This document shows positions 1-64,000 of a DNA stretch of 64,000 nt, piece after piece. The position numbers and the translations under genes were made by a program. The notes beneath the pieces were generated by a model. That model did no database searches, had not been told where the DNA came from, and saw only the letters and a program-made list of their open reading frames with translations. Source of the stretch: Cafeteria roenbergensis (lineage: Eukaryota; Sar; Bigyra; Bicosoecida; Cafeteriaceae); NCBI GenBank assembly GCA_008330645.1, contig VLTN01000032.1:186001-250000 (forward strand), written 5' to 3'. Each line of letters opens with the position of its first letter. Position 1 is the stretch's first letter.

Positions 1-3000
1 GAAGGGCGACAACGGCCTCCTCGGCGGCGGTGGGCGGGCGGGGCTCGAGGTACACGTGGATGACGTCGGTGGAGATGAGGCCGCACGTCTTGCGCAGCTT
101 CTGCACGCGGTTGGTGATCTCGCGGGCGAGGCCGCTGCGGCGCATCTCGTCCGTGATCTCGCAGTCCACGATGACAAGGAGCGAGGCGTCGCCAGCGGGG
201 TCCGCCACGAACTCGAAGCCGTAGCGAGCAGCGTCGCCGGTGAACGAGCGGGTCAGGTTCAGGCCCTCGGTGAGAACCTCACCGGCCAGGGTGGCCTTTC
301 CTGTGGCCATGAACGCCTCCACGTCCTCCGGGGTCATGGCGGCCGCCGCTTCGGCGACGGGCTTGAAGCGCTTGCCCAGGGCCTTGCCGAGCACCTTGGG
401 GTCGGCCACGACGGAGGTGGAGCACCAGGCCGCGACGTCGGTGGAGAACTCGACCTTCTCGCAGTTGAGCTCGGAGCGGATGTACTCCTCCATCACCTTG
501 GCGGCATCCACAACGGCTGCGTCGCGGTGCACCAGACGCACCGACTGCACAGGCATGCGCATGTTGATGGCGCGCGCGTCGCGCACCAGCCGGCCGCCAG
601 TGATGGCCGCGCGCATCGTGTCCACGGCGCGCTCGATGCCTTCGTCCAGGAGGCTCGCGTCCGGCTCCGGGAGGGACAGGAAGTGCACCGACTTGGCAGA
701 GCCCCACACGTCCTGGGACTCCTCGCTGTTGCGCGCGGGATGGAAGGCGCGCATGCGCTGGTAGAGCCACTCCGAGAAGAAGGGCGTGAAGGGCGACATG
801 AGGCGGGTGACGAGGCCGAGCACCTCATAGAGGCAAGAGAGGGAGTTGCGCGCCTCGTCCTCGCCCTCGCGGCCGGTGAGGCGCGCGCGGTTCAAGCGCA
901 CGTACCAGTTGGTGAGGTCGTCGATGAAGGCCACGAGGTGGGGCACCACCGTGTACAGGCGGTACTCCTCCATCTCCCCGCGGACGTACTGCGCCAGGCG
1001 CTGGGCGGCTGCCATCACCCAGCGGTCCATCAGGTTGGCGGAGGCCGCGGCGGCGGCGGCGCTCGGCTCGAAGGGGGTGCCCGACTCATCGAGGTGAGCG
1101 GCGGCGGTGGCCAGGAAGCGGAAGGTGTTGTACCAGGGGAGCATGGTCTGGCGCAGGGTCTGCATCACGCCGGTGTCGGAGAACTTGAGCGGCTCGGCGC
1201 GCACCACGGGGCTGTTGATGAGGTAGAGGCGCAGGGCGTCGGCGCCGTGGCTCTCAACCACCTTGAGCGGGTCGGGGTAGTTCTTCTTGCTCTTGGACAT
1301 CTTCTGCCCGTCTTCGGCGAGCACCAGCCCGTTGACGATGACGTTCTTGAAGGCGGGCTTGTCGAAGAGCGCCGTCGACAGCACCATGAGGGTGTAGAAC
1401 CAGCCGCGGGTCTGGTCCAGGCCCTCGGCGATGAAGTCTGCGGGGAAGCGATGCTCCTCGAAGTCCTTGCAGGCCGCCTCGCCCTCGAAGGGGTAGTGCA
1501 CCTGGGCGTAAGGCATGGAGCCGGACTCGAACCAGCAGTCGAACACCTCCTCCACGCGCTTGAGCGTGCCGCGGCCCTCCTTGGACGGGATCTCGATGCG
1601 GTCCACGTGCTCGCGGTGCAGGTCGGTGAGCGAGGCCTCGTCGATGCCCGCAAGCTCTGCGAGCTGCTTCCTGGAGTGGATGCAGACCATCTCCTCGCCG
1701 TCGTCCGAGGCCCAGATGGGCAGCGGGGTGCCCCAGTACCGGCTCCGGGAGACGCACCAGTCGCGCGCCGAGGCGAGCCAGTTGTGGAAGCGGCGCTCGC
1801 TCACAAACTCGGGCACCCACTTGCTCGCGGCGTTGTTAGCGGTGAGCCGGTCGCGCATGCCCTCGACCGCCACGAACCAGCTGGGAACGGCGCGGTACAT
1901 GATGGGGGTGCCGGAGCGCCAGCAGTACGGGTAGCGATGCACGATGGAGCTCTTCTGGATCATGCGGCCCGAGGCCTTGAGCGCTGCCATGATGGGCTCG
2001 TCGGCGTCCTTGAAGTACATGCCCGCAAAGTCGGGCACCTTGGCGGTGAACACGCCGCTCTCGTCGATGGGCAGGGGCAGGGCCTGGCCCTTGGCCACCA
2101 CGCCCTTGGCGAGGCAGACGCGGAAATCGTCCTCACCAAAGGCGGGCGCCTGGTGAACGACGCCAGTGCCAGCGTCGTCCCCGACGTACTCGTCGGCGAG
2201 CACGCGGAAGCCGGTCTCGCCGTACTCCTCCTTGAAGAAGGGGAAGAGGGGCTCGTAGCGAGTGCCCTCGAGCTCCGCGCCGGTCATCTCGGCGACCACG
2301 TCAAACTCGCCGCCCTTGTACCCCTTCTTGTTCATGGCCGGGAAGAGCTGCGAGAGGCGCGCCTCCGCGAGAACGTACACCTTGCCGGTGCTGGTGCGCA
2401 CGCGCACGTACTTGAGCGCGGGGTGGACGCAGAGCGCCACGTTGGACGGGAGCGTCCAGGGCGTGGTGGTCCACGCCACAAACTCGGCGCCGTCGGCGTC
2501 ATCCACGATGGGGAAGGAAACCACCACGGAGGGGTCCTTGATGCCGTCGCGGTAGCTGTCGGCCACCTCGAAGTTGGAGAGCGGGGTGGTGCAGCCGGTG
2601 GAGTACGGCATGACCTTGAACCCGCGGTAGACGAGGTCCTTCTTCCACAGCTGGGAGAACACCCACCAGACGCTCTCCATGTACCACGGCTCCATGGTCT
2701 TGTAGTCGTTGCGGAAGTCGATCCAGCGGCCCATGCGCGTCACCACGTTCTCCCACTCAGTGCAGTAGCGCGTGACGATGCCGCGGCAGAGGGCGTTGTA
2801 CTTGTCAATGCCCAGCTCGAGCACCTGCTGCTTGGAGCTGATGCCGTGCTGTTTGTCGATCTCAAACTCGATGGGCAGGCCGTGGCAATCCCAGCCGAAG
2901 CGCCGGCTCACGTAGTGCCCGGTCTGCGTGGCGTAGCGCGTCACCACGTCCTTGATGGTGCCCGCGAGGATGTGGCCGTAGTGCGGCAGCCCTGCGAGAC

Positions 3001-3451
3001 AATGGAACACGAGCAGGCAAGCGCACAGGCCATTGCGCAGCAGCCGCTAGGACCGGGGCCCCTCGCGGGGGACGGGGTTGGAGCGCTGCGCAAGACTCCC
3101 CCTCAAACCCGGTGCGGGCAGGCTCAGTCCGTCCGCCGAGCGCGGCGAGGCGCGGGAGTGTGCGTTCCGAGCAGAGGGCGTTCGGTCCGCTCGCGCGTGG
3201 AGATTCTCACCAGTCGCGAACGGGGGGCCGTCGTAAAAGGTGAACTCGGGGCGGTCCTTGGAGTACTCCAGCTGCTTCTTGAACGCATCCACGGCCTTCC
3301 AGAGGTCCAGGACCTCGCGCTCGGACGCGGGAAAGTCGAAGCGATCGGGGAGCTCTGCCAAGACGGACGCGAGGCCGTCGAGGCGCGCAATGCTCTCGGG
3401 GAGATCGCCCGCGACCGGGGCGGCCCCGCTAGCTGCGGCTGCGGCTGCCAT
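1..3451 (-). CDS. IARS1: Isoleucyl-tRNA synthetase, cytosolic type (3' end off window)
   Basis: Charges tRNA-Ile with isoleucine in the cytosol (class I aminoacyl-tRNA synthetase). Two exons are seen: 3451-3211 and 2991-1. The intron (GTGAGA...CGCAG) splits the codon before the catalytic signature. Exon 1 carries the eukaryotic N-terminus ending [10 protein letters not shown]; exon 2 opens with [10 protein letters not shown] (the HIGH-type motif) and FGWDCHGLP. The second signature, [12 protein letters not shown], lies near 1260-1310, and the anticodon-binding region runs to the left edge ([14 protein letters not shown]). About 1077 residues are visible; cytosolic family members have roughly 1070-1260, so a C-terminal piece may be missing. 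I chose the Met at 3451 (MAAAAAASG) because its context GCAATGGC matches other starts here. The frame is open to 3607, but that extra stretch is Arg/Ser-rich and unlike the family. Confidence 0.93.
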
Positions 3452-4183
3452 TGCAAACGGAAGCCCGAGCGCGGTGTCGCCTGCTTGGTGGCAGGAGTGC
3501 GGCAGGGCCGCTCGGCCCGAGCACGCGCGCGCGTCGAGGCAGCTGGCAGAGCGGATCGGAGATTGCGGGCGATCCGGTTCTCGCTCTTGTTTCCGCGCCT
3601 CGCTCACGCGCGAGGCTTCGACGTCGGTGGAGTCTGCTCACGCCGCGCCTACAAAGTAGACAAACGCCGGATGCGGGGGCGGGGGCGGTCATGCATCCGC
3701 GTGGAACCGGGGAAGCCGTCGTCGGAGGCTCGGAAAATGAGCTTCGCGCGCAGGACGGAGCCCACCCCCGCCCCCTCCTTTGTTGTCGCTTGTCTCGTGG
3801 CACGCACGGTTCGCCGTCCCAGCGTGCACACGCAGGCGGCCGTGCAGCCGGAAACCAAGCCTAAGGTTCAGTTGTAGCGCAGTGGAGGCCGCGAGGGACG
3901 CGGCCGCCCTGGCGGGCTGCAGCTCGCGTTTACGCCCGCGCAACATGGGCACTGCGTTGCTACCAGAGCTGCTCCCTCGGACGAAGGGGCCCGGCGAGCA
4001 GGCGGGACATGGCCCGCCCAGTGGAACCGCGAGCCAGGCAGAGCCGCAACCAGTTCAACGCTGCAGTTGCCAGCTCATATTGTTTCCGCAAGCGAAGGTG
4101 CAGCCCCGAGCCGGGACTCCGGCACTCTCCCAGTTCCTCGCCCCGGTCCCTCGGGCGCCTCGTGCTCGCATCCCGTTGCCACA
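3452..4183. other. Divergent intergenic region (IleRS / ketoacyl-CoA synthase)
   Basis: About 730 bases between the start codons of two divergently transcribed genes. It must hold both 5' UTRs and promoters. I see no recognisable core element, coding exon or RNA gene. Confidence 0.6.
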
Positions 4184-6261
4184 ATGGGTGCTGGCGGCCG
4201 CTCGCGAGCTTGCGGCGGAAAATCGAAGGAGGCGGACGAGGTCACCAAGGACCACCGCTACCTCGCCAAGGCGTACTCCATCTCCATTGTCGACTGGTGA
4301 GCCCGCGAGCGGCTGCCCCCAGGAGCGCTGCGCAGTGGGGCTAGGGACAGCACCGAGCGATGGGGGAGTGCGCCCCGGGGCGGGGTCGCTGAGAGAGGCC
4401 AACGCTCGCCCTGATGCGCTTTCCCTGCCGATTGCTTCTTTTTGTCGTCGCCGCCATGGTGGCGACAAGCGCTTCCGCGCGCTCGGCTCCCCGCCACCGC
4501 CGCTGGGGACCGTGTCGCCCCAACCCCCGTTGCAATCACGCACCCCCGCTCCGGATTCTCTCGTTCGAGGCGCAGGTGGCACGTGTCCAAGGTCTACGCG
4601 GGCTGGGTGGCCCTCGGCCTGATCGGCGTCTCAGTTGCAGTTCTTTGGCAGCCGCTCGTCGTCCCCGCCTACGCCGAGGTGGCCAACATGACCAAGGTGC
4701 GCGCGGCGCTCAACGAGCCGCTCGTCTGGACGATGCTCGTGCTCGTGCTTATGTCCATCTACACGCTCACGCCGTCCGGCAAGGCCCCCGTCTACATGAT
4801 GGATTTCGCGGTCTTCGAGCCTCCCGCGGATTGGGCGTGCTCCCACGACGACCTCATCGAGATCTGCAGGTGAGCACCCACGGGTCGCCGCGGGTCGCAG
4901 CTCGCCACGCTGGCAAGCAAGCCCCGCCACCCTGAGCAACCGGTGCTTGCTCGCGAGTCCCCGCTGCCGTTGGAACCCGCAGTCGCCACGGCAAGTTTTC
5001 CGAGGAGACCCTTGCGTTCATGCGCCGCATCCTGGATCGATCCAAGACCGGCCAGGCCACGCACTGGCCGCCTGGCACCGGTGAGCCCAATGCCCCGGCC
5101 CGCGGCGCGTAGCGAGCCGCCGAAGCCGCTGAGCGACTCCTTGCCGCTCCTCCGCCGCGCGACTCCTTGCCGCTCCTCCCTCCGCCGGCTCCCGCAGTGC
5201 GCCTGCTTCGTGGCGAGGCCACGGCCGACTGCAGCATGGAAGCTGCCCGGGAAGAGGCCCGCACTGTGATCTTCAGCTGCGTGGACGACGCTCTCAAACG
5301 CACCGGCCTGAAGCCCCGCGACATCGACTTCCTCATCGTCAACTGCTCCCTCTTTGTGCCCACGCCGTCCCTGGCAGCCATGGTGCACTCCCACTACAAG
5401 CTGCGCGCGGACTGCCGGACGTACAACCTGGGCGGCATGGGCTGCTCCGCCTCGGTGATCGGCGTCGACCTTGCCCGCCAGCTGCTGGAGGCCTCGCCCG
5501 GTTCCCGGGCGCTCATCGTGTCCACGGAGAACCTGACCCAGCAGCTCTACCTCGGCGGAGACCGATCCATGCTGGTGCAGAACATGCTCTTCCGCTGCGG
5601 CGGGGCCGCGGCCGTGCTCTCCAGCCGCGCCACCGACGGCTTCCGCGCCAAGTACAAGCTCCTTCTCACCAACCGGACGCAGACGAGCGACGACGCCGCC
5701 CTCAGCTGCGTCTGGCAGTGCGAGGACGACAGCGGCAAGCGCGGGATCCGCCTCAGCAAGGAGGTCCCCGCCATCGCCGGGCGCGCCCTCAAGCACAACC
5801 TCACCGCGATCGGCCCCTACGTTCTCCCCCTCCGCGAGCAGTTTGCAGTGCTCGTGCGCGAAGCGCTGCGCTGGGCTCACACCCGCGCAACGGCGCTCGG
5901 CGAGACCTTGGCCATCCCCGCGCTTGCCGATCTGGCCCGGCCCAAGCCCTACATCCCCAACTTCCGCAAGGGGGTCGACCACTTCTGCATCCACGCCGGC
6001 GGGCGCGCGGTCATCGACGGTGTGGCGGAGAACCTCAAGCTGTCCAGGGCCGACACCGCGCCTTCACGCGCCTGCCTGTGGCACTACGGCAACACGTCGT
6101 CGTCGTCCATCTGGTACGAGCTCCGCTTTTGCGAGCAGGAGTCCGAGGCGTGGGTTGCCGAGGACGCTGGCGCGCCGGTCCGGGCGGGCGACCGGGTGCT
6201 GCAGGTGGCGTTCGGCTCGGGGTTCAAGTGCAACTCCGCAGTCTGGCTTCGAATGCGCTGA
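4184..6261 (+). CDS. KCS: FAE1-type 3-ketoacyl-CoA synthase
   Basis: Condensing enzyme of very-long-chain fatty acid elongation in the ER; joins malonyl-CoA to a fatty acyl-CoA. Four exons: 4184-4296, 4576-4869, 4983-5080 and 5198-6261, giving 522 residues. All introns start GTGAGC and end CAG, and the phases join correctly. Two hydrophobic N-terminal segments (WVALGLIGVSVAVLW and the WTMLVLVLMSIYTL stretch) match the membrane anchors of plant KCS. The FAE1 core follows: AREEARTVIFSCVDDAL, NCSLFVPTPSLAAM and LGGMGCSAS. The catalytic triad is visible as Cys251 (GMGCSA), His434 (CIHAGG) and Asn467 (HYGNTSSSS). Length is typical of plant enzymes (about 500-530). This is the plant/algal/alveolate-type elongase, distinct from the ELO family; substrate chain length cannot be read from sequence. 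Confidence 0.95.
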
Positions 6262-6588
6262 GCCTCACCAGTGCGCTGGGCATGAGCGTGCGTGCCGCGA
6301 GAGGCGCGCCAGTGCCGCCGCGTGCGACCAAGCGGGAAGGCTGCGGGACCGAGATTCGCGGTGCACTCGCCAGAGAGAGGCGGCCAAACACACGCATCAG
6401 GCGGAAACTCGCCGACTCCCGAAGCATACGCGCAATTTGCTCGCAGGCGCACAGGCAGATGGGCAGGCGCACACTCGCACACACTGAAGAAGAAAGAGAC
6501 TCACCCTCGGAAATCGACACACATTCGCGCTTTTCGTCGCACCCTGGCAAGCGTCGGCCAGCCTTGCTGGGCGCCCTGGCGCCCTCGA
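6262..6588. other. Convergent intergenic region
   Basis: 327 bases between two convergent stop codons. It should contain both 3' UTRs and poly(A) signals; nothing else is recognisable. Confidence 0.6.
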
Positions 6589-9500
6589 TCAGCTCCAGTG
6601 CTTGAGCTGGTGAGCCCAGTCGTCAAGCTGGACCGTCAGCATGGAGGCATTCTTCTGTGCCTCGTCGGCGAAGAGGGCCGCCACGTCGGCGTCCGTCCGG
6701 TCTGAGTGGAACTGGTCGCGAAGGAACATGATGTCCTTCTTGGACCTCAGCTCCGGGATGCCGCAAGAGGTCATGAGAGAGAAGAGGGTGATCAGCAGGT
6801 CACGGTTGCCCTGCCTCCTCAGCACAGCCAGGGCCTGGCCGGCCAGCGTGAGGAACCTGCGGTACAGCTCCGAGCGCTCGCCTCCGAGGGTGTGGACCAT
6901 TTGGACGGTGAACTTGAACGAAGCGCGCTCGCGGCGCATGCCCAGCTTGTACTTCCAGTTGCCGAGGAAGTGGCCGAAATCGATGTGGAACAGGCGGCCG
7001 TCCTTGGTCACCATGAGGTTGTCGGCGTGCCTGTCGCCGATGCCCATGAGGAACGTGGCGACGCAGCTGCCCGCGCAAGATCTCGCAAACCGCTCCAGCA
7101 TTGCCTTGTAGGCCTGCCCGTCCACCAGCCCAATGTCCGCCATGGGCTCGGCCCTGGCCATGGCGATGACGGCCTCGGAGGGGCCCTGCTCCAGAAGGCC
7201 TGCGGCGCTCCCGGAGCTCATCACAGACGCGTCCGACCCGCGCCGCTGGCGCCGCCTCGCCTCCTCGGCAGCCAGCACGCCCGCGCCGAAGCGGCGCGCC
7301 GACATCGTGGGCGACCGGCTCATGAGAGCGGCGGTCGGCGAAGGCGGCGCCACGGCGCCCGAGAGCGGGGGAGAGCCGAGGCCCACGGCGGCGCTGTTGG
7401 CCCGGCCGCGCGGGTCCAACACACGGTGGCGCAAGCTGGACGACGATGCCACACCAGTCACGCCGCCGGTCGACCCCGACCGCGAGATGCGGCCGAGGGG
7501 GTGCCCGCCCGGCGGGCTGTCCCCTGCAGCGGTGGGAGAGTACCCGCCGCCGGCGCGCGGCGTCCCGCCCCAGGACCCGGACGGCGAGTCCGCCGCGGCA
7601 GAGTCGTCGTCGTCGCTGCCCTCGAACGCGGCGCTGCCGTCTCCGTCCGTGGCCGCGCCGAGCTGCTCCCTCTCCTCCGCGCGCCGTGCCTCCTGCTGCA
7701 GCCAGGTCGTGATCATGTGCGGGCGGAACACGTTGTTGGCGGCCCTGGCACCGCGGCGAGTCCCCTTCTTCATCTCCTTCGCCTCGCCCGCCAGGATGTT
7801 GCCGATGGTGTCCGAGTTCAGCACCATCTCCAGCATGCCAAGCTCGTCGCCAGTGCTGACGCATTCGTAGGGCAGCATGCACATGTCCAGGCCCTCGCCA
7901 AGCCACATGGCATTCATCACTCGCAGAACTTGCAGCGTCAGCTGGTCCTGGCGAAGGTCGTCGCCGTTCTTGTACATCACGGTGAAGTTGTCGCCGCCGG
8001 TGGCAGACTCGAAGACCAGCCACAGCGGGAGCTTCTTGGAGGACATGACGCGGCACTTTTCCGGGATGACGCCCTTGCCGATGAAGGACGGCTTGATAGG
8101 CAGCTGGAAGCTGTCCGGCCATACGATCTTGGCCAGTGCCTCGCGGGTGGCGCGCAGCCGCTGGCGCTTGCCCTTGGCCTTCTTGGCCAGGACGCTGACG
8201 GCGTAGAGGCGCTCCAACACGTACTGCTGGTGACCCAGCGCCACGCGGTGCTCGCCGCAGTGCTTGAGGTAGATGTCCAGCAGCACGCCGAAGCGGTCTC
8301 GCACGTGCGGCTGGTGCGTCTCCGCCTGCAGGTACCAGAAGAAGACGTGGCCGACCAGCGGCGGGTTGAGGAGCGACCGGCGCATCAAGAACCGGGCCAG
8401 GGCCGAGTCGTGGAACGGCTCGTTCTTTAGCACCTGGACCAGCTGCAGCATGTACAGCACCAGGTCCTGGTCGGGAAGGGTCTCGAGGCACTGCACGGCG
8501 TACGCGCGGACCTTGGGGTCGGGGAACTGGCCGTCGAGGAGCTGGAGGGCCTCGAGCGGGGACGGCACCGCCCACAGGCGCAGCAGGCGGTGCATGCGCT
8601 GCACTGCATCGCGGCGGCTCCAGTCCACAGAGCGCAGCACCTTGGAGAGGGCGGCGGGGTGGTGGCTGAGCAGGTTCCGGTTTCGCCAGAGCACCTGCCT
8701 CTCGGTCTCGTCCAGGTCGGCGAGCGGGTCGCGCGCAAGCAGCCTCTGCACAGAGGCCGGCAGCGGAGTTGACGGGTCGGGCCTGGGCTCCAGCGCAATG
8801 TCCTCGGCCCCGTGGTCCGTGAAGATGATGGGCTTGCTCCAGCTTGGCAGCTCGACCTCGAGGATCGGGGGGTCCGTGGCGTACCTGTTGTCCAGCGAGG
8901 GCACCATCGCCCCGGGGCAGTCGCCTGGCCACAGCGGGAGGCGCACGGTGCCGCGCCGCATGCACTTGTCGTACCCGAAGAGGTGCATTCCCGCCCACGC
9001 GACGGGCGTTTTCCCCTCGAGCTTCACTGTGAACACGATGCGAGTGGCGCGGGGCAGGTTGCTGATGGAGATGTTCGTGCCCAGGCGCGCGAGCGTCTTG
9101 GAGCAGTAGGGGATGCACCCTGGAGGGAACCTTGCGGCAGTGACGCCGATTGCCGCCGCGTCGTCTGCTTCTTCCTTCTCGAGGGCCTTCTGGGCCTCCT
9201 CGGCGCGGCTCTTGGCAGCCTGACGACGCGCCCCGCTCGAGGCTCCCGCGGCGGGGGACGCTGGCGAGGAGGTTGCTGTCGGCAGGCTGTGCCGATCTCC
9301 CCCGGACAGAGGGGAGTTGGACCGCGAAGGCGCCTCGACGAGCGGCAGCAGCGCCGGCGACCCGGGAATCATGCTCAGCCGCGCGCGGGAGGCCGCGCGG
9401 GACAGGCTCCGGTGGCTCGAGGTGCCCACGCTCGCGACGCCGGCAGTGTTGGAGCGGGGCCGCCCCATCCCGCCCCGCATGCTCATGGCACGGGAGAGGG

Positions 9501-12500
9501 ACCCTCTGCGCCGCGGCGAGTCCGTGGGCGGACGAGGGACGGGGCTCCGCCCGCCGACGTCGTCCGTGATGTCGTCCTCGTCGTCCTCGTCCTCGTCCTC
9601 GTCGTCAAAGTCGGCAAAGCCGCTCGACTCGGCGCGCGCCCGACCCGCGAGGTCCTCCTCCTCGAGGCGGGAGAGTGCCTCGCCGATGCGCTCGTGGCGG
9701 GCGGTGATCCACTCCTTGTCCTTCTTCACGCGCAGCGTCGAGGAGGAGCTCACAGTGTCGATGAGGTCCTCTCCGTGGAAAAGCTGAAGGCACACCGTCA
9801 CGTGCCGGCCGCTCACCATTCGCGCCATGGCGCCCCGCGCAGGAAGCGGAAGGCCACTGATCCCCTTCACATTGCACGCGAAGGTTTGCGACCCTGCGCG
9901 CCACGTGGCTGTGAAGCGGTGGCTATTGTCCAGCGCGACCTCCTGCTCAAGCGCCACCAGCGTCGCCCCCAGCTGTCGGCCCATGCCCTCGAGCAGCTCC
10001 TGGTCTCGGGCGCTGAAGGGCACGACGACGCGCCCGGGCTCGGCGACTGCCGGCGCGGCGCGCTCCAGGCCCCGGGCGCCGTCCCCGCCCTCGCCACCAT
10101 CACCGCGCTCGGCGCGGCCGCCACGCTTGTGGGGATCCCGATCGCGGCTGGCAAAGTCTGCCGCGAGGCTGTCTGCGAGCGTTGGCCGCTGGGAGGCCTG
10201 GCGAGATGCGGCGAAGCCGTAGGCCGACTGCGGGAGGGTAAGCCCGCCCGACGGGCCGTGGGCCTCTGCCCCCGCCCCAGAAAAGGCGCTGCCACGGCCG
10301 GAGCCGCCGGCCGCGGCTTCGGCGTAGGCGCTTGCCGCGGCCTGGGCGGCTTCGGGCGCCTCTTCAACGGACACGGTCTTGTTGAGCACCTGCAGAACGG
10401 CAATGACCTTGGGGCTGTCCGGGCGCGGCTTGATGGGAAGGCACAGCATGGACTGCGTGCGGAAGCCGGTGAGCCGGTCGAACGACTGGTCGAAGCGCCG
10501 GTCGCCGTACGCGTCGGGGATGTTCTCCGTGCGCCCGCTTGACACCACATCGCCGGCAATGCCCGAGATGGGCAGGCGCTGGGCCTTGGCGTCGGAGGAC
10601 ACCTTGAGGACCATCTCTCCTCGCTCCTGGTCCACAATGAAGAGGCCGACGCGCTGGCAGCCGAAGATGTTGTAGCAGGTGTGCACGGTTCGCTCGATGA
10701 TGTCGTCGACGGAGAGCTCCGGAACGAAGCAGGACATTACCGCCTCGAGCTCCTTGTGGGCGCTCTTGAGCACCATGCTGTTGAACTGGCGGGTGTGGTT
10801 CTCGAGCATGCGGGCCGCGGGCTCGCGGTGCGCGGACATGTAGCGGCGCAGCTTGTCGCTGAGCCACGGGCGCGCGGTGTGGAGGAGCAGGTCCTCAAAG
10901 GGCTCCAGACCGATGGAAATGCAGGTGGACGCCTCGGCAGCCACGCACGTTGCCGCGCGCGCGTCGCCAGTGAACAGGGAGCGCTCTCCGAACCAGTCCC
11001 CCAGCCCGTAGTAGGCGACTGCGGCGCCGAAGGGCCCGCGCGCCGCGTGGCGGTCCCCGCCAGGGTGGGCCGCGCTGATTGTGTCGTCGCTGCCTTCTGT
11101 CGACGCGTCCCCAAGGCCCACCGCCGCCGCTGCTGCCGCCGCCGTGGCAACCGCCGCGTCCTGCTGCGAGTACGCTACCACCGACCCGCTAAAGATGATG
11201 AACATGCGGTCGCCAGCGTCGCCTTGCCTCGAGATGACGGCGCCGGCCGCAAACTGCTCCACGTCGATCCGGCCGCACAGCGACACAAAGTCGTCCTCCG
11301 TCATCTGGTGGAGCAAGGGGACCGACCGGAGGAAGTCGCGGACCTCCGAGCTGCTGGGGAGCTCCGCCGACCCTGCTTCGCCAGCAGCGCCCGAAGCGTG
11401 GTGCGGAGCCCACCCGGAGGCGCTCGGGACCATCCGCTTGGACGGGCTTCCCATGTACCCTGCCGGCGAGGGCCAGCCAGAGGTGCCGGATGCCCGGCGC
11501 GGTTCCTTGTCGAAGTGCTGGTGAATCCCTCCGCCAGCGGCCTGCTGGCCCCCGGAGCGCGGCGAGGGAATTGGCACCATTGGCCCCATCGGGGTGGGGG
11601 CTAGCATGGGGCTGGCGTCGGCTACGTTCTTCGGAGCTCGGACTCGCAAGGCCATCGTGCCCCTGCCCGCCGGGGCAGCAGGAGGGGCCTGCGCGCCCAG
11701 GCGAGGAGAGCCCGAGAAGGAGGCCGGGGACTCGCTCCGCTCGCTCCGGGAGCGCGAGAGCTTGTGGTCGTGGTGCATTGGCGCAGAGCCGTGGAGGCTC
11801 GCTGGGGAGGGCGAGCCGCGGCGCGCTGCGCCCGGGTCAGCTCGGGGGAAGGCGGCTGGCCGCGAGGCGCTGGGCGCTGCGGGGTTGGGCGTGAGCCGCA
11901 TGCCGCCCCTGCGGCCCAGGTTCGCGGCGACGGACATCGAGCGGCTCGGCGGCGGGGGTGCCCGGGCCCGGCCGGAGCCGCGGGCTGCCGCGGCGGCAGG
12001 TGCCGCGGTGGCCGCGTACTGGGCCGCGGGGCTGAGGTCCGAGGCGACCGGAGACGAGTCCACCGCAGCCACGCGCTGGCCGTGCGGGCCGGCCTGGGGG
12101 AGGGACCGCGACGCGGCGCGAGCTGGGGCCGGGCCTGAGGCCGGGCCTCGGGCGGGGCTCGGCTCCGCTTGCGCATCCAGGCCGCTGCGCATCGGGCTTG
12201 GCACCTGTCCGTCGCCAAAGTCGTCGCCCTCCAGCTCCGCGTCGGGAGACGGATGAGCGGCGGGGGCTGGGGAAGAGGCGCGCGAGGCGATCGCGCTCAT
12301 CAGCGGGGACTCGGTGGTGAATGCCGCCGGCCCCCCCAGGGCGCGGTCACCGCCCGGGGTGGCCGCGGGCGAGGTGCGCGCGGCAGGATCCCCTCCGCTG
12401 TGCGCTGTGGCGCCTTGCTGGGTGGCGCTGCTGCCGGCCCGGGGGGAGGCCCGCTTGAAGGCCGCGACGTTCGCGGGCGACGGCGCCTTGACGAGGCTGT

Positions 12501-13800
12501 GGGCCCGTTCCCGGGTTGAGGGGGTCGCCAGCTCGGGGTGGATCTCTGCGCCTCCGCCGTCGCGGACCTGCACGTCGATGCGGTGCCTCCGCTGGCCGCC
12601 GCGGCTGCTGCGTGGCTGCACTGCAACCTGGAGGGGGTTCTCGGCCCCGCCGCTGTGGTGAACGCCCTGGGGGCCGCTTTTGCCGGTGCGGCCGACGCCG
12701 CCAGCGACGCCTGCCCCGCCGCCGCTTGTTCGCAGGCTGCGAGCGTCGGCGCGCGCTGCGGCGCAGGCGTCCTTGGAGTCGGCGAGCTCTCGCACGGTGC
12801 GCCTCAGGCTGTCCTTGGCCGCCTGGAGGGCTTCCGCCTGCGCGTCGCGCTCGGCCTCCGCTGCCGCTTTGCCCTCCTGGGCCTGCGCCGCGACGCGCTG
12901 CAGCTCCGCGTTGCGCGACTCCGCGCGCAGCAGCTGCGAGCGCAGGCGCTTCAGCTCCTCGGCGACGCTGCGGTCCCCTGGGACGGACCCGGCCGCCTGG
13001 GCCGCCTCCTTCAGCTGCCGGCGGAGCCTCTCGTTCTCCGCCTCTGCTACCAGGCAGCGGTGCGTCATGTCCAGCATGGCTTGCTCGCCAGGGCCGCTGT
13101 CCTCGGCCGCTGCTCTTGCCGCCACGTGCAGCTGCGCCGACTGCAGGGCCAGCTTGGCCTTCTCCAGCAGGGCCTGCTTGCTTGCGTTGTCCGCCCTCAG
13201 GCGCCGAACCTCGCCCATGAGGGCGCGAATGGTCGCGGGCGACTCGCGGGCGGACGAGGATGCCGAGCGGCTGGAGCCGTTTTGCGAGCGAGGGCGCGAG
13301 TCCGGCGCTGCTGACATTGCCGCCTCGATCGAGCGCGCCGTGGACCCGGGCAATTCGTCTCGGGGCGAGGGGCCGCCAGCCCCTGCGCCGTTGGCGGCCG
13401 GGGGAGCGCCGCCTTGCGAAGCAGTTGCCGACGGAACCTGCGGCTCTTGGTAGCCATTCCGCGAGGGGCTCCCCTCCGCCGACTGCGCCTGCCCACGTGG
13501 CGGGTCGGGGTGCCCCACCGGGCTGAAGGGCGCGGGCGGCTGACCAGCCTCGCGCGGGCCGCCCTTGGAGACTTGGCGCGCGGCGCGCAGCTCGTCCGCC
13601 GACACCTCAAGCCCAGAGGCCATCAAGCGTGCGAGGGCAGTGCCTTGCGCCATGGGACCAGCACTTGCCGGCTCAGCGGCCACCCGGGGCGGCGGGCTGG
13701 CGGTGCTCGCTGCCGCGTGCGGCCGTGGCCCGGCCGGCAGTCTGGCTGGCGCGCGAACGCTTGTCCGGCAGAGGCGAGGCGGCGCCATTGCGACGAGCAA
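6589..13800 (-). CDS. PI3-kinase with N-terminal cyclic-nucleotide-binding and GAF domains
   Basis: Single open exon, 2403 residues. Order: disordered/coiled N-terminus (1-800); cyclic-nucleotide-binding domain (about 810-980) with a phosphate-binding cassette GERSLFTGDARAAT; GAF domain (about 1028-1140); PI3K C2 domain split by a disordered acidic insert (about 1303-1655); helical PIK domain (about 1680-1840); kinase domain (about 1897-2403). Kinase motifs are intact: NGDDLRQDQLTLQ, GIGDRHADNL and HIDFGHFLGNWKYK, with a basic activation loop GMRRERASF. The NGDDLRQD form and basic loop look like class I/II PI3K rather than Vps34. I see no Ras-binding or p85-binding domain. A disordered insert of roughly 200 residues sits inside the kinase domain (about 2003-2213). 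Inferred role: phosphoinositide 3-kinase gated by cAMP/cGMP. The start could lie at a later Met, such as MAQGTALARLM. Confidence 0.9.
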   Translation of the reverse strand: MLVAMAPPRLCRTSVRAPARLPAGPRPHAAASTASPPPRVAAEPASAGPMAQGTALARLMASGLEVSADELRAARQVSKGGPREAGQPPAPFSPVGHPDPPRGQAQSAEGSPSRNGYQEPQVPSATASQGGAPPAANGAGAGGPSPRDELPGSTARSIEAAMSAAPDSRPRSQNGSSRSASSSARESPATIRALMGEVRRLRADNASKQALLEKAKLALQSAQLHVAARAAAEDSGPGEQAMLDMTHRCLVAEAENERLRRQLKEAAQAAGSVPGDRSVAEELKRLRSQLLRAESRNAELQRVAAQAQEGKAAAEAERDAQAEALQAAKDSLRRTVRELADSKDACAAARADARSLRTSGGGAGVAGGVGRTGKSGPQGVHHSGGAENPLQVAVQPRSSRGGQRRHRIDVQVRDGGGAEIHPELATPSTRERAHSLVKAPSPANVAAFKRASPRAGSSATQQGATAHSGGDPAARTSPAATPGGDRALGGPAAFTTESPLMSAIASRASSPAPAAHPSPDAELEGDDFGDGQVPSPMRSGLDAQAEPSPARGPASGPAPARAASRSLPQAGPHGQRVAAVDSSPVASDLSPAAQYAATAAPAAAAARGSGRARAPPPPSRSMSVAANLGRRGGMRLTPNPAAPSASRPAAFPRADPGAARRGSPSPASLHGSAPMHHDHKLSRSRSERSESPASFSGSPRLGAQAPPAAPAGRGTMALRVRAPKNVADASPMLAPTPMGPMVPIPSPRSGGQQAAGGGIHQHFDKEPRRASGTSGWPSPAGYMGSPSKRMVPSASGWAPHHASGAAGEAGSAELPSSSEVRDFLRSVPLLHQMTEDDFVSLCGRIDVEQFAAGAVISRQGDAGDRMFIIFSGSVVAYSQQDAAVATAAAAAAAVGLGDASTEGSDDTISAAHPGGDRHAARGPFGAAVAYYGLGDWFGERSLFTGDARAATCVAAEASTCISIGLEPFEDLLLHTARPWLSDKLRRYMSAHREPAARMLENHTRQFNSMVLKSAHKELEAVMSCFVPELSVDDIIERTVHTCYNIFGCQRVGLFIVDQERGEMVLKVSSDAKAQRLPISGIAGDVVSSGRTENIPDAYGDRRFDQSFDRLTGFRTQSMLCLPIKPRPDSPKVIAVLQVLNKTVSVEEAPEAAQAAASAYAEAAAGGSGRGSAFSGAGAEAHGPSGGLTLPQSAYGFAASRQASQRPTLADSLAADFASRDRDPHKRGGRAERGDGGEGGDGARGLERAAPAVAEPGRVVVPFSARDQELLEGMGRQLGATLVALEQEVALDNSHRFTATWRAGSQTFACNVKGISGLPLPARGAMARMVSGRHVTVCLQLFHGEDLIDTVSSSSTLRVKKDKEWITARHERIGEALSRLEEEDLAGRARAESSGFADFDDEDEDEDDEDDITDDVGGRSPVPRPPTDSPRRRGSLSRAMSMRGGMGRPRSNTAGVASVGTSSHRSLSRAASRARLSMIPGSPALLPLVEAPSRSNSPLSGGDRHSLPTATSSPASPAAGASSGARRQAAKSRAEEAQKALEKEEADDAAAIGVTAARFPPGCIPYCSKTLARLGTNISISNLPRATRIVFTVKLEGKTPVAWAGMHLFGYDKCMRRGTVRLPLWPGDCPGAMVPSLDNRYATDPPILEVELPSWSKPIIFTDHGAEDIALEPRPDPSTPLPASVQRLLARDPLADLDETERQVLWRNRNLLSHHPAALSKVLRSVDWSRRDAVQRMHRLLRLWAVPSPLEALQLLDGQFPDPKVRAYAVQCLETLPDQDLVLYMLQLVQVLKNEPFHDSALARFLMRRSLLNPPLVGHVFFWYLQAETHQPHVRDRFGVLLDIYLKHCGEHRVALGHQQYVLERLYAVSVLAKKAKGKRQRLRATREALAKIVWPDSFQLPIKPSFIGKGVIPEKCRVMSSKKLPLWLVFESATGGDNFTVMYKNGDDLRQDQLTLQVLRVMNAMWLGEGLDMCMLPYECVSTGDELGMLEMVLNSDTIGNILAGEAKEMKKGTRRGARAANNVFRPHMITTWLQQEARRAEEREQLGAATDGDGSAAFEGSDDDDSAAADSPSGSWGGTPRAGGGYSPTAAGDSPPGGHPLGRISRSGSTGGVTGVASSSSLRHRVLDPRGRANSAAVGLGSPPLSGAVAPPSPTAALMSRSPTMSARRFGAGVLAAEEARRRQRRGSDASVMSSGSAAGLLEQGPSEAVIAMARAEPMADIGLVDGQAYKAMLERFARSCAGSCVATFLMGIGDRHADNLMVTKDGRLFHIDFGHFLGNWKYKLGMRRERASFKFTVQMVHTLGGERSELYRRFLTLAGQALAVLRRQGNRDLLITLFSLMTSCGIPELRSKKDIMFLRDQFHSDRTDADVAALFADEAQKNASMLTVQLDDWAHQLKHWS

Positions 13801-14158
13801 CTCGCAGGGTTGTCACGGCACGGGCGTCACTGCCTCGAGGCCGGCCGCTGCCCCCGCGCCGCGCCCTGCCAGGCGCATCCCGCTTCGCCCTCGTCCCGGG
13901 TGGCTGGCGGACGGGCACCCTGCGATGGTGCGCGCCTGCTCGGCTCGCAATGCACCCTGCAAAAGATCTCGCAAGCCGCGCGCACGCTCGGGCCAAGACA
14001 AAGATGTTCAACCGCATGCAAGTCGTGTGGCTCAGGGATTGGGGCGGAGAGTGGTGCAGGGACATGCACGCGGTTGGCGCAAAGGTGCACGGCACGCTGG
14101 AAATCACGACGCGTGCGCTCAGGGCACGGGCCCCAGGGGGGGGACGCGCACATCGCGG
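13801..14158. other. Intergenic region upstream of PI3-kinase
   Basis: 358 bases between the PI3-kinase start and the RRM gene stop, both on the minus strand. Presumed promoter and 3' UTR; no motif recognised. Confidence 0.55.
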
Positions 14159-16211
14159 TCACTCCGGCCGCTCCGCATCGCCTCCCGCCTCGGGCGCGGC
14201 ATCCGCCGCCACGATCGCATCGCTCGCGTCCTGCTCTTTGCACGCTTCGCCGCTCCTTGCATCCATGGCTGCGGCTGAGGCGCGGTCCTCGTCCCTGCCG
14301 GCGGCGGCGTCCGGCTTGCGCGCCTGGCGCGCCCAGGCGGGCTGGTCTTCCTCGCGCCGACCAGAGGGACGGGCCTGTGCTTGCGCCCCGGGCGCCTTGG
14401 CCTGGGCGCCGCCCGCTGCCGACTTGGCCGGCACCACAGGCTGCGCGGCTGCAGCGCCAGACGGGGCGCTCGCCGCTGCCCGGGCGTCCTCGACCTCCTG
14501 CACGGTGCGCCGGCGCTGCTTGTCGAGCTCCACGTCTGCGGCAAAGTCGCGCTGCTGGCGCCCGTCGCCCCGGGAGCGGGGGGGCTTGCGAGCGAAGGAG
14601 ATGCGCAGGCGCTTGGAGCCGGACTCGCGCGGGTCGATGTCGTAGTTGTGAATCACTTGCATGGCTGCGAACGCCTCCACGGGAGAGCGAAACTCTGCAA
14701 AGCACAGGTACATCTTGCGACCGTTGCGGCCCCCGTGCGGCACGAGGCGGGCAGCCTCGAACCCGTCGAACGGCCGGAACAGGTGCGCGAGCTCGCGCTC
14801 CGAGGCGTCGTCCGGAACGCCCTCAATGTAGAGGGTAGCCGTGGCGTCTCGTGGCAGAGACGTTGCCGGGGCCATCGGCATCTGCGGCGGCCCGCCGTGG
14901 CGAGGATGCATGTGCGGCGCCATTGGCGGCGACGGCGGGTGGAACGCGTCCCGCCGGCTGAAGTTTCCGGGCGGCGCCACGGGCGCGGGCGGGGCGCCGA
15001 AGTGGCCAGGGGCGCCTTGCGGCCGGGGCGCGGGGGCAGGCTGGCCAGCCGCGGCGGCAGCAGAGGCCGCGCGGGAAGGGTGCCCGAACGTACCGGGCTG
15101 CTGACCTGCCGAAGGAGGCTGCCCCGGGGCCGGGGGACGACCATAGCCGCCGTAGGCGCCCGGGGGGGGCGCAGCACCGCCGTAGGCGCCCGGGGGGGGC
15201 GCAGCACCGCCGTAGGCGCCCGGGGGAGGAGGGGCACCGCCGTAGGCGCCTGGGGGAGGAGGGGCACCGCCGTAGGCGCCTGGGGGAGGAGGGGCACCGC
15301 CGTAGGCGGCGGGGCCGGCGGCCGCAGGCGCAGGCGGAGGCGCGTACTGCTGGGGCGCGTATTGCATGGCAGGGGGCGACTGGCCGTAGGCCGGCATCGA
15401 GGGCGGGGGTCCGGCCGCCGCCGGGTGCCCAGGCATTCCGGCTGCACATGAGGGCGAACAGAAGTGGAGAGCATCTCTGGTGGGGCGGGTGCATGCTGCG
15501 CGGGTGCGCCCACAGAGCGGCTTCCTCAACCGGCCCGGCAGGGGTCGGGGTCGCGCCGCGTGAAACGAGCCAGGACCTCACATGCTTGGCCGCGGGGGCG
15601 GGTCTCCTTGGCAAACTCAACGGCTGCACGGAAAGCAAGGACGCAACGCGAGACGGGCAGGCGGCAGAGGTCGGCGCGACGGCGAGGGAGACGCGAGCGA
15701 TGCCACCGTGACGAGCGGCGCAAGCGACTCGCGGAAAAGCCTGGCACGGGCGCGGACAGGGAAGAAGTGCGGCGCCTGCGCGGCCCAGCGCGGGGAGCGG
15801 TGCGTCTGGGAGGAGGCGGCGACTAGCGGCGGCGCCCTCCGTCGCGGTGGGGCAGCAGCAAGTCAGAAGCAGCCGATCATAGTTTCATTGGGGCAGGGAC
15901 GTGGGGGAGGTCGGGAGCGGGCGGGGGACGAGGGAGAGGGAGGAGGAGGGGGGGGGGGGGGCGCTGGAGATGAGAGCGCGCGTGCGGTCGCACCGATGCC
16001 TTGTGGGTCGGTGGGCGAGAAGCGGTACCCCTGGTAGCGCGAGAAGGCCGCAGATCCGGCCGCGACGTCGACGAACTCGACAAACGCGTACGCTTGGCCC
16101 GACTTGCGCATTCGGAGCCGGGCTGTGGTGAAGCCCGGCTGCTGGGAGAACGCGGCCACAAGCAAAGGCTCGGTCACGTTGGGCGGCAAGTTCCGGACAT
16201 AAAGCGACGAG
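14159..16211 (-). CDS. Two-RRM RNA-binding protein, RBPMS/couch-potato-like (first exon unresolved)
   Basis: Two exons are supported: 16211-15994 and 15441-14159, joined across a GTGCGA...TGCAG intron in matching phase (G|CC, Ala). Exon 1 encodes RRM1 (SLYVRNLPPNVTEPLLVAAF ... GQAYAFVEF). Exon 2 encodes a Pro/Gly/Tyr-rich linker with AYGGAPPPPG repeats, then RRM2 (ATLYIEGVPDDASERELAHLFRPF) and a low-complexity charged tail. The ERELAHLFRPFDGFEAARLV core resembles RBPMS/couch potato and fungal Whi3-type proteins, which bind mRNA and control its localisation or stability. A likely splice acceptor (GCCGCAG) sits just before 16211; the upstream in-frame extension is Arg/Pro-rich and unlike protein, so the start codon is probably in an exon I could not place. 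The low-complexity linker could favour condensates, but that is inference. Confidence 0.8.
15151..15300 (-). repeat. 30-bp coding minisatellite (AYGGA-PPPPG units)
   Basis: Five direct copies of a 30-base unit inside the linker of the RRM protein. Copies 1-2 encode AAPPPGAYGG-type units and copies 3-5 APPPPGAYGG-type units. Near-identical DNA within each subtype indicates recent expansion; 30 bases keeps the frame. Confidence 0.9.
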
Positions 16212-16808
16212 CTGCGGCCAGCGGACCGGGCGGCAAGGGAGCGGCACGCGGGGAGCCCGTCGGGCCGGCCGGGCAATGGCGGGCTTGCCGCGCGTGGGGG
16301 CAGGCTGGGGCAAGAGAGCGCCGGCAGCGGTGGTTCGCGCCGGAGCCCGAGGCGGGAAGGGCGAAGGGCTCGGCCAGGCCTGTGGGTCTCGGGGTGCACG
16401 GAGGCGGTGCGGCGCGGGCGCTGGCCTGGCGCGCTCGCCAGCGGCAGCCGGCGAGTCGGGCCTGCGCGTGGCAGGGGACGGGGGCGCACCTGGGAGCTGC
16501 CATTGCCGGAAGCAACGACGGGGTCAAAGCAGCGGGACGGCCCGGGCGATGGGAGCGAGCGTCCGCTGCGGGACAACGACTGCCGCCTGGGGGCTCTGGT
16601 CGCGGTGCGCGGCGAGGCGGAGTGGGCCCGCCGCGGGGGCCGCAGCGCCCGGCTTGGGCCGCGCCGGCCGGATCGGCATCGCAATGTTTGCGGCGAGGCA
16701 TTGATTGCTCGGGCATGACAGGCAGAGCCGCGCTGTCACCGCTCTGCAGTCCGGGCGCCGTCTTCGGGGCGCGATTGCGCACGTCCTCGTCAGCGGGTGG
16801 CGCGCAAC
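16212..16808. other. Divergent intergenic region (RRM protein / P-protein)
   Basis: About 600 bases between the first supported exon of the minus-strand RRM gene and the plus-strand glycine decarboxylase. It probably contains the missing first exon of the RRM gene plus both promoters. No convincing exon could be fixed by eye. Confidence 0.5.
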
Positions 16809-19800
16809 ATGCTCGCATCGCGCAGTGCAGCTCCGGGTGCCGTGGCCAGGGCGGCCGCGGCCGCAGCAGGCGTGAGGCGGCGGGCCGACGACGGAGGATT
16901 CCGGCGGCCGGGCTGCTTGTCCTACTGCTTGGCGCGACGGCTCGACTGATCTTCAGACGTCCGCAGCCCCCGCCATTGCGCTTCTCCCGCCCGCCCCCCT
17001 TCCCGTGTCCCGGCCGCAGCGTCGAGGCGCAGCTGCCGCTGCGTCCAGCCTGGTGTCCTCCATCCGGCCGAGCCGCGAGGAGGTGAGTAGCCCGTGGTTG
17101 CGGCCAAGCTCCAGCCTTCGACTGCAAGCTCAGTGACGCACGCGCTCTCCCCGCCCGCCTGGCCCCGCGGCCCCGCGGGCCGCCCCGCCTGCCTCCGACC
17201 GAGCGAGGCCTGCCTGGCTGGATAGCGGCGGGGGCTGCGCTGCCGGCGCGTGGCTCCATCGGAACGATCGGCAGGGCGACATTTTCCAATTGCAGTCCGA
17301 ACTGAACCAATAACTGCTGCAGTTGGTGCAGTTGATGAGTTGGCAGAGCCTCTGACTCGCAACTGTCGCGAGAGTTGCGGGGCCGGCGAGTCAGTGGGAG
17401 GCGCGCGGCCCGGGCCGCCGCCCGGGTTTCGCTGCCCCCTCCCCCGCCGCAGCCCCTGCGGCCTCGCCCTGCCGGGCCGCCTTGTTTCGCGGGGGCCGCT
17501 TCCGCCTCGATGCGCCCCGTGAGCGCTCGTCGCGCCGCCCTCCTTGTGGCCTGCAGTTCCTCCATCGCCACGTCGGCATCAAGTCGTTCGAGACCCAGGA
17601 AATGGTCCGCACGATCAACCCGTCGTATGCGACCCTGGAGGACCTGGTTGACAACACCGTCCCCATCACCATCCGCCACCAGCGCGACCTCGAGCTCCCC
17701 GAGGCCGCCACCGAGGCCGAGGCCCTGAGCGAGATGCGCGAAATCGCCAAGCGCAACATCCAGGGCATCAAGTCCTGCATCGGCATGGGCTACTACGGCA
17801 CCTTCACGCCCTCCGTCGCTCTGCGCAACATCCTGGAGAACCCGGCGTGGTACACGTCGTACACCCCGTACCAGGCGGAAATCGCGCAGGGCCGCCTTGA
17901 GATGCTGCTCAACTTCCAGACCATGGTCAGCGACCTCACCGGCATGGACATCGCCAACGCGTCCCTCCTCGACGAGGCGACTGCCTGCGCCGAGGCCATG
18001 GCGCTCGCGGCTTCCGTCCAGCGCAAGCGCGACTCCTTCTTCGTGGCCGCCGACTGCCACCCCCACACCATCTCCCTCATGCGCACCCGCGGCAGCGCCG
18101 TGGGCATGTCCATCAAGGTGGGCAACGTGTTCGAGGTGGAGGACTGGTCCAAGTACGCCGGCGTGCTCGTGCAGTACCCCAACACCGTGGGCCACGTCAA
18201 CGACTACGAAGACCTCGCCGCTGCGGCCTCCGCGCAGGGCGCTCTGGTCGTCGCAGCGACGGACCTGCTCGCGCTCACGCACCTCAAGCCCCCCGGGGAG
18301 TGGGGCGCTGACATCGCCGTTGGCTCCTCGCAGCGCTTCGGCGTGCCCATGGGCTACGGGGGCCCGCACGCCGCCTTCTTCGCGTGCAAGGACCAGTACA
18401 AGCGCCGCATGCCCGGCCGCGTCATTGGCGTGTCCCGCGACGTGAACGGCAAGCAGGCGTACCGCATGGCCATGCAGACCCGCGAGCAGCACATTCGCCG
18501 GGACAAGGCCACCTCCAACATCTGCACGGCCCAGGCGCTCCTCGCCAACATGGCAGCCACCTTTGGCATCTACCACGGCCCCGACGGCCTCCGCCGCATC
18601 GGCGACCGCGTGTGGACCTTGACCACGGCTCTGGCCGAGGGCCTGCGCCGCGCCGGCTACAAGGTCGGCGCCGAGAACGGCTTCTTCGACACCATCGACG
18701 TGAGCCCCCCGCCCTCCCTCCCCGTGGCAGAGACGCTGGTGACCACCGCCGAGTCCCTGGGCTTCAACCTGCGCCTCATCGAGGGCCACTCCATCGAGCC
18801 TGGAGCCGAGTCCACCTCCAGCCACGGGCGAATCGGCATCTCTCTCGACGAGACCAGCACCCCCGAGGACGTCGTGTCCATCCTCGTGGCCCTGCACGCG
18901 CTCCCGCGCGACGCACTGGCGGCCACCGGTGCCGGCTCCACCACGCGCCGCAAGCTCGCGGCCTCCACCCCCATTGGGGTGTTCACCGGCGACGGCCTCG
19001 CGTCCGCTGAGACCGCCTCGGCCCGCGCCCGCGCCGCCATGGACGGCTGCCACGTGGACGACTTCGTGTCCAACCTCGCCGAGGAGGGCGCCAAGTTCTC
19101 CTCTCCGCCGCACAAGCTGCACCGCACCTCCGAGTACATGACCCACGAGGTGTTCAACTCGCACCACAGCGAGACCCAGATGCTTCGCTACCTCAAGCGC
19201 CTCGAAACGCGCGACCTTTCCCTCGCCAACGCCATGATCTCCCTGGGCTCCTGCACCATGAAGCTCAACGCCGCCACCGAGATGATGCCCATCACCTGGC
19301 CCGAGTTCGCCAACGTTCACCCCTTCGCGCCGGACCACCAGACCGAGGGCTTTGCCGCCCTCATCGACTCGCTCAACCGCTGGCTGGCGGAGATCACCGG
19401 CTTCGCCGCCGTGTCGTCGCAGCCCAACTCCGGCGCCCAGGGCGAGTTCACCGGCCTCCTCTGCATCCGCGACTACCACCGCAGCAACGACGAGGGCCAC
19501 CGCAACATCTGCCTCATCCCCAAGTCCGCCCACGGCACCAACCCAGCCTCGGCTGTCATGGCCGGCATGAAGGTGGTCACCGTGGAGACCAGCCCCGGTG
19601 GCGACATCGACTTCGACGACCTCGTGGCCAAGGCTGAGAAGCACAAGGACAACCTGGCCGCATTCATGGTGACGTACCCCTCCACGTTCGGCGTGTTCGA
19701 GGGCGGAATCATCGACATGTGCGACGCCATCCACGAGCGCGGCGGCCAGGTGTACATGGACGGCGCGAACATGAATGCGCAGGTCGGCCTGACCTCCCCG

Positions 19801-19830
19801 GGCCGCATTGGCGCCGACGTCTGCCACCTG

Positions 19831-19862
<32 letters not shown>

Positions 19863-20742
19863 AGGCGGCGGGCCCGGTGTCGGGTCCATCGGCGTGGCCG
19901 AGCACCTCGCCCCGTTCTTGCCCGGGCACCAGATCTCTCCGACCGGCGGCACTGGCTCCAACATCGTCGCCAAGCGCGCCGGCGCCGTGAGCGCCTCCCC
20001 CTTCGGCTCTGCTCTCATCCTGCCCATCAGCTGGATGTACATCCGCATGCTGGGCCCCGACGGCCTGCGCAAGGCAACGAGCAACGCCATCCTCAACGCC
20101 AACTACCTCTCCCGCCGCCTCGAGGGCCACTTCGACGTGCTGTTCCGTGGTGCCTCTGGCAACGTTGCCCACGAGTTCATCATCGACATCCGGCCCTTCA
20201 AGAAGTACGGCATCACCGAGGAGGACGTCGCCAAGCGCCTGATGGACTACAGCTTCCACGGCCCCACCATGTCCTGGCCCGTGCCGGGCACCCTCATGAT
20301 CGAGCCCACCGAGTCCGAGGACAAGGGCGAGCTCGACCGCTTCGCCGAGGCCCTCATTGCCATCCGCGGCGAGATCGAGGACGTGGTCACCGGCAAGATC
20401 GCCGCCGAGGACAGCCCCCTCCACCACGCGCCTCACTGCCAGGACGTGGTCATCAGCTCCAAGTGGGACCGCAAGTACTCGGTGGAGAAGGCTGCGTTCC
20501 CGCTGGGCTGGATCCGCGAGCGCAAGTTCTGGCCCTACGTGTCCCGCATCGACAACGTGTACGGCGACCGCAACCTCCAGTGCAGCTGCCCGCCCCTCTC
20601 CGTGTACGAGGATGCTGCTGAGTCGTCCGACTCCGAGGAGGAGGTCGAGGCCGCGGCCCCGGCCCCGGCCGAGCCAACGCCCGCGGCAGCCTCCGCTTCC
20701 TCCGGCGCGTTCGCATTCCCCACGGCAGCGGACCGCGCCTGA
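16809..20742 (+). CDS. GLDC: Glycine decarboxylase P-protein, mitochondrial
   Basis: PLP-dependent P-protein of the glycine cleavage system: decarboxylates glycine and passes the aminomethyl group to H-protein in mitochondria. Three exons: 16809-16871, 17020-17082 and 17557-20742, all phase 0, about 1103 residues. The first two exons encode an Ala/Arg/Ser-rich presequence ([16 protein letters not shown] ... [13 protein letters not shown]) typical of mitochondrial import; exon 3 begins with the P-protein start FLHRHVG. Both halves of the dimer-like fold are present. The PLP lysine is Lys804 in [18 protein letters not shown] Met at 17482 would give a longer single-exon frame, but its leader is unlike the family. 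Oddity: an added C-terminal tail, acidic ([18 protein letters not shown]) then Ala/Ser-rich, which the family lacks. Confidence 0.95.
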
Positions 20743-21099
20743 GCCTGGCCTCGCGCGTCCTCGGCCTCGCTCTTGGCCCTCTTTCTTTGCGTAGCCAGTG
20801 AGCAGCGAGTCCCAGGCGACCGATCCGCTCGAGGCCGGCGTGCGCCGGGTTTTCGACCGCAGTTCGCTGCTTGCCGTGACCACGAGTGTCCCGCCCTATC
20901 GTACTCTCTCGAAATTTGCACGACGAATGGATGAATTCTGCAAGCTCGCTGTTCGTGGCCGCGCACTGGCCCTCGCGCGCGCACCCACGCACTGCCTCTC
21001 GCACTCGCGAACCCATGGCGCCCGGATAAGAGCGGTTTGCCAAGCATATCCACCTGCCCCCCTCGCGGGGTCGGGTTGGGGCGCCGCGGGCGCTGCCCG
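20743..21099. other. Convergent intergenic region
   Basis: 357 bases between convergent stops. It includes a stretch with lower GC near 20890-20950. Presumed 3' UTRs; nothing else recognised. Confidence 0.55.
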
Positions 21100-22278
21100 C
21101 TAGCACTGGAGGCACGTCCGGCGGCAGTGGGCCCGGACAAAGTCGCCATGCGACCCGCTGGCCGCGCAATCTCCGGCGATTCCCCAGCTGCGGCAGTCGT
21201 CTCCTGAGGGCGACCGCGCTCGCAGCTGGGGGTCGTCCAGGCAGTTGCGCAGCGCGTCGGCGACCGCAATCTCGAGGGCGGGGCTGTTTTCGAAGTCATC
21301 GACCACGAGCAGGTTGCCAAGCGTGTAGTTCCGGTTTGCAGCTGCCCATCCGGCCAGCTGCGCGTTGGCAAGGCGCACCAGGTCGAAGAGCTTGGTCGGG
21401 TACTTGCTTGGGTCCAGCACCCCCGCGACGATGTCGTCCACGTTCTCCGTGAGGGTCCACCACAGGCGAAAGATGTGCCCGGTCCCGCCCAGCGTCTCGA
21501 TCAGCCCCTGGTCCCACTCGGCCATCTTCGGGACGTTGTCCTGGTTCGCGTACTCGCCGCGGATCAGGGCGTCGGGCCACAGCCCGGTGCTGGAACCGTC
21601 GCCGTCCCAGTCCTCCAGCAGCACCAGCACGCGGCTCTTGGTTGCCCCCTGCGTGAGCGCCTGCAGCGTTGCGTTGAACTGCATCCCGCGCACGAGGTGG
21701 TCGCCGAGCTTCGCCTCCAGCAGAGCTCGCAGCTGCGCCTGCGTCGTGGCGTTGGACCCCAGGAGGTGGGTGACTTCGACGACCACCACCTCCCCCCCCG
21801 GCGCCTCGTCGAGGAATGCGGCGATCTGGTCAAGAAGCTCCGCGATAGGCAGGCCGAGCACCATGTGGAACGTGTGCCAGCCGGTTGGCGCGGAGGGGTC
21901 CGCCTCAGAGGGCTCGCTCCAGCACGCGCGCAGATCGATGAAGCGGGCGCCGGCGTCAAGCTGCTGCTTCAGAGTGATGTTCTGCGCCGTGGCCCAGGCG
22001 ATGACGAGCGGGTAGGCGTTGATGCCGAGCTTGTCCGCCAGACGCACGATGTCCTCCAGAAGCGCGTTGGAGCCCGGGGCAAAGTGGTCCTGCAGGGTGA
22101 ACGTCGCGCTGTCATGGGTCCCAGGCAGGGTGATGTCCAGCAGGGTCTTGTTCGCGAGCGCCGCCGGCTGCCAAATGTCGTGCACCCAGGACGAGCCGTT
22201 CACCCGCGCCTGCTGGCCAGCAGAGGCGGCCGCAAGCCCCGCGATGGCCAGGAGAGCAGCCGCGGCTCGATTGGTCAT
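21100..22278 (-). CDS. Secreted PI-PLC X-domain-like protein with C-terminal ShKT domain
   Basis: 392 residues, single exon. The start at 22278 ([19 protein letters not shown]) gives a clear signal peptide. The body resembles PI-specific phospholipase C X-domain proteins: [17 protein letters not shown] near the N-terminus, then [29 protein letters not shown] and [14 protein letters not shown]. The LPGTHDS histidine is the family's first catalytic histidine; the second histidine is probably in TFHMVLG. No Y/C2/PH domains are present, so it is of the bacterial/PLCXD type. Potential N-glycosylation sites (NGSS, NKTL, NITL, NATT) fit secretion. The last 48 residues hold six cysteines in the spacing of a ShKT domain ([12 protein letters not shown] ... 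HCRRTCLQC). It ends in that domain with no GPI signal. Substrate unknown. Confidence 0.82.
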
Positions 22279-22527
22279 GGCTTCCGCGGGCTGCTCGCGC
22301 GCCCGGTGCGTCGGGCGGCGGGGCAGGCCACGGGTGCCGCTGGCTGCAACCTGTCGCGGCAAGCCGGGCCGGTTCTTTGCAGCGCGCAAGGATTGCGGCG
22401 CGGGCAGAGCGGCGCGTCCAGCGGCCGGCGGTTCGCGCAGGAACGCCTGCCGCCGTCGCCTGCTGCGCACGCGGCGCAAGCGCAGCGCCCTCCCTCCCGC
22501 AGCCCGGAGACCGCCAACGTCGTTGCA

Positions 22528-23677
22528 ATGGCCGCGGCTGCTGCGGCGTCTGGGGGTGGTCCCAAGGGCACCAGCCCTGCGGGCGGATCGCCGATCGAGG
22601 GCATTTCCTCCGTCGTGGTGCACCCCCTGGTCATGCTGAGCGTGACCGACCACTACAAGCGCGTGGCGATGAACACAAAGAAGCGCGTTGTGGGGATGCT
22701 GCTCGGCCATTCCCACAAGGGGCGCGTTGACGTGGTCAACTCTTTCGCCGTCCCGTTTGCCGAGGACCCCACGGACCCCAAGGTCTGGTTCCTGGACCAC
22801 TTTTACTTGGACAAGATGTACAAGATGTTCCGCAAGGTTGCAAGTGAGTGCCCCTCGGGGGGGATGGCGGGGGCGGGGGGGTCTGGGCCCCGCGGCGGGG
22901 CCGGCTCGCGCAGCCCTCGGAGCGCGCAAGCAGTGAACTGTCGCCTCGCGTTGCCTCGCCGCCCGCTGCTGCCCGCCCGCAGTCAAGGAAAAGCTCATCG
23001 GCTTTTACTCCACCGGGCCTGACGTCAAGGCCGCTGACATCGGCATCGACGAGCTGCTCCGCAGCAAGGGCGTCGCGCACCCGGTCTTTGTCGTCATCGA
23101 CGTGCGCCCCCACGTGGAGGGCATGCCGGTTCAGACTTACGCGACTCGCGAGGTCATGACCGACGCCAGGGTCGTTGAGCGGCAGTTCGAGCACCTCCCG
23201 AACGAGATTGGTGCGTCCGAGACTGAGGAAGTAGCCGTGGAGCACCTCCTGCGCGAGGTGAACGACCCGTCTGTGTCGGAGCTCGGCGCCGCGCTGAGCG
23301 CCAAGGTCGAGGGCCTGCGCGGGCTGGAGAGCCGGCTGGTGGAGATCGCGTCGTACCTGGACGACGTGGCCAGCGGGACGCTGCCGCTGAACAGGGAAAT
23401 CGTTGACAACGTGCAGACGATGCTGGCACTCCTGCCAAACCTCAGCGTCGCAGAGCTGTCCGAGTCCCTGCAGCGCGAGACGAACGACATGCACCTCGCA
23501 ATGATGCTCTCCTCCTTGGTGCGGGCGGTGATCGGGCTCCACGACCTCGCCTCCAACCGCATCAAGTACAGGCACCTTGATGCCGCAGGCGAAGCCGTGG
23601 ACGATGACGAGACCGACGCTGCGGCCAAGGCCGAGGATGAGAGCAAGGAGGCGGGCAAGGCTTCGAGCTCCAAGTGA
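22528..23677 (+). CDS. RPN8: 26S proteasome lid subunit Rpn8/PSMD7
   Basis: Non-catalytic MPN-domain subunit of the 19S lid; pairs with the deubiquitinase Rpn11. Exons 22528-22843 and 22983-23677 (GTGAGT...CCGCAG, phase 1) give 336 residues. The MPN region includes [29 protein letters not shown] and [18 protein letters not shown]; the C-terminal half includes [17 protein letters not shown]-type sequence and ASYLDDV. The JAMM zinc ligands are not complete, as expected for Rpn8. The C-terminal tail is acidic then Lys-rich. The start context is GCAATGGCC, and the gene lies 249 bases from the divergent PLC gene. Confidence 0.96.
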
Positions 23678-23873
23678 TGGCCGACTGGGGTGTCGCGTGC
23701 GTGCGTTCGTGCTGTCTGTTGCGGCGCGGCTGGGCGAGAGGCCCGCCGCCACCTCCTCGCCCAAGACCAGTGCGTCGTCTGGAATTGCGGCAGTTCGTTA
23801 CCTCCACGCATTCGATATTGGTGCATTCTGCGCCGCTTTGCCGCCCCTTCCCGGCGCATGCAACAGCCTCGCC

Positions 23874-25733
23874 TCACTCGCCCTCTCGCTGCAGACGCCC
23901 GGCGGCGTGAGCAAGGAAACCCTCGGGCAGAAACACGGGCGACGGCTCCTCGCGTGACGGGGTCAGAGCGAGAGCTACAACCCACTCCGAGCCCGCAAGC
24001 TTGCTCCCAAAGCGCAGACTCTCTCCAAGCGAGGCGGCCCACGCGCACTTGCCGCTCGCCGCAGCGCTGCTCGCCTCCGGGGCGCCACCTGCGGCACAAC
24101 GTCGCGCCGTTTCCAGCCAGGGGTCTGCCACCACGCGCCACGTGTCCTCGGCGACCCGTGCGCACGCAGCGGGCATCGCGAGCGCGCCGAGGGCGGGTCC
24201 CTCGTTGACCTCAAGGAGGCGCAGGCACAACCTGTCTGCCTCCCACTCTGGAAGGAAGTCGACGCCAAACAGCTCAAAGCACCCTGGTTGCGGGAGCCAT
24301 TCGGTGCCAAAGCCGGTCGCCGACGCTCGCGCGAACAAGGCGGCCACTGCCTCCAAAACCAGCCCCAGCAGCCGTTGCTCAGCCCCCGACGGCTCGGCCT
24401 CGTCCTCTGACGCAGCCTCCTCTGCCCTGGCGGCGATCGGAGGCACCGATGCGGCACTGGAGCCATCAGCCACATGCGGTGCGCCCTTTCCGTTGCCGCA
24501 GCAGCCCCACGGAACCGGGCCAACTTGGTAGTCCCCGCCTGCTGCGCCTGTGGCGTGCGTCCCGGGCCGAAATTGCCACAAGGCCAGCTCCCCGCCGTCC
24601 ATTTTGGCACCGAGCTGCTGCAGCGTCATCGTGTGCACAGCGGCGTCGTACGCTGCGCTGCTGCGCTGGACGCTGTGGTTGCTGATGTGTCGCTCCGCAC
24701 TGCCCCAGTCTGAGGCCCGCCATGCGCCGGTTGCACAGTGGATGAGGCACTCCGAGTGCACCAGCACAGTTGCGCGCCCAACGGCCAAAACGTTCGCCCG
24801 GATCGAGAACTTCACCGGCCCTTCTCCGGCCCGCCCCACTGCCCCGGCCCCCTCGGGGCAAGCCCCGTGCCCGACGAGAGCCGGATCGGAGAAGCATCGC
24901 TGGAGCACCCACTCGCTCACCGGGGCCTCGCGAGGACTGCCCCGCGGCTCGGCGAGAGAAGGCCTCGCCCCGCGAGCAGCTGCTTTGGCCGGGCAAGCCC
25001 CGGCCCCGCTGCCGGAATCTCTGTCTTCGTCGGCAGCATCGGCGCCGGCCGCATCGGCGCCGGCCGCATCGGCACCCTCCGTCCCTGGACGGACGGGACC
25101 GCCGACGGCGTCGGCGGCAGCGAGCAGCGCTCCGAGCGCGTCTCCGTGCGCTGCGTTCGCAAACGACACCGCCAAAGCGTTGTTCGTGCGCGCGTGCTTG
25201 ACCACGACGGCCGACGCCCCCGCCATCGACGCCGATCCCAGCCAGTCGGCCACTGCCGAGCTCCAGTGCTCCCTGCAGCCGGGGACGGCGAGCGCCCAGC
25301 CTCTGCACAACCCCATGGCGCGCAGTTGCGAGTAGACCCAGGACCATGCCACCCCGCTGCAGCAGGTCCTGGGCACGGCTCGAGTGCCGGCCCCACTGAG
25401 GGCGAGAGGGGGCGCCGCGACAGCCCACAAGCCCGAGGTCTCGGGAGGATGCGCACCGCCAGCCGACGCGTCCCCGGGGGTGGGACACTCGTCGCTGCAC
25501 TGCTGCCCCAGCACTGTGAGCAGGCGGTCCTTGGTCGTGAGTCCGCGGTGCACGAAAAACGCGGACACAAGTCGCCGCCGGCCAAACGCCTCATCCCATC
25601 GCAACTTGCCGAACGACCCAAACTGGACCAAAACCGACGCGTCGGAGCACAACGAAGGCCTTAGCCGCGACCGCCCGCTCGCAATCAAGGCCCTGCGGGT
25701 CACAGGCATGCTGCTGTCGGCAGCGAACGCCAT
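23874..25733 (-). CDS. Tubulin-tyrosine-ligase-like protein (TTL/PBY1-type)
   Basis: 619 residues, single exon. TTL-family ATP-grasp ligases add amino acids to tubulin tails or other proteins. Visible family features: an N-terminal LVSAFFVHRGLTTKDRL (like VSAYIRKALIRK), an ATP-grasp core (EWVLQRCFSDPAL, then VKFSIRANVLAVG, ERHISNHSVQ), and a C-terminal LFGVDFLPEWEA ... RLLEVNEGPALG, which carries the metal-binding Glu and Asn. Two disordered Ala/Gly-rich inserts interrupt the domain, including an AGADA repeat around 25020-25080. The usual lysine-containing strand is diverged (VVVKHARTNN). It resembles fungal PBY1 and TTLL12-like members more than tubulin polyglutamylases. The start at 25733 (GCCATGGCG) is the first Met with family-like sequence after it. 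Confidence 0.78.
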   Translation of the reverse strand: MAFAADSSMPVTRRALIASGRSRLRPSLCSDASVLVQFGSFGKLRWDEAFGRRRLVSAFFVHRGLTTKDRLLTVLGQQCSDECPTPGDASAGGAHPPETSGLWAVAAPPLALSGAGTRAVPRTCCSGVAWSWVYSQLRAMGLCRGWALAVPGCREHWSSAVADWLGSASMAGASAVVVKHARTNNALAVSFANAAHGDALGALLAAADAVGGPVRPGTEGADAAGADAAGADAADEDRDSGSGAGACPAKAAARGARPSLAEPRGSPREAPVSEWVLQRCFSDPALVGHGACPEGAGAVGRAGEGPVKFSIRANVLAVGRATVLVHSECLIHCATGAWRASDWGSAERHISNHSVQRSSAAYDAAVHTMTLQQLGAKMDGGELALWQFRPGTHATGAAGGDYQVGPVPWGCCGNGKGAPHVADGSSAASVPPIAARAEEAASEDEAEPSGAEQRLLGLVLEAVAALFARASATGFGTEWLPQPGCFELFGVDFLPEWEADRLCLRLLEVNEGPALGALAMPAACARVAEDTWRVVADPWLETARRCAAGGAPEASSAAASGKCAWAASLGESLRFGSKLAGSEWVVALALTPSREEPSPVFLPEGFLAHAAGRLQREGE

Positions 25734-26021
25734 GGCAGCGGCGGTGGGAGGACTGCTTGCACGCCCTTGGATTCGGTGCCTCCCACGGCCGAGCAGCCCC
25801 GGCCGCGCGCTGGCTGCCTGGGGGGCGGTCTGCTCCCAGCCCGGGTGCCGCGGAGGCGCCACCCTCCGGATCAAGGCGCGCGCCCTCCAGAGTTGAGCGC
25901 AAGCCTCGGCTGGAACTCTGGCAGAGCTCCGCGCGCAAGACTGTGGTTGCACGCGAGCAGAGTCAGAGCAGCCCCGCGAGCTAAGCACTCTCCACCCCGA
26001 GAAAGAACAGACCCGCGAACA

Positions 26022-27086
26022 ATGGCCGCTGCTAACACCGCTGCTTCCCACAAGTTTGGCGACTGGGACACCTTCGCCGAGAACTGGCCCATCGAGGGCG
26101 GCTCCGACCTGCGCAAGATGCTCGGCGGCGCCGTGCCCCTGCCGGTGAGGGCGCGAGCGCGCGCTTTTCCAGCGAGCAGCCATCGGAACATCAGGATCAC
26201 CAGGCCCGACGCTCGCCCCCCTGCCGCCCCGCCTGCCCTGGAGCCACGCCGCCTCCCCACCGAATGCCTGTGCACCCGCCCTCGCAGACCACGGAGGACG
26301 CCATCAGCGCGGTCCGCCTCAGCGCCACCATCAACGCTTCCGGTGAGAACGCCGACAACCGCAAACCCTGCCAAAAAGATCCGCCGCCGCGTTGCTTCAC
26401 CTGGGCGCGAGGGCAGCCTGGCCGCCGCCCAGTGCCGCGGCGCCGCCCCTGTGACACCGACCTGGCGTGGGATCGTGGCGGGCGGGCGGGTGGGCCGCGT
26501 GCTGGACGGGGCGGGCACGGGCAGGCCGGATACGTGGCGGCGCTGGCTCGCGCGAGCCGCGCCATGGCCCGTTCACCCGCACCGCCCGCCCGCCCGCCCG
26601 CCGGGCCCAGGCCCTCTCCCGGCCATGCCACAGGGGCCATATAGTGTTGGCACTCCCTGGCCGTGCGCGCCTTCGTCCTGCTGGTGGGGCTCCCGCGCGG
26701 CAGCCGTTGACAGCACACGTGCTCCAAGAAAATGCGTTTCTGTTGTTCCCTGACCCCCCTCCCCTTCCGCCCACGCAGCCGACGACGACCACAAGATGAC
26801 CTTCTCGTCCATGTTCACCGGCGCCGAGGTGAAGGACAAGGCCGGCAACTACGTGTGCTCGTCCGCCAAGGAGCTCAAGCTCTGGCTCGACCGCACCCTC
26901 GGCAAGGGCAAGCACATGGCCAACGCCGGCAAGGCCGCCGGCAAGCGCGGCATCATCTACTGGAGCGGCCCCTTCGGCGGCTACTTCGAGCTTTGGGACA
27001 CCACTGACGATGGCTTCAAGGGCGGTGTCAAGGGCGCAGTGGACCACTGGGACGACTGCACCGACTGCTGCCTCTGGGAGATGTGA
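26022..27086 (+). CDS. Tae4-like (T6SS amidase-effector fold) small protein, eukaryotic gene with two introns
   Basis: Three exons: 26022-26144, 26288-26342 and 26779-27086, with GTGAGG and GTGAGA donors and CAG acceptors; phases join to 161 residues. From memory, the profile parallels bacterial type VI secretion amidase effector 4 (about 160 residues): an N-terminal helical part ending DLRKMLGGAV, then AVRLSATINAS (like the IRMSYVLNATG helix), ELKLWLDRTLGKGKH, GKRGIIYW, GGYFELWD and a short Cys-rich end. The residues bacterial members use for catalysis do not look retained, so I infer a non-enzymatic or altered role. There is no signal peptide, unlike known domesticated effector genes in other eukaryotes that are secreted. 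Introns, host-like GC and the start context ACAATGG show that it is a long-resident nuclear gene. The call rests on motif order recalled by eye, not a search. Confidence 0.62.
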
Positions 27087-27282
27087 ACGAGCCGCTGATC
27101 CCGGCCCTTTGCATGGTGCCCGGCAGATCACGATGTGCTTCATGCCCTGTTTCTAACCGGACAAGTCTGCCGTCTCGTGGCAAAGATGTGTGAATTTCTC
27201 AGACGCAAATCGAGCGCCACTGTGCTTTTCTCTCGCCGCCATACTTAGAGGTATCGGGCCCACACACACTCGGCCTCGCACG

Positions 27283-28425
27283 TCACTGTCCTCGACCGCC
27301 CCCGATCTGGCGCTGCGGCTCCTTGGCTCCGGCGTGAGATGCGTTGGGGGGCGGTGGCGGCGGAGGCGCGTCCGGGTCAAGTGAGCGAGCCACGAACTGC
27401 ACTCGGCGCTTCGTCTCCCCGAGGGTGCCTTGGCGGCGTGCCTCCATCATGCCGGGTAGGACGATGGACGGTCCCACCGCGCGCTTGGCCTTGCGCCTCA
27501 GCAGCTTGGTGTCGGGCATGCGGGCGATGTCCCCTCCCGCCTCCGCAATGGCCGACAGCGGCACAGGGTCGTCCTCGTGGCCCTCCTGCAGGGTGCGGAG
27601 CGCCTCGGGGTCGATGAAGCTGACGGCCTCCTCCACGGCCGCGAGTTCATCCCGCTCCACGAGGTCCATCACCCGCAGCTCACGGCCGGGTCGCTCCGTC
27701 ACGCACGACGTGGCCGCCATGTAGTCCCCGATGCGGCGGCGGTCCGGCGTGAGCACCATAGACACGATGTCGAAGCCCACGATAAGCAGAAAGGCCTGCT
27801 GCGCCACGGGGTGCACGTCCCACAGCGGCAGCACCAGCACGGGCAGGTTCCGCACCAGCGACTGCCAGTGCGACGCGATGCGGCCGTCCCAAGTCGACAC
27901 CTCGAGACCCAGCGCCGCCTTGCCCATCGAGCGGGTTCCTTCCTCCCACAGCACGTCGCGAAGCGCAAAGAGGGTCAGCCCGCAGGCCATCGCACCGTGC
28001 GCGCACACGGTCGCCGGCAGTCCCACGGAAAGCATGGCCAGGCCGGCCACGCTCGCGCCTGCAGCAGCCCCCAGCGCGTCGATGCTGGCTGCGGCAGTGC
28101 GGTCGATGATGTCAGCGGGCTCGGGCACCGCCAGGTCCTCCGGCAGGTCCTTGTCGGTGAGCTTGGCGCGAGCGAGCTCCATCGCACGGAACGAGGCCTC
28201 GCCCTCGCGGCGCGCCAGAGCCGACCTGGCCGCAACACTCCTGTCGATGTCCTTCACCAGATCGCTGGGCTCGTTGTCGCCCGGCCTTGTCGTCAGCCAC
28301 GCCGGCTGAGGGCAGCTGAGGGCGGCAGGCGTGGCTGGTCGGGGCCGAGGTGCGCCCCACCGCCCCGCCGCAGCAGCTCCAAGCCGGGGCGGCATGCCCA
28401 AAGCGCGCACACCCCGCGCCAGCAT
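27283..28425 (-). CDS. RDD-domain membrane protein, probable organelle presequence
   Basis: 380 residues, single exon. An N-terminal Arg/Ala-rich segment (MLARGVRALGMPPRLG) looks like a transit peptide; the frame also extends to a Met at 28476. The RDD domain spans about 110-250: IIDRTAAASIDALGA with a first hydrophobic span, then ALRDVLWEEGTRSMGKAALGLEV, SLVRNLPVLVLPLWD and VGFDIVSMVLTPDRRRIGDYMAATSCV. The Arg and two Asp that name the family are visible. RDD proteins are small multi-pass membrane proteins; a few bacterial members act in ion exchange, and the animal member FAM8A1 works with the ER ligase HRD1. The soluble C-terminal 130 residues end in a polyproline run and have no recognised domain. 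Function unknown. Confidence 0.78.
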   Translation of the reverse strand: MLARGVRALGMPPRLGAAAAGRWGAPRPRPATPAALSCPQPAWLTTRPGDNEPSDLVKDIDRSVAARSALARREGEASFRAMELARAKLTDKDLPEDLAVPEPADIIDRTAAASIDALGAAAGASVAGLAMLSVGLPATVCAHGAMACGLTLFALRDVLWEEGTRSMGKAALGLEVSTWDGRIASHWQSLVRNLPVLVLPLWDVHPVAQQAFLLIVGFDIVSMVLTPDRRRIGDYMAATSCVTERPGRELRVMDLVERDELAAVEEAVSFIDPEALRTLQEGHEDDPVPLSAIAEAGGDIARMPDTKLLRRKAKRAVGPSIVLPGMMEARRQGTLGETKRRVQFVARSLDPDAPPPPPPPNASHAGAKEPQRQIGGGRGQ

Positions 28426-28696
28426 GCCTGCTTTCGGGAGCCAACCCTGGCCGCGCCCTGCGTCCCGTGCTGCCACGCCGGCTGGGATGGTCGGGGCGGA
28501 GAACGCTGGCAGAGCCGTGGCCTCATTTGGTTCGTGCAGGCAGCGACCCTCGCGAGCGCACTGCGCGTCTGTGCTGTGCAGTGCGGCAAGGTTTCACAGG
28601 TCGCACGAACCAAAAACTCTCTTCAGGTGGCAACGGTGCCCACACGAAACTCGCACGCGGAGCGCGCACACCGGGGCTGGTGGCCGGAGGCGGCGC

Positions 28697-29259
28697 CTAC
28701 TTCATTGCGGCCCAGGAGTGAGGAGTCCATGACTGAAGGGCGAGCACAAGAAAGTTTGGGCCTGCACCACAAGACACGGGGGGGGGGGACAGCGGCTCGC
28801 GCACCTCTGAGGCGTTGTGACACCAGCTGAAGACGCGCAAGTCGCGGCGCGAGGCAGCCTGAACCACGAGACGCATGCGCCACTCACCGGGAGCAGCAAT
28901 CACCTCCATTGTTTTCATCCGAATGCGCACGAAGCTCAGCGAATCCTGCGGCGGAAAATGGGCGAGGCGGGGACGCCAGAGGGAGCGCGGCGAGAAATGC
29001 GCGTCGCGGGCGAGCGTCCGAGTGGAGTGCGGTTTCTCGTCTGTGCCAGCTGCGGCGCCGGCGCTCATTGACGAACCTCTGGGTCCATGTCTCGCACGGC
29101 GTGCATTGCTCTGTGGGTGACGCTGAAAAAGGCCGACGCCACGGTTAGCGCCTGGGCTTCTGTGAGGTTCTTGTGCCTCAACACATTTCCGTCCTTGTCC
29201 ATGATGCAAAACGCATCTGTGGAATCCTGAATCCGCTGCAGCGTCTCCTCGATTGCGCT
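28697..29259 (-). CDS. DYNLRB: Roadblock/LC7-type dynein light chain (first exon unresolved)
   Basis: Light chain of cytoplasmic and flagellar dynein. Three exons are supported: 29259-29077, 28945-28888 and 28761-28697. Joined protein starts SAIEETLQRIQDSTDAFC and continues DKDGNVLRHKNLTE, AVRDMDPE, then DSLSFVRIRMKTMEVIAAPG and PNFLVLALQSW, a residue-by-residue match in length and order to human DYNLRB (VEETLKRLQ ... [27 protein letters not shown]). The first donor is GTTCGT, unlike the GTGAG used elsewhere; the second is GTGAGT. The start codon must lie upstream: a Met-only first exon at an ATG|GTGCGC near 29530 would give MSAIEETLQ and fits phase 0, but this is a guess. About 103 residues in total against 96 in human. 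Its presence implies a dynein-using, probably flagellated cell. Confidence 0.85.
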
Positions 29260-29785
29260 CTGCGACGGGGGGCACCCAGCGACGGCCAGCACAACACGAG
29301 CCTCGCAGTCATGCCGCACGGGGTGCCGGCGACACGCCTCAGGCCCCCTCTGCCGGCGGCCCCAGACCCCGCGCCCGCCCTGACCCCATGCTCTGACTGG
29401 GCGTCGCCCCACGCAGGGAGGCAACTCTGCCCCCACGCACAGCCTCGAGGCCGTAGCGGCCGGGTTGCCGGGAGTTTGCAGCGTTCGATGCGCGGCGACA
29501 TGCGACACAGTCCGCGCGCGCGCACCATTGTGCAGGCGAAGCCGGGGCGCTCTGCTGCTGCGGCCCTCGAGCGGAGGTCGCTCCTTCTCGTGCTCGCGCC
29601 AACGGCTGGGTGCGTGCCCCGCGAGGCTCTTGCTTGGAGGGGACGAAACCAACCGCCTGCCGGCTCGATGGCCAGCGATGGGCCAGTTTTTCGCGCCTCT
29701 GCCGCGTAAAGCGCGCCGGCGGCTCTGCCGCGCAGAATTCCGCGCCGCTTTTGCTCCCCCGCCCACTCACCGAGGAATTCACGCA
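29260..29785. other. Divergent region with probable first exon of the dynein light chain
   Basis: 526 bases between the first supported dynein light chain exon and the MAM33 start. It must hold the missing short first exon, its intron and both promoters. Nothing else recognised. Confidence 0.5.
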
Positions 29786-30696
29786 ATGGCTGTCGTCCGG
29801 GCGATGCGCATGACCAGGATCGTGGCCACCCCGGCCGTGCGCGTGGCTGGCGCCCGCGCGCTCCACGTCACTTCGTCCTGCGCTGCCGAGGCTCCCCAGG
29901 ACCCGGCCGACTTCCAGCCTCTGGAGCTGGAGGACGCCCTGTCCAACGAGCTGAACTTCGAGACCGTGAGAGCCCCCCGAACCCGCTGACGCTGCAGCCC
30001 GCCGGGCGTTGCGACCGCGGCGCGGACGCTCCGCGTTCGGCAGCCACGCCACGATTCCTTGCGCCGGGCTCATGCTTCCGTCGCGTGGCGCCGCAGAACT
30101 CGGCCGAGGGCGAGAACGTCACTGCGGAGGACCTCAAGCTTGACCTCCAGAATGCCTTCCCCGGCTTTGACGCCTCCGTGGAGGCTGGCAAGACCACTGT
30201 GAAGCTCACCCGCTCCGTCGGCGATGACCTTGCGGTGACCGCCATCGTGGACCTGTGCTCCCCCGACTACCTGCCCGCCGGCAACGAGGGCGAGGACGAG
30301 GAGGAGGAGGAGGAGATGCCGATGATGGCATTCCGCGGGCGCCTCACCGTGCACAAGGCCGGCCGCGCCAACGCCGTGTCGGTGCTGTTCCACGTGCCCA
30401 CCCTCGCTGACTCCGGCATCGAGGTTGCCTCTGTCATGTCCCACGCCATGACCGACGCACTCAAGGCCGACGACAGCGTGTCCGGCGCCCTCAACGAGGA
30501 CACCTACGCCCCGCCCAACTTCGAGGACCTCGACTTTGCCCTCCAGGCTTCCTTCGTGAAGTTCATCGGCGACTGCGGCCTCGACGTCGAGTTCGCTGAG
30601 GGCGTGCGCGCCCTGGCCGACCGCAAGGAGCAGTTCGAGTACCTCCAGTGGCTCCAGAACTGCCACGGCGCCCTCGAGGGCACTTCTCGCGCCTGA
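29786..30696 (+). CDS. MAM33: Mitochondrial matrix p32/MAM33 protein
   Basis: Acidic, doughnut-shaped trimeric matrix protein linked to mitochondrial translation and ribosome assembly. Exons 29786-29965 and 30097-30696 (GTGAGA...CCGCAG, phase 0) give about 259 residues. The N-terminus is a basic presequence (MAVVRAMRMTRIVATPAVRVAGARALHVTS, quoted here only as its character: Arg/Val/Ala-rich, no acids). The body shows the family pattern: VTAIVDL after an amphipathic N-terminal strand set, an acidic loop with seven consecutive Glu, and the conserved C-terminus YAPPNFEDLDFALQASFVKF ... ADRKEQFEYLQWLQNC. Length is near the family norm. Upstream neighbour is divergent; downstream neighbour is convergent. 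Confidence 0.92.
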
Positions 30697-30941
30697 GGCA
30701 GCGGAAGAGCCGTCAGCAGCGCAGCCTGCGTGGGGCCCGGCTCCGCAACGGCGCGTGGCTCGCCCCTGCAAGGACCCGCACCCGCAGGAACCAGCCCGAA
30801 GGCCAGACGCTTCCCGCGGCGGTGAGTGGGGGCTGGCAGCCAGCTAACCAGTCAGTTGCACATCAAGCAAGCCCAGTTCATCGGGCGGCGCAAGTTGCCG
30901 CAGCCGCACTCCTCCACACACGCACACCCTCGCATCCGGGG

Positions 30942-32458
30942 TCAAGCGGCAAAGAGCAGAAACGCGACCAGAGCAACCAGCAGCACCGCCGCGACCTGCA
31001 GCCCCAGCAGCACGTTTGAGCCGGCGCGGTCATTGGCACGCCGGAGGTGCGACTCCCCGCTCTCGAGCGCGTCGAGGGAGCCATCGAGCGACGCTTCCAC
31101 GCCCTGGATCTGCTCCGACTGCTCTGCGAGGATGCTGGACAGCCGCTTGAACATGTCCGCCACCTCCGCTGTCGCCCTCTCGATCTCCTGCATATCTTTG
31201 GACCGGGCGCGCGCCTGCGCCAGCTCTCCCGCGGCGGGGTCCATGGCCTGCACATCAATCGCGCCAAACTCGGACGCGACGTCCACCTCGCCGTCGTCGC
31301 CCAACCTCGGAGCTGACGCACCGAGCAGCGGGGCCCGGTCGCCACCCTGGCCCGCGGCCGCCGCGCCCAGGCGGCCAGCGCGAGTGGCTGCGGGGTAGGC
31401 ACCTGCGGCCGCGGCCGCTGCCCCGCCCCGGGATCCCTGGCGACCAGAGGCCGCTGCGCCGGCGCGAGGGGACGGCCCTGCTGGCACTCGCGCCCCCCCC
31501 TGCGCCGGGGACGCCGCGGCTAGGGCGGAGGACCGGATTCCGATTCGCTCCCTCCGCTCCGCCACGGAGTGCAGCGTCGCCGTGTGAGAGGAGAGCAGCG
31601 TCTGCAGGCCCGCCGTGGCGCTCAAGAGGGAGTGCTTGAGGTTTCCGACCACGGCGGCTCCGTGGTCGGCCTCTGCCTTGCTGGACGCTGCGGCGCCGGA
31701 GGCGTCCGTGCCGCTGCTTCCCCACAAGGACGTGCCGCTCGCAGACGCCCTGGCTGCCTCGCGCTGCTTCTCGGCCGCATCCTCAAGGCGGCACAGGGTG
31801 TCGTTGAGCCGCGTGACGTCGCTCTTGATCGTGGAGGCCAGCTCTCCCACACGCGATGCGCCTTCGGAGGATTGCCTGCCCTGCCGCACCACTGCAGAAA
31901 GCAAGCGCCGAGGGGACGGGGACGCAAACGCGTGGGGCGGGAAGGGGAGTGGCGGGGCCGCGGTGTACAGCGGGCGTCTCACAAGCGGCGCGGGCAGCCA
32001 GGGCGACGCGGGGCGGCGGCGCTGCCGCAAGTTCACTCACGCCGGGAGAGTTCCGCAAGCCGCATCGTTGTCACCTGAATGTCCGCCGCCACGTGGTCGG
32101 CTGCCCGCAACAACGCGGACCGCTCGGTCTGCTTGGCCGAGCCCCGAGGCCTAGACCCGTGGGGCGACGCCTGCAGGCGCGGGGGGGGGGAGGGGGGGGG
32201 GCGGAGGGCGAGCGAGAGCGCCTGGTGGGCTCGCGCTGCATTTGCACGGCCTTGGTCGCCTGGCGACTTGCCCGGCGCCCCGCCACTGCCAATGCGGCGG
32301 ATAGCGTGCGGGCCGTGACGCTGGGCGCTGTGCGCGCGGCGACTGCGGCTCGGAGCCCACGCAGCGCGTTTGCGGGAGTCGGTCGGACTCACCTGTGCCG
32401 CCTTGGCCGCGTGAAACGCGATGCGCTGCCGCAACTGAGGCGAAAAGTCATGGCTCAT
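30942..32458 (-). CDS. STX5: Syntaxin-5/Sed5-type Qa-SNARE
   Basis: Target-membrane SNARE of ER-Golgi traffic. Three exons: 32458-32393, 32170-32041 and 31891-30942 (donors GTGAGT, acceptors TGCAG), giving 381 residues. Exon 1 encodes MSHDFSPQLRQRIAFHAAKAAQ-type start; exon 2 the Habc helix AADHVAADIQVTTMRLAELSR; exon 3 LVRQGRQSSEGASRVGELA. This joined region aligns by eye with the Sed5 Habc domain, including LKHSLLSATAGLQTLLSSHT ... RRERIG. After an Ala/Gly-rich linker comes the SNARE motif (ERATAEVADMFKRLSSILAEQSEQIQGVEASL) and a C-terminal membrane anchor (VLLGLQVAAVLLVALVAFLL). The zero-layer glutamine fits the Q in EQSEQIQ. A GTG-initiated frame at 32036 is intron read-through and was rejected as the start. 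Confidence 0.86.
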
Positions 32459-32642
32459 GGCGAGCCCGCGCCGGCGCCAGCAGCCACGCCTCGCCGCGTC
32501 GAGGGCTGGCGGCCGCGCGGCGCAATCACCAGAGTGTGCGTGCACGGTTTGCGCGGCGGCAGCAGAGCCGCGGCTGGGTGATTGCTCGGCAGCCTCGGTT
32601 CAAGGCGGCCCCAAAACGAATCACGCACTGGCTCTGCACGCA

Positions 32643-33635
32643 TCACATGAGGCCGGCCAGGGCCGCCGCCGCTGCCTCCTCGTCCTCGCTGTCGTCGCCG
32701 GCCGCCGCGGCCGCCGGCGCGTCCTCGTCGCCGAAGAAGTCATCGTCGGCAGCGGCAGCTGCAGCGGCACCCCCGCGCTTGCCACGGGAGGAAGCCGCCG
32801 CCGCTGCGGCCCCACGGTCGTGGTCCTTGAACAGGGACTTGTAGGCGCGGTCGTCGGCCTCGCGCTTGGCTGCCTCGCGCTCCTCCTTCTCGGTGCGGGC
32901 GCGCTCCTTGGCGGCGGCCTTGTGCTCCGCCTTGAGCCGGAGGCGCTCCTCCTCGTCCCTGCGGGCCTTGGCCTTGGCCAGGTCGATGGTGGGCTCCTCC
33001 TTTGTCTTGTTGATGCGGCGCAGCATCTCGCGGTCCTTGGACACGTTCTTCACGTACTTGCACTTGGACATCTTGTGGAACGTCACCGTGCCCACGTCGT
33101 GGCGGTCGACCTTCTTCAGGTTCTGCCAGGGCGTGTACACGATCCGAACGCTGCTGCGCTTGCTACCCTCGATGCTGTTGGCCTTGACAAGCTGGCAGCA
33201 CTCCGCCAGCGCAGTTTCGGGAATGTCGTCGATTCCCTTTCCCTGCGGACAGAGAAACTCGTGAGCAGGACCGCACCGCAGGATGGGGGAAACAGCCCAT
33301 CGCCGTCGCCGGGCTGCACATACCGCAGCTCCCCCACCCCGCAGGCGCGCTAGGACTGGCCAGGGCTCACCAGCGGCAGCCGCAGATAGACGTGCGCGGA
33401 GCTCAGGTCGTCCACGTGGAACCACACGTCCTCAGGCCACATGTGCTTGATGAGCTCCTCGTTCTCGAACTTGTCCCTGCCCATGTACACGGTGAGCCCG
33501 TCTGCGGGGCCGTTCCAAGGCACAGAGAGGCAGACGCAGTCGAAGTCCTCTGCGCCGATGAGCCGCAGCTTGGCAGCGAACCCGCACTTTCCCGTCCGGC
33601 CCGCACTCACCCGAGGTCGAAAAGAAGAACACCAT
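32643..33635 (-). CDS. CCDC25: CCDC25-like NFACT-R/DUF814 protein
   Basis: Conserved small protein of the NFACT-R (DUF814) family; human CCDC25 is reported as a membrane DNA sensor, while the fungal/protist role is unclear. Exons 33635-33611 (only 25 bases: MVFFFSTS), 33501-33371 and 33242-32643 give 251 residues. The spliced protein follows human CCDC25 throughout: [65 protein letters not shown] and [11 protein letters not shown]-type sequence. The C-terminus is a Lys/Glu/Arg-rich coiled coil followed by an acidic Ala-rich end ([16 protein letters not shown]). Donors are GTGAGT and GTGAGC. This tiny first exon would be missed by simple frame calling. Confidence 0.93.
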
Positions 33636-33993
33636 CGTGTGCCCCGGCAAGCTTGGGCGGCGCGCAGAGTGCTTCGTCCTGGCCGAGAGGGAACAGAAAA
33701 TATGCCGGCAGAGCAAAGCCATCGGAGCCCGAGTGACCAGCGGCAACCACCGGCAGGCGCCCATCGCGCGCGCCAGGCCGCCTCAGGCCGTTGCAGTTGT
33801 TTGGGGAGTATGCCTCGGTTCGGCGGAAGATGGCTCGCGCATGCCAAGGGTGATTTTGCACGTGAACCGCATCGTTGAGGGGCGGGCGCGTCGCATGCAC
33901 CCCCAACCAAACACATCGAGTCGAATCTCCAGCCCGGGCCGCGGCGGCTGCACGCGCCCCGTGGCAGATGCACGCACACTCGCGGGGCAGCTC
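33636..33993. other. Intergenic region between CCDC25 and KRI1
   Basis: 358 bases between two minus-strand genes: CCDC25 promoter/5' UTR and KRI1 3' UTR. No further feature seen. Confidence 0.55.
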
Positions 33994-34226
33994 TCACGAC
34001 GACGACTTCTTCGACGAGCGCCGCGTCTTCTTCTTGCGAGCGGGGCCCAGGCCGGCCGCGTCGATGCCGTACGCTGCCAGACGCTTGACGTCCATGGTGG
34101 CACCAGTGGGCAGCTCAACCTCCTTCCTGGGCGCGGGCTCGCGCGCCTTCTTGGACGCCTTGGGCTCCTTGGGCTCCTTGGCACGCTTCTGCTTCTTCGC
34201 CTTGGGCTCCTTGCTAGCCTTGGCCG

Positions 34227-34267
<41 letters not shown>

Positions 34268-36540
34268 GCGGCAGCCGCAGCTGACGACGAGGACGAGGGC
34301 GGGGCAGCGTCCGCCGCCGTCGAGTCATCCGCGTCGTCGCCGTCCTCCTCGCGCGCACGCTTCCGCCTGGATCCGCGCTTCCGCTTCTTGGGACCCGCCT
34401 CCTCGCCGGTCTTGGCGCTCGCGCTGGGCGCTGCCGCCGCGGGCGTGGGCTCGACGAGGCCCTCCTTCTCGAGGCGGGCGGCGATGCGGCGCCGGAGGGC
34501 CTTGAGCGCCTTGTGCTGCTGGTGCTCGGACACGGTCCACTCGCGCTCGCGGAAGGGCGCCAGCTTCTTCAGGCCCACGTAGGCGTTGAGCTCGTCGTCA
34601 GTGGCGAGAAGGATGTCCTCCGCGGTCAGACCCCAGTCCTGTCCGCCCACCTGCCTGTACTTGAACCGCGTGCGGAGGCCGCCAGCGATGATGTCGTCGA
34701 AGCCCATCTCGTCAGCCGCGGCGTTGGCGGCAGCCTCGATGTCGCCATCGGCGTCGCGCAGCGCAGCGGCGGCCTCGGCCATGAGCCGCCCTCCTGGCTT
34801 GCGGGAGCGGCTTGACTTGCCCTTGCGACCACGGCCGCGGCCAGACGTGGCGCCCTCGCCCTCGCCCTCGCCCTCGCCCTCGGCGTCCGAGCCCTCGGCC
34901 TCGCCCTCGTCGCTGTCCTCGTCGCTGCCCTCCTCCTCGGCAGCGATGGCCTTGGCAGCCGCCTTGAGGGCCTTGCGCTGGGCCTTCTCCTCGGCCTTGT
35001 CCCTGAGAGCCTTGCGCCCCAGGACGCCCTTGTCGTCCAGACCGTCCTCGCCGCCCGCCCACTCCGGCCGCTCGCGCTCCCCCGTCTCCCAACCCTTCGT
35101 CGCCACGTCTGCGTCGCCCGCGCCGTAGTACTCGTCCCCGAAGAGCGCTTGCATCTGCTTGTCGTGGGCATCGGGGTCGAAGTCGCCCTCCAGGTCCACT
35201 GCGCTCGCCAGGCGGGCCAGCGCCACCTCGTCGCCAGCCATGTGCTTGATCGTCTCGAGCCGCCCCTTCATCTCCGCGCGGCGCAGGTTCATCAGCCGGC
35301 GCGCCTCCTCGTCCGCCGCCCGCCGCTCCTCCTCCTTCCGCGCCTTGCGCGCCTCGCGCTGCGCCTTCCGCTTGCTCTCCTGCCGCCGGACGGTGTCCTC
35401 CACCACGCGCGGGTGGCCCGTGATCTTGTCGCCGCCCTCCTCCTCGAAGCGGAAGTTGAACTGACTCTCGAAGGCGTCCTGGGCGTCGAGCGCGTCGGCG
35501 TCCTCGTCGTCGTCCACCTCCTCCATTGCGCGCTTGCGACGGCCGGACGAGGGCTCAGCAGGGGCCTCCCCTCGGGCGGCCTCCATGCCGCGAACCTTTC
35601 CGGTGTCGGCGGCGTCGCGCACAGTGAGCAACGCGCCGTCGTCGCTCTCGTCGTCGCTCCCCTCCTCCCACTTGCGCGTCAGCATGTAAGCCTTCAGGAA
35701 GGCGTCTGCGCCGTCCTGCGGCCGCGCCTTGACGAAGGACGTCGCCGCCTCGCGCTCCTCTTCGGTCAGCGTCGGAACGGACTGGACGAACCCCTCGAAC
35801 TCGCCCGCGTCGCGGGCCAGCTCTGCAGCTGACTTCTTGCGAAGCGACAGGGTCCCTCCCCAGTCGCCGCCCTCCTCCTCCGCAGCGACGGCCACCGCGT
35901 CCGCGCTCTCCCGCACAGCCTCGAGGAAGGCTTGGCGCATGGCCGCCTGCTCCTCGTTGTACACCTTCCGCTTGGCTGCCTCGGACGCTGCTGCAAGGCG
36001 GTTGCCTGTGCCCTCGTCCCCAGAGTCGCTGTCCTCGCCGTCTCCCTTTCCAGTCGGCCTCTCGGGGCCGTCGTCGTCGCCGAAGGCGTCGCTTCGGCCC
36101 TCGCGCACGGCCTTGACGACCTGCTCGCGAATCACGTCCGCGGGCCGTTGGCGGGTGTGCCCCGCCTCATCAACGTCCGGCTTGCCCAGCGCGTCGTCCT
36201 CCTTGAACCATGCCACCCCGTCTTCGTAAACCTTCGGGTCCTTGTTCCGAATGGCCTGAATCACGCGCATAATGCGCATGTCCGTGGCCGGCTCTACGTG
36301 GCCTTCGTCTTCGCTGGATTCGTCGCTGTCGTCATCGTCAGCTGCCACTCCGTCCATGCGCGCAATGCGCCTTTCGGCTTCGTGCAGCATTCCCTGCTCA
36401 CGGGCACGCGCGAGGTCCCGGCGCCGACGGCTGGCATCAAAGTGCTCCGCGAACTGCTTGTTCACGCGCAGCTTGGGGGCTGCCTCATCGTCGCTCTCCC
36501 CCCCAAACAGGTCCTTTGATGCCTTGGACTTGCGAGGCAT
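33994..36540 (-). CDS. KRI1: KRI1 ribosome biogenesis factor
   Basis: Nucleolar protein needed for 40S (small-subunit) ribosome maturation. Single exon, 848 residues. N-terminus [19 protein letters not shown] ... [20 protein letters not shown] matches the family start. The middle contains [25 protein letters not shown] (the conserved Kri1 basic helix) and the segment with EFNFRF-type acidic motif. The C-terminal Kri1 domain reads [53 protein letters not shown]. Two microsatellite-like stretches encode acidic dipeptides: a GEGEG run near 34850-34890 and a GDGDG run near 34225-34265. The tail is Lys-rich ([13 protein letters not shown]), fitting nucleolar targeting. Somewhat longer than yeast Kri1 (591) because of low-complexity inserts. 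Confidence 0.93.
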
Positions 36541-39500
36541 GGCTCACGGCTCCCCCGTCCGCACAGTGGCGCGGGCGAAAGCCCGGCAGGCGCGCGACTT
36601 TATTTTGCGCGGGCTCTGCCCTCGGCCATCTCTGCACGACCGCGCACACCGGCCCAGAGCCCAACCGCGCAAGCCCCGGCTTGGGAACGCAGCTTACACT
36701 CCTTTCATTCGAGACAGACACGACGGGGGCCGGCAGTCGGCTGGAATGAGGCTTGCCTACGTGGCGCCTGGGGCGGCAATATTGCAGCCACAAGCATGCG
36801 CGCCACGCCAGTACGCGCGTCAGCACGACGCACTTGAGCCCCGAAAGCGGGAAGACTGCACCACTTGCCCCGTCCCTAGCGTTGCGAGTTTTCTGCTTTG
36901 CCGAGGAAGACACACATTCACTGCCTGCGGGCGGCAGGGGTGAGCTTGACCCGAAAAGCACAGCGGAGCTGGTTCAGAGCCCCTCACCTTGCTTCTCAAG
37001 CCGCGCTCAACGGCGGCTTCGCTTGCCTCGCTGTCAACTGGGACCATGGTAGCCCTCCCCACCAAGCAAAGCGGCCTGTGGCATGTGCGGCTACCTTCGC
37101 TTGCGATGCCAGCACAGCGGGCCACGTCGCGACCGCCAGCACAGCCGTGCGGAGAGGGGACCGCAGAGGAACTGGCAACGACGGGGGAAGCAGCTGCCCC
37201 ATCGGCCAGCTTATCCTCCTCGATGGCGGAGATGAAGACCATAGTCACCGCGTTAATCACCAGGTCGACTGCTGGACGGCTGCCCAAACGGTGCTTTCAA
37301 AGACTTTAACAGCCTGGGGAAGGCCCACACGCTGTTAAGCCGACGACGCATCAAGACACCGTTGCGGCGATCAATGTGTGGTCTCTGGCCAAGGCGTTAG
37401 GGCTCCAGCGTCGCCGGAAAGGCGGGAACAGCGCGGATGTTCAGCTGCTCATCGAGATCCCTGACATCGCTGCCCGAAACGTTGCGGCTGGCACTGAATA
37501 GCCCAACAGCAGCCATTGCTGCCTCGACCGCGCTGGACGCGTCACTGCATGCGTTCAAGCGCAACGAGGCTGGGTCACGATCAGCCATATTTCGTGTTGG
37601 CGTGACTCAAGGCAAGATAGACAAACAGCACCAGGTGAGACATTCAGTCATCCCTCCCAGCCATAACCGAGCCATTCCAGTCGTCTCGACTCCTTGCTGC
37701 TCGACCCCCCAGCCATGTGACATCCCCCAGCCTTGGGAAATGCTTGCATGTTCTTCGGGGTGCAGCTCAACTGCAGCCATTTCGGAACAATTGACCGTAG
37801 CTGATGCCTTCCCCTCGAACACTCTTTGCGGCGAAGAGAAGCGAGGTCAGTTCGCGCTGCAAGGGCCTAATATGCGGTGCATCATCTGTCCCCTGCGGGA
37901 CAGCGATCGCCAACTGAGCTTGCACGAAAACAAGCGTGCCCCTGCGAGGGGACAACCACGCCACGCTTGATATCTGTGGCCAAGGCATTGCTGTCAGTGG
38001 CAGTCAACATCGCTGCTTCCCTGAACGTCAATCCGTCCACGGCCACACTGCAGCACCTCGCTTCTCGCCAGTGTAAAGATCCCAGCGTCTGACTCCGGAA
38101 GCCAGAGCGGCTTGGCAAGCCCCCTTCACACGCTCAGCGAGGCAGCATTCATGTTGGTTGCTGCAGGGCTGCCTCTTTCGTTGAAACTATCAAGCTGAGA
38201 TTGTTCCGACGCGTTCATAGCTTGAGCCGGCTGCAACCCACTCTCACAAAGTGCAGCGGCAACGTGAACGCTTGACACCATGTTCAGGCATCGCCGTGAC
38301 AATTGCGTGATAGTGATGCGGCACATCCCATCCCGGTTTGGCTGCTGTCAATACCTACTCTCCGGCGCGCTTTGCGAGTCGATTACCACAGTTCGGCCGT
38401 GAAATCTGGTTGTGTTCGGTTTGATACTCCAACTTGAAACTGCAAAGTTCTTGCTTATCCGTGTGTGGCCGGTTGAAGTTGTGGCTGTGCCGATCGCTGT
38501 GGAGAGCGTTCGACACCCGCTCAGTCCGGGTTGGCATACCGAGCCTCATCGGAATGAGTCACAGGAGACAATGGCACACGGAATAGCGTTAAAGTTTGCA
38601 CAGTATGACCTTCGGTTGAAGAACCAAGCTGACAATCACGGAGGAGAAGTGTTGCTTCAGCCTTCAGCCGAGCAAACTGCCCGCGCCAACATCTTTCCTG
38701 TGACTTGAACCTTGCGACCGATCCCAAAGCGTGTGCCGGAGGGAGTTCGGCCATGCTCGTTCGGCGAGCCTCATCGTAATGAATACAGCAGACTGAAATT
38801 GGCTCCAGTCGCCCATGTTCTCTGAGACAGGCGAGTCTCCATAGAGTGCGCTGTCTGCGTGTCTTGCTTGTGCACGCCTATCTGTGCTCGAGAAGCACAT
38901 CGCGGCGACAGCTGCCGCCGCGTATCGCCAACGCGTTGATACCTGCCAGGTACTGTTCCGCCTCTGGCAGGTCGGCGTACGCTGCATTGCCTGGCGCCTC
39001 GCCCAACAGGCAACAGGTTGTCGATTGCAAACAGTTGTCGCTTCAGGAGTCTGACTCGTTCAAGACCTGACCGCTTGCTTCTGTGGCGCCGAGGGCGGCG
39101 CCCGGTGTCTGTCCTCATATCTTGAGAGGCTAGCGCATGCTGTCACACGACCCTGGGCGTCACATTTTGTTGTCAACGTGCTGCTCTGCCCCACTGCGTA
39201 CGCGACTCTTGACTCGCTCCTTTTGGCCAGCACTTGCCAAGCAGGTACGCCGCCGTCCCGCACTTGGAATAAACGTTTCATACTCCATTGGCTGCTGTGC
39301 TCATGGTCGCTTTTCAGGCGTGGTCCTCTGGCGGAGAGTTGGGGATGTCAGACGTGTTGAATACGAGCGAACCGGTTGCATATCCGAAACGGCCCCGCAT
39401 ACCGACCTTGAGCCGTGCAGCTCCCTCAGTGACCAGGCATTGTGATTTTCTCTGCTTGGGGAATGTGCTGGCTGTGCGGACGGTTGTTGCGCCTCCTGGG

Positions 39501-40070
39501 TCAAGGCCGAGTTCGCGTGTTGTTGCAACTTGCAAGCAGCGCGCAAACTTCGCCAGCCCCACAGCTGCTCGCAGATGCCGAGGCGAAGCCGGGACACATT
39601 CGGCACCGCGGCCTCAGAGCCGGCGGCATCAAAGGCACTGTTGCGGTTTGCGCAGCTGCAACTCCCAACGGGCCTTGCGCAGTATGCCCTGGGGTTCGTG
39701 CATCGGACTCGCAATCAGTGGTGTACCGCTTACACCTGCGCGACCGTGGACGCTGCGCCTCGAGGGTTGGCCGATCGTTCTGTGGCGGCGGTCTCGCGAA
39801 CCGGACTCGCTGCGCGCCTTGCCAGGCACCGGCCCGCCATTCCCGCAAGCGCAGCAGATTCGCACGGTGCTCGCAGCGCGGGGGGCCGGTACGGACGCCT
39901 TGAGGGTAGCGGTTTGGCCTGGAGGCAGGGGCGAAGGCTCGCGCGGCCGCGTGCGCGCGCGGCGGGACAGCCAGGACGCGAGGGCCGTTTCTACGCTTGC
40001 CGGCAGAGCTTCGGTCCTGGTTGCAACTGAAACTGGCGCACTTGCGCGGTCGCACGAACTCGCAGGCCGG
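36541..40070. other. Gene-poor island with lower GC
   Basis: About 3.5 kb without a gene I can support. GC falls visibly between about 37.3 and 39.3 kb (some 60-base lines near 40%), against about 70% in flanking genes. Frames are short and none recalls a family. A few short stretches look alike: NVWSLAKALG near 37375 and ISVAKALL near 37970, and two copies of a CGAGCCTCATCG-AATGA segment near 38540 and 38765. These hint at decayed or diverged sequence but identify nothing. The KRI1 promoter and that of the downstream repeat gene should lie at the two ends. Confidence 0.5.
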
Positions 40071-40922
40071 ATGGCGGCCACCGAATGCCAGTGCCGGTGC
40101 CACGGATGGCGCCCAGGTCCTGGGCGATTTGCCGGCGAGAGCGAGACTCGGTGTGCGTTCCACGCTCACGAGTTGCCGAAGCGGGAAGCCGCGGAGCGAT
40201 CGGCCTGGCGACCTGGGCCTGGGCGCTTTGCTGGCCTCAGCGAGACTCGGGAGGAGTTCCACGCGCACCCGCTGCCCGAGCGAGAGGCCGCCGAGCGGGC
40301 GGAGTGGACTCCAGGCCCAGGGAGGTTTGCGGGCGAGAGCGAGAGCCGGGGAGCGTTCCGCCCGCACGAGCTGCCGGAGCGGGAGGCAGCGGAGCGTGCG
40401 GCATGGCGACCGGGCCCGGGCCGGTTCGGTGGCATGAGCGAGACTCGGGCCGAGTTCCACGCGCATCCGCTGCCCGAGCGGGAAGCAGCGGAGGCGGCAG
40501 CTTGGCGGCCGGGGCCGGGACATTTTTCCGGCGAGAGCGAGGCCAAGGGTGCATTCCGGGCCCACCCTCTGCCAGAGCGCGAGGCTGCTGACCGGGCTAC
40601 TTGGAGGCCAGGCCCTGGACGCTTTGGTGGCCTGAGCGAAACTCAGGCGGAGTTCCACCCGCACCCGCTGCCGGAGCGGGAACCAGCGGCGCGGACGGAG
40701 TGGACCCCAGGCCCCGGGAGGTTTGCTGGCGAGAGCGAGGCCAGGTGTGCCTTTCACGCGCACACCCTGCCGGAGCGTGAGGCGGCGGAGCGGGCGGCGT
40801 GGAGGCCCAGGCCTGGGAGGTTCGCAGGCGAGAGCGAGACGCGCGCTGAATTCCACGCGCACCCGCTGCCCGAGCGCGAGTATTGCTGCATTTGTGCGAG
40901 GGAGAAGCAGCTTGCTTCTTGA
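40071..40922 (+). CDS. 33-residue PGPG-repeat protein, possibly axonemal/microtubule-associated
   Basis: About 283 residues if it starts at 40071 (MAATECQCRC). It consists of eight units of 33 residues (99 bases, the last cut short) with the pattern W-[RT]-P-G-P-G-R-F-x-G-x-S-E-x(4)-F-x(2)-H-x-L-P-x-R-E-x-A-x-R, followed by a Cys-containing tail YCCICAREKQLAS. Differences between units fall mostly at silent third positions in this frame, so this strand is the coding one. PGPG-[FY] recalls SHIPPO/ODF3 repeats, and F-x-G-x-S...F-x-x-H recalls SAXO/STOP Mn modules, both of microtubule-binding flagellar proteins; this link is inference. A faint extra unit can be seen just upstream in frame (ATETGALARSHELAGRMAAT), so coding may begin further 5'. 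It ends 239 bases before PRMT4. Confidence 0.68.
   Translation: MAATECQCRCHGWRPGPGRFAGESETRCAFHAHELPKREAAERSAWRPGPGRFAGLSETREEFHAHPLPEREAAERAEWTPGPGRFAGESESRGAFRPHELPEREAAERAAWRPGPGRFGGMSETRAEFHAHPLPEREAAEAAAWRPGPGHFSGESEAKGAFRAHPLPEREAADRATWRPGPGRFGGLSETQAEFHPHPLPEREPAARTEWTPGPGRFAGESEARCAFHAHTLPEREAAERAAWRPRPGRFAGESETRAEFHAHPLPEREYCCICAREKQLAS
40107..40880 (+). repeat. Tandem array of 99-bp coding repeats (7.8 units)
   Basis: Direct repeats with exact 99-base period: tryptophan codons open units at 40107, 40206, 40305, 40404, 40503, 40602, 40701 and 40800. Units are diverged in DNA but conserved in protein, pointing to an old array kept by selection. Odd and even units alternate slightly in sequence (FAGES versus GGMS/GGLS/AGLS types), suggesting past two-unit duplications. 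Confidence 0.93.
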
Positions 40923-41161
40923 TTTCTGTGTGCGCGCTGCGTGTGGGCCGGAATCGTCTGTGGTCTGTGGAGGCGGATCCAGCAGACGGCTGCTGCTCTG
41001 CCGGCCGGCCAACGACCACTCCAGCACTCGTCACTCGGCTGCACAGCGCAGTCCGGCGACTGCCAGCGACCACGGCAGCCGCAGCGAGCACAAGCCCGGA
41101 CTCCGGGGTTGGCGCAGCAGTTGGCCTTGCGCTTCTAGCGGCTGCGAGAAAGCGGGCAGCA

Positions 41162-42571
41162 ATGGCAGCCTCAGACTCGGCGCCTCCCGCGCCTGCAGCA
41201 GTGCCGGCTGCGGCGCCAGCAGCGGCCGCGTCCGGCGCCGCGACCGTCCCAGCGGCTGCTGCGGCGAGTGCTCCCATCGCGCCTGGCGGCAGCGACCCTG
41301 AAAACCACCCGTTCTTCCACTATTACGGGCAGCTTGTGCACCAGCAAAACATGCTCCAAGACGCTGTCCGCACAGGGACGTACCACAAGGCGTTCATTTC
41401 CAACCCGGCAGACTTCCGTGGCAAGGTCGTTGTGGACGTTGGCACAGGGAGCGGTATCCTTGCCTTTTTCGCCGCCAAGGCCGGCGCGCGCAAGGTGTAC
41501 GCCATCGAGGCGTCTGGAGTGGCGTCCCAGGCGCGGAAGCTGATGGAGGCCAACGGGCTGGCGGACAAGGTGGAGGTCATCAAGGGAAAGGTGAGGTGTG
41601 CATCTGAGACGGGGGGGGGCGGGGGGGAGCAGCTTGCGCGTGGGGACGGCGTCTGCTCGGCCCTGCCCAGCAGTGGGAGCGCCTGCTTGTCTCCGCGCTC
41701 TGTGCGCGAGCGTGGCCGCGCCTGCTGCCCACGGCCCCGTCCTGTGACCACGGCTCGGCGTCGCTTGCAGGTTGAGGAGGTGGAGCTCCCCGAGAAGGCG
41801 GACGTGATCATCTCGGAGCCAATGGGCTTCCTGCTGGTGCACGAGCGCATGCTCGAGAGCTTCATCGCGGCGCGGGACCGGTTCCTCAAGCCGGCCGGCA
41901 AGATGTTCCCCACCACCGGGACAATGTTCTTCTCGCCCTTCTCTGACCAGGCCATCTGGGACGAGCAGGACCAGAAGCTCGCATTCTGGGACACACAGGA
42001 CTTCTGGGGTCTCGACCTCTCCCCGCTCAAGCAGCAGGCCCGCATCGACCACTTCTCGCAGCCGGTGGTGGGGTACTTCCCCCCGTCTGTGCTTCTCAGC
42101 CCCACCACCGCCCGCCACCGCATCGACTTCGCGTTGGACACGCCCGCGTCGCTCAAGAGCTTCTCGGTCCCGCTCGCCTTCACAGTGGTGCGCACCGCCA
42201 TCCTGCACGGCATCGCGGCCTGGTTCGACGTGCTCTTCGACGGCACCGCGCACAAGGTGTCGCTCTCCACTGGGCCGTACACCGCCGGAACGCACTGGTA
42301 CCAGTGCCGGCTGCTGATGGAGGCCCCCATCGCCGTCAACGCCGGGCAGGCAGTGTCAGGTCTGCTCGAGTTCCAGGCCAACGACAAGTACAGCTACGAC
42401 ATCAAGCTCACACTGCGCCTGGAGGGCACGTCGATCGAGAAGGTGGCGCAGTTCTCCCTCGCGGACCAGTACTTCGCCTACTACTCCGGCACCGACGCTG
42501 GCGCCGCAGCAGCCACCCCGGCCGTGGAGTCTGCATGGGCGTCGGGCGACCCGTACGCTGGCACCAGCTGA
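41162..42571 (+). CDS. PRMT4: Protein arginine methyltransferase 4 (CARM1-type)
   Basis: Type I arginine methyltransferase acting on histone H3 and RNA-binding proteins. Exons 41162-41590 and 41771-42571 (GTGAGG...TTGCAG, phase 0) give 409 residues. Motifs: YYGQLVHQQNMLQDAVRTGTY, SAM motif VVDVGTGSGILAFFAAKAGA, post-I YAIEAS, double-E loop SEPMGFLLVHERM and THW loop GTHWYQCRLL. The CARM1-type assignment rests on FDGTAHKVSLSTGP and the C-terminal YSYDIKLTLRLEG, which match CARM1 rather than PRMT1. The N-terminal PH-like domain of CARM1 is missing; only about 50 Ala/Pro-rich residues precede the core. The 180-base intron has no stop and keeps the frame, so retention would add 60 residues inside the Rossmann fold. 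The frame extends upstream to 40883, overlapping the repeat gene, but 41162 (AGCAATGGC) has the usual start context. Confidence 0.93.
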   Translation: MAASDSAPPAPAAVPAAAPAAAASGAATVPAAAAASAPIAPGGSDPENHPFFHYYGQLVHQQNMLQDAVRTGTYHKAFISNPADFRGKVVVDVGTGSGILAFFAAKAGARKVYAIEASGVASQARKLMEANGLADKVEVIKGKVRCASETGGGGGEQLARGDGVCSALPSSGSACLSPRSVRERGRACCPRPRPVTTARRRLQVEEVELPEKADVIISEPMGFLLVHERMLESFIAARDRFLKPAGKMFPTTGTMFFSPFSDQAIWDEQDQKLAFWDTQDFWGLDLSPLKQQARIDHFSQPVVGYFPPSVLLSPTTARHRIDFALDTPASLKSFSVPLAFTVVRTAILHGIAAWFDVLFDGTAHKVSLSTGPYTAGTHWYQCRLLMEAPIAVNAGQAVSGLLEFQANDKYSYDIKLTLRLEGTSIEKVAQFSLADQYFAYYSGTDAGAAAATPAVESAWASGDPYAGTS

Positions 42572-42836
42572 CTGAGTGAGCGGCGGCGTGTCAAGCAGCT
42601 TGGTCCCCTCCCCACAGAACAAGCACAGGCCTCATCTGCCCACGCCACACCGAAGCGCGATTGCGATTGCCTACGGCCATTCGTCGCTTGCTTGCGGTCG
42701 CCTCAACTGCATTCCTCCGGTCACAGTCGCTGCCGCCAACACGCGTGCATCACGCAGGGGCGCCGCCGCTGGCAGCAGCTCGTTCGCACAACATTCTCGA
42801 TTCGCGCAGGGCCAAGGCGGGAAGCCAGGCGACGCG

Positions 42837-45800
42837 TCAGCGCAGCGGCTCCCGGCTGCCGCGCAGGCCAGGCGCAGGCCGGCTGACCCGCGCAGAGGCG
42901 GGGCGAGTGGGCAGGGATGGTCGCGCTGGCCCTCCTGGCTGGGTCTCCCACGCCAGCCTTCGGCCGTCCGGCGCCAGGCTCTTTGAGAAGGCCAGGCTTT
43001 GGGACACAGGCAAAGCGCCCGGAAGGCGCTTGGGGGCGGGATGCCGACCGCTTGCTCCATTCGCAGCTGCACCCACCGCGGCGGCGTCCTCGACGTTTGC
43101 CGCAGCGCCGCTCGCCGCGGGCTTGATTCTGTTTGCCAGCCGCACGGCCTCTGCGCCTAGCACACCGTGGCCCCTGCGCTGGAACCAGCAGGCAACGTTT
43201 CGCAGCGTCGTCGCATGCGCACGCTGGGCCGTTGACACCAGGCGTGGGAGCGCAAAGGCCGCGACCAGAACAGCCCCTGCTGCGGCACCCTCCGCCTGCG
43301 CCCCGCCCAGAACGCGACGCGAGCCGGCCTCTGCAGCGGCTCGGCTGAGCCTGGCCTCCTCCCGCTGCTGCTCCATGAGCTCAGGCGCGCTCGGCCACGC
43401 GCCGCGTCCCGGCCAAATGGCGTCCAGCGCCGGGCGGTCCCACTCCGGGAGCGCGGCCACGGCCGCGTCGATGCGACAGCCCATTGCAGTGTGAGCCTGC
43501 CTGGCCGCCCGGCCAGCGTGAAGAGCCACTGCGGCGGCGCGGGCAGCTGCCACCAGCGCTGGGGCCGGTGGGGCGGCCTGGGCCAGCACCAGCGCCTCCT
43601 CCAGCGACTCTGTGTCGTGCCCAATGCGCGCGGTGGCGACCGCCGATGCTGCCCCGTGGCCGGTGGCTGCCTCCTCAAGCACCTCCAGCGCCCGCGACAC
43701 TGCGACTGCGCTCTCCGTGACCGACTCCCACGCCCCGAGGCAGTGCCGCTCGGCCCGGACCAGGAGCGCCAGCACTGCCGCCGCGTCGCTCAGCCCGGTC
43801 GCTGAGTCGCTGGCCCGGCTGCCGGCCTCACCCGCTGGCTCCCTCGCGTGGCTGGCGTCGTCGCCCCACGCCGAACCCCAGGCTGCGCTGCGCAGTGGAA
43901 CCAACGGCTCCTCTGGCTCCTCCGCCGGGCCCAGGCGCGACAGCAGCGGCAGCGCAGCGTTGAGCAGGCCGAGTACCACAGCCTCGAGCGCCTTTCCAGC
44001 GCACATCCCGCTCCTCAAGCGAAGCGCAGACGACCCCTCGTCCAGGCACCGCCCTGCCGTGCCCTGTCTGCTTCTCGTGTGGGAGCGCCAGGAGGCGACG
44101 CCCGCCTCCACGATGGCCGACTCGATGCCCGCGACGGCCTCCCCCAGGTCAGGCCTCACGCCTCCCAGGCCCGGCGGCACGGCCCACGCGTCGGCAGAGG
44201 CGCGCAGGGCCTCTGTCAGCGGGGCCAGAACGTGGCTCACGCGGGGTCGGTGCGCGGCAAAGCCCGCCGCCTGAACCAGCGCCGGCGTGTCGGGGATGGG
44301 AGCGGACAGCAAGGGCTCCCAGTCCCTGGAGGCGGCCGTCGAGCCTGACTGCCTGCGGCTGCGCACAGTCGCGGAGGCCGGCCTGAGCGGCAAGGAGGCC
44401 CGGCTCTGCAGTGGGGCGCGGAATTGGGCCGTGGTCGGGCGGGGAGGAGGCATGGCTGCCGAGGCCGTCTGCGCGCTGGCGGAGTGGGGGTGCTGCGGCT
44501 TCGCGGCCGGGGCGCTGCTGCCCGGAATCCCTGGCGGAGCGGCCGACCCGAACGCCGGCGGGCGGGCCGCAATCGCGGAGGAGGCGGATGGCGTCCGGGC
44601 CACCCCAGCGGCCACGCGCGAGCGTGGGAGAGCGGCCGCACCCGAGAGGTCCAGCCGTCCGGCCGGCGCCCTCGTCGTGCGCGCCGAGCCGGGCCGCCGC
44701 GGTCGAAGCGCAGACCTGCGCACATCCCCGCCGTCGCCCTCGTCTCTGGCGCCCGTAAGAGCAACACCTCCCCGCCAGGCGGTGGGGCCGCCCTCGGAGC
44801 GGCGCGCAGGCGTGCCTCCCCTGTGGAGAGCGGGCCGCCGCGGCGACAGGCCGCTGCCGTCCAGCACAGGTCCCTGGCCGAGAGGTCGCGGCGCGCCCGC
44901 CGCAAACTCGCTGCGCGCCTCGGGAGTCCATGGCACCCGGGCGAGCCTCTCCGCGATGGAGGCCAGCGGGCTGGACACGCTGTCAGCCGCATGTGGCCTC
45001 TCGGGCGTCCTGGCGCGGGCAGCAGGCGACGTCAGAGCGGGGCCGGCCGCCCGCGTGGCCTGCTGCGGCCCCGCCGCGCTGCTGGCGGTGAGGCGCGGTG
45101 ACGCCGGGGAGTCAGCACCGCTGCTGCTGGCGGTGTCGCCGCCTCCGCCCCCGCCGCCAGCGTCTGCGGCCGGCGGCGGCGAGCGGAGCTGCGCAGCCGG
45201 TGACGCCGGAGCGGTGTGCAGGGCTAGGAGTGCGCTGCTGCGGCGCCGCCGTTGCTCCGACCGGTCCGCCCACTCGGCCTGCTCCTGCTCGCGAGCGGCC
45301 AGCATCGCCTCTGTCTCTGCAGCGCGCTGCCTGTCAAGGCGCTTCTGCGCCGCCTCGTCGGCCTCGATCTCGGCCAGAATCCGCCGCCTCGCCGCCTCTT
45401 CGCGGGCGGCGCGCGCCCGCCAGGCGCTCTGAATTTGCACGGCCGACTGCGCCTCACGCGCCGCCGACTCCTCAGCGGCCGTGGGCTGGAAGCTGAAGGC
45501 TGGGCGGCGCGTCGTCGGCCGGTCGGCGTCGCGCTCGACCAGCGTGGCGAGCGGAGTCACACCGCTGCTCGGCCGCTTCGCCAGCGCCGCAGACGACAGC
45601 AACAGGCCTCGCGATCCGGCCGGCGTGAGGATGCTGCCCGGTGCAGGCAGCCCGCGTGGGCTGTGCCGCTGGACCGCGCTCGCATCACTGCTGAAGGGCG
45701 TCCTGGGCGCAGCTGCCTCGGCTCGAGGCGACGTCTCGATGTCCAGGAATTGCAGCCCGCGGTCCTCTTCGTCGCGCGGGGCATCCAGTCGCAGAGCCGC

Positions 45801-47471
45801 TTCCAGAGCCTCTGACTCGGACTCCCCGCGGATGTGTGCGGTGCTGGCGCGGCGGGCTCTGGCCCTGAGGCCCAAGCTCGGCCCCGCGTGTTCGCCGGCC
45901 GCCGCAAGCGCCTCGTCGACGTCGTCAAGGCGGTCCGACGCGCCAGTCAGCAACGTGTCGCCTGCCGGCTGCGCGCCTGTGGAGGACACGTCGTCGCCGT
46001 CGTACTCGTCAATCCAGTCTCCCTCGGAGGCCTCGCCCGCACTGAGGATGCTCCTCCTCCGCGACCGCGACTGGCCAGGCTTGCTCGCGGCGGCCCGGTG
46101 CGAGCTTGGGGCTCGACCCGCGCCGTCGCTGCCCGCTTCCGAGCCCTCGTCGGCGTCGCCGTCGTCCTCCGAGTCGGACAGCTCGATCGCAAAAGCCGAT
46201 CCCCTTGCAGCCGGAGCACTTGTTGACGGGGGCGCGGATGGATGCGGCCCGCCAGGCAGCGAGCCCTCTTCAGACCGCTGCGGCGTGTCGGGGCGCGAGC
46301 CCACCTCTGAGCCCCCCGGCAGCGAGCCCTCTTCGGACCGCTGCGGCGTGTCGGGGCGCGAGCCCACCTCTGAGCCCCCCGGCAGCGAGCCCTCGAGGGA
46401 GCCGCTCGCCGAACCGAGATCCGAGCCCTCCGCGAGGGAAGCCGCCCCCGATGATTCTTCCTCGTCGACGTCGTCAGAGGGGGCCGCGTCAGCCTCTGAG
46501 ACGGCCGGCGCCGCCGGCTGAGGCGCCTGCCTGTTCAGAAGGCCGGAGCGAGGGCTGCTAGCAGAGGCGCCGCCGCGGGATCCTGCGCCGTTGGGCTCCT
46601 GCGAGTACCGCCCCGTGCTCGACGACAGCGGGGTGGAGGCCTCCGACGCTGCCATGGGCACCGCCCACGACAGCACGCGTGTCGGCGGGCCAGTGCGAAC
46701 GACTGGGGCGTCGGCAGGGGGCTCCGGCCGCACGCCAGCCTCTGCAGCAGGCCCCTCCTGGGCACCGGTCTGAACTGTGACGCTGCTTGTGGCGGCCTTT
46801 GCCTTCGGGGCCTGCGCCTCCGGCGCAGAAATCGCGGCATCGGCGGCGAGCGGCGGCGCCTCCGGCTGCAAATCCCGCGCAGCGCCAGGCCCCGGAGAGG
46901 CATCTGCATCGCTGCGGTCCGCTGCACGCGGGGGTGCCTCCGCGGTCAGGTCGGTGTCCATCGCAGCGACCTGGTGCTCGTCGGACTCCTCCGCCCATGC
47001 AGACGACCCGCCAAACAAAATGTCCGCTGAGGTCATGCCCCCCGTGGTTGCGGACCGCTCGTGTCGTGCAGCACCTGCACGGGAGCGGCTAGTGGATTTG
47101 GCCTTCGCGTTGGCCGCCACTGTCGCTCGCTGCGCGTGGGAGCGCGTTTTTGCTGGCCCAACCTTGAGCCCAACCGCTGCGTCGAAGCCCCCGGCACCCT
47201 CGCCCTCGCCGTCAGCCGCCTGCGCTGCTGCACGCAGCCCCTCCAGAAAGCCCGAGTCGATGCGCAAGGGCCCTTGGCTGTCCTCCGGGCTGAGCGCAGA
47301 GCTTGCGGAGACTTTGGCCGGGGACGCGGCTTGGCCGCTGCCGCCGCGACCAGACCGCCTCGAAGGCAGCGAGTCGGCCGACTCTGACCTGAGCAGGTCC
47401 TTTCCGACGTCTGAGGTCAGCGACATGGCAGCAAGGCGCATCACATCGATGCTCGACCGCCTGCTGGCCAT
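42837..47471 (-). CDS. Large disordered protein with IQ motif, unknown function
   Basis: 1544 residues, single exon; I do not recognise the gene. The N-terminal 650 residues are Ser/Ala/Glu/Pro-rich and acidic, with a 21-residue tandem repeat (PGGSEVGSRPDTPQRSEEGSL). Near residues 668-690 lies an IQ motif, AVQIQSAWRARAAREEA, leading into a charged helix (ILAEIEADEAAQKRLDRQRAAETEAML), likely a calmodulin-type light-chain site plus coiled coil. Another disordered stretch follows. The C-terminal 450 residues are more helical and hydrophobic (VLGLLNAALPLLSRLG, ALVAAARAAAVALHAGRAARQAH, ATTLRNVACWFQRRG), probably a folded helical domain. Start at 47471 (GCAATGGCC) preferred; the frame runs to 47633 with an Arg-rich leader. 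A long open frame could be favoured by GC bias, but the IQ helix and in-frame repeats support coding. Confidence 0.7.
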   Translation of the reverse strand: MASRRSSIDVMRLAAMSLTSDVGKDLLRSESADSLPSRRSGRGGSGQAASPAKVSASSALSPEDSQGPLRIDSGFLEGLRAAAQAADGEGEGAGGFDAAVGLKVGPAKTRSHAQRATVAANAKAKSTSRSRAGAARHERSATTGGMTSADILFGGSSAWAEESDEHQVAAMDTDLTAEAPPRAADRSDADASPGPGAARDLQPEAPPLAADAAISAPEAQAPKAKAATSSVTVQTGAQEGPAAEAGVRPEPPADAPVVRTGPPTRVLSWAVPMAASEASTPLSSSTGRYSQEPNGAGSRGGASASSPRSGLLNRQAPQPAAPAVSEADAAPSDDVDEEESSGAASLAEGSDLGSASGSLEGSLPGGSEVGSRPDTPQRSEEGSLPGGSEVGSRPDTPQRSEEGSLPGGPHPSAPPSTSAPAARGSAFAIELSDSEDDGDADEGSEAGSDGAGRAPSSHRAAASKPGQSRSRRRSILSAGEASEGDWIDEYDGDDVSSTGAQPAGDTLLTGASDRLDDVDEALAAAGEHAGPSLGLRARARRASTAHIRGESESEALEAALRLDAPRDEEDRGLQFLDIETSPRAEAAAPRTPFSSDASAVQRHSPRGLPAPGSILTPAGSRGLLLSSAALAKRPSSGVTPLATLVERDADRPTTRRPAFSFQPTAAEESAAREAQSAVQIQSAWRARAAREEAARRRILAEIEADEAAQKRLDRQRAAETEAMLAAREQEQAEWADRSEQRRRRSSALLALHTAPASPAAQLRSPPPAADAGGGGGGGDTASSSGADSPASPRLTASSAAGPQQATRAAGPALTSPAARARTPERPHAADSVSSPLASIAERLARVPWTPEARSEFAAGAPRPLGQGPVLDGSGLSPRRPALHRGGTPARRSEGGPTAWRGGVALTGARDEGDGGDVRRSALRPRRPGSARTTRAPAGRLDLSGAAALPRSRVAAGVARTPSASSAIAARPPAFGSAAPPGIPGSSAPAAKPQHPHSASAQTASAAMPPPRPTTAQFRAPLQSRASLPLRPASATVRSRRQSGSTAASRDWEPLLSAPIPDTPALVQAAGFAAHRPRVSHVLAPLTEALRASADAWAVPPGLGGVRPDLGEAVAGIESAIVEAGVASWRSHTRSRQGTAGRCLDEGSSALRLRSGMCAGKALEAVVLGLLNAALPLLSRLGPAEEPEEPLVPLRSAAWGSAWGDDASHAREPAGEAGSRASDSATGLSDAAAVLALLVRAERHCLGAWESVTESAVAVSRALEVLEEAATGHGAASAVATARIGHDTESLEEALVLAQAAPPAPALVAAARAAAVALHAGRAARQAHTAMGCRIDAAVAALPEWDRPALDAIWPGRGAWPSAPELMEQQREEARLSRAAAEAGSRRVLGGAQAEGAAAGAVLVAAFALPRLVSTAQRAHATTLRNVACWFQRRGHGVLGAEAVRLANRIKPAASGAAANVEDAAAVGAAANGASGRHPAPKRLPGALPVSQSLAFSKSLAPDGRRLAWETQPGGPARPSLPTRPASARVSRPAPGLRGSREPLR
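46255..46396 (-). repeat. 63-bp coding tandem repeat
   Basis: Two full 63-base copies (46255-46317 and 46318-46380, one visible mismatch) plus the start of a third, encoding 21-residue units inside the IQ protein. Recent in-frame duplication. Confidence 0.9.
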
Positions 47472-47819
47472 TGCGGAGCAGCGACAAGGCGTCACCCAGC
47501 AGCTGCGCCTCCTGCTCGTGCGCGCGCGGACCGCGAATGCCTCGGCAGCTGCACCACGGGCAAAGGAGGCGGAGCGGGCGGCTGGGCGGGCCCGGCTCCT
47601 GGGCGCAGGTAGTGTGGTTGTGGAGCGTCGCAAGCTGTTTGCGTTGGCTTTCCGCAGAGCCGGTCACACCGGCCGAACTTGAGGGGGCGTGGGGCGCTCG
47701 CCGACGCTCCAGTCGTGAAGCGCCAGGCAGCGTGCTCGCCCGGCACACAAACACACACACTCAAACACACACACACAACGAGAGAGCGAGAGAGACAGGG
47801 GTGGCAGTGGGGCGTCGCT
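47472..47819. repeat. Intergenic region with CA/GA microsatellite
   Basis: 348 bases between two minus-strand genes. A simple repeat of ACACAC followed by GAGAGA units lies at about 47744-47797. The rest is presumed UTR and promoter. Confidence 0.8.
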
Positions 47820-50800
47820 TCACGCGCGCTCCGGCAGCACGAAGGACAGGTGGTCGAGGAGCGCCAGCGCCTCGTCGTCGTTGGATGCATTCACCTCGCA
47901 CACCTCGCGCACGGCCTGCACGAGGGCCTCGCGGGAGGAGGCCTGCGGAGCCACTGCCGGCCTGGCCTTGAGGCTGAGGCGGGCGGAGGCCATGCCCCAG
48001 TAGATGGCCTGCGCCATCGGGTATCCGGCCTGGAGCGCGGCGGTGAGGCCCCCCACAAGCGAGTCGCCCGCGCCGGTGACGTTGACAAGCTCCATTGGGT
48101 TCACCTCCGCCGCGCGGATGAAGCGGAAGTCGAGGCCGTCCATGGCCGCCACGGTGAGGAAGTCGTGGTTGCACACAGCCATGAGCTCCTCCAGGGAGGC
48201 GGCTGGGCGCCGGCTGACCCACAACACTCCCGACGGGCCAAGCGTCACCAGCACGTGCTTGCGGCCCTCTACCAGGCCCACACCGGTCATTTCCACAGCC
48301 GGGTTGCACATGGCAGCCAGAACAACCTGCGCGGCGCCCAGCAGCTGCGGGTTCATGTGCTCGCCAAGTTCGGGGCCGGCGGCCGACTGGCCCGGCACGC
48401 CCGCGCCCATGCCGCCGCCGAGGTTCACCATCTCCTCGTCCTCCACGGTGTCGTGCCCCTCCTCCGGGTCCCCGCTGCCCGCCTGGGCGAAGAGCTCCAT
48501 GGCTCGCGCCCGCTGCTCGTCGGAGTCCCCGTCGCTGCCATCGTCCTCGCTGTCCGAGGCGGCAAGGTGCTGCTCGAGCGTGCCGTCGGCCATGGCACGC
48601 TTGAAGTCCTCAAAGGCGTTCTCCAGCTCCATCTCCGACATGCCCGCCGCCTCCATGTAGCGCTCCGCGTCCTCCGTGATTGCGCCGACCTTGCGCAGGT
48701 CGTCGAGGCTCATCTGGTCCAGGCCGGCCTCGCGGGCCATGTCCGCGAACCCGAGACCCTCCCTCTGGGGCAGCGGGTTGCCCTCGACGTCCCGCCCGTT
48801 GGAGAGCATCTCGTTGATGAGGCGCCCAACGTCCTCGCCGCGCCCGTCCTCCATGGCCGCCTGGGCCTCCTCCAGCATCTGGTTCAGTTCCAGGGGGGAG
48901 CGGAACTCGTTCTCGCCTGGGCGCTGCATCGCCTGCACCTCGGGGGGCTCGAGCTCGCCAATCGCGGTGCCGGCCGCCGCCTCGCGGAACGCGTCCGCCA
49001 TGGCGTGCAGCTCTGCCGCGTTTGGCGTCACGATGGCGGCCTGCGCGAGGGCGGCCGGCAAGCCCACCCTGCGCGCCTTTTCGACGGACACAGGCTCGAT
49101 CACCACGGGCAAGCCACGGCGATCCCACACCGGAGTCTCGACTGGGGCGTCGTCGGCGGCGACGGTGTAGCCGCTGCGCTCCTCGAACTGGTGCTTGCGC
49201 TCCTCAACGGACGCCTTGAGCGACTCCATCATCTGCTGGGTGTCCTCGTCCCACTTCGCCTGCTGAGACGGGTCGATGCCCGCGGAGCGCATGAGCGCCT
49301 CCAGCGAGCGCGGCGGCACTGCGTGCGACACAACGCCCTCGCCGCGCACGGCCGCCTCGGCGGCAGTGGCGCACGCCATCAGGATCGCGTCGGGCGTCAG
49401 GCCCGCGTCAAGGACGAGCAGACCGTCGGCGCCGTCCTGGGCCATGGCCGAGCGCACGCGGGACTCCGCCTCCTCCGGCGAGATGGCCTCGATCACTGCG
49501 GAATCGGCCACGGCAGACATCATCTCGCCGTCCCCGTGCAGCAGCGCGGTGTAGGAGGCCGTTTCCCCGGAGTCGCTCTCGAACGGATCCAGGATGTGCA
49601 CGCCCGCGGCCTCCGTGCCCAGGCGGGCGGTCTGGCCCAGCGAGTCCTTCCCAACGGAGGAGGAGAGGGCCACGTGGGATCCCAGGCGGGCGGCGCACTC
49701 TGCGATGTTGCGTCCCACGCCGCCGAGGTGGAGGCTTGCAGAGCCGGGGTTCGACGTGCCCTCGTCGAGCTTGCCCTGCTTGAACCGGCGGGCCACCACG
49801 TCGACCAGCGTGCTGCCGAGCACGACGATGCGGCCCATGGGCCCGTTGCCGCCGTCGCGGGGGGCGGGCATGGAGGCGGACTCCGGCCAGGGCTTGGCGG
49901 CTGCGGCCGGCGAGGAGGTGGAGAAGGACCGGCGCTGCTGGTGGCCCGCGGCGGCGCCGTGGACGGCCTGGCGACCGGCGACGCCGCCGGTGCGCGCGAC
50001 GGCCGACGCAAGCCGCGCACCGGTGCGCGCGTTGTTCAGCACGAGGGCGATGTTCGAGCGGAGGGAGGCGCCCTCAGTGGCGCGGGTGACAGCCCGCAGG
50101 AGGAAGGGCGTGGCGGCCTTGCCGGACACGCCGGCCGCCTTGGCGTCGGCGAGGGCCTTGGTGATGGCCGCGTCGATGACGCCAGCGTCGGCCGGCTCCG
50201 GGTTGGGCACGCCCAGGACAAACCCGTGGTCGAGCCCCATGTCCCTGGCCGCCGCAATGACGGCGGCCAGCTCCTCCGGGGTGTCCACGCGCAGGGGGGC
50301 GTCCACGCCCGCGTCGCGGGTGAAGAATGCCGGGAAGCGGGACTGTCCGAGCGCCGCCACAGGCACGCCGAGCGTCTCGAGCACCTCGAGGGTCTTGGGG
50401 ATGTCCAGGATGCTCTTCACGCCCGCGCACACGACTGTCACGGGGGTGCGGCTCAGCTCGGTCAGGTCGGCGGAAATATCTGCGGCACGAGCGGGGAGAG
50501 GAGGGGCGGGCACTGCGAGGCTGGGCAGAGCTGCTCTGCGAGCGGCGCGAGCCGCGGCGCGTGCGCGGAGCGAGAGGGGCAGCGGCGGAAACAGCCGCTC
50601 ACCCCATGAGTCAGCGACGCCACGGTGCACGCCGCCGATGCCTCCAGTCGCAAAGACCTCGATCCCGGCGGCGTGAGCTCCGATCATCGTGGAAGCAACT
50701 GTCGTGGCGCCGAGCTTGCCGCTGGCGAGCGCCACAGCGATATCCCTGCGGGAGCACTTCCCCACGTTTCCAGCAGCCCCCTCCTCAGCGAGCCGCTCAA

Positions 50801-51101
50801 TGTCGGCGTCGCTGGCGCCGACGCACAGCTTGCCGTCGCCGATGAAGACCGTCGCAGGCACCGCACCCTCTTCGCGGACCGCAGCCTCGACCGAGCGCGC
50901 CGTGCTCGCGTTCTCGGGGTACGGCATGCCGTGGGAGATGATAGTGGACTCCAGGGCCACCACGGGCTTGCCCTCATGCACGGCCTGGGCGACTTCTTCT
51001 GACACACGCACTCTGCCAGAAGTCAGGCCGCGGGCTTGCGCCCGCGCGGCAGCCGCCGCCGGGCGCGAGACACCTCGGCACAACGCCTTGCTGGCCGCCA
51101 T
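47820..51101 (-). CDS. Fused pseudouridine-5'-phosphate glycosidase and PfkB kinase (PsuG-PsuK)
   Basis: Bifunctional enzyme for pseudouridine breakdown: the kinase half phosphorylates pseudouridine and the glycosidase half splits the C-glycosidic bond to uracil and ribose 5-phosphate. Exons 51101-50603 and 50479-47820; intron GTGAGC...CCGCAG of 123 bases. 1052 residues. PsuG (about 30-340): KPVVALESTIISHGMPYP, FATGGIGGVHRG, ISADLTEL, CAGVKSILDI (the family's adduct-forming lysine). PfkB domain from about 380: GSTLVDVVARR, LHLGGVGRNIAECAARLG, and the catalytic NVTGAGDSLVGG near residue 970. Two inserts split the kinase; the larger (about 670-870) is acidic with STI1-like LxxM-rich helices. 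The N-terminus (MAASKALCRGVSRPAAAAARAQ) looks like a mitochondrial presequence. Upstream frame to 51170 was judged 5' UTR. Confidence 0.92.
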   Translation of the reverse strand: MAASKALCRGVSRPAAAAARAQARGLTSGRVRVSEEVAQAVHEGKPVVALESTIISHGMPYPENASTARSVEAAVREEGAVPATVFIGDGKLCVGASDADIERLAEEGAAGNVGKCSRRDIAVALASGKLGATTVASTMIGAHAAGIEVFATGGIGGVHRGVADSWGERLFPPLPLSLRARAAARAARRAALPSLAVPAPPLPARAADISADLTELSRTPVTVVCAGVKSILDIPKTLEVLETLGVPVAALGQSRFPAFFTRDAGVDAPLRVDTPEELAAVIAAARDMGLDHGFVLGVPNPEPADAGVIDAAITKALADAKAAGVSGKAATPFLLRAVTRATEGASLRSNIALVLNNARTGARLASAVARTGGVAGRQAVHGAAAGHQQRRSFSTSSPAAAAKPWPESASMPAPRDGGNGPMGRIVVLGSTLVDVVARRFKQGKLDEGTSNPGSASLHLGGVGRNIAECAARLGSHVALSSSVGKDSLGQTARLGTEAAGVHILDPFESDSGETASYTALLHGDGEMMSAVADSAVIEAISPEEAESRVRSAMAQDGADGLLVLDAGLTPDAILMACATAAEAAVRGEGVVSHAVPPRSLEALMRSAGIDPSQQAKWDEDTQQMMESLKASVEERKHQFEERSGYTVAADDAPVETPVWDRRGLPVVIEPVSVEKARRVGLPAALAQAAIVTPNAAELHAMADAFREAAAGTAIGELEPPEVQAMQRPGENEFRSPLELNQMLEEAQAAMEDGRGEDVGRLINEMLSNGRDVEGNPLPQREGLGFADMAREAGLDQMSLDDLRKVGAITEDAERYMEAAGMSEMELENAFEDFKRAMADGTLEQHLAASDSEDDGSDGDSDEQRARAMELFAQAGSGDPEEGHDTVEDEEMVNLGGGMGAGVPGQSAAGPELGEHMNPQLLGAAQVVLAAMCNPAVEMTGVGLVEGRKHVLVTLGPSGVLWVSRRPAASLEELMAVCNHDFLTVAAMDGLDFRFIRAAEVNPMELVNVTGAGDSLVGGLTAALQAGYPMAQAIYWGMASARLSLKARPAVAPQASSREALVQAVREVCEVNASNDDEALALLDHLSFVLPERA

Positions 51102-51570
51102 CTCCCTTCTGTGCGAGTCAGGGGTGTGCGCGCGTGCGCTCGCGTCCCTGCTCGCGCGCGCTCGTCGCACGCTGCCTCAGGCCGGCAGAGCCGCACCAAA
51201 TCGGCAACCTGCTGGGGCGCGAGTTTTTTTTGTTTGTGCCAAGGTCCGGGCACTCCGCTGCAGGCGAGATCCCCGCGGCAAGCGCGCGAGGCACGCGCTG
51301 ATCCAGGCGCGTGAGGCTGCCTCCTGGCCGCGGCCGCGCCGCCGTCGAGGCGGGCCCGAGGCGCGGGATTGCGGGACAGCCGCGCCGACAAGCTCGGCCG
51401 CTCGCTCGAGGCCGCGTTCGAGCGCGTGCCAGCTCCTCCGCCCCCCGCCCCCCGCGCAGCGCAAGCTGGCCACTCAATTCCGGAGACGCGTCTGCCCGAG
51501 CTAATCTCTGCGCCCGCTCCCGCTGCCCTGCGGTGCGTTCCTTTCGCAGCACCCCGCGCGACGAGCTGCC
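51102..51570. other. Divergent intergenic region (PsuG-PsuK / LSM14)
   Basis: 469 bases separating divergent starts; both promoters are expected here. A short run of T lies near 51224. No other feature recognised. Confidence 0.55.
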
Positions 51571-52623
51571 ATGTCCCAGTACATTGGTTCCGTCACCGCC
51601 ATTGTGACCAGGTCGCAGCTGGGCTATGTGGGTACCTTGACCGAGATCAACGCCGCAGCGGCGACGCTGACGCTGCGCAATGTCAACGCGCTCGGCACTG
51701 AAGGCCGACGCGGTGGCGGCGAGGACGAGGTTCCTCGCCAGCCTGGAATGTACGAGTCCATCACCTTCCGCTCCACCGAGATCGCGGAACTCAAGGTCGT
51801 GGAGATGTCGAGCACGGCCGCAACGGACGTCGCAGCTCTCGACCCGGCCGTGGCCACAGCCACCGTGGAGCCTGCCGCCCCGGCCCCAGCCCCCGCGTCG
51901 ACGTCTGCGCCTGCCCCTGCCCCGGCGCGGGCCGGCGCGCGAGTCGCTCGTGCGCCAGCGGAGGCCCGTGGCGGCCGCTCTGCTGAGTCCAGGGGCACTC
52001 ACGGGCCCGCCGGAGACGCGGGGAGTGCGGGCGCGGAGGAGGAGGAGGAAGAAGAAGCCGACCCGACCGCCGGGTTCATCCCAGGCACTGGCGCGTACGC
52101 GGCCCACGCTCGCATCCGCGGCGGCGGCGGGCGCAAGGGCGGGCGCAAGGGCGGCGGGGCAGGCGCAGCGGCTCCCGCTGAGTTTGACATCCAGGGCAGC
52201 ACGAGCAAGTTTGACAAGGAGGCGGAGAAGGCAGCCGCCGCCGAGGCAGGAGACGGCGACGCCGATGGGGCCGCCGCGGCCAAGAGCGCCTACCAGAAGG
52301 GCTCCTTCTTCGATACGCTCTCCACAGGCCCGCGCGCCTCCGACGAGCGAGGCGAGTGGGTGGCGCAGGAGCGTGCCCGCAACAACGAGACCTTTGGGGC
52401 GGAGGGCCTCTCTACCACCTATGGCGAGCGGTACGCGGCCCGGACGAGGGGCGGGCACAGCGGCTACGGCGGCGACAGGCCGCCTCGCCGGGAGGAGCGC
52501 GACCGCGATGGCGAGCACTGGCGCGGCGGCGGGCGCGGCGGCGGGCGCGGCGGAGGGCGCGGTGGGGGCCGCGGTGGCGGGCGGGGATGGGCGAAGGGGT
52601 CCGGTTCATGGCACCGGTCTTGA
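51571..52623 (+). CDS. LSM14: LSM14/Scd6 family mRNP protein
   Basis: Translation repressor and decapping activator of P-bodies and stress granules. Single exon, 350 residues, with the full family layout. An N-terminal LSm14 domain (MSQYIGSVTAIVTRSQLGYVG ... ITFRSTEIAELKVVE is its character; residues 1-75) is followed by an Ala/Pro-rich linker. Next are the FDF motif near residue 203 (AEFDIQGSTSKFD), the FFD box near 247 (YQKGSFFDTLS) and the TFG box near 275 (NNETFGAEGLSTTYG), then an RGG tail of GGGRGG units to the end. These motifs bind the helicase DDX6/Dhh1 and decapping partners in known members. The RGG tail is a likely arginine methylation target; PRMT4 lies nearby but this is probably coincidence. 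Confidence 0.95.
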   Translation: MSQYIGSVTAIVTRSQLGYVGTLTEINAAAATLTLRNVNALGTEGRRGGGEDEVPRQPGMYESITFRSTEIAELKVVEMSSTAATDVAALDPAVATATVEPAAPAPAPASTSAPAPAPARAGARVARAPAEARGGRSAESRGTHGPAGDAGSAGAEEEEEEEADPTAGFIPGTGAYAAHARIRGGGGRKGGRKGGGAGAAAPAEFDIQGSTSKFDKEAEKAAAAEAGDGDADGAAAAKSAYQKGSFFDTLSTGPRASDERGEWVAQERARNNETFGAEGLSTTYGERYAARTRGGHSGYGGDRPPRREERDRDGEHWRGGGRGGGRGGGRGGGRGGGRGWAKGSGSWHRS

Positions 52624-53006
52624 GTGGTGTGCTTCCCGGCTGCCGAGGCAACTTTGCGTGCTCTCGTCTTGCGTCTGCCACAGCGCACGGTTCCGGTTCG
52701 TGGGAGCCGGGAACGGCCCAGCGCCCCCAGCACCACGCACACAAGAAAACTGCAGTGTGTGCTGGCGGCGTGCAAGCGAGCGCGTGGCCCACGACGAGAC
52801 TGAGCGGCTGGGGGACAACAAGGCAGCAAGTGAACCATGCTGAGCAGCGTTGGACAGCGATCGGGGGCTGGAGAGCCAGCTCACGGCCGCATCCGAAGCA
52901 AGCCGGCATCCGCTGCGCCGACACGCACACACAGCCTGGGAGATTCACACTTGCACCACAGTCGCGACACGTTCCATCGCCAAGGTGCGACCATTTCGCG
53001 AGCAGC
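52624..53006. other. Convergent intergenic region (LSM14 / VDAC)
   Basis: 383 bases between convergent stop codons; presumed 3' UTRs. No coding exon or RNA gene seen. Confidence 0.55.
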
Positions 53007-54624
53007 TCAAGCGCTGAAGGAGAGCTTGGTGGACACCGAGTGCACGTCGCGGCCGATGGCGGAGAGGTCGAGGTCCGCGGAGAGGAGGAGGGTGGTGGAG
53101 GCGGAGAGCTTGTTGGAGGCGGCAAGCTTGAGCGCGCCGGCGTCGCTGACGGCGCCGAAAACAGTGAGGGCGCTGTCGATCTTGCGGGAGGCGCCGAGCT
53201 GGATGTCCACACCCTCGATCACCTTCTTGGCGCCCTTCTTGTCGCCGGACTTGCCGAGGGCGTCCACGGACACCTTGGCGGCGGCGGCCACGGAGCCGGC
53301 GGCGCCGTTCTGGATGCCGGACACGGTCACGGTGGAGAGCTTGCCGCCGACCTCGACGCCGCCGGTGAAGCCGCCGGCCTTGTAGCCCACGAGGAAGTCG
53401 TAGGCGGAGAAGGCACCCGCGCCCTTGGCGAGCTGGGAGGCGTCGAACTTGGCCTGGGCGCCGATGAAGGCGTCGTGGGTGGCGAAGACGCCGCCGGCAG
53501 TCACGGCGGGGCCGTTGGGGATGTCCACGTCCACGGAGGCGGAGAAGGCATCGGTGGCGAAGTCAGCGCCGACCTTGGCGGACGAGCGCTTGCCGGAGGC
53601 GGCGGTGCCGTCCTCAAGGCTGCGGGCGGGCGACGCGAGCGCAAGGCATGGAGCGCGGGCGGAAAGGTCATGGCGCACGCTCTCGGGAGCCGCGCCTCGC
53701 TCGGGCCAGGGGCGCGGGCAGCGCCGTGCCGCACGCGGCTGCAAGGCCGCCCCCCCGCGCTTGCTTCGACGGCTCGCAGCTCGACCCCACCAACAAGGCC
53801 ACCGCGGCAGCCCCGCCCGCTCACGCAACCAGCGAGCCAGCCTCTCAATGCGGGGCCGTGCCGTGGGTGGCGGGGGCGGTGGCGGTGGCAGCCGCGCTGG
53901 GCGCCGACGAAGCTTTGGGCGCGGGAGCAACGGCAACCATCGGCTTACGCGAAGGTCACGTCCAGGCCGTCGGTGACGCCCTTGAACGTGGTCTCGGTCT
54001 TGAAGGTGCCCTTGGAGGCGACCTCGACCTTGTCCACGGAGAAGTTGCTGAACTTGGGGCCGGCAACCTTGATCTTGCTGGCGAACTTGCCGCCGGCGAG
54101 CGCGCCCTCGCCGGTGATCGTCTGCGCGCCACGCACAACAGGAGAAGCCAGAGCAAGAACCCCAACCGTGAGCAGCCGCCCTGCGCCAGGAGCCCCGCGC
54201 GCTGCCCGGCCAGCGCAGCGCTTGGGCCCAGAGCGGACCCCCTGCCTCGGTGGCGGGCGGCGGGGGCCGCGGGGCGCGCAAGATCCGCGCAGCGGACACG
54301 CTGGAGATGGGCGCGAGCCACAGGGCGATCGCCGGACCACAGTCGGGACTCACCACGCCGGAGTCGGTCTTGGACTTGATCTCCACGGTGTGGCCGCTGG
54401 TGAAGGACCGCTCGAAGAAGTCTGCGAGGCAGCGGGGCCGGGGGCGGCGTGGGGCGCGGGGCGGGCGCGTCGCCGGGCGGGGCGCAAAAGGGGGCGCGAG
54501 CGGATGGATTCGCGCGCCACGCAGTGCCTGGGCCAGCGCGGGCGGCCGGGGCGCGCGGCGCACCCGCCTGCGCGCGCAGCGGCTCACCCTTGGCGCTCTT
54601 GAGAACATCGCCGTACTTCATCAT
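53007..54624 (-). CDS. VDAC: Mitochondrial outer-membrane porin (VDAC)
   Basis: Beta-barrel channel for metabolites across the outer mitochondrial membrane. Four exons: 54624-54588, 54421-54354, 54121-53949 and 53619-53007, giving 296 residues (family about 280-285). Donors GTGAGC, GTGAGT and GTAAGC, acceptors GCAG; every junction restores the frame. Spliced start MMKYGDVLKSAKDFFERSFTSG resembles the N-terminal helix of VDAC. Barrel strands follow: TVEIKSKTDSGVTITGEG, GKFASKIKVAGPKFSNFSVDKVEV, and toward the end SRKIDSALTVFGAV and the KLAASNKLSASTTLLLSADL strand. The last strand ends VSTKLSFSA. The alternating hydrophobic/polar pattern is clear. Two adjacent ATGs occur; either could start. 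The Gly-Leu-Lys VDAC motif is not obvious. Confidence 0.9.
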
Positions 54625-54909
54625 GGTGACCGCTCGATTGCTTGGTGAATCTGAGTGCGTCGGACGCGCAGAATTGCGCGGGCGTCCGTGGAGGCGTCAC
54701 CGTCGCTCCCTCTGCCGGTCAGGCTGGGATGACGTGGCAGCGCGGCCGGCGCACGCCCCGCGAGGTCTCGCGTTGGCCGCCCAGCGCCGAGGCGCACACA
54801 CTCGAGCCACGCACCCCCACGCAAGCCACCCATACGCCGCATGCCACCGTCCTGCGCCGGCGTTGGCGGCAGCGCAGCTTGCGAACGCTGCCGCAGGCCG
54901 AGCGCTCGC

Positions 54910-56254
54910 TCAGCCGCGCTCCGCGCTCAGCTGCAGGATGGCCTTGGCCATCGGGCGCTCGATCACCTCGTCAGGGCCTCTGTGAATGCGCTCCGGCGCG
55001 TGGGCGGCGTCGGGCGAGCTCACCAGGAAGCACTCGTCGTACCGCTCCTCGAGCAGGTTTGCGATGACCGCGTCGACCGCATAGTTGCCAACCGACTTGC
55101 GCGCCTTGGGGATGAGCAGCTCCGGGTCCGTCTCGAGCTTGAAGCTGACCACCAGCGCGCGCGGGCACCAGGGGGCGTCGTCAAGCGCGATTCCGGCTGC
55201 GGCACTGGCCCGCTCCGCCGGCAGCTTGAGCGCCCCAAGCATCTTTGGAACGCCGCTCAGCCTGAGGTCAAGGCCATCAGAGTCGCGACTCTGGATCTTG
55301 TGCTCCGGGAGGTCCTCCTCCTTAACGTAAAAGTCGCTCACAGCGGCAGCGAGCACGGCAGTGGCGCTGGGCCCCGCGGAGGCGAGGGCCTGACAGCAGG
55401 CGCGCATGCCCCACATGTACTCGCTGAGGCTCTCAAACTCCACCTGGGTGTCGCGGGCGTTGGCGGCACGGGCCAGCGGGGCACTGGGAGCGGGAGCGAT
55501 TCTGTGGCGCCCGACAGGCTCTCGAAGCGCTCGCGCCACGCCACTCCACCGGCACGACCCCCTTGAGCGACGCGCTGCCGCCGCGTGGGGCATACGGGAC
55601 GCTGGCTGCCCCGCCGCCCGCCGGGCAGGTGTCTCACCTCCACCAGCCTGCCCTCGCTGACGGCGTCCCGCCGCGCCGCGATGGCCCTGGCCTCGGCGGC
55701 CTCCAGCCGCAGGGCGGTGCCCTCCAGGCGGCCCTCGGGGTGCATCAGGGCCCGGTCCGCGGACACCAGGAAAGGGCGCTTGGAGCCCGAGCGGTGCAGC
55801 ATCACGACCGTGGCCCCCAGATTCACGAGCTCCCTGCGGGCGCAGCGCCAGGCCTCGCAGCCGCCGAAAGCGCCCCGTCGCGGCTGTTCGGCCAAGCGGG
55901 CCAGCAACGCGCCGCATCCCAGAACCCAACCCAAGGGCACTGCACTGTGGCTCACTCGACAAGGCGGGACCCCCGCGTGCCGGTGGAAAAATTGTCAATG
56001 AAGCGAACCGCGTTTTTCTCCAGCGGAACCTTCGTCCCGCCGGACGTCACCAAGACCACCGGCCGGCCAGAGGCAGTTGCCGACGCGACGGCTGCGGCCA
56101 GGCGCTCCTGGAGCGCGTCACCTCCCTGCGCCAACGGCACGCGGCGCGAGATCGCGCAGTGCAACTGGCCCAGCGGACCCTCCTGCCGCTCCGAGCGCAC
56201 GCTCCGACCCCCCCCACCTCGCCAGCGCCGGCGTCTCCACTCTGGCCAACCCAC
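54910..56254 (-). CDS. PPCS: Phosphopantothenoylcysteine synthetase, eukaryotic type (5' end uncertain)
   Basis: Coenzyme A biosynthesis: couples 4'-phosphopantothenate to cysteine. Exons: one ending at 55956, then 55833-55638 and 55443-54910. Exon 1 carries [30 protein letters not shown], the nucleotide-binding core of human PPCS ([14 protein letters not shown]...VRFLDNFSSG). The splice GA|G gives [21 protein letters not shown], matching human spacing exactly. Later exons give [28 protein letters not shown] and [24 protein letters not shown]. Donors GTGAGC and GTGAGA. The 5' limit given is an in-frame Met at 56254, but the first residues are Arg-rich; the real start may lie nearer or in a separate exon (a possible acceptor GGCGCAG precedes GGDALQERL). 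Eukaryotic PPCS uses ATP rather than CTP in human; not readable here. Confidence 0.87.
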
Positions 56255-56743
56255 AGCTCACTGGCGGCGGCGGTCCGAATGCGCCCGCCATTCCCAGGGG
56301 CGCCTGCGAGCTCTGAGCGGAAGCGGCTCGAGCCGTCGTCGAGGTCGCCACGAACAGCGGCAGCCCTGGGATGGCCACGCGGCAAGCCAAGGCAGCAGCG
56401 CGACGAAGCATCGGGGCGATCGCTCGCGCGGGCCTCGGGCCTGCGTGTCCCTGGCAGCCGGGCGATCAAGTGAGGTTGAGGCGCGCTGCCAAATATTCGC
56501 GGCGGTGGGTCACACGCTCAAGAACGCGTCTTCAGATTCTGCCTCCGGTCGCCTCTGGCCGGGAACACTTGAGGCTGCCCAAAGCCCGCTGCCCCGAGGC
56601 CGAGGAGAGCAAACCCCCCTCCCCACACCTGCGGCCTGCATTTGCAACCGGCACACGCCCCGTGCCTGAGCTGCGGGACAGCGAGACCCCCGCAAGAATC
56701 CCGTCCGCGTGGCAATCCAGTGTTCGGCCCAGCCGCGCGAACA
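56255..56743. other. Divergent intergenic region (PPCS / symporter)
   Basis: About 490 bases between divergent genes; a missing first exon of PPCS could lie here. No feature recognised beyond expected promoters. Confidence 0.5.
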
Positions 56744-59403
56744 ATGGAGTCCTCCCCCGCCAACGAGCTCCAGCCATTGGACTGGGCGGTTATGGGCACC
56801 TACGTTGTCGTTGTTGCTGCGGTGTGCTTCCTCACGGCGCGAGCCTCCCAGGGGGCCAAGCAGTTCTTTCTGGCAGACAGCGCCGCCAGCGCGCTGACAG
56901 TGGGCGCCGCTTTCTTCGCGTCCAACATAGGTAGTGACAGCATCAGTGAGCCTGTGTGCGCGCTTCGGGGGGCGCCGTGCCTGCCGGCCGGCGCAGGCCG
57001 GGCTGTCGGCGGCTGCGGATGACCCGCAGGCGCGCCACTCCAATCAGGCACGAGCTGTCGCGCCGCACCTCGCCGCACAGCACCCCTCCGCCCGTTGCTC
57101 TGCTCTCTGGGCGACGAATCGTCACTCCCTGTGCACTGCGCTGTGTGGCTGCTGACCCCGTCGCCGCAGTCGGGCTCTCGTCCGCCGGAGCGACGGCTGG
57201 CATCTCCGCCGGATTCTTCGACATCGCGTCGGGGCTGGCGTTTGTTCTGCTTGCCTACGCCTTCTTGCCAGTGTATCGCCACAGCGGCGTCTTCACGCTG
57301 CCGCAGTGGACCGAGCGGCGCTTCGGGCCGCGCGTGAGGCTGTACCTGAGCGTTCTTGCGCTGCTCATCTACATCGTCAACCGTATCTCCGCCACGCTCT
57401 ACTGCGGCGGGCTCATCTTCTCGGTCACGCTTGGCCTCAACGAGTGGGTGTCGATCGGCCTGCTCCTTGTGGCGACGGGCCTCACGGTCACTGCCGGGGG
57501 GCTGCACTCGGTGCTCGTGATCGAGAATATCAACACCGTGCTCTTGCTCGTCTGCGGCTTCGCCACTCTGGGGTTTGCCGTGGAGGCAGCCGGGGGATGG
57601 GGAAGCGTTGCGGCTGCCATATCGGCGGGCTCGGGTCAGGCGGAGGAGGCTGGGATCCCGCCGCGGTTCCTGCACATGTGGTCGGGCGGCGAGCTGTACC
57701 CGTGGCAGGGCCTGTTGCTCGGGGGGCCCTGGCTGGTGGGGTGGTTTCATCTCGCGGAGCAGGAAATGGTCCAGCGGGGCCTGTCCGCGGCGTCGGCAGG
57801 GGACGCAGCGCTCGGCTGCATCATCGCCGGCCTCCTCAAGCTCACCATCCCGTTCACGTGGGCAGTCCCCGGCCTGGTGGCCCGCTACCTGTACCCTGAG
57901 GAGCTGGGCTGCGACGCCGAGGCGCCCGCGGGGGCAGAGTGCGCCGAGGCCAACCGCGCCTTCCCGGTGCTGGTGATGCGAGTGCTTCCCCAGGGCATGC
58001 TCGGGCTCATGCTGGCGGCCATGCTCGCTGCGGTGCTCTCGGTCCTGGCGTCCACCTTCAATTCGGCGTCGACGATCTTCGTGTTCGACGTGGCCTCAAA
58101 GCTGCCGTGCCTGGAGCGCCCGCCGAGGGAGCCGCGAGAGGAGCCCGGCCCCGACCTGGCCGCTCCCCCTGACGCAAGCGCGCCCCCTGCAGCCGGCAGC
58201 GGTGAGCCACCGCCGCGTTCGCGGTCGCGCCAGCGCTGTCGAGGGGGGAGCGACGATGTGGCGCAGTCGGCGGCATCCGGGGGCGACGAGACGGCGGCGT
58301 TGGCGGCTCAGCCCAGGCCCGCAGAGGCGCCCAGCGAGGAGGGCGATGCGGGTGGGGTCGACGCCCACGACCGGTGGCTGGTGCTGATCGGACGCGCGTG
58401 GGTGGGGGTCATGGTTGTGCTCGGCGTGGCGTGGATTCCCGCCCTCGGCCGGCTCTCGGACTCGCTCTACGTGTCGATGCAGACGCTCAACGCGCTGCTG
58501 GCGCCTCCCATCCTAGCGGTCTTTGTTCTGGGGGCGTTGTGGCCTCGCGCCAACGAGGCAGGGGCGCTGGCGGGACTGGTGGCCGGACACCTGCCTGGCA
58601 TCGTGCGCCTCGTGCTCGCCACGGCGGAGGGGGCGGGCGACCCCGCAGCGGCAGCGAGCGGGGATCAGCCCGCTGCCGGTGCCCTGGGGGGCGGGTTCAC
58701 GGCGCTCAACTATCTGTACTTTGCCGCTGCCGAGGGCGCCTTCTCCATGGCCGTGGTCGTCGCCGTCTCCATGTGCGTGGCCCCTGCAAAGCAGCCCAGG
58801 CAGGTGGCCCCGTTCGTGTTGCTGGCTGCGCTGCGCTGCTGGTCCCGCTGCTGTCCTGGCGTGGGGCTCGGGGCTGCCGAGGGCGAAGACCCTGCGCGGG
58901 CGGAGGCAGCTCTCATGGCCGGGTGCAGAGCGTGGGACGCCGCCGACAAGGCCGAAGAAACGGAACTTGCGCTGCGAGCGGAGCGGGTGGCCGAGTCCCA
59001 AAGGGCAGATACGCGCTCCACGTGCTGGCGCGCCATCGCATCGCTCTGCGAGCGCCCCCCGGAGCGGGGCGCGGCCGAGCAGAGCGGCGGCGAGAGGGAC
59101 GGCGCCGAGCGCAAGCCCGAGGCAGGAGGGCAGCTGGCAAGCTCTCCTGCAGCGGCCGCGGCAGCCGCCCCTTCTGAGGGCGAGGCCCGCGCCGCCATTC
59201 CGGCCCCGGTGGCCTCTGCAGCCGAGGGCGAGGCTCTCCTTGGCTGTCCGGAGCCGGCCGGGCGCGCGGTGAGCGCACCCCGGCCGAGCGAGGCGTCGCG
59301 CTCGGCGGTGCGCGCGTCGCAGACGAGACTCAGCCGGATGGCTCTCGCCGGCGCAGCGTGCCTGGTCGCTGGTGTGGCGGCGCTCTTCGCAATCCTGGCG
59401 TGA
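56744..59403 (+). CDS. Sodium:solute symporter (SSF/SLC5 family)
   Basis: Multi-pass plasma-membrane transporter. Exons 56744-56945 and 57170-59403 (GTGAGC...CCGCAG, phase 1) give 811 residues. TM1 is WAVMGTYVVVVAAVCFL; the join gives FFASNIGSDSIIGLSSAGATAGI, the SSF signature around TM2 that lines the sodium/substrate site. More spans follow: FVLLAYAFLPVY, LYLSVLALLIYIV, WVSIGLLLVATGLTVTAGG, VLLLVCGFATLGF, WLVGWFHLAEQEMVQRGLSA and MLGLMLAAMLAAVLSVLASTFNSAS, the last matching the conserved TM8-9 region. A disordered Pro/Glu-rich insert (about residues 381-467) and a long cytosolic C-terminal tail before a final hydrophobic segment (GAACLVAGVAALFAILA) are additions. The SLC5-like arrangement suggests a sugar, inositol or similar solute; substrate cannot be assigned. 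Start context ACAATGG. Confidence 0.93.
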
Positions 59404-59563
59404 GCGACTCGACCGAGGCCTGTGCATGGTGAATGCGTGCGAGCGACTGCCGCAATCGGGAACTGATGTGTTGCGATGTGCTGCAGGCACGCGCACGCCG
59501 AATCGTTCACTCAAACAACGCACACCAAGCAGGGCCCAGCACCAAGCTGGCCGGAAAGCGGGC

Positions 59564-62500
59564 TCAGCGAGCGTGGGTCACCCCAATTTCGTCCTCCAGC
59601 TCCAGGTCCTGCGGGTCGTAAGCAAGCCCGGGAGGCGGGGAGCGACGCGCCAGTGGCTCGTCGTCACCGTGGCCGCGGTGGGCGCTCGAGCCCGAGCGGT
59701 GGTGGTGCTGAGGCTGCTGCGAGGAGCGCCGCATCTCTCGCGGAGGGGGCATCAAGTCGCCCATGGGCACGCCGGGCGGACCCGCCACGGTGGACCTGCC
59801 CACAGTCACGCCCGTGGCTGCCGTGGCTGCATCTCCCCCCGCCACGCTGTCGCGGCCGCCGCGCCGCCAGTGATGGTCGGCCGCGCTGCGGATCGCCGAG
59901 GAGAGCGCGTCCCGTGAGCGAGCGGACTCATCGCCGGGGGCAGCAGCGCTGGGGGCAGCCCGGATGCCCCCGCGAGTCAGGGCAGCGCCCAGTTGCCCCT
60001 CGGAGGCGGCCTGCGCGGCGATTTCGTGGTCGATGGCAGCATCCACGTCGGTTGTGCCCACGCCGCTGAACCTGGGCTGGCTGCTGAAGTCGCGGGACCG
60101 CGGCGACGGGCTCGCCCCGCTGCGGCCCCCTGCCGAGCGGTGGATTGCTCTCGCAGCGTGACCGGCCCAGGACGGCGCCGGAGCCTCCCCGAGCGCCAGG
60201 TCCTCCCCCGCGATGGGCGCCGCCGTGCTGCTGGCCGCCAGCCTGGCCTTGTTCTGCCACGCGGTCTTGCGCTCCGCCTCCGTCATGGGCTGCTCCGCGA
60301 CCGCAAAGGCGCGCGCGTCGAGCGACGCGTCCATGGGGCGCACGCCCCGGCCGCGGCCCGGATCGAACCGCCCGGCACCGCTGCGTCCGGGTGCAGCCCC
60401 CGCGCCGCCGTGCTCGGCGCCGCCATGGCTGCCCAGCCACGAAGCAGGCAGCGGGAACTGCGACGGGTCGAACCGCTTCAGCGCCGCGCCGAGAACGACG
60501 GGCCCGCCGTGAGCGCGCGCCGCCGCCCTCGCCGCTCGCTGCGCCTCGCGCTGCAGGCTGATGCGGCGGCGGGCGCGCTCAGTGGCGTCCTGCTGCTCGC
60601 GCTGGCGCCACAGCACCACGTTGCGGGCCTCGGCCTCGGTGTCCACCCGCCGGCCGTGCCGGTCGAACCCGAGGCGGCCGAAGCCCGTGGACGAAACCTG
60701 CATCAGCGGGTCCATTGCGGCGCCTCCCAGGGCAACGCTGGAGCCGCGAGCGGCCGCAGCCACGGCGGAAGCCGCGGCCGCCTCGGAGCGGGTGGCCCGC
60801 CGGCCAGTCCTGGCAGCCAGGTCCGCCCCGCCCCAGGCGATGGCCAGAAGGTCGCCGCCTCCTCCCAGCGCGCCGACGGACATGCCTGGCTCCCGCCAGC
60901 GGCGGCCCGCCCCCTGCGCCCGCGCCACGATGGCGGCGTGGCTCGTCGGGTCGTTGGCCTCCACGCGCGCCACGTCCGCAGGGTGCCGCGCGATGTGACG
61001 CAGCGCCGCGGCGCGGAGCGCGGCAGCGGCCCGAGCGTCCGCCCCGGCGACGTCTGCCACCCCCGCCTCCTCGATCGCCCTCGTCTCCGCCAGGCGTGCC
61101 TGCAGCTCCTCCTGGCCCATCGTGGCCAGGGAGCGATCCCGGCGCATGGCCAGCTCTGCCACGCGGGAGGCCTGCAGAGCCAGCGCGGGCAGAAGGGACA
61201 GGCGCTCAAGCGGCGTGGTGTCCGCCTTGAGGTCCCGGGCGCGCCGCAGCCGCAGCTGCAGAAGGAGGTTCGACACCGCGCGCGCCGAGAGCACCAGCCC
61301 CCGGGGCGTGATCTGCGTGGACGCCGCCGGCACGGGCCGGCGCTTGGCGGGGACGATGGCAGTCTCGTCCGAGACCGCCTCCCCACGGCGGAGACGCTCC
61401 ACCAGCTCCGCAGACGCGGCGGCGGCCGATGCCGGATCGATGCCGGCGGCCACGAGGGCGCCCACGTCGCCGCCGGCCACTGCGGCCTGCACCTCCAGGA
61501 GGGCGGCCGTGCTGTCCAGGCCGCGCTCGGGGGGAGACCGGCCCGCGCGCCCGCCAGCGGCAGCTTCGGCCGCGTGGGAGCGCACCCCTGGCGTGGCCTG
61601 CGCGGCCACGGCTGCAGCCGCTGCCTCCAGCTGCCGGCGCCGCACCGTGGCCAGCAGAGTCAGCACGGAGCCGCCGTGGCCCTGCATGCCCTCCGCGTCC
61701 GCGGCGCGGCGCGCCATCGCCAGCCTGCCGTCGGCGTCGTACTCGTCGCGAACGGACTCCTCGCCGTCGCCGTCGAAGTGGGCCGCGGCCCCGCGGCGCC
61801 AGTCCGAGCCGTCGGAGCTCGCGGGCGACGACCCAGCGGCGGCGGCAACCACCGCTGCTCCGAGCGAGGCGGGGGCGCGCGTGCCGCGGCGGCTGCGCGC
61901 CGGTGGCGCCGCAGAGGGGCTCACGCCGAGCCAGCGGGACGCGGCCTCGCTGACCTCGTCCCCGGCTGTGCCGCCCACGGCCTGGGCCACTGCGGCGCGG
62001 AAGCTGGCGTTGAACTCCGCTGCCCGCTTGGCCGAGGCTGCCCCTGCGGCCAGGGCGCGAGCGGCCTCCTGCGCGGCCGCCTCGTCGGACATGCCTCGCG
62101 CCACGGCCTGGCGCGCCACGTTGGCCGCGTGGGCGATGGCTGCCGCGTGCAGCAGCCCCGGCAGAGTCACCGCCCTGGCCTCCTTGCGTGCCCGGCCGGA
62201 CTCCCTGGCGCGCCTGGCCTTGTCCTGGCCAGCGTGCCGGCCCATGTACTTCATGAGCCCGGCGGCGAGCCAGCGCCCCGAGATGGGACCGGCCACCTGG
62301 TGAGCCAGGCCGGGGATGGAGGAGACCGCGTCGATGACCTCGCGCTCAGCGTCCGCGCTGACAGCGGCGGCGTTGATGGCAGCCATGGCGCTCTCCCGGT
62401 GGGCCTGCCGGGCCCTCTCGGCCTCCGCCTCGCTGCGCTGCGCGCCGGCGGCGCCGCCGAGGGAGGCCTCCAACCCGGTGCGCACTGCCTCGGTCGGGCG

Positions 62501-64000
62501 GTGGGCGAACATGCCCCCGGCGCCTGCCTCGCGGCGGCGCGGCGGCGGCGGAGGGGGCGCCGCGCCCAGCGGACCAGCCCCTGCGGTGCCAGCAGTGGCC
62601 GGCCGCGCCTTGGGCCGCGCCGGGCCCGAGGCGGACAGGCCCAGCGGCGTGGCGGCAGCGGGGGAGAGGAAACTGAGGGTGGGGCGGCGCTGGCCCATGG
62701 TGCGGCGGGCCATGTCGCTGCGCTTGGATGCCGCCGTGGAGGCGCCAGCGCCAGCGCCAGCGCCGGCGGCTGCGCGCCCGGACACGTCCATGCTGGCCGG
62801 GCCGGTGTTGGCCGCGATCCTGGCCATGCTGGCGCCGGTCTTGCTCTTGCGCCGCGCGACGCTGTGCACGTCCGTGCCGGCCTCGGCAGCGGCGGCCGCC
62901 TGCGCGGCCGTGACGGGCAGCGACGCGCGCACGCGAGTCACGTAGCTGTCCACGTAGCCCGCCACGGGCAGCCGGCGGGCACCCGTCACATACGCGTCGT
63001 CTCGCAGCTCGTCGGGGACCGAGGCCGCCTCGTCGCTGTCCTCCCCGTCCGCGTCCAGGCCGCCGTTGGCGTCCAGCTGCTCCTCCACGGTGGCCGCGAT
63101 GGCTGCGAGCGCAGCGAGGCCGCGGGAGTGCCCGGCGCCGCTGCCGAGCACCTCTCGCTCGTGGCGCTTCCACAGCTGCAGCCTGCCCTGCGCCCGCTCG
63201 ACGGCCGTCACCGGGGGGCGCCGCGGGTCGTGGCCGAGCAGCAGCTCCGTGTAAGCCACGACGGAGATGGACAGCGTGTGGCTAAAGGCGCAGAGGGCGG
63301 CGAGCGCCGTGCGGTGGGTGGTGCGGAACGGCGACTCCAGCGGCAGCGGGCTCACCGCATGAGTGAGGTCCAGCCGGCCGTGCGCGGGCTGCGCTCCCGC
63401 CCACTCCTCGCCCTCGCCCTCCGCGCTCGCGCCGTCCTCGCGCACCCCAGGGGGCGGGGGCGGCATCGGGATCGGGGTGACGGTGGGGACGGCGGAGGTG
63501 TGGCCCCACGCGACGATGCCGCCGTCCACCACCGCGATGCTGTGGCGCCACCCCGCCGCGATGGAGTCAACGCCGACCCCAGCGAGCGCCCGCACGAGGC
63601 GGGGCCGGTGTTGGTCCTCAAAGTGGCCCAGGCCGAGCTGGCCAAAGGCGTTGCTGCCCCAGGACCACACGCCTCCCATGTTCGTCAGCACCATCACGTG
63701 GCTCCCACCGGCGACAACTGCCTTGGCGGCGCCCGCGAAGTCGGCCTCCTCTGCCCCCGCGGGCAGGGGCAGGTCCCGGTCCAGAAGCGACGCCGTCACG
63801 TCCCGGTCGGCCTCGTCCTCCTCCTGGTTCTTCGCCTCCTCGCCCCGCAGCGGGGCGAGAGGTGTCCCGGTGGCATTGCCGGCAGAGCCGCCCATCGAGG
63901 CCGCGCTCTCCCTCCGCTCCAGCCGGCGCTGCTGCGCCTCGCGCCCGGCGCGCTCCTCCTCGTCGGCCGCACGCTTCCTGTCCCTCTGCTCCCGGGAGGG
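59564..64000 (-). CDS. Large RCC1-repeat protein with disordered C-terminus (5' end off window)
   Basis: At least 1478 residues; the frame is open through the right edge, so the start is missing. At the visible N-terminal end is a charged coiled coil (REQRDRKRAADEEERAGREAQQRRLERR). Next come RCC1-type blades: VVAGGSHVMVLTNMGGVWSWGSNAFGQLGLGHFED and SIAAGWRHSIAVVDGGIVAWGH, the repeat signature G-x-x-H-x-x-x-L-x(3)-G-x-V-x-x-W-G-x-N-x-x-G-Q-L-G-x-G. More blades probably lie outside the window. A segment FRTTHRTALAALCAFSHTLSISVVAYTELLLG may be one more divergent blade. The remaining 1200 residues are Ala/Arg-rich, alternately helical and disordered, with no recognised domain. RCC1 blades serve as scaffolds or exchange factors; no specific role can be assigned. 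Confidence 0.75.
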   Translation of the reverse strand, partial: PSREQRDRKRAADEEERAGREAQQRRLERRESAASMGGSAGNATGTPLAPLRGEEAKNQEEDEADRDVTASLLDRDLPLPAGAEEADFAGAAKAVVAGGSHVMVLTNMGGVWSWGSNAFGQLGLGHFEDQHRPRLVRALAGVGVDSIAAGWRHSIAVVDGGIVAWGHTSAVPTVTPIPMPPPPPGVREDGASAEGEGEEWAGAQPAHGRLDLTHAVSPLPLESPFRTTHRTALAALCAFSHTLSISVVAYTELLLGHDPRRPPVTAVERAQGRLQLWKRHEREVLGSGAGHSRGLAALAAIAATVEEQLDANGGLDADGEDSDEAASVPDELRDDAYVTGARRLPVAGYVDSYVTRVRASLPVTAAQAAAAAEAGTDVHSVARRKSKTGASMARIAANTGPASMDVSGRAAAGAGAGAGASTAASKRSDMARRTMGQRRPTLSFLSPAAATPLGLSASGPARPKARPATAGTAGAGPLGAAPPPPPPRRREAGAGGMFAHRPTEAVRTGLEASLGGAAGAQRSEAEAERARQAHRESAMAAINAAAVSADAEREVIDAVSSIPGLAHQVAGPISGRWLAAGLMKYMGRHAGQDKARRARESGRARKEARAVTLPGLLHAAAIAHAANVARQAVARGMSDEAAAQEAARALAAGAASAKRAAEFNASFRAAVAQAVGGTAGDEVSEAASRWLGVSPSAAPPARSRRGTRAPASLGAAVVAAAAGSSPASSDGSDWRRGAAAHFDGDGEESVRDEYDADGRLAMARRAADAEGMQGHGGSVLTLLATVRRRQLEAAAAAVAAQATPGVRSHAAEAAAGGRAGRSPPERGLDSTAALLEVQAAVAGGDVGALVAAGIDPASAAAASAELVERLRRGEAVSDETAIVPAKRRPVPAASTQITPRGLVLSARAVSNLLLQLRLRRARDLKADTTPLERLSLLPALALQASRVAELAMRRDRSLATMGQEELQARLAETRAIEEAGVADVAGADARAAAALRAAALRHIARHPADVARVEANDPTSHAAIVARAQGAGRRWREPGMSVGALGGGGDLLAIAWGGADLAARTGRRATRSEAAAASAVAAAARGSSVALGGAAMDPLMQVSSTGFGRLGFDRHGRRVDTEAEARNVVLWRQREQQDATERARRRISLQREAQRAARAAARAHGGPVVLGAALKRFDPSQFPLPASWLGSHGGAEHGGAGAAPGRSGAGRFDPGRGRGVRPMDASLDARAFAVAEQPMTEAERKTAWQNKARLAASSTAAPIAGEDLALGEAPAPSWAGHAARAIHRSAGGRSGASPSPRSRDFSSQPRFSGVGTTDVDAAIDHEIAAQAASEGQLGAALTRGGIRAAPSAAAPGDESARSRDALSSAIRSAADHHWRRGGRDSVAGGDAATAATGVTVGRSTVAGPPGVPMGDLMPPPREMRRSSQQPQHHHRSGSSAHRGHGDDEPLARRSPPPGLAYDPQDLELEDEIGVTHAR

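Follow-up and report, generated by a model that had tools for sequence, protein, structure and literature searches.

Can a PI3-kinase (PI3K) be controlled directly by cyclic nucleotides? Animal class I PI3Ks are driven via Ras, G beta-gamma and adaptors, and direct binding of cyclic nucleotides to a PI3K is, to our knowledge, not known in animals. The question is raised by a gene, here called PI3K-1, located in a window of 64,000 nucleotides (G000:C32:186001-250000). The genome searched comprises 36.30 Mb on 167 contigs.

Reading Frame and Domain Organization

PI3K-1 lies in an uninterrupted frame on the minus strand (stop-to-stop 13812..6589, 2407 aa). The original prediction had placed an open, uninterrupted frame at 6589-13800, which stands as far as its continuity is concerned; position 13800 is merely the first TTG, and the strand, left unstated, is minus. 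Judged from the sequence, an ATG at 13788 (codon 9) or 13653 (codon 54) is a likelier start than this TTG, the start context at codon 54 being better by eye. The features of the protein are listed below with window positions.

6592..13653, minus: coding frame from the ATG at aa 54 (open stop-to-stop 6589-13812)
12733..13221, minus: coiled-coil-like stretch, aa 198-360, by eye
10777..11355, minus: cyclic-nucleotide-binding (CNB) domain, aa 820-1012
11017..11163, minus: low-complexity insert inside the CNB, aa 884-932 (pLDDT < 50, model residues 92-105)
10948..10992, minus: phosphate-binding cassette FGERSLFTGDARAAT, aa 941-955 (E943, R952), by alignment and paralogue
9913..10776, minus: GAF domain of PDE/CyaB type, aa 1013-1300, by sequence and fold
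10039..10362, minus: low-complexity GAF insert, aa 1151-1258, splitting NK from F..D of NKFDE, by alignment and model
8833..9906, minus: PI3K C2, aa 1303-1660, with a long insert at aa 1379-1550 (PF00792 at aa 1581-1631, 29.6 bits; aligned to p110beta)
8245..8754, minus: PI3K helical (PIK) domain, aa 1687-1856 (PF00613, 186.4 bits)
6643..8115, minus: PI3K kinase domain, about aa 1900-2390, with a low-complexity insert at aa 2011-2220 (PF00454, 159.4 bits)

The first half of the C2 and the borders of this domain were set by eye. The Pfam search proposed earlier (PF00027, PF01590, PF00792, PF00613, PF00454) returned all of these families above their curated cut-offs, in the predicted order of CNB, GAF and PI3K C2-helical-kinase within one frame. 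The cNMP_binding match (E 1.6e-13) consists of two stretches, the best at aa 932-976 and the other at ~852-885, and is followed by GAF (E 5.6e-10, aa 1035-1162), PI3K_C2 (E 7.5e-7, aa 1581-1631), PI3Ka (E 4.6e-55, aa 1687-1856) and PI3_PI4_kinase (E 1.9e-46, two stretches, best aa 2234-2356). Neither a Ras-binding (PF00794) nor a p85-binding domain gave a Pfam match at E <= 1 in PI3K-1, in agreement with the predicted absence of Ras- and adaptor-binding domains; PF00794 had no match in the genome either, in a search run without a positive control. The coiled-coil-like stretch is a possible dimerisation element.

Four domains (CNB, GAF, C2 and kinase) are split by inserts, which look like coding sequence: their GC3 is 0.81-0.91 and in-frame stops are absent. 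In the CNB and GAF inserts, GC3 does not exceed GC1. The window has a GC content of 0.61-0.77 (4-kb steps). No GTGAGT or GTAAGT donor is present anywhere in the frame. Because two weaker GTGAGC sites (codons 1333 and 1354) lie upstream of the C2 insert, an intron across this insert is possible.

A gene-model artefact, in which two adjacent genes or a frame reading through introns are taken for one gene, is very improbable. Several other frames in the window are also long and open, so that such frames arise easily here; passages of PMC6972860 give a mean of 1.67-1.89 introns per gene for the reported Cafeteria genomes, and the two GTGAGC sites point in the same direction. Against this, the sensors lead into the kinase without an intervening stop, the scanned donors are missing, the inserts are GC3-rich, and a paralogue on another contig has the identical order within a single frame. 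Nor would the order of the domains change if an intron spanned an insert. The two-gene and intron readings were considered unlikely for the domain order on these grounds, the order repeated in the second gene being a stronger single-gene argument than insert composition. Chance is excluded as the origin of the architecture by the Pfam E-values together with the CNB-C2-PIK-kinase order of this second gene.

Other genes were identified in the window. A class I tRNA synthetase of isoleucyl-like type (tRNA-synt_1, Anticodon_1, DUF5915) is found at 2-3010 (minus), and a FAE1-type 3-ketoacyl-CoA synthase/type III polyketide synthase-like gene at 5167-6258 (plus). At 47823-51170 (minus), Indigoidine_A (pseudouridine-phosphate glycosidase-like) is fused to a PfkB kinase, which looks like a bifunctional pseudouridine-degrading enzyme. 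The genes at 23877-26183, 33997-36540, 53010-54608 and 59567-63895 (all minus) encode tubulin-tyrosine-ligase-like, Kri1-like, eukaryotic porin and RCC1-repeat proteins.

The Catalytic Core

The full set of catalytic motifs that had been claimed can be read in the kinase domain: DDLRQD, GDRHADN and DFGHFLG. In a PDB search with PI3K-1, p110beta came first (E 5.8e-114 with the whole protein), followed by gamma, alpha and delta; the best 60 of 177 matches are all class I PI3K catalytic subunits, and it is the C-terminal half that is matched. The class I activation loop contains a basic K-x-K ... RER stretch. The loop of PI3K-1, GNWKYKLGMRRERASF, resembles that of p110beta, GNFKSKFGIKRERVPF, and its basic stretch NWKYKLGMRRER is aligned against NFKSKFGIKRER.

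The activation loop of a Vps34-like gene on contig C16, DPKPLPPKVKL, is unlike that of PI3K-1. The best blocks shared by these two proteins reach 77 and 69 bits, and those shared by PI3K-1 and its paralogue on contig C49 reach 224 and 190 bits. Neither the loop nor the minimal C2-PIK-kinase layout of class III is found in PI3K-1, which carries a CNB and a GAF. Class II PI3Ks have a PX and a second C2 domain C-terminal to the kinase; none was detected by Pfam after the kinase of PI3K-1, which ends soon afterwards. PI3K-1 appears to be class I-like, on a comparison of its loop with p110beta and the Vps34-like protein and of its domain layout with class II. Class I enzymes convert PIP2 to PIP3, and the predicted product of PI3K-1 is PIP3 (or another 3-phosphoinositide). 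According to passages of PMC4617754, catalytic subunits of classes I and II carry a Ras-binding domain, and passages of PMC3823935 give the order RBD-C2-PIK-kinase for Tetrahymena class I enzymes.

The Two Putative Sensor Domains

The cassette of the CNB had been predicted to be intact. Both the expected Glu (E943) and the expected Arg (R952) are kept, and the structure was modelled confidently as a CNB fold with its beta-roll; the alignments given to AlphaFold consisted of real CNBs or GAFs, which biases the models toward the fold obtained. Among 23 aligned CNBs of this genome, seven have lost one or both of these residues. A Thr following the cassette Arg (RTA) marks a cGMP-selective CNB, as in PKG CNB-B. 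This Thr is missing from the PI3K-1 cassette, which has RAA aligned with the RTA of PKG1; in the same column, Thr is present in 2/23 and Ala in 9/23 of the aligned CNBs. Since the cassette reads RAA, cAMP is slightly favoured over cGMP as the ligand. By fold and cassette, the domain belongs to the PKA/PKG type and is predicted to bind a nucleotide.

For the GAF domain, the closest relatives by sequence are GAFs of cNMP-PDEs or cyclases. A profile search built on nine GAFs placed CyaB2 and PDEs on top, the HD-GYP protein 4mcw ranking ninth and other GAF kinds scoring <= 50 bits. The NKFDE signature is kept at four of five positions (N1144, K1145, F1266 and D1270), with Q for E, and is interrupted by the insert. 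The same Q occurs in one of 16 bacterial relatives (L068); these 16 GAFs came from a scan of genome contigs and served only to deepen the alignment. Single alanine changes in NKFDE residues abolish or weaken binding, according to passages of PMC11977230. Fold comparison did not separate ligand kinds, a c-di-GMP PDE GAF and a PtsP GAF being about as close to the model as cNMP GAFs. No relatives were found when viral contigs were scanned with this domain. Going beyond the original prediction, we regard the GAF itself as being probably of the cyclic-nucleotide-binding PDE/CyaB type, with binding predicted from sequence and model. Its C-terminal helix (aa 1268-1299) leads straight into the C2 in a confident model, and a helical linker joins CNB to GAF in both models, with low confidence in that of the CNB.

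Other PI3Ks and Signalling Genes of the Genome

PI3Ka was detected at four places in the genome: PI3K-1, C49, C16 (the Vps34-like gene) and C7. Two of them are described here.

G000:C49:27301-34053 (L043:1802-8554), minus: second CNB-PI3K, 2250 aa, with WW, CNB, C2, PIK and kinase
G000:C7:358683-372095 (L048, L049): PI3K in a 4470-aa frame, with a weak PI3K C2, PH, PIK and class I-like kinase

The three best PIK and kinase blocks of the C49 paralogue are 48, 54 and 50% identical to PI3K-1, and its CNB scores 57.0 bits in Pfam. The paralogue's cassette is FGERALLTHEKRAASC. The cassette stretch FGER..CVAA is identical at 13/19 positions between the two proteins, and the flanks at 25/55 before and 6/34 after it. 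When 24 CNBs from the genome were placed in one tree, with inserts cut from the PI3K-1 and C49 CNBs only, the two PI3K CNBs came out as sisters (support 95/93). The simplest reading is that CNB and PI3K were fused once and then duplicated. Viral contigs scanned with the alignment of the paralogue kinases gave no relatives. A second WW-like stretch was seen by eye at the N-terminus of the C49 protein.

A GAF in the C49 paralogue was recognised neither by Pfam nor by PDB search nor by profile comparison against the GAFs collected here (probability 0.2%), and the candidate was dropped; one stretch, RLRDLAVSPVLNADGSVVVGLVALLNTS, is faintly similar by eye. Even here, therefore, the GAF part of the wiring cannot be called general. 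The C7 kinase has p110beta as its best PDB match and the loop GNTKFQFGIQRERSAF. A CNB layout was considered for it and dropped, as neither CNB nor GAF was found. Its PH domain sits between C2 and PIK, and we know of no described enzyme with this C2-PH-PIK order. A CNB is thus present in two of the three class I-like PI3Ks and a recognisable GAF in one of three; as no CNB or GAF was detected in the C7 kinase, a class I-like PI3K of this genome need not carry cyclic-nucleotide wiring.

Across the genome, the cyclase catalytic domain is matched 15 times, the PDE catalytic domain likewise 15 times and the PTEN C2 domain twice (once above cut-off), counted exon by exon and not as gene numbers. Makers and breakers of cyclic nucleotides, and possibly a PIP3 phosphatase, hence seem to be present. 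PTEN C2-like and PDE catalytic matches lie ~3 kb apart at G000:C20:400128-400289 and 403466-404149 (minus), either in adjacent genes or in a single one.

Proposed Control of PI3K-1

The domains, folds and key residues, the gene duplication, the class I-like core and the cyclase and PDE domains of the genome were established computationally; in the mechanism proposed here, we infer ligand binding and identity, the direction of the effect, dimerisation and the product. The position before C2, used for adaptor and Ras binding in animal class I enzymes, is occupied by a PKA/PKG-type CNB and a PDE/cyclase-type GAF. In PKG, EPAC and PDEs, the nucleotide reshapes the C-terminal helices of the CNB and closes the GAF. 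In PI3K-1, cAMP (perhaps cGMP) would by analogy occupy the CNB or the GAF, or both at once. The C-terminal helix of the CNB, modelled as running into the N-terminal helix of the GAF, would shift, and likewise the C-terminal helix of the GAF, which directly enters the C2. As this helix ends at about aa 1299, at the C2 start, the signal would enter the catalytic core where animal enzymes take Ras or adaptors. The helix movement would release the C2-helical-kinase core from inhibition or recruit it to the membrane, and the output of PIP3 (or another 3-phosphoinositide) would scale with the cyclic nucleotide. The coiled coil may dimerise the enzyme.

Direct control of PI3K-1 activity by a cyclic nucleotide through CNB and/or GAF is the reading we favour, with a probability of about 0.64. 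The chances are even for its fuller form, a PIP3-making kinase gated doubly by cyclic nucleotides (CNB and PDE-type GAF) as a coincidence or dose detector linking two second-messenger systems within a single polypeptide, with no protein kinase, Ras or G protein in between and with a duplicated CNB-PI3K family in the lineage.

It is unlikely that CNB and GAF bind nucleotides but set only location, dimerisation or partners, leaving the catalytic rate unaffected. The coiled-coil-like stretch N-terminal of the CNB and the WW of the paralogue do look like assembly parts, and, with inserts and linkers this long, the sensors might be decoupled from the core; the direct entry of the modelled GAF helix into the C2 is the geometry of a coupled sensor, and the CNB-GAF linker speaks for the same. 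That the sensors are relics, or bind another ligand while ordinary regulation (membrane, G protein, phosphorylation) prevails, is quite improbable. Such decay would fit the unrecognisable GAF of the C49 paralogue, the interruption of both sensor domains by inserts and the CNBs of this genome with incomplete cassettes, but between the paralogues no part of the CNB is kept better than the cassette, E943, R952, N1144, K1145, F1266 and D1270 are all in place in PI3K-1, and both domains were modelled confidently.

Relation to Known Systems and Significance

With the class I PI3Ks (p110 alpha/beta/gamma/delta), PI3K-1 shares the C2-helical-kinase order, the catalytic motifs and the basic activation loop, and it differs from them in that no adaptor- or Ras-binding domain was detected, by the CNB and PDE-type GAF before C2 and by its large inserts. 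Its CNB resembles those of PKG and PKA regulatory proteins in fold and in a cassette with Glu and Arg, but is single, contains a ~50-residue insert and is chained to a lipid rather than a protein kinase. The GAF resembles those of PDE2/5/6/10 and Anabaena CyaB2 in sequence, fold, four of the five positions of an NKFDE-type signature and a D..TG.RT stretch; unlike them, it is single rather than tandem, has a ~110-residue insert and E->Q in NKFDE, and its output is a PI3K. Fusion of a receiving module to a phosphoinositide kinase is a stramenopile habit, known from the oomycete GPCR-bigrams (GPCR-PIPK), in which a membrane receptor receives and a PIP kinase acts (passages of PMC6033456 and PMC5784254).

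The words PI3K and cNMP are absent from the main texts of PMC6033456 and PMC5784254; in these and in passages of PMC3019232, 'cyclic nucleotide' is present and PI3K is not. PMC4617754, PMC3024228 and PMC3823935 nowhere use 'cyclic nucleotide' in their main text. In a literature search run mostly with the hyphenated 'cyclic nucleotide-binding' and missing the spaced spelling, no account of a PI3K carrying a CNB or a PDE-type GAF was found. PI3K-1 is built entirely of parts from known families; what is new to us, and undescribed in the literature searched, is their combination and the wiring proposed.

If the proposed control is true, sensors built into the PI3K itself would represent another evolutionary answer to the control of PIP3. 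One would then ask how chemotaxis, phagocytosis or growth is directed in protists that lack the animal set of adaptors. A PI3K tool controlled by cAMP could be modelled on this natural enzyme. It would also become testable, as regards the origin of PI3K control, whether this lineage lost a Ras-binding domain and replaced it.
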